20,676 nucleotides of DNA from a virus. Shown in pieces: positions 1-20,676 of this stretch (position 1 is the stretch's first letter; each line of letters starts with the position of its first letter). The DNA lies in the IMG/VR virus record IMGVR_UViG_3300017757_000213, positions 1 to 20,676 of that record; one strand, 5' to 3'. A program made the translations under genes and the position numbers. Under the pieces are notes generated by a model. That model had not been told where the DNA came from and made no database searches. It worked only from the letters and a program-made list of their open reading frames with translations.

Positions 1-4
1 CTTT

Positions 5-691
5 TTGTATAAGTTATCACAGAAAGAACAAATATATTATAGTGATAGTCTAAACACACAATTTGAAGATGCCGTAGATGCTTATACAAAATTCTTTGCT
101 CATGTAGATTCTATTGTTGATGAAGATGATAATGTTAGAATGCCTGATATTATAGATAATACTACTATTATGTTTGGTGATAGTTTGTATGAAATTGCTA
201 AGACAACAGAATCTGAAGAAGAAATAGAGAAAATAGATTTTATGGGAGAACCTTTATCTTATTGGAATACCAAACAACAAGAAACAGGTGCTTCTGTTGA
301 AAGTTTAATTAGGTTATTGGATTCATCTGAGTGGGAAACATTTATTCGAGAATCGAAAATTAAAGGTATTAAAACACAAAATGAAAAATTAATTAAAAAA
401 TTAAAAAGTAGTAATATAAAATTAACAGGCCCGATTACACATGCTATGTTAGAAGCAACAGATATAATCAGAAAAATGAGAGGCGAACAAATATACAAAG
501 CGAATTTTGATATTTCTGAAATAGACGATATATCTTTTGTTGTTGAATTAATAGAAAAAGAAAATAATATTGATTTATACGGTATAGATATTTATAATAT
601 AGTCAAGAGTCAATCTTCCTTTAATGATATTGCAGATACTTTAGGTTTATCATCCGAAGTTGTGTATAAAGTTAAGGGGTTATTTAGATGA
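5..691 (+). CDS. Hypothetical protein with C-terminal helix-turn-helix; candidate small terminase (5' end may lie outside the window)
   Basis: The product is 228 aa from a TTG at base 5. The frame is open to the window edge (bases 2-4 are TTT) and no ribosome site can be seen, so the true start may be upstream. The protein is acidic and mainly helical by composition, with a Lys-rich helical stretch around residues 108-140. The last 25 residues (SFNDIADTLGLSSEVVYKV and following) read like a helix-turn-helix. A DNA-binding helical protein two genes before TerL is the usual place for a small terminase subunit, which recognises the packaging site, but I see no family-specific motif and this is inference from context. 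The stop overlaps the next start as ATGA, so the two genes are probably translationally coupled. It could equally be an unrelated transcription regulator. Confidence 0.6.
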   Translation: MYKLSQKEQIYYSDSLNTQFEDAVDAYTKFFAHVDSIVDEDDNVRMPDIIDNTTIMFGDSLYEIAKTTESEEEIEKIDFMGEPLSYWNTKQQETGASVESLIRLLDSSEWETFIRESKIKGIKTQNEKLIKKLKSSNIKLTGPITHAMLEATDIIRKMRGEQIYKANFDISEIDDISFVVELIEKENNIDLYGIDIYNIVKSQSSFNDIADTLGLSSEVVYKVKGLFR

Positions 692-1476
692 AAATAACAT
701 TTAAGATTGAATCTAATACTGTCGATGAATCAGTTTATCTTTCAAAATTTAAAGAAGATTGGAACTATACAAGAAAACCAAGAAGTGATAGAGGTACTAT
801 TACATTTACTGCATCTAATAGAATGTACTATATCGCTACAATATTAACACCAAAAGAACATAAAGGTAAATTAGCAGGTTACTGTGGGTATGGCATATAT
901 TCTGATGTTCTTATAGAACAAGGTTCATACAGTTTAGGTGGTCTTGCAGTAAAACAGGAAGGTAGTAATGCGGTTGATTTAAGAGGTAATGGTGTTTATA
1001 CAACATTAAGAAATCATAGAAATGCTATTGTCGAAAAAATGGCTGATGAAAGAAATGTACCGTTTATAGTTTTATTAGGATTAAAATCAACTGCACATGA
1101 TTATTATAGAAATAGAGGTTATGTAGAAAATTCTGAAAATATACCGGAATGGTGTTTAAATAAAATGAAAGGAACAGGTAAAACTTGGTTTGTATATAAT
1201 GAAAATGTGGCTATGAAGAAAGCATGGGATATTCTAAAAATTATGCAACCTCCAAAAAGAAATAACTTAAGTTTAAAACCTCCAAAAAGCGAAGGGCATA
1301 TACCAAAAGTTAAAGATATGAATTTACAATTTCAAATAAGTAGAGATAAAGACGACAAATGTGATTATTGCCATAGACCGGCTGTTTTAGATTGTAAGAA
1401 GTGTGAACAAAAACTATGCCAAAGACATTTATCTAAACCTTGTAAAACAGGTGATGGTGATTATAGATACGGGTGA
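688..1476 (+). CDS. GNAT-like N-acetyltransferase fused to a C-terminal treble-clef-like zinc finger
   Basis: The product is 262 aa. Residues ~85-147 look like the acetyl-CoA-binding core of the GNAT fold: a beta strand GGLAV, then the pyrophosphate-loop-like R99-G-N-G102 followed by a helix (VYTTLRNHR), and later A136-HDYYRNRGY145, the typical closing motif of GNAT enzymes. Residues 225-252 form a Cys/His cluster, C225-x2-C228-x7-C236-x2-C239-x4-C244-x2-H247-x4-C252, similar in spacing to AN1 or B-box fingers. A basic, Pro-rich linker (about 187-210) joins the two parts. Substrate is unknown; a protein or small-molecule amine is possible. The start overlaps the previous stop (ATGA), with a G-rich site (AAGGGG) about 8 nt upstream. 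The gene ends inside the SD of TerL, so it is co-translated with the packaging motor. The fusion is unusual. Confidence 0.75.
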   Translation: MKITFKIESNTVDESVYLSKFKEDWNYTRKPRSDRGTITFTASNRMYYIATILTPKEHKGKLAGYCGYGIYSDVLIEQGSYSLGGLAVKQEGSNAVDLRGNGVYTTLRNHRNAIVEKMADERNVPFIVLLGLKSTAHDYYRNRGYVENSENIPEWCLNKMKGTGKTWFVYNENVAMKKAWDILKIMQPPKRNNLSLKPPKSEGHIPKVKDMNLQFQISRDKDDKCDYCHRPAVLDCKKCEQKLCQRHLSKPCKTGDGDYRYG

Positions 1477-1478
1477 TT
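1471..1478 (+). promoter_or_regulatory. Shine-Dalgarno GGGTGATT for TerL, containing the upstream stop codon
   Basis: GGGTGATT lies 2 nt before the ATG at 1481; measured from GGTG the spacer is 5 nt. The TGA stop of the acetyltransferase gene (1474-1476) is embedded in the motif, so termination and re-initiation happen at the same place. The motif supports ATG 1481 as the TerL start. Confidence 0.7.
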
Positions 1479-1480
1479 AA

Positions 1481-2896
1481 ATGGATTTACTTACAGAAAT
1501 GGATTTAGAAATGTCCAAAGGGAATTTTCCTTATTTCTTTGAAAAAGTATTAGGTTATGAATTAGCCGATTTTCATCAAGAATGGTTAGACCTTGTAAAT
1601 AATACTTCACGCACAGTAATTATATGCAGCCGAGACCACGGTAAATCTGTTTTCTTTCATTCATGGTGTGTATATCAATTGTGTTTTCAAGAACCGCCAT
1701 ATCAAATGCTTTATATTTCTTCTAACCATAAACAGACAATGGTACACATGAAAGATATAGATAGAATGTTCACTAATATCCCACAATTAAAAAGATTTAA
1801 ACCGAGAGGGGGTTGGGCGGTTGGTGCTATGCGTTTAACTAATGGTAATGAAATATTAGAGCGTTCAGTAGGTTCTCAAATTCGTGGATTGCACCCTCAA
1901 GAAATTATAATTGACGACCCTTTGAAAGAATTTAGTATGACGGCTATTCAAAGAGTTACGGATTGGTTTTGGGGAGATATGATTCCTACACTTCACCATA
2001 CCGCTTCTCTAAGAATGGTTGGAACTCCTTTTACCTATACGGACATATTTGTACAATTGGAAGAAAACCCTGCATATAATGTTTCAAGATACCCTGCAAT
2101 TAATCAAGATGGTTCAGCACTTTGGCCTAATCGTTGGAACTTAGAAATGCTTGAAGAAAGGAAGGTTGAAATAGGTTCTTCTAAATTTACAAGAGAATAC
2201 CTTTGTGTTCCTATTAGTACAAACACTATGCTTTTTGCCCCTGATGCAATTAAAGCCTGTAAGAATCCCTATGCTTCGCTTGAGAGCGTTGCGAGAGAAG
2301 GTTTTCAATATTACATAGGATATGACCCTGCTATTTCTGCAAATGGTGATTATACTGTAATGATGGTCTTAGAGGTTGATGATAATATGAATAAGCAGGT
2401 TGTCCATATGTTAAGGGCGAAGGGTCTTGATTTTCGTGAACATATCAATCATATAATGGAATTGTGTAGGAGATATAGGCCGGAAATTGTAATGATAGAA
2501 ACTAATACCTTTGCTAAAGCATTCGCTATGGAATTAAAAAATATATCTGATTTCCCTGTAAAGGAATTTACTATGAGTAGAAAGAAAAAGGAAGAAATTA
2601 TTTTAAATTTACAAATGAATATAGATAATAGTAAAATAGTTTTACCAACACAAAATGAAAATTCGAGGGGTGTAACTAATATGATAGTACAAGAATTAGG
2701 TGCTTTTGGTATTAACGCACACGGTAAAATTGAAGGGGTAGGGGCGCATGATGATATTGTAATTGCTCTTGCTTTGGCTAACTATGCTACTAAAACTTTT
2801 ACCGATGCATTTATAGACATTGATAGTAGTGGATTGTTTAATTCTCCTACTGTTTCACCGAAAAAAGGGGGTGGTTTTTATGGTATTAATACTTAA
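1481..2896 (+). CDS. terL: Terminase large subunit (packaging ATPase and nuclease)
   Basis: The product is 471 aa, a normal TerL length. The N-terminal ATPase carries Walker A SRDHGKS (residues 50-56, K55), an adenine/coupling region after it (LYISSN, about 85-90) and Walker B EIIIDDPL (141-148). The C-terminal RNase H-like nuclease shows the three acidic clusters: GYDPA with D282, VMIETN with E340, and HDDIVIAL with D424/D425. It docks on the portal, translocates DNA into the prohead and cuts concatemers. All catalytic positions look intact. The start is fixed by the GGTGATT site directly upstream. The 3' end overlaps the endonuclease gene by 17 bases. This is one of the two surest calls in the window. 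Confidence 0.96.
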   Translation: MDLLTEMDLEMSKGNFPYFFEKVLGYELADFHQEWLDLVNNTSRTVIICSRDHGKSVFFHSWCVYQLCFQEPPYQMLYISSNHKQTMVHMKDIDRMFTNIPQLKRFKPRGGWAVGAMRLTNGNEILERSVGSQIRGLHPQEIIIDDPLKEFSMTAIQRVTDWFWGDMIPTLHHTASLRMVGTPFTYTDIFVQLEENPAYNVSRYPAINQDGSALWPNRWNLEMLEERKVEIGSSKFTREYLCVPISTNTMLFAPDAIKACKNPYASLESVAREGFQYYIGYDPAISANGDYTVMMVLEVDDNMNKQVVHMLRAKGLDFREHINHIMELCRRYRPEIVMIETNTFAKAFAMELKNISDFPVKEFTMSRKKKEEIILNLQMNIDNSKIVLPTQNENSRGVTNMIVQELGAFGINAHGKIEGVGAHDDIVIALALANYATKTFTDAFIDIDSSGLFNSPTVSPKKGGGFYGINT

Positions 2897-4274
2897 ACAA
2901 GAACTTGATGTTGAAGAGTTAGAACGAGATGTTCAAGAAATTAAAAGAATTGAACAAGAAAAAGAAATGTTAGATGAATCTGTAAAACCTACTAAAGAGA
3001 AAATTAAAGAAGCATTTGGTAAATCTAATGTATCTAAATGGATTATTACACAGTATGGAGATGAAGTAGAAATACTAAAAGAAATTTCCAAAACATTAAA
3101 AATTAATTTATCTGAAGCATCAGACTATATTAACCAATTACCCATAGAACCAATAGTCGCTGAAAAAAATATACCTGATTTAGTTAAAGAATTAAGAGGT
3201 ATGAGAAGAAAACTAAAAGGGGATTCTAAAATTCAATTATCAAAGGGGATAGATTATTTAATAACAGCATATGAAGATTATGTGCAAAAGAGTTTAGATT
3301 CTATTTATTGGTTAAAACCCTATCAATCTGGTTTTAGTAGATTAGGTTATAGCCCTTCACATATTCAAAAATTACATAATATAAAAGATGGTGAAACGAG
3401 AAGTAGAATTATAGAACTTTGTTGTAAAATGTGGGAAAGTGATTTAGAAAAGAAAAGTTTAGATTATGGAACTGAATACTCTAATCATTGTAATATTTTA
3501 ACTGATAGTAAAAAGGAATTAAGAAAAATATTAAAAGGCATACCACATCAATCTATAAGAAAAAGTAAAAAAGAAATGATAGAAAAAAGTGTCAAGGAAA
3601 TTTTATGTAATAATCAAGGATTATCTTCCAATGAAATACACTCAAGATTAACAGACGGTCAATCAAAAATATCTACTCCGCAATCTATTTCTAAAATGTT
3701 AATGAAATTAGATGCTACTAAAGTAGATAATGAATATTATTTAGTTAAACCCTTAATCAAAAAAGATTTATATTCTTATGTAGCAGGGTTTATTGATTCA
3801 GACGGCTTTATTACTATGGATTCAACAACCGCACCAAGAGTAGGTATGATTGCTACGGGTAAAAGAGGTAAAGCATTTTTCCAAGAATTAGAATCAGAAT
3901 TAAAATGCGGTAGATTACATTTAGACCAAAAAGTAGGGGAGAATAATAGAAGCCAACATAGACTTAACTTTTACAGTCAATCAGATATTGGAACTATTTT
4001 AGATAAATGTCTTCCACATTTAAGAATGAAGAAAGCACAGGGTAAATTAATTCAGGAAGCGATTAGAATTAAAAAGTTCCATAAGAAAACAGATTGGGCA
4101 AAGCCACGATTACAAGAAATATTTAAATTAATTAAATATGAAAATTGGAAAGATTCAAGAGGACAAGGTGCTAAAGAATTTCAAAAGTATGATATTGACC
4201 CCGAAGTAGTAGTTAAATACCATGATAATTGTAAGATGCAATTGATGGATAGTATTGAAAGTGGGGTGGTCTGA
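2880..4274 (+). CDS. LAGLIDADG-family homing endonuclease (free-standing)
   Basis: From ATG 2880 the product is 464 aa. This start is preferred over the longer reading from 2820 because GGGGGTGG lies just upstream with a 6-nt spacer. The diagnostic motif is Y300-VAGFIDSDGFITM, a LAGLIDADG helix with acidic residues D306 and D308, followed by the beta-rich segment and basic residues expected of the nuclease fold. I see one motif copy, so it would act as a homodimer unless a degenerate second copy is hidden. Residues ~235-290 look like a winged helix (SSNEIHSRL, SISKMLMKL), and the N-terminal ~230 residues are charged and helical, unrecognised. It sits exactly between TerL and portal, overlapping TerL by 17 nt and the portal start by 1 nt (TGATG). 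It shows no intein splicing residues. Likely a selfish gene, possibly also DNA-processing; that role is inference. Confidence 0.85.
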   Translation: MVLILKQELDVEELERDVQEIKRIEQEKEMLDESVKPTKEKIKEAFGKSNVSKWIITQYGDEVEILKEISKTLKINLSEASDYINQLPIEPIVAEKNIPDLVKELRGMRRKLKGDSKIQLSKGIDYLITAYEDYVQKSLDSIYWLKPYQSGFSRLGYSPSHIQKLHNIKDGETRSRIIELCCKMWESDLEKKSLDYGTEYSNHCNILTDSKKELRKILKGIPHQSIRKSKKEMIEKSVKEILCNNQGLSSNEIHSRLTDGQSKISTPQSISKMLMKLDATKVDNEYYLVKPLIKKDLYSYVAGFIDSDGFITMDSTTAPRVGMIATGKRGKAFFQELESELKCGRLHLDQKVGENNRSQHRLNFYSQSDIGTILDKCLPHLRMKKAQGKLIQEAIRIKKFHKKTDWAKPRLQEIFKLIKYENWKDSRGQGAKEFQKYDIDPEVVVKYHDNCKMQLMDSIESGVV

Positions 4275-5911
4275 TGGGATTAAGAGATTACTTAGGAAAA
4301 TTTGTTAGAAGAAGAACACCAACGCCTCATTCTAAAGAAGTTTTTAATTTAGGCATACAAGAAAAAAGAAATGTACAACATATTATTGGTCCTGTATTAT
4401 ACGATGTAGCAAATCAATCTACTATTGTAAGGACTTGTATCACCCAATTAAAAACTGAAATATTTAGAAGAGGGTACGAATGGGAAAAGGCATTTTATAA
4501 AATATGTGAAGATTGCGGTACAACACACGAAAAAGAAACAGAAGTTTGTAGAAACTGTAATAGTAATAATTTAAGAAACCCTTCTAATCAACAAATGCTT
4601 TACGCAAAGAAATTTTTCAGTGGTTATGTTAATCGCTCAGAACAAAAATTTATTGATGTATTAAAAGAATTAGAGGCTGACTTAAATATCGCTGATGATG
4701 CATATTTAGTTTTAGTTAAAGAATATTATTTAGATAATCAAGGTAATGTAGCCTTACATAAAATTAAAGAAATATATAGAGGCGACCCTTTAACAATGTA
4801 TATTGATGTTGATGAAGAAGGAGATAGAGGCGAAGCACATTATACTTGTGTATCACATAGAGATGTTTATGATGATGATTGTTCTAATCCTTGTCCTCAT
4901 TGTGGTAGTAAATTACAACCTGTTTATTATATTAACAGGGTACATGGAAAAGACCAATATTTCGTAGAAGGAGAAGTTATGCATTTAAGTAAATATAACC
5001 CTTCAAGACTTTATGGGTTTTCCCCAATATTAACACTATGGAGTCATATTACAACATTAATTGCTATGGAAAATTACATTAATACATCTTATACAAAAGC
5101 AAGAGCACCAAGAGGTATTCTCGCAGTACAAACTAATAACATGGAATCACTTGTAAAATATTGGAAAGGTGTTAAAGAAAAGTTAGAAAAAGACCCACAT
5201 TATATACCTATCATGGGAATTGAAACAGATGGTGGAAGTAAAGGTAGTATTGAATGGGTTCAGTTTATGAATACCCTAAAAGAAATGGATTACATAAATG
5301 TTAAAGACGACCTTAGAGATAGAATTGGTGCTTTCTATGGTGTAAGTAAAATCTTTCAAGGAGATACTTCTACAAGTGGTGGTTTAAATAACGAAGGTAT
5401 GCAAATACTTGTAACTAACCGTTCAGTAGAATTAGCACAAAATGTATATAATCAATACTTATTCCCATTCTTATTAAAGCAATTTGGTATTACAGATTGG
5501 AATCTTAATTTATTGCGTTCCGAAGAAGAGGATAATGTAGCAGAACTAAGAAGAAGAGAAATTGAAATTAACCTTGCTACACAAATTAAAAATTTAGGTT
5601 TTGAAGTGGACATGGATGAAGACGGTAATTTCATATATTCTAAACCTCCACCAAAAGAAGAAGAAAAACCTATGGGTGGACAATCTGATAAAAAATTAGA
5701 AACTGACCCATATGCAGGAACAGATATAGACGCAAGCCAATTAGGACAATTACAAGAGCAACAATTAATGGGTCAACAAGGCGGTTCAGAAGCACCTAAA
5801 ACAAGAAATAAACCTTCTATGAGTGTTGGACCACCTAATAGAAATACAGGATTACCAAAGGAAGCAGCAAATAATAATGTTGATAAAAGAACCGAAAGGA
5901 GAGTAGGCTAA
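4274..5911 (+). CDS. Portal protein (HK97/SPP1-like) with two Cys/His clusters
   Basis: The product is 545 aa. Typical portal features are a basic N-terminus, an alpha/beta wing, the conserved VMHLSKYNPSRLYGFSPIL segment (about 237-255), the long-helix region after it and the DLRDRIGAFYGVSKIF..NNEGMQ region (about 345-378), then a Gln/Pro-rich disordered tail (after ~455). Twelve copies would form the DNA entry ring at one capsid vertex and bind TerL and the adaptor. Two likely zinc sites interrupt the fold: C78-x2-C81-x10-C92-x2-C95, and C192-x2-H195 with C207-x2-C210 (C203 extra). The start is supported by GGTG 5 nt upstream and couples to the endonuclease stop (TGATG). Zinc-knuckle insertions are not standard for well-studied bacteriophage portals. 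Confidence 0.93.
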   Translation: MGLRDYLGKFVRRRTPTPHSKEVFNLGIQEKRNVQHIIGPVLYDVANQSTIVRTCITQLKTEIFRRGYEWEKAFYKICEDCGTTHEKETEVCRNCNSNNLRNPSNQQMLYAKKFFSGYVNRSEQKFIDVLKELEADLNIADDAYLVLVKEYYLDNQGNVALHKIKEIYRGDPLTMYIDVDEEGDRGEAHYTCVSHRDVYDDDCSNPCPHCGSKLQPVYYINRVHGKDQYFVEGEVMHLSKYNPSRLYGFSPILTLWSHITTLIAMENYINTSYTKARAPRGILAVQTNNMESLVKYWKGVKEKLEKDPHYIPIMGIETDGGSKGSIEWVQFMNTLKEMDYINVKDDLRDRIGAFYGVSKIFQGDTSTSGGLNNEGMQILVTNRSVELAQNVYNQYLFPFLLKQFGITDWNLNLLRSEEEDNVAELRRREIEINLATQIKNLGFEVDMDEDGNFIYSKPPPKEEEKPMGGQSDKKLETDPYAGTDIDASQLGQLQEQQLMGQQGGSEAPKTRNKPSMSVGPPNRNTGLPKEAANNNVDKRTERRVG

Positions 5912-5912
5912 T

Positions 5913-6137
5913 ATGAATAATGATATAATTAATAGAAAATTAGAACAAGCAAGAGCAAAAATTGATGCTCTAAGAAAAAAAGTAAATACAGAACCAAAAG
6001 CACCCAAGCAAACTGTTAATACAGTTCCTGCTGGAGTTCAAGAACACCCACCCGTAAATAAAGGAATTAACGAACAACAAATTCCCGGATTTATTTCAGG
6101 TGGCCCAAAAATAAATAAGAAGATGAAGGAAGTTTAA
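5913..6137 (+). CDS. Small hypothetical protein, basic N-terminal helix and Pro/Gly-rich tail
   Basis: The product is 74 aa. The ATG lies 1 nt after the portal stop region, with AAGGAGAG about 10 nt upstream. The first ~25 residues form a charged helix (NRKLEQARAKIDALRKKV), and the rest is Pro/Gly/Asn-rich and probably disordered. I do not recognise it. Position between portal and the 859-aa gene suggests a virion or assembly accessory protein; that is inference only. Confidence 0.65.
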   Translation: MNNDIINRKLEQARAKIDALRKKVNTEPKAPKQTVNTVPAGVQEHPPVNKGINEQQIPGFISGGPKINKKMKEV

Positions 6138-6139
6138 GT

Positions 6140-8719
6140 ATGCAATCTCATTTCTTAATAGATAATTTACGAAAAAGTCTTTACACAAGACTTTACTACG
6201 CTTTAGTAGATAGTGATTATCTTATTAAGGCTTTAACTGATGATGATATAAAAATTATGTTAGATGCTATTACTGGTAAAAAGAAAAAGATAACAACTGT
6301 AATTCAAGGTGGGCATCGTCAATCAGACCCAATAGATTACCCTAATAAAGAATACTTAAGGTTAGTTGAAAAAATTAAAGAAACATATCCTGTACCTAAA
6401 AACAATAAAGGATTATCAGCAGATAAAGATAGAGATAATAGAAGGGCAGCGATGAAAGAATTAAATAAAAGACTTTCAGAAGGAGTGGCAAAAAAATACC
6501 CATTAGAAACATTGGAAACTACCTTAATTATGGAATATCTTAAAGAAAATCACGCTGCTGAAAACTTAGATAAGGTCGAAGAACAAGTTAAAGAATATAG
6601 AGAAAAATTGTTGGATGCAAAACTACAACTACAAAGTCAATATATTGAAGAAGGAAGACCTGCAAGAGAAGCCGAAGAAAAAAGAAAAAAAGAATTAAGT
6701 CTTGCTGTTCAAGAAAAATATAAACAATTTTTACAAAGAGAAAAAGTCCAAAGTGAAAAGGATAAAAAAGCAAGACCTAAAAGCCAAAAACTTGTAGAAG
6801 AATGGATGAAAGATGCTGCTCGAAGTGATGTTGGAAGATATTCTAATCTATTAAATCTTATTAATTTAGTAGGTAGTTTATACAAAGGAGATAAAAACAC
6901 TATTCTAAGATTAGAAAAATATCTAAGTGAAAAATCTAATGTAATACCTAATACAGATAAAACTAAACTAAAAGAAATTTTATTACAATTACAAAGTGAA
7001 CAAAAACAATCAGAAAAGAGATTAGGCCGTTCAACAAAAATAACTCCTGATGCTACACAAGCAAAAACAGAAGGTATTAAAGTAGGGAAACAATCTAAAA
7101 TATATAAGAAACACATAACTGTAAAATATGGTGGGGATGAAACACTAAAAATAAAAAATACTAATTATTTTATAGGATTTGAAAAATTAGATTTAAGAAA
7201 CCCTACTTGGTTTAATAGTACAATTCTTAGAGATATTCCTATGTATTGGGTTAATAAATCAGGATTTACTAAAGGATTAGATAAGTGGGAAGAATTATCT
7301 GAAGATAAAAAAACAGAATTTATTAAAAAAGTAGCAGGGCAATTACCTGAATATGCTAAAGTAAGACCTTTAGGTATTCTTGAATCACTTTATAGAAATG
7401 TATGGGAGAGACATTACGCTTTAGAAAAACCTGAAGACCCTGAAAATTTTGCATATTTTTTACAAGGTTTAAGGGATGGTATAATGGAATCGAAAGGCGA
7501 TACTGTCGCAAATGATTTTTTAAGATTACAATTATTTCAACAAAGTACTTTACCTAATTTAGTTAGAGCAATTAAATCAAATATTATTGTAAATACTGAA
7601 ACAGGCGAAATTGATTTTAGATTAGGTCCTGCCTTTAGTAAATTAATGAGAAAATATAAAACTATGGAAGAAAGAACAGAAATAATTGAAGATTTAATTG
7701 ATATTGTTAAAGGTAAATCTTTAAGCAATAAATATGCTGGAAGAAATGCTGATGAATTAAAAGCAATTGAAAAAAATATTATTGATATTGTTAGTGAAAA
7801 AATAGAAGGTGAAACAGTTTTATCTTATATCATTAGCACTTTTATGGAAATGTACCCAGCAAGTAAAATATTAGCAAAACTTCTAAAGGATGAGGATGCT
7901 TTAGTAGAAGTAGAATATCTAAGAACTGCTCAATCACCATCCAGCCTACCAACAAGACCAAAACAAAAGAAAACTAAGATAGAAGTTTTACAAGACCAAG
8001 AATATATACCCGGAAATGAGAAAGACTCCCGCCCATCAAGTCCTAATCAGAAAGCAGGTAAGAAGACAAAAGAATTTGTTGATAGAGAATGGGATAGATA
8101 CCAAAATGATGTAATTACAGAAGAAGATTTACAAGATAAAAAATATAAGGATAAAAAGGTAGGAGATAAAAAGTATGATTTAACCGATGAAGAAATTCAT
8201 GCCCGAGTTGGTTGGAAAAAGATTACTAAAAAAGTTCAACAAAGAACCTATGGTAATACAATAGTTAGAGATTCAAAAGGAAAACCTAAGATGGTAAATG
8301 AGGTAGTGTATGAAAAATACAGACCTGAATTATATAAAAAATTAGAAGAAACAAAGAAATCACTTGATAATTTATTAGTAGTATTAGGGGAAGAAGATAA
8401 TATCATTGTTAAAGAAGATGTGGGTATTATTTTAGAATCTTTAAAAGCCAAACAAAGAAAGAAAGTTAAGGCAATTTTAAATATAGCAGACCCCACAGAA
8501 TACTTTGGGCACGATTTCCTTAAGTTATCGGAACTTGTTAGAGTATTGAAATCTTTAGGTGTTGTCAAAGGGGATAAAAAACTAAATAAAAAGGTTCTCA
8601 GGTTAGAAGATGAAAATCTTAAAGTAGTAAAATTAGCAACAAGGTTAAGAAAGGACTACGAAAAATTATATAAAGAATTAAGAGAAATGGTATATCCAAA
8701 ATTAGGTGAAGAAAAATGA
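6140..8719 (+). CDS. Large charged Cys-free protein of unknown function (859 aa)
   Basis: The product is 859 aa, very rich in Lys, Glu and Asp, with no cysteine that I can find, no signal peptide and no membrane helix. Residues ~140-215 look like a long coiled coil. Residues ~325-560 are more globular, with aromatic-rich segments (NYFIGFEKLDLRNPTWF; NVWERHYALEKP). Residues ~600-700 are disordered and highly charged (Pro/Ser then Lys/Asp repeats such as DKKYKDKKVGDKKYD). The C-terminal ~100 residues are again helical. The start follows the previous stop by 2 nt with GAAGGAAG upstream, and the 3' end overlaps the next gene as ATGA. Its place after the portal is where head-morphogenesis or internal virion proteins usually lie, but I see no Mu F/SPP1 gp7 motif. 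Function unknown; candidate internal virion or ejection protein. Confidence 0.8.
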   Translation: MQSHFLIDNLRKSLYTRLYYALVDSDYLIKALTDDDIKIMLDAITGKKKKITTVIQGGHRQSDPIDYPNKEYLRLVEKIKETYPVPKNNKGLSADKDRDNRRAAMKELNKRLSEGVAKKYPLETLETTLIMEYLKENHAAENLDKVEEQVKEYREKLLDAKLQLQSQYIEEGRPAREAEEKRKKELSLAVQEKYKQFLQREKVQSEKDKKARPKSQKLVEEWMKDAARSDVGRYSNLLNLINLVGSLYKGDKNTILRLEKYLSEKSNVIPNTDKTKLKEILLQLQSEQKQSEKRLGRSTKITPDATQAKTEGIKVGKQSKIYKKHITVKYGGDETLKIKNTNYFIGFEKLDLRNPTWFNSTILRDIPMYWVNKSGFTKGLDKWEELSEDKKTEFIKKVAGQLPEYAKVRPLGILESLYRNVWERHYALEKPEDPENFAYFLQGLRDGIMESKGDTVANDFLRLQLFQQSTLPNLVRAIKSNIIVNTETGEIDFRLGPAFSKLMRKYKTMEERTEIIEDLIDIVKGKSLSNKYAGRNADELKAIEKNIIDIVSEKIEGETVLSYIISTFMEMYPASKILAKLLKDEDALVEVEYLRTAQSPSSLPTRPKQKKTKIEVLQDQEYIPGNEKDSRPSSPNQKAGKKTKEFVDREWDRYQNDVITEEDLQDKKYKDKKVGDKKYDLTDEEIHARVGWKKITKKVQQRTYGNTIVRDSKGKPKMVNEVVYEKYRPELYKKLEETKKSLDNLLVVLGEEDNIIVKEDVGIILESLKAKQRKKVKAILNIADPTEYFGHDFLKLSELVRVLKSLGVVKGDKKLNKKVLRLEDENLKVVKLATRLRKDYEKLYKELREMVYPKLGEEK

Positions 8720-8943
8720 ATGAAGAATTAACACTATTATTAAAAGAATTAGTAGAAAGAGTAAAAACAATAGAATCGACTGTATTTAATGCTGATAATG
8801 TATTGCTTAAAGCGGGTCTTGTTAAAGTAGAAGGAATGAAACCATCAATCCAAAGTGCAAGTAGAGTACCAAGTGCTGATACTATTGCTAAAATGGATTG
8901 GTCTGAAATAGATGAATTAGTTGTAAAAATGAGTGGTGAATAA
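8716..8943 (+). CDS. Small coiled-coil protein whose C-terminus matches the scaffold C-terminus
   Basis: The product is 75 aa. GGTGA (8705-8709) lies 7 nt before the ATG, counted from GGTG, and the start overlaps the previous stop as ATGA. Residues 2-25 are a probable coiled coil (LTLLLKELVERVKTIES), followed by a linker and a C-terminal segment SADTIAKMDWSEIDELV. That segment closely matches the end of the protease/scaffold protein (SDDVISKM, six residues, SWDEINDLV). It therefore looks like a miniature scaffold-like protein: an oligomerising helix plus a docking peptide. The partner is not visible; capsid protein or portal would be the obvious candidates. Function is inferred only from this similarity and the location. 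Confidence 0.75.
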   Translation: MNEELTLLLKELVERVKTIESTVFNADNVLLKAGLVKVEGMKPSIQSASRVPSADTIAKMDWSEIDELVVKMSGE

Positions 8944-8953
8944 AATGGATTGG
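8889..8953 (+). repeat. 13-bp direct repeat TAAAATGGATTGG spanning a gene junction
   Basis: TAAAATGGATTGG occurs at 8889-8901, inside the end of the 75-aa gene, and again at 8941-8953, where it supplies the stop TAA of that gene and the ATG of the next. The copies are 52 nt apart. The upstream copy encodes the KMDW of the docking-like motif and the downstream copy encodes the MDW start of the next protein. It may be a trace of a local duplication or chance. Confidence 0.5.
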
Positions 8954-9490
8954 GATAAGAAACAAGATGTAACAATGGATTTTCCACTCCATTCACATCA
9001 CGATGATAGATTAACAACAGTATTAACAGAATTAGTAGAATTATCAAATTTACTTTCTAACCATTTAGGAAGTAATATTGACCCTAATGAAAAGGCTACT
9101 AAACCAAAGAAAAAGAAAGGAGAAAAGGTAGATGTAGTTAGATTAACTGCTAAACCTATTGTTCAAAATATTGCTAAAGGATTTGTAAATACAAGAAAAG
9201 AGTCAAGAGATTTTACAGGCAGTTCTATTTCTAAGGAAGATTTTGACGATGAAGATGCTTCATTACAGGCTGATTCAATACAGGATGAAAAAATATTACC
9301 TGTTGCATTAGCAGTAGGTGGTGCATTAGCAAGTAGTAAAGATGTAGAAAAGAAGGCTGACCCTATGAGTACAAGTGAAGGAAAGGCTCTATTAACAACA
9401 TTACAAGAAGCAGCCAATAAACTTAGAAAGTATTTAATGACTACAAGAGTTTCTGCTTCTAATGCTCAAACGCCTTCTGATATGAGATAG
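8945..9490 (+). CDS. Hypothetical protein, 181 aa
   Basis: ATG 8945 is chosen over GTG 8933 because GGTGA (8936-8940) is spaced 5 nt from it and because it begins just after the previous stop. The N-terminus is His/Asp-rich (HSHHDDR), followed by a helix TTVLTELVELSNLLSN that resembles the LLLKELVERVKTIES helix of the preceding 75-aa protein. Then come a Lys-rich patch (KPKKKKGEK), an acidic patch, an Ala/Gly-rich helix (LPVALAVGGALAS, about residues 118-130, too short and weak to call a membrane span) and an amphipathic C-terminal helix. I do not recognise the family. The context suggests a head-assembly or minor virion protein, and it is co-transcribed with the ligase. Confidence 0.7.
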   Translation: MDWDKKQDVTMDFPLHSHHDDRLTTVLTELVELSNLLSNHLGSNIDPNEKATKPKKKKGEKVDVVRLTAKPIVQNIAKGFVNTRKESRDFTGSSISKEDFDDEDASLQADSIQDEKILPVALAVGGALASSKDVEKKADPMSTSEGKALLTTLQEAANKLRKYLMTTRVSASNAQTPSDMR

Positions 9491-9496
9491 GTGATT
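9489..9496 (+). promoter_or_regulatory. Shine-Dalgarno AGGTGATT that fixes a TTG start
   Basis: AGGTGATT overlaps the TAG stop of the preceding gene and lies 4 nt before TTG 9501 (7 nt counted from GGTG). There is no ATG at a suitable distance, so the ligase gene begins with TTG. The same AGGTGATT is repeated before the genes at 14717 and 15285. Confidence 0.7.
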
Positions 9497-9500
9497 AATA

Positions 9501-12008
9501 TTGCCCGTTACAGGAAGGATTGACCCATTATCAAGGGAAATTAGAATTCTTTATGATAAAGTTAGAATTGCATATCTTAGTGCAAGAGAAAGACCTAAAG
9601 ATTATAAAGATGAATGGGAAACCGTAGTCGAAAGATTACAAGAAAAATGGGATAGCCCTAAACCTATTGGAGATTTATTAAGAGAAAAATTATCGGAGTC
9701 TTTACTATTTAGTGATGAAGCAAAAGACCCTCAAGGTGCTAAAGCCAAGAGAATACATGATAATTTAAAAAATATACAAGAACAATCATCATTTTCAAAA
9801 GACCCATTTAGAAAAAAATATGGGGTTGAATTACCAAAAAAATTATTAGCAAATAAGGAAATATATGCTATATTTTTACATTGGGCATATAGAGAAGGGA
9901 GAGGTTCTTTAGATAATTGGAAAGAGTTTGGTAAATTAGAAGATAATTTTACAGAAGGTTATGTAGGGTTAGATTTAACAGATAAAGAAATATATGAATG
10001 GTTAGAAAAAAACTATGGTGAAGGGGTAGATATTAAAAGATTAAAATCTAAAATGCAAGCAGCGAGAGAATTACTTTACCAAGTTTTTACAAGTGAACAC
10101 AGTCCTGCTGAATGGCAACAATTAACAGATACTAAGAGAATTTTAAAAATGTTAAAGGAAGAAAAAGATACACTAAATGATTTTATTATTCCTAATAAAC
10201 CAATGTATAGAATTTTTGAAATAGATGATATGAAAGAATTAAAAGGTTTTACAGGAGAATATGTTGTACAGGAAAAATATGATGGTATGAGAATACAAAT
10301 TCATAAAAAGAAAGACATTAAAATATATTCGTATAATAATAGAGATATTACAAGTAAATTTGATAGACAAATTAAAATTTTACAAAATAAAGACTTCCCT
10401 GAATGTGTATTAGATGCTGAAGTAGTATTATATGAAAATGATGAGCCATTACATAGAGCCGATACTATTTCTTATATTAATTCAAAGAGAGATGATAAAG
10501 CATTTGAATTGAAGGTTCATGTATTTGATATAATGAAACTAAGGGGAGAACATATTTGGAAAAATAAACTTGAAGACAGATTAAGATTATTAATGGGAGA
10601 ATATACTAAACTTTCTGATAATTATTTACAATTCCCTACAAAATCAAATACAAGGTTTGCTGATTCTTTAGAAGAAATTGAAGAATATGCTAAGGTAATT
10701 ATGGAAAATCCAACATCGGAAGGTGTAATGATTAAAGATTCTAAATCGTCTTACATTGTAGGAAAAAAGAAAAATCCTAAATGGGTTAAATGGAAAAAAT
10801 TTGTTGATTTAGATTTACTTATATTAGATGTTAGAAAAAATAAAAACGGAACTTTTAGTTATACATTAGGTGCAGGTCCAGTAGGTGATGAAGAATATAA
10901 ACCTATTAAAAGATATAATAATAGAGATTATCTTTCAGTAGGTAAAGCACTCAATACAAAAATTAAATCTGAAATAGGTAAAATTATTAGAGTAAAGGTT
11001 GATGAAGTAAAGAAAACAAAGAATGGTTTTTCTGTATATAGTGCAAAGGTTATAGAAAAACCTGAAGTTACAGAACCTGAAAAAATTATTACTCTTGAAT
11101 TTTTATCTAAAGATAATAAAAAATCAGCATCTGATTATAATATAGAAGCGTTAAAGAAATCATATTCTATAACTGATAATATACATGGTGTTGTAGAACT
11201 GAATACAAGTATTGATACTGATGGTTTTGTATTTACAGGATTTTATCAAGATAACTTAATGGCTAAAAATGCTATTATAGATATTGATTTATGGAAGGAA
11301 GAATTAGGTAAAATCTATAAAAAAGATAGTGGTAAATTAATGTCTATTGTTTCCCAAATAGTTAATGAAAAAAATATTACTAAAAAAGAATTAATACAAG
11401 AAATAAATAAAAGAGCGCCTGATATTATTAAAAGAATGTTTAGTGATAAAAGTGATAAAGATTTAATCAGTTGGGTTAATGAAAGAGCAAAGACTTTTGG
11501 TATTTTATATAATTCTAAAACTAAGGTTTATTATTATGATGGGAAAACATTAATTAAATTACCAGAAACAGATTTTAATAAAATCGGTAAAGCGGAAGAT
11601 AAATACAAGATTTGGAAAAGAGAAGATGGCGACTTAAATTTTATTTATACAGTTAAAGGTAAAACCTTTATTTGGAGAATAGAACAAGATAATACAAAAG
11701 ATATTTATGAATTGTTCGGAAAAGCAACAAAATTTTTAGCCGAAATAGATGATAAACCTAACAAAACAAAAATGTTAGATGAAGGCAATATTAAATTAGG
11801 CGCACAAAGAGATGGTTATCACGAATATATATTAGAAGGTAAAATGTATAAAGGGAAATTTCATATTAGAGTAGTACCAATTATGGGTGAAAATAGATGG
11901 ATAGCATGGACAGGTTATGAAACTAAGCCAACCGATAAAGATAGTGATGAAGGAATGTGGAATTTAGATAAAGATAAATATAAATCTATTACATATTCTA
12001 ACGATTAA
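9501..12008 (+). CDS. ATP-dependent DNA ligase with a long C-terminal extension
   Basis: The product is 835 aa from TTG. Nucleotidyltransferase motifs are complete: motif I EKYDG with the adenylated Lys K259; SYNNRDIT; LDAEVV (motif III); HVFDIMKLRGE (IIIa); SEGVMIKD (IV); WVKWKKF (V). An OB-fold-like region (VDLDLLILDV to about residue 520) follows. Residues ~1-230 are helical and may include a DNA-binding domain. Residues ~530-835 are extra compared with archaeal/eukaryotic ligases of about 550-600 aa. They include a possible winged helix (about 625-680) and, at about 770-815, a module (EGKMYKGKFHIR then RWIAW) that faintly resembles the C-terminal half of LigD 3'-phosphoesterase domains. 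The enzyme should seal nicks. Its location among head genes, between portal and protease, is unusual and suggests a role linked to packaging or virion DNA. Confidence 0.88.
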   Translation: MPVTGRIDPLSREIRILYDKVRIAYLSARERPKDYKDEWETVVERLQEKWDSPKPIGDLLREKLSESLLFSDEAKDPQGAKAKRIHDNLKNIQEQSSFSKDPFRKKYGVELPKKLLANKEIYAIFLHWAYREGRGSLDNWKEFGKLEDNFTEGYVGLDLTDKEIYEWLEKNYGEGVDIKRLKSKMQAARELLYQVFTSEHSPAEWQQLTDTKRILKMLKEEKDTLNDFIIPNKPMYRIFEIDDMKELKGFTGEYVVQEKYDGMRIQIHKKKDIKIYSYNNRDITSKFDRQIKILQNKDFPECVLDAEVVLYENDEPLHRADTISYINSKRDDKAFELKVHVFDIMKLRGEHIWKNKLEDRLRLLMGEYTKLSDNYLQFPTKSNTRFADSLEEIEEYAKVIMENPTSEGVMIKDSKSSYIVGKKKNPKWVKWKKFVDLDLLILDVRKNKNGTFSYTLGAGPVGDEEYKPIKRYNNRDYLSVGKALNTKIKSEIGKIIRVKVDEVKKTKNGFSVYSAKVIEKPEVTEPEKIITLEFLSKDNKKSASDYNIEALKKSYSITDNIHGVVELNTSIDTDGFVFTGFYQDNLMAKNAIIDIDLWKEELGKIYKKDSGKLMSIVSQIVNEKNITKKELIQEINKRAPDIIKRMFSDKSDKDLISWVNERAKTFGILYNSKTKVYYYDGKTLIKLPETDFNKIGKAEDKYKIWKREDGDLNFIYTVKGKTFIWRIEQDNTKDIYELFGKATKFLAEIDDKPNKTKMLDEGNIKLGAQRDGYHEYILEGKMYKGKFHIRVVPIMGENRWIAWTGYETKPTDKDSDEGMWNLDKDKYKSITYSND

Positions 12009-12017
12009 GGGTTATTC

Positions 12018-12025
12018 TTTATATA
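12018..12025 (+). promoter_or_regulatory. Candidate archaeal TATA box of a leaderless protease/capsid transcript
   Basis: TTTATATA is centred about 28 nt before the ATG at 12050, in the 41-nt gap after the ligase gene. No Shine-Dalgarno-like sequence lies within 20 nt of that ATG, unlike almost every other gene here. In archaea, TATA boxes sit about 26-27 nt before the transcription start, so transcription would start at or next to the ATG, giving a leaderless mRNA. It would drive protease, scaffold and capsid genes. No clear BRE can be read in the AT-rich background. Confidence 0.5.
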
Positions 12026-12049
12026 GTTGAAAAAACAAATATAATACCA

Positions 12050-13333
12050 ATGAGTACCTTACAGGTAAAACCTATTAGATTAGGTAAATACCCTTCAAGC
12101 GGTTCTGAATTTGCTGTATTAAAGGGTACAGGAAAGGATTTAGTTATTGCTGGATATGCATCGGTTGATGTAGTAGATAAGCAAAACGATTTAATTACAT
12201 TAGAAGCACTTAATGATGCTGCTTCTAAATTTATGAAGAGTGATTATAAAAATGTAATGATTACTCATTCAAATGTACAAGTAGGAGAAGTAATTGATTC
12301 CTACACAGACACAAAAGGCAATTTGTTAAAGACAGGTTGTGATGATACAGGATTCTTTGTAGTTATTAAAATGAGAAGTGATATTGAAAAAGCGAAAGAA
12401 GTTGCAAGAGATATTAAGCGAGGCAAACTTCGTTCTTTTAGTATCGGTGGACAGGCTATTAATAAGCATAATGTTCACGACCCCGATATAGGAACATACA
12501 AAGAAATAGATAAATTAGAACTCCATGAGATTACAATTTGTGAAGAAGGGATAAACCCTGAAGCCAAATTTGAAATTGTGAAGGAAAATAAAAATAAAGG
12601 AAGTGAAAAAATGACCGATGAAATTAGTAAAGCATTAAGCGAATTTGAAGATATTGTAGGCCAATTAAGAAATCAAATTAACAACGATTCAGTAGTTAAA
12701 GAAGATGACGAAGAAATGGCTGAAGAAACAATGAGCGAAGAAACAATGAGCGAATCTCCAGAAATGGTAGACGATGAAGAAGATTTGTCCTATAAGGCTG
12801 AATCCGTAGACGATGATGAAGAAGATATGGCAGAAGAAAAGAAAGCCAATGATTCTACTGTTTATGGACACAATGCAACAGGACAAAAAATGGGCGAAAG
12901 TAATCTAACAGGAAGATTTGATTCCGAGTTTAGTGAATTTATTGCTCGTAAATCAGCATCTCTTAATTCTCTTGACCTAAGTGAAGAAAATGTCGCAAAG
13001 GCATATTCACAATTTAAGGCTGAGAGAGAAGAAGCAAGAGCATATGATTTGATTAAGAATGAATTTGAAGCACGATATAATGCAGAAATTAAGGCTGAAG
13101 CAAACATGATTGCTAAAGAAAACTATGACGCAAGTGCTGAAGTAAATGCTCTAAAGAATGAGTTTGCTGAACTCCGCAAATCTCTTCAATCAAATAATGA
13201 AGTAATTGCAAAGCAAGTTACACAAGCAACAACTCCAACAGGACTATCAGATGATGTAATCTCAAAGATGAACAATATCGGTGAAATGTCTTGGGATGAA
13301 ATTAATGACCTTGTTCGAGAGGTACAAGGCTGA
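12050..13333 (+). CDS. Prohead maturation protease (S78/XkdF-like) fused to acidic scaffold domain
   Basis: The product is 427 aa. Residues ~20-185 are the protease: VIAGYASVDVVDKQNDLI is the opening strand typical of phage prohead proteases, MITHSNVQVGEV holds the catalytic His H73, LRSFSIGG the nucleophile (S131 most likely), and ELHEIT (157-162) the conserved acidic/His strand. Residues ~188-427 form a second part: a helix, a very acidic low-complexity stretch (about 215-270), a coiled-coil-like region (about 320-390) and a terminal peptide SWDEINDLV. That is the layout of a delta/scaffold domain that fills the prohead and is then degraded. No SD precedes the ATG, so a leaderless transcript is likely. 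An internal in-frame start at 12611 has its own strong signal. The gene sits directly before the MCP, as expected. Confidence 0.9.
   Translation: MSTLQVKPIRLGKYPSSGSEFAVLKGTGKDLVIAGYASVDVVDKQNDLITLEALNDAASKFMKSDYKNVMITHSNVQVGEVIDSYTDTKGNLLKTGCDDTGFFVVIKMRSDIEKAKEVARDIKRGKLRSFSIGGQAINKHNVHDPDIGTYKEIDKLELHEITICEEGINPEAKFEIVKENKNKGSEKMTDEISKALSEFEDIVGQLRNQINNDSVVKEDDEEMAEETMSEETMSESPEMVDDEEDLSYKAESVDDDEEDMAEEKKANDSTVYGHNATGQKMGESNLTGRFDSEFSEFIARKSASLNSLDLSEENVAKAYSQFKAEREEARAYDLIKNEFEARYNAEIKAEANMIAKENYDASAEVNALKNEFAELRKSLQSNNEVIAKQVTQATTPTGLSDDVISKMNNIGEMSWDEINDLVREVQG
12596..12610 (+). promoter_or_regulatory. Internal ribosome-binding site AAAGGAAGTGAAAAA for a nested scaffold
   Basis: AAAGGAAGTGAAAAA directly precedes an in-frame ATG at 12611. 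The same 15 bases occur before the MCP start (13357-13371), followed there by one T and the ATG. Both are also preceded by AAAAATAAA. Because the protease start itself has no SD, this is the only recognisable initiation signal in the gene. Confidence 0.6.
12611..13333 (+). CDS. Nested in-frame scaffold protein, internal start within the protease gene
   Basis: ATG 12611 is residue 188 of the protease fusion and would give a 240-aa protein (MTDEISKALSEFEDIVGQL at the start) consisting only of the acidic, coiled-coil scaffold part and its terminal docking-like peptide. Initiation here is supported by the AAAGGAAGTGAAAAA signal shared with the MCP. This is the same arrangement as lambda C/Nu3, where a scaffold is made in excess from an internal start of the protease gene. 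The boundary coincides with the predicted end of the protease domain. Expression is inferred from sequence and not shown. Confidence 0.55.
   Translation: MTDEISKALSEFEDIVGQLRNQINNDSVVKEDDEEMAEETMSEETMSESPEMVDDEEDLSYKAESVDDDEEDMAEEKKANDSTVYGHNATGQKMGESNLTGRFDSEFSEFIARKSASLNSLDLSEENVAKAYSQFKAEREEARAYDLIKNEFEARYNAEIKAEANMIAKENYDASAEVNALKNEFAELRKSLQSNNEVIAKQVTQATTPTGLSDDVISKMNNIGEMSWDEINDLVREVQG
12722..12751 (+). repeat. Tandem 15-bp duplication in the acidic scaffold stretch
   Basis: GAAGAAACAATGAGC is repeated exactly twice in tandem and encodes EETMS twice. It lies in the low-complexity acidic part of the scaffold and keeps the reading frame, so it probably arose by slippage. Confidence 0.85.
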
Positions 13334-13347
13334 TTCTAATAGAATCA
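13331..13347 (+). other. Perfect 7-bp hairpin between scaffold and MCP genes
   Basis: TGATTCT-AAT-AGAATCA is a perfect inverted repeat with a 3-nt loop. It starts at the protease stop codon TGA and ends 12 nt before the GGAAGTG signal of the MCP. An A-rich tract follows, not a U tract, so it does not look like a terminator. An mRNA processing or stabilising site for the capsid message, or a protein-binding operator, would fit better. Confidence 0.5.
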
Positions 13348-13356
13348 AAAATAAAA

Positions 13357-13371
13357 AAAGGAAGTGAAAAA
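13357..13371 (+). promoter_or_regulatory. Ribosome-binding site of the MCP, copy of the internal scaffold site
   Basis: AAAGGAAGTGAAAAA is identical to bases 12596-12610. GTG of the motif is 6 nt from ATG 13373, matching the spacing of the GGTG sites elsewhere, and this decides the ATG over the in-frame GTG inside the motif. Confidence 0.65.
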
Positions 13372-13372
13372 T

Positions 13373-14686
13373 ATGACAGGAATTAATAAAATTAGAACAA
13401 TACAAGATTTAGAGGCTGCAACCTATGGCGCATCATTTGGTAATAATAGTCTTTTGAAGGCTTTTGGAACAGGTGCTGGAGTTTCTCAAGGAATTCATAG
13501 CGATTCAAATGCAGCAGGTGGATTTACCCCAAACGCTCTATATAATTTAGTATATGGACAGAAAGTTTGGTCTATGCTAAACCGTGAAATTAACGCATTT
13601 GCTATGCTACCTAAAAAACCATGGTCTTCAAGTGGCTGGAGAGTTATGATAGAAAGAGCATTGGGTGGACAAGGTGATTTGATTGATATTACTAAAGGTT
13701 CAAACACACAAGCAGGAAATGTGACAGAAGGAAGAATTGGTGGTGTACCAGAAAACGCAAGTTTTACCAATACTAATACAACTGCTTTTTCTCCTATTGC
13801 ACCAAAGTATGAAACACTATTCGTTTCTCCTAAAACTATTGCACATCAATTCGAGATTTCTGAATTGGCTGCTGCAATGGCAAAGATTGATGATGGAATT
13901 GGTGATATTATGGCTGCTTATAGAGAAGAAGTCGGTGTAACTCACGCTGAAATGATGAACCATATGCTATTAACTCCATTGGAATCTAAGTCTGATGGTG
14001 CAGGTGGAATTGTTGCAGGTGTAGAAAACAACCTTCATTCTCTTTACGAAGTTGTTACTTCAAAGGCTGAATTAGATGCTGCACATTCCGGTGGTTTGTT
14101 TGCTGGTGGTCTATCAACAAACATGAAGACTCTATATGGAAAAGATAGAACTGCTACTGCTAATAATCCATGGATGGATTCATATGTATCTTATGGTGAT
14201 TATGCAAGTCGAAGACCACTAACTCTTAATTTGCTAAATACTGCTCTAAGAGAATTGCAAATTCGTGGTGGTTCTCCAAAGGTTCTACTAACAGGATATG
14301 ATACAATTCAAGCATTGGGAGAACTTCTACAATCTCAAGAAAGATTCATGGGAAGAACTGAAGTTATGCCTACTGTAAATGGTATCAAAGGTGTAAAGGG
14401 TAGAGAAATTGGATTTAAGGTTGCTACTTATCACGATATTCCTATTATTCCTTGTAAGGAAATGGGAAGTACCGGAAGTGGTGCAGGTCTATCAGATATA
14501 TTTATTCTTGATACAGACCATTTGCACTTTGCTACATTGAAGCCAACTGAATATTTTGAAACTGGTATTGATTCCGGTGACCCATTTTCGGTTGATGGTC
14601 TAAGAAACAAGGGTATGTATCGTACCATTGGTGAAGTAGTTTGTACATATTTGAAAGCACAAGGAAAGATTACAAACCTATCTTGA
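13373..14686 (+). CDS. Major capsid protein, HK97 fold
   Basis: The product is 437 aa from ATG 13373, preferred over GTG 13364 because AAAGGAAGTGA is correctly spaced from the ATG. Identification rests on position directly after the protease/scaffold, length, composition (rich in Gly, Ala, Thr, Asn, few charged tracts) and HK97-like order: an N-terminal arm, a Gly-rich loop region (about 95-130, likely E-loop), a long spine-helix region (ISELAAAMAKIDDGIGDIMAAYREEVG, in two parts) and a C-terminal A-domain-like part with FILDTDHLHFATLKP. A protease in the operon suggests that an N-terminal segment is removed on maturation; the cut site cannot be read. Leucine codons avoid TTA, unlike neighbouring genes, consistent with very high expression. 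GGTTTTTAATT after the stop could give partial termination. Confidence 0.88.
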   Translation: MTGINKIRTIQDLEAATYGASFGNNSLLKAFGTGAGVSQGIHSDSNAAGGFTPNALYNLVYGQKVWSMLNREINAFAMLPKKPWSSSGWRVMIERALGGQGDLIDITKGSNTQAGNVTEGRIGGVPENASFTNTNTTAFSPIAPKYETLFVSPKTIAHQFEISELAAAMAKIDDGIGDIMAAYREEVGVTHAEMMNHMLLTPLESKSDGAGGIVAGVENNLHSLYEVVTSKAELDAAHSGGLFAGGLSTNMKTLYGKDRTATANNPWMDSYVSYGDYASRRPLTLNLLNTALRELQIRGGSPKVLLTGYDTIQALGELLQSQERFMGRTEVMPTVNGIKGVKGREIGFKVATYHDIPIIPCKEMGSTGSGAGLSDIFILDTDHLHFATLKPTEYFETGIDSGDPFSVDGLRNKGMYRTIGEVVCTYLKAQGKITNLS

Positions 14687-14704
14687 GGTTTTTAATTAAA
14701 TAAA

Positions 14705-14712
14705 AGGTGATT
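14705..14712 (+). promoter_or_regulatory. Shine-Dalgarno AGGTGATT
   Basis: AGGTGATT lies 4 nt before ATG 14717. It is the third exact copy of this octamer used as a ribosome site in the window. Confidence 0.7.
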
Positions 14713-14716
14713 AATA

Positions 14717-15274
14717 ATGACAAATACACTTACATTAATAGAAGACCATTTAGGTTCTGATGCACCAAGAGTTATGGGTACTGAATATATTGTAGACGCA
14801 CTTATAGATGTTACAAGTTTTAACAGTTCAACAGTAACAACTGTTGATTTTGTTGCTTCTGCAAATACTCTTACTTATAAATCTGGAAACGCTTTACCAA
14901 AAATAGTAGTAGGACAAGGAATTACAATTAGTAATGCAGCAACAGGGGCAAATGATGGTGCTACAACAGTTACAGCAGTTTCAGGTAATACAATTACTTT
15001 AGGTGCATTGGATTCGGATGCAACAGATGATGAGATTACATTAATTCTTGATTCAGAAGCAATACCATATGCTGATTTTGGTCTTAGTACAGTATCACAA
15101 GTAGTAATAACTGGACAAGAAGAACAACTTCTTAATTGGAGAGTATCTTTGGGTTCAAGAGGACTTAGTGAAATTGCAGACCATTTGGTTTTAAGATGTT
15201 TAGTTGCATCAACAGGGGCTGCGGCTTCCGGTGGCGCTGGACATATTAAAGTTAGATTGCATGGACAAATTTAA
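14717..15274 (+). CDS. Putative capsid decoration/cement or structural protein
   Basis: The product is 185 aa, rich in Thr, Ala, Gly, Val and Ser, with alternating hydrophobic strands and almost no long helices, as in small beta-rich virion proteins. Residues ~48-112 hold a compact beta unit (VVGQGITISNAATG, TTVTAVSGNTITLG) of the kind often seen in phage surface proteins. The C-terminal part (TGQEEQLLNWRVSLGSRGLSEIADH) is a second domain ending in a Gly/Ala-rich strand pair. It follows the MCP directly with a strong AGGTGATT site, which is where decoration proteins usually lie. I recognise no specific family. A head-fibre or minor capsid role is an alternative. Confidence 0.7.
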   Translation: MTNTLTLIEDHLGSDAPRVMGTEYIVDALIDVTSFNSSTVTTVDFVASANTLTYKSGNALPKIVVGQGITISNAATGANDGATTVTAVSGNTITLGALDSDATDDEITLILDSEAIPYADFGLSTVSQVVITGQEEQLLNWRVSLGSRGLSEIADHLVLRCLVASTGAAASGGAGHIKVRLHGQI

Positions 15275-15281
15275 GGTGATT
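15274..15281 (+). promoter_or_regulatory. Shine-Dalgarno AGGTGATT that fixes a TTG start
   Basis: AGGTGATT overlaps the last base of the preceding TAA stop and lies 3 nt before TTG 15285 (6 nt counted from GGTG). No ATG is suitably placed. Confidence 0.65.
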
Positions 15282-15284
15282 TAA

Positions 15285-15620
15285 TTGGTAGAAGTTAGAT
15301 ATACTTTAGGAATGTGCCGAATTTACGGTAGTGAATACAATAATACTTGGCGAGAAGTTAGTCCACAAGTTCTCTTTAAAGTTAAGGGTGCTGCTGGTTG
15401 GGAAATTAGAGGCGAGGAAACTACTGAAACAGTAGAAATTGTTGAAGAATCAGTTGAAGAATTGGTTGAAGAAACAGTAGAAATTGTTGATGAAGATGTT
15501 GATTTGTCTATACTAACAAAGAAAGAATTACAGAAACTTTGTGATGAAAAAGGTCTTGAATACAAGGGCTTCGATAACAAATCTGTATTAATTTCTTTGC
15601 TTTCTGATGAAGAAGAGTAA
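15285..15620 (+). CDS. Small acidic protein with C-terminal SAP/HeH-like helix-extended-helix
   Basis: The product is 111 aa from TTG. Residues 1-43 form a short beta-rich part (VRYTLGMCRIYG, VLFKVKGAAGWEI). Residues ~44-75 are an acidic Val/Glu repeat (ETVEIVEESVEELVEETVE). Residues ~76-108 (LTKKELQKLCDEKGL then NKSVLISLL) match the helix-extended loop-helix pattern of SAP, HeH/LEM or Rho-N-like domains, which often bind nucleic acid or act as interaction modules and are common in small phage head-region proteins. Exact function is unknown. The gene precedes the GC-rich hairpin and may be the last gene of the capsid transcript. Confidence 0.75.
   Translation: MVEVRYTLGMCRIYGSEYNNTWREVSPQVLFKVKGAAGWEIRGEETTETVEIVEESVEELVEETVEIVDEDVDLSILTKKELQKLCDEKGLEYKGFDNKSVLISLLSDEEE
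15426..15490 (+). repeat. 20-bp direct repeat inside the acidic Val/Glu tract
   Basis: GAAACAGTAGAAATTGTTGA occurs exactly at 15426-15445 and 15471-15490, 45 nt apart and in the same frame. It encodes ETVEIV twice, in an internally repeated acidic linker that probably expanded by duplication. Confidence 0.85.
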
Positions 15621-15644
15621 ATAAAAATATAATATAATTGAATA

Positions 15645-15681
15645 GAGGGTCGTCGCTACTTTTATTAGTGGCGACTCCCTC
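15645..15681 (+). terminator. GC-rich stem-loop, probable transcription terminator or structured RNA element
   Basis: GAGGGTCGTCGCTACT pairs with AGTGGCGACTCCCTC around a TTTATT loop: 9 bp (one G-U), a small 2x1 internal loop, then 5 bp. It is the most obvious GC-rich island in an AT-rich window and lies 24 nt after a stop codon. A pyrimidine run (CCTTTCTTT) follows. The G-U and the offset bases in the arms make it look like a folded RNA rather than a protein-binding palindrome. It could end the transcript starting at 12018 or protect its 3' end. Confidence 0.6.
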
Positions 15682-15700
15682 CTTTCTTTATAGCGAAAGG
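15681..15700 (+). promoter_or_regulatory. Possible SD-sequestering stem before the 102-aa gene
   Basis: CCTTTC (15681-15686) can pair with GAAAGG (15695-15700) around an 8-nt loop. The 3' arm includes the first part of the GAAAGGTG ribosome site of the gene starting at 15709. The stem shares base 15681 with the larger hairpin upstream, so only one base conflicts. It could reduce translation; this is inferred from pairing only. Confidence 0.35.
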
Positions 15701-15708
15701 TGTTTAAC

Positions 15709-16017
15709 ATGGGCAGAATTCAAACTTCAAGAATAACAGGCGATACAAATATAGTACCAACGGCAGATAGTCCTTGTGTATATAATGGATTTATTTTAAG
15801 AGCAACAGGTGGTAGTGCAGCAGGAACAGTAGTTTCTATTTATGCAGATAATACAGGTACAGGTACAGGTAATTTAATAGCAAGATATAGTATTTCTTCT
15901 CCAAATACAACTACAACAATTGAATATCATTATACAGACGGAATACTTTGCAGAAGTGGTTTAAGAATCGAGTGTGATAATTGGACTGATTTAGAAATGT
16001 TTGTTTTACACTCTTGA
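15709..16017 (+). CDS. Small beta-rich putative virion protein (102 aa)
   Basis: ATG 15709 is chosen over GTG 15700 because AAAGGTG (15696-15702) is spaced 6 nt from it and covers the GTG. The product is 102 aa, rich in Thr, Ser, Gly and Ile, with strand-like segments (VYNGFILRATGG, GTVVSIYAD, TTTIEYHYTDGILC, LRIECDN, LEMFVLHS) that suggest a single beta-sandwich. Two Cys residues (about 83 and 91) flank a hairpin. A TGTGTG loop is encoded by a small tandem repeat. I do not recognise the family. Composition and position favour a capsid-surface or neck component. Confidence 0.7.
   Translation: MGRIQTSRITGDTNIVPTADSPCVYNGFILRATGGSAAGTVVSIYADNTGTGTGNLIARYSISSPNTTTTIEYHYTDGILCRSGLRIECDNWTDLEMFVLHS
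15853..15870 (+). repeat. Three tandem copies of ACAGGT
   Basis: ACAGGT is repeated three times in frame and encodes a Thr-Gly loop in the small beta-rich protein. Confidence 0.85.
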
Positions 16018-16030
16018 GGGGGTGTAAAGC

Positions 16031-19000
16031 ATGACAGAATCAACAGAAGTACCTCCTTTTAGGGGAGTATTTGACTTAATGGGTACAGAATGGAATTTAG
16101 AATCTGCTTTAAATTTCTTTTATCAATTTCTAATACCACAAGGAGATATGCATACTGCTAAACAAAGAAGAGTTAGGGCAGGTCTTTTAAGATGGGCAGG
16201 TACGAGTAGAAATTGGGAAGAAAGATATAAAGATGTTATTAATTTTGACAAGGCTACCTTTGATAGAATTAATAAACAGGCAATAGAACAATTACTTGAT
16301 ACATCTTTAGGTGATTTAAATCAAAATAGATATTATCATGGGGAAGACGCAGTACCAAAAACATTCACAGATAAGACACATAAACAAATAAAAGATGGTA
16401 AAGAAGTAGAAATATCATTTAATTATGGTAAAAATTTAGGAAAAAATCCTTCAGGTTTAGAAACCTATAATAAAGAAGAATACACAAAATATCGTAATGA
16501 ATTAATTACTGCTAAAAATGAAGTAAATGCTTTAAAGGTTGATAGAGATTTTACTAAAGGTGCTACGAAAGCAGCATTTACAAGAAAGATTAAAGACCAA
16601 AATGATGCAATTTACCAAATAGAACATATGTTGGAAACAATTAAAAAGCCAACATATGATGAAACTATTAAACTAAAAGAAGTTGTAAATAATTCTCCTA
16701 AAGTACAAAAATTTTATACTTCATATAGTATGAATCCTGAAACAGATGAACAAAAAGTAGCATTAGGACTATTAATAGAAACTGTACATCAAAATTTAAA
16801 TAAAGAAGAATTCAAACAGTATGAAGAAAGGTTTGGTTCTTATGAAGAATTTAAAAAATTAATAGCAGAAAGGGAGGCCGAGTATCTTAAAATTACTCAA
16901 ATACCCTTTGTAATATCTCAAAAATTAGTAGGTATTACAAAAAATGAAGACAGTACAGATATTCCCGTTGATATTAAAAAACTAATTAATACAGAATTAA
17001 CAGATAAAGATAAAAAAATAATTAGACCAAGTTTAATTTCACTATTAAATTCAATTAAATATCCTATAGATATTGGTGAAGAAATTAAATTAGAAGATAA
17101 ATCACAAGTAATAAAGTATATTACTGATACATATAAAACAGATACACAGGCAGTAGTAAGAATAGTAGAAAGAATTACTACTAATTGGTTTAGGGTAAAT
17201 ATCGACCCACTTTTAAATATACAATCTAATGTTACATTTGAAACTGTAACTCTTTCCCCTGCTACTAAAGATGATTTATCAGATAAACCTGTTAGAATGA
17301 GTAGAGATACAATCGAAGAATTTTTATTAGATAATGTAGTTAATCCAGATAATGTATATATTTCTGGTAATAAAATTACAGGAAAGAAAAAAGCAGGTAC
17401 TGAAAAAGGTACTGATTTAGGTTTTACAGATACAACTAAAACTAAATTTAAAATGGGCATTAAGTTTGAATCACAGGAAATGGACTTTGAATCAGGTTAT
17501 GCAAAAACAATCGGTGCAGGTTCAAGGAATGTAATATCAAGTGAAAAAGATATTGATAGAAAAACAAATACAAAAGGTACAGTAATAATTAATTATAGTG
17601 GTAATATTGATAGAAAAGTAAGAGATAAAATACCGGGCTTAAACGCTGATTATCAATGGAAAATAATTAGAGATACAATGACTAATTACACAATGACAAA
17701 AAAAGCGTCAATGGAAGAAAAGGTAGAGGCTTTAATTAAGAAAAATGTTAATAGGGGTATGTTAGCCGATTTAGAAGTAGCATTAGAATTAATAAATGAG
17801 ATAGATAAAATACAAAAAGAAACTATTGGTGATGATTTAATTAAATTACATGAACATTCTAATAGTTATTTCTTTAAAAATAATCAATTTAAATTTACAC
17901 TTTCTGAATTTAGAAATAAAATTAAAGAAGATTCAAAAATACAAGCAGGAAAGTTAACGAAACAACTTAGTAATGTTAATAGAAACTTAAATAAAATTAT
18001 CGAATATGCTGAAGATAATGAACAGGAAATACAAGAGGCTCATGAAATATTAGAAGAAGATGATTCTGAAGAGGCTGCTGATGCAAGAGTAAAAGTCGAA
18101 TTAGAAAGAATATCACAACAACAAGAAATACAAGAGGGAAGAGAATTAACCGAAAGAGATAAAGAAGATGAGGCAGCCGGTGAAGAAGGTTTAGGAGTAC
18201 TTTCACAAGCATTAATAGAAGAAGGTAAATTTGATGAATATGAAGATGAAGAAACAGGTCTTACTATTAAAGAAATTAAAAATGTTCAATTACTTAATGC
18301 CATAAAAGAGGTAAAAGATAACAATAGAAGATTTGTTTCTTTATATGAAAATATTAGAATATTAGTTAGAGGTATTATTAGAGTTAAAAAAGTAAAAGAA
18401 TCAAATATTACAACATCAGGTTTTAGTAGATTATTAGATGAATGGGATGAACTCGTAGGTTATGATGATAGATTTAAGGATAAAGAAGGTAAATTAAGAC
18501 CAGAATCAGCATATACAATACCAAAATTAAAAGAATTACTTAAAACAATAAATGAAGAAAAAGATGATGAAGGTAATTTTGTAACCCCTCAACAAGATAT
18601 TAAAGATAAAGTTAGAGAATATAAATTAGACATGGAAGAATATTGGAATGAAATGAAACAATCAAAACAATTTCAAGTTCCCGAAGCAGGAGATATGGTT
18701 AGATTAGTAAATGATTTAGATTTAAGGAAAGCATTATCAGAAGATTTACATAAAGATAGTCTTTTTAATAATGCAAAACTTGGACAAGTTACAGCATCAA
18801 GTAGAAATTTAGAATTGCAAATAGATTATTCTAAGAAAAAATTATTGTTAAAGGGTAAAATTGATTGGGTTTCTGATGCCGAATCATATATTGGTTATAG
18901 AGTAGGAGGTACAGAACAATATTTCCCCGTTTCAAATACAAGTGGATTACCCGACTACAAAGCAAAAAAGATTAGAGGAAAAAGAGTTACAGGTGCAGGT

Positions 19001-19111
19001 AGAGTTCAAAGTCAAGGTTTAAAAGGTCAAAACTTTAATGACTTAAGATATGAATTTTTTAAAGAAATTAAAAATAGAATGAATGTATTATTGGGGGCAG
19101 TTAGACAATGA
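16031..19111 (+). CDS. Very large charged Cys-free protein of unknown function (1026 aa)
   Basis: The product is 1026 aa and the largest gene of the window. GGGGGTG (16018-16024) lies 6 nt before the ATG. The protein is rich in Lys, Glu, Asp and Asn, with no cysteine or membrane segment that I can see. Layout: an N-terminal domain with FRGVFDLMGTEWNLESALNF and TAKQRRVRAGLLRWAG (1-60); helical/coiled-coil stretches (about 150-290); a middle part with beta-like segments (about 400-540); a strongly acidic coiled-coil tract (about 655-725); another helical part; and a C-terminal beta unit (about 925-1000) with SKKKLLLKGKIDW and YIGYRVGGTEQYFPV. Its stop overlaps the adaptor start (ATGA). It resembles the 859-aa product in size and composition but no clear alignment is visible. 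Candidate internal virion or large structural protein; no enzyme motif seen. Confidence 0.8.
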   Translation: MTESTEVPPFRGVFDLMGTEWNLESALNFFYQFLIPQGDMHTAKQRRVRAGLLRWAGTSRNWEERYKDVINFDKATFDRINKQAIEQLLDTSLGDLNQNRYYHGEDAVPKTFTDKTHKQIKDGKEVEISFNYGKNLGKNPSGLETYNKEEYTKYRNELITAKNEVNALKVDRDFTKGATKAAFTRKIKDQNDAIYQIEHMLETIKKPTYDETIKLKEVVNNSPKVQKFYTSYSMNPETDEQKVALGLLIETVHQNLNKEEFKQYEERFGSYEEFKKLIAEREAEYLKITQIPFVISQKLVGITKNEDSTDIPVDIKKLINTELTDKDKKIIRPSLISLLNSIKYPIDIGEEIKLEDKSQVIKYITDTYKTDTQAVVRIVERITTNWFRVNIDPLLNIQSNVTFETVTLSPATKDDLSDKPVRMSRDTIEEFLLDNVVNPDNVYISGNKITGKKKAGTEKGTDLGFTDTTKTKFKMGIKFESQEMDFESGYAKTIGAGSRNVISSEKDIDRKTNTKGTVIINYSGNIDRKVRDKIPGLNADYQWKIIRDTMTNYTMTKKASMEEKVEALIKKNVNRGMLADLEVALELINEIDKIQKETIGDDLIKLHEHSNSYFFKNNQFKFTLSEFRNKIKEDSKIQAGKLTKQLSNVNRNLNKIIEYAEDNEQEIQEAHEILEEDDSEEAADARVKVELERISQQQEIQEGRELTERDKEDEAAGEEGLGVLSQALIEEGKFDEYEDEETGLTIKEIKNVQLLNAIKEVKDNNRRFVSLYENIRILVRGIIRVKKVKESNITTSGFSRLLDEWDELVGYDDRFKDKEGKLRPESAYTIPKLKELLKTINEEKDDEGNFVTPQQDIKDKVREYKLDMEEYWNEMKQSKQFQVPEAGDMVRLVNDLDLRKALSEDLHKDSLFNNAKLGQVTASSRNLELQIDYSKKKLLLKGKIDWVSDAESYIGYRVGGTEQYFPVSNTSGLPDYKAKKIRGKRVTGAGRVQSQGLKGQNFNDLRYEFFKEIKNRMNVLLGAVRQ

Positions 19112-20190
19112 GTATTATAAGACCATCAGATACAGCAATTAATTCACTTGACTATGATGCAGGTGTAGGACATTATACAAACATGACAAAAATTTGCGAC
19201 CTATTAGGTGTTGCCCCTTTTACAGTAGATACTATTCCTACTCTTGCTAATATAGGAGAGTTAATTAGATATGCTGAAGATTATATTGACGAATATACAA
19301 AACAATCTTGGCGACCATCTATCGTAGAAAATGAGTTTAAAGATTTTGATTTTGATTGGGCAAGAATGTACAGGTTTTCAAGAGATTATAAATATACAGA
19401 TTATGTAGGATTTATTAGATTAAATAGAGAAGATGTTAGAAAGGTTCTAAGATTAGCAGCATGGAAAGGCGATAATTGGACTGAATTAGCAGGTGCTACT
19501 TGTAAAATTAAAATTACAGATTTTACTGCTATTACAAATATAGTATTACAATTACCAAATAGCGGAACATCATTTACACTATTAACACACCCTAATGACG
19601 CAGGTAGTTTCAATAATCAATTCGGTAATACTACAACCGCACAAGAAATTGTTTATTTAATTAATGAACAAGCACCGTCAAATACAAGAGATTTCACAGG
19701 ACAAAATGGAAAAAAATCTTTAAGTGGAATTAGCAAATTTTTCTATGCTTCTTTAGAAGAAGATAATTCAGTTTTAATTTCATCTTTATTACCTGCTGAT
19801 GATGGTAAAAATTGTACAGTTACAGTTAGTGGTGCAGGAATCACAAAAGAAGATTTTGTAGATAATGAAAATATGGGTAGGGATAATGATTGGTGGATTG
19901 ATAATCAAACAGGGTCAATTTTCTTTAGAAGTTCATATCCATATCAAGTTAAACATTCTTTAAAGTGTACATATCAAACAGGAAAACAAACTGTTCCAGC
20001 AGTAATTACAGAAGCAGCAACTAAATTAGTTTGTTGTGAATTAATGTCATCAGATGATAATACAATTTTATTAGGAGAAAATAGTAATTCAGGTTTAGAT
20101 ATAAAAACTAAATTTGATACTTATAGAGCCGATGTTGAAAAGATTCTAAATATGAAAAAGAGATTAATATATTTAATAGATAGTGATTGA
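19108..20190 (+). CDS. Head-tail adaptor (gp6-like connector) with an inserted domain
   Basis: The product is 360 aa. Residues ~25-70 (MTKICDLLGV, IGELIRYAEDYIDEYTKQSW) match the first helices of HK97 gp6/SPP1 gp15-type adaptors. The C-terminal part (LKCTYQTGKQTVPAVITEA, ATKLVCCELM; about 280-320) matches the conserved 'Y..G...VP..I..A....' end. The adaptor ring binds under the portal and accepts neck and tail proteins. Family members are usually about 100-200 aa; here roughly 120 residues (about 125-245), beta-rich with a helix TAQEIVYLINEQAP, are inserted between the two halves. GGGGGCAG lies upstream and the start overlaps the previous stop as ATGA. Confidence 0.75.
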   Translation: MSIIRPSDTAINSLDYDAGVGHYTNMTKICDLLGVAPFTVDTIPTLANIGELIRYAEDYIDEYTKQSWRPSIVENEFKDFDFDWARMYRFSRDYKYTDYVGFIRLNREDVRKVLRLAAWKGDNWTELAGATCKIKITDFTAITNIVLQLPNSGTSFTLLTHPNDAGSFNNQFGNTTTAQEIVYLINEQAPSNTRDFTGQNGKKSLSGISKFFYASLEEDNSVLISSLLPADDGKNCTVTVSGAGITKEDFVDNENMGRDNDWWIDNQTGSIFFRSSYPYQVKHSLKCTYQTGKQTVPAVITEAATKLVCCELMSSDDNTILLGENSNSGLDIKTKFDTYRADVEKILNMKKRLIYLIDSD

Positions 20191-20191
20191 T

Positions 20192-20407
20192 ATGTTTAGC
20201 CGTGAACAAATTGACAAAATGAAGGTATTACTTAATTCAATCCCTGATGAAGTAGAAAGAATTATTGAACATAATTCTAATCTTCAAGAAATAACAAAAG
20301 AGTATTTAGGGGAAGAAATATCTGAAAATGTTATGAAAAAAATAGTTAAACAAGAAATTGAAAAAGGAATTTTAGAAAAAATGGTAGGTGTTTTATTTGG
20401 TGAGTGA
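20192..20407 (+). CDS. Small helical hypothetical protein (71 aa)
   Basis: ATG 20192 is preferred over GTG 20183: the AGTGATT around 20182-20188 is placed like the ribosome sites elsewhere, 6 nt away, and the ATG follows the adaptor stop directly. The product is Lys/Glu-rich and helical throughout (REQIDKMKVLLNSIPDEVER; VMKKIVKQEIEKGILEKMV). No family recognised. The location in the neck gene cluster suggests a small neck or assembly protein. Confidence 0.65.
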   Translation: MFSREQIDKMKVLLNSIPDEVERIIEHNSNLQEITKEYLGEEISENVMKKIVKQEIEKGILEKMVGVLFGE

Positions 20408-20676
20408 AACAGAATATCTTATAGAGTTATTAGAATCTAATTGGAATAATGCTATTGATGAATTAAAAACATCAGGTGGTATGGGTACAATTGCTGATGT
20501 TCATGCAGTACACCCAATTATTATGGATATAAGAGATTTATCGACAGGGAGAACAACAGATACAAAAGGTAGAACAAGAGGCGGTAATAGAGTTAATACC
20601 GCAAGTAAAAAAGAATCTACTAACGATGATACATATATTTATTCAAGAGATATTATAGTAATTTCTGAATCAGGTA
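20397..20676 (+). CDS. Start of a neck or tail-joining gene, cut by the window end
   Basis: The frame is open from TTG 20397 (or GTG 20400) to the last base, giving at least 93 residues. AGGTG at 20386-20390 is 6 nt from the TTG, which matches the spacing used in this genome, so the TTG is preferred. It overlaps the previous gene by 11 nt. The peptide begins MVSETEYLIELLESNWN, has a short helix and then strands with HPIIMDIRDLSTG and YIYSRDIIVISESG. Head-closure, tail-completion and tail-terminator proteins usually follow the adaptor and have similar small alpha/beta layouts, but the fragment is too short to assign. Confidence 0.65.
   Translation, partial: MVSETEYLIELLESNWNNAIDELKTSGGMGTIADVHAVHPIIMDIRDLSTGRTTDTKGRTRGGNRVNTASKKESTNDDTYIYSRDIIVISESG

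Follow-up and report, generated by a model that had tools for sequence, protein, structure and literature searches.

The window, that is, the whole stretch of DNA analysed here (IMGVR_UViG_3300017757_000213, positions 1–20,676), is a 20.7-kb fragment of a viral genome. The large terminase subunit (TerL; 1481–2896, forward strand) was recognized by a PHROG profile match. It is followed on the same strand by an ORF at 2820–4274, whose C-terminus weakly matches an HNH endonuclease family (PHROG 5046, E 5.5e-5) and which overlaps the 3' end of the terminase gene if its first start is used, and by the portal gene (4274–5911, forward strand; PHROG portal, E 1e-71). A 74-aa ORF (start at 5913) lies between the portal gene and the gene for an 859-aa protein (6140–8719, forward strand), whose C-terminal part of about 110 aa contains LRKDYExLYxxLRExxYPK. 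In other clades this part is a separate protein, often with a tag of the cargo type described below at its start. The next ORF (8716–8943, forward strand), defined also by its IMG/VR relatives and their alignment, encodes a 75-aa protein, hereafter the small protein. Directly after it come a 185-aa ORF (start at 8945) and, between that ORF and the protease/scaffold gene, an ATP-dependent DNA ligase gene (start at 9501). The protease/scaffold (12050–13333, forward strand) matched Pfam PF04586 (Peptidase_S78, residues 29–180, E 2e-10) and the PHROG head maturation protease (E 6e-17), and the scaffold region fused to the protease is helical and acidic. The major capsid protein (MCP; 13364–14686, forward strand) matched the PHROG major head protein (E 5e-28) and SU10_MCP (E 2.5e-9), and has the HK97 fold (fold search against phage capsid proteins, E 1.9e-11). 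In the window and in relatives, the N-terminus of the MCP (13364–13420) is a near-invariant peptide, IxTIxDLExATYG, with a capped-helix pattern.

Judged by their gene content, the relatives of the window look like Magrovirales, marine archaeal viruses. Magrovirales, the viruses of Poseidoniales characterized in PMC12999244 and PMC10768690, have dsDNA genomes of about 90–110 kb, a family B DNA polymerase (PolB) with an ATP-dependent ligase, and tailed-virus head genes related to those of Druskaviridae. The long relatives are contigs of 87–103 kb; PolB was found in six of six of them, as two adjacent matches in three, and the ligase is present in the window. The nearest named viruses are Druskaviridae, the MCP being 27–28% and the protease about 30% identical to those of HCTV-1/HVTV-1. 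One contig of 184,733 bases (IMGVR_UViG_3300021958_000021) carries two complete small/scaffold/MCP sets and is probably two related genomes joined during assembly. The small gene is also present in three contigs filed as Maricaulis and Altibacter MAGs (NZMJ01000101.1, NZTP01000014.1, NZMJ01000168.1), which look like mis-binned viral contigs.

The small protein, as read from its sequence, consists of an N-terminal helix, a P/S-rich linker and a C-terminal docking helix, and it had no Pfam or PHROGs match. Its last residues are SADTIAKMDWSEIDELV (8872–8922, forward strand; Trp62 at 8899–8901), then VKMSGE. The protease/scaffold ends with SDDVISKM-NNIGEM-SWDEINDLV-REVQG, and its tail is SDDVISKMNNIGEMSWDEINDLVREVQG (13247–13330, forward strand; Trp415 at 13292–13294). 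Two scans of IMG/VR found 258 and 437 relatives of the small protein, the best 80 of each being used; 36 relatives of the protease/scaffold were found. The small gene is a separate ORF, 3.1 kb upstream of the protease/scaffold gene. We considered that the small protein might be a duplicated piece of the scaffold and rejected this: only the last 23 or so residues match, and the N-terminal parts are unrelated (hhalign probability 0.4%). In lambda gpC/Nu3 and herpesvirus UL26/UL26.5, a protease-scaffold and a smaller scaffold share the C-terminus that binds the capsid protein and are encoded by genes nested in one frame, whereas here the genes are two, unlinked, and the bodies of their products unrelated.

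The two C-termini share the motif D/N-x-I-x-[KE]-M-[SD]-W-x-[DE]-I-x-x-L-V. When 21 small proteins, without any scaffold sequence, were made into a profile (A1) and run against 15 long contigs, the scaffold tail was recovered in 14 of them, at E values from 1e-9 to 3e-3, and nothing beyond the small and scaffold genes was matched. With a second profile (A5) applied to 13 more contigs, both genes were found in nine and the small gene only in four. Combined, the profiles matched both genes and nothing else in 23 of 28 long contigs, the scaffold tail being below threshold in the other five. Alignment of the two C-terminal alignments by hhalign gave E 7e-15 and a probability of 98%. Using the same profiles, the tail motif was absent from Druskaviridae and from the Methanofastidiosa virus vir519.

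Conservation was examined in relatives, on 101 non-redundant pairs of small protein and scaffold whose ends are intact; these are not 101 independent tests, because the pairs are related by descent. The Trp is present in all 101 small proteins and all 101 scaffolds, the sole exception met, outside this sample, being a broken protease ORF. A Met stands two residues before the Trp in 101 of 101 small proteins and in 76 of 101 scaffolds, the other scaffolds having Leu or Ile. Two residues after the Trp, both tails have Asp or Glu (few Gln), and the residue at +6 is hydrophobic in 100 of 101 small proteins and 96 of 101 scaffolds. In both tails the Trp sits 11–16 residues from the extreme C-terminus, and within the lineage all small proteins, and all protease/scaffolds with a true end, end in the motif. 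The first-pass annotation had claimed that the two proteins end in the same peptide and that its absence from either of them in relatives would speak against a common role. Both peptides are indeed present, their likeness exceeds chance in the profile and hhalign comparisons, and loss of the motif was looked for in the 101 intact pairs and not found. Such strong selection on a shared terminal peptide fits a common docking partner.

The match had further been described as bipartite. Its W-x-[DE]-I-x-x-L-V half stood, whereas the half assigned to SDDVISKM did not: in the alignment register, IGEMSW of the window, rather than VISKM, pairs with IAKMDW. In the clade that is 42–45% identical, the scaffold lacks the six-residue gap (DEIAKMDWSDINALV), so that the gap is a clade-specific feature and SDDVISKM is a partial extra copy in the clade of the window. 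The similarity of the two tails was only a little higher within a genome (0.386) than between genomes (0.362; p 0.01, a value that ignores phylogeny). The residue before the Trp behaved in the opposite way among 87 unique tail pairs (identity 0.06 within a genome, 0.29 between genomes): this position is anti-correlated within a genome, D in the small protein going with S in the scaffold, and the two are swapped in one clade.

The scaffold tail was modelled together with the MCP by AF2 as a single chain in which the intergenic stops were read through (one frame). With 40 alignment rows the model was poor (pLDDT 45.9); with 76 rows a good HK97-fold MCP was obtained (pLDDT 71.5, pTM 0.66), and the tail was helical. 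The tail was predicted as two helices (residues 31–38 and 45–61 of the tail construct; pLDDT about 81–84 in the best blocks), the second of which begins at Trp415. In a sister lineage (around loci L214–L265) the protease and the scaffold are sometimes separate genes, and the protein encoded just upstream of the MCP often ends with W/F-x-[DE]-[LI], for example KSWDELEEMIGGN and KSFEELEALYDGG. Because this protein bears a comparable tail, the tail is tied to the scaffold function and not to the protease.

The first-pass annotation knew of no described system in which a small protein and a scaffold share a terminal peptide. Such an arrangement is in fact known in kind: the SaPI1 protein CpmB (72 aa, helical) shares a C-terminal coat-binding helix-and-hook with the scaffold SP of phage 80alpha (PMC5644958). 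CpmB is a satellite protein that redirects capsid size and out-competes SP through its tail (PMC5644958). As in the CpmB/SP pair (RIIK tail), a short protein, here helical as judged from its sequence, and a long scaffold with an unrelated body share a C-terminal peptide. The differences are that the peptide is another one, that coat binding is described for CpmB/SP and predicted here, and that in our case neither gene belongs to a satellite: both lie in one viral genome, as seen in long contigs, and are conserved together.

We propose that the small protein serves assembly as a second member of the scaffold class, using the docking site of the scaffold. The shared tail would be a docking helix composed of a Met, a Ser/Asp helix cap and then W-x-[DE]-I-x-x-L-V. 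The tail of the protease/scaffold would hold the capsid lattice while the procapsid assembles. The tail of the small protein would occupy this site too, which most likely lies on the MCP's inner face, while the N-terminal helix of the small protein would probably dimerize or bind another core protein; the small protein would act as a co-scaffold or compete locally with the long scaffold, much as CpmB competes with 80alpha SP.

The MCP is the most likely receptor of the tail, and the portal is the alternative one. Docking on the portal, or on a portal-bound core protein, with the small protein helping to place the portal vertex, would agree with the location of the small gene between portal and protease and with the restriction of the motif to two genes per genome. 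We nevertheless regard it as rather unlikely, since the similar tail of the sister lineage is on a protein encoded directly upstream of the MCP and the tail-sharing pair of 80alpha/SaPI1 binds the coat protein. Still less credit is due to the idea that the small protein works outside the procapsid and, by competing with the scaffold, acts as an inhibitor or sets the timing. A docking tail on a body far shorter than that of the scaffold would suit such a factor, and CpmB does out-compete SP through its tail, but all long contigs examined that have an intact head module keep the small gene, which suggests a constitutive role in assembly. Finally, the peptide could be a site recognized or processed by the S78 prohead protease, both carriers being cleaved. 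That one carrier is the protease itself, and that the capsid-targeting peptides of T4 are removed by the prohead protease, speak for this reading; the position of the motif at the extreme C-terminus, where only the last 11–16 residues follow from the Trp, and the presence of an invariant Trp in a capped helix, which resembles binding rather than cutting, make it very improbable. A tail that first docks could still be cleaved afterwards.

The first-pass annotation had described the terminal peptide in two proteins. This holds for the tail itself, which the profile searches of the long contigs found in these two genes only; a sister form of it, however, is carried by hundreds of other late proteins encoded outside the window. 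It was first seen in unrelated small ORFs of two loci (L249 and L252), which start with M-x-W-x-[DE]-I-[LI]-K, and a systematic scan for such starts yielded 284 distinct ORFs. Over all loci, 751 distinct tagged proteins were counted, falling into 324 single-linkage families; the regular expression imposes part of the pattern in this count, and families may be divided or merged by single linkage. ORF calls were mechanical, all data come from metagenomic contigs, and the genomes are related. When only an M-[STND]-W start and a ribosome-binding site were required, the following residues being free, 668 starts were obtained, with L, I, V or M at +4 in 639 and K or R at +5 in 608. In 641,573 aa of relatives, M[STNDAG]W.[DEN][ILV] occurred 172 times at the N-terminus, 146 times at the C-terminus and nine times internally; in haloviruses it did not occur.

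In eight genomes, 86 of 550 late-strand ORFs were N-tagged, versus one of 476 on the other strand and 0.35 expected from shuffles. Trp was observed at residue 3 in 128 cases versus 14.4 expected. These positional counts, the shuffles and the other strand exclude chance as the origin of the N-terminal tag. The strict tag was absent from all 322 genes of the lineage with a KSWDELEE scaffold tail and from all 349 genes of haloviruses. Scanning all of IMG/VR for the coded tag matched at least 120 stretches (two for a scrambled control); among the matches listed, 125 of 142 had an in-frame stop no more than 15 codons upstream. At least one marker consistent with Magrovirales was present in 41 of the 47 contigs checked, the other six being unassigned.

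Each of the eight long genomes has 5–18 unrelated tagged late genes. They occupy the late strand, for the most part as arrays upstream of TerL, and in some genomes also between the portal and small genes or just after the MCP gene; the MCP, portal and TerL of these eight genomes are not tagged. By regular expression, no strict N-tagged gene was found in the window. The 185-aa ORF (start MDWDKKQD) was considered and rejected as a tagged gene, as its relatives do not keep the tag. A genome 82% identical to the window (G002) has about a dozen tagged genes, mostly upstream of TerL, past the edge of the window. Among the tagged proteins are small, very basic ones, a pentapeptide-repeat protein (E 2e-11), a likely 2H phosphoesterase (PF08302, E 2e-6), one with a weak SprT-like metallopeptidase match (E 0.003) and others that have HExxH-like motifs. 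The cargo form is also found at the C-terminus of seven unrelated long proteins, and where the 110-aa neighbour described above is fused to a new N-terminal part, the tag is, in some clades, on the new N-terminus.

Several observations were made beside these counts. A near-identical leader, ATGCAGGAGNNATTACA, precedes 26 tagged and three untagged genes in the DNA examined, and may let tagged genes swap by recombination. In one genome (G004, 82722–89600, forward strand), LKNIQISSQ[RK]T[SG]S[KR] is common to several paralogous tagged proteins, and in an 806-aa paralogue the stretch IQI-x-x-Q-[KR]-TSSRDY recurs twice internally, as in a fused polyprotein. Another lineage, whose scaffold tail is of a different kind, has an array of adjacent small genes (G076, 15328–17051, forward strand, and G078) that start with M-[SN]-[YF]-N (MSYNQ, MNYNTAEL, MSFNQH), possibly another N-terminal tag. 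A description of the tag was not found in the open-licence papers searched, which did not include key magrovirus papers of 2017, 2023 and 2025.

The best analogue of the N-terminal tag is the capsid-targeting sequence of phage T4. In IPI, IPII and IPIII, ten N-terminal residues suffice for packaging into the prohead, and the prohead protease removes these peptides (PMC9026906). In both cases, late proteins with nothing else in common begin with a short peptide; the present tag differs in that it extends over hundreds of families across an apparent virus order, is sometimes C-terminal and resembles the scaffold's own tail, and packaging is predicted only. In phage P1, DarB has an N-terminal signal, longer than 9 and shorter than 30 residues, that directs a reporter into the head (PMC9024508). 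It is likewise an N-terminal packaging signal, packaging being a prediction in our case, but it is known for a single protein and has no match to a scaffold tail. By analogy, the sister tag (M-[STN]-W-x-[DEN]-I-[LI]-K) would probably act in capsid targeting, bringing internal proteins into the procapsid. The sequence data show the shared motif with its conservation and terminal position, its two classes, their restriction to the lineage and the co-orientation of tagged and late genes; the receptor, co-assembly, packaging and the role of the small protein are inferred from them. The docking-tail account as a whole, a co-scaffold pair together with the sister tag as a capsid-targeting label, seems to us somewhat better than an even bet; the lack of a strict N-tagged gene in the window, the slight within-genome excess of tail similarity and the differences between tag and tail given next count against it.

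Whether tag and tail form one code is a separate question. The two diverge after the core: the residue at +4 is hydrophobic in 639 of 668 N-terminal tags versus none of the 101 small and 101 scaffold tails, +5 is K or R in 608 of 668 tags versus 25 of 101 small and three of 101 scaffold tails, and +6 is hydrophobic in 112 of 668 tags versus 100 of 101 small and 96 of 101 scaffold tails. The cargo and scaffold forms may therefore use different sites; a common receptor is a plausible hypothesis. S-x-x-[DE] with flanking hydrophobic residues is also a common helix-capping pattern. The tag could thus be unrelated to the scaffold tail, have another role (another receptor, a tail or host factor, or late-gene translation) and resemble it by convergence on this pattern. 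The clear sub-class difference at +4 to +6 favours such convergence, as do the Ser codon, which is AGT in 90 of 94 strict tags, and the leader repeated before 26 tagged genes. On the other side, tag and tail have the same core with an invariant Trp, and the tag is missing from lineages with a different scaffold tail. A translation or DNA signal as the cause of the tag was rejected: the Leu, Ile, Asp and Lys codons vary, those for Leu and Ile freely, and the occurrence of the tag at C-termini excludes a translation signal. Convergence appears doubtful, yet deserves serious consideration. That one terminal docking code (M-S-W-x-D-I variants) governs capsid assembly across an archaeal virus order, its carriers (the scaffold, the small protein and hundreds of internal-protein families) competing for or sharing one procapsid site, is a tentative reading to which we give slightly less than even weight.

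If the tag is a capsid-targeting label, the mostly unknown late proteins of abundant marine archaeal viruses would become a readable list of probable capsid cargo, and the short tag would offer a means, testable in vitro, of loading proteins into HK97-type shells. It would also suggest how internal proteins can be recruited, namely via a peptide like the scaffold's own tail. If tag and tail were one code, any gene that gains the tag would become capsid cargo.
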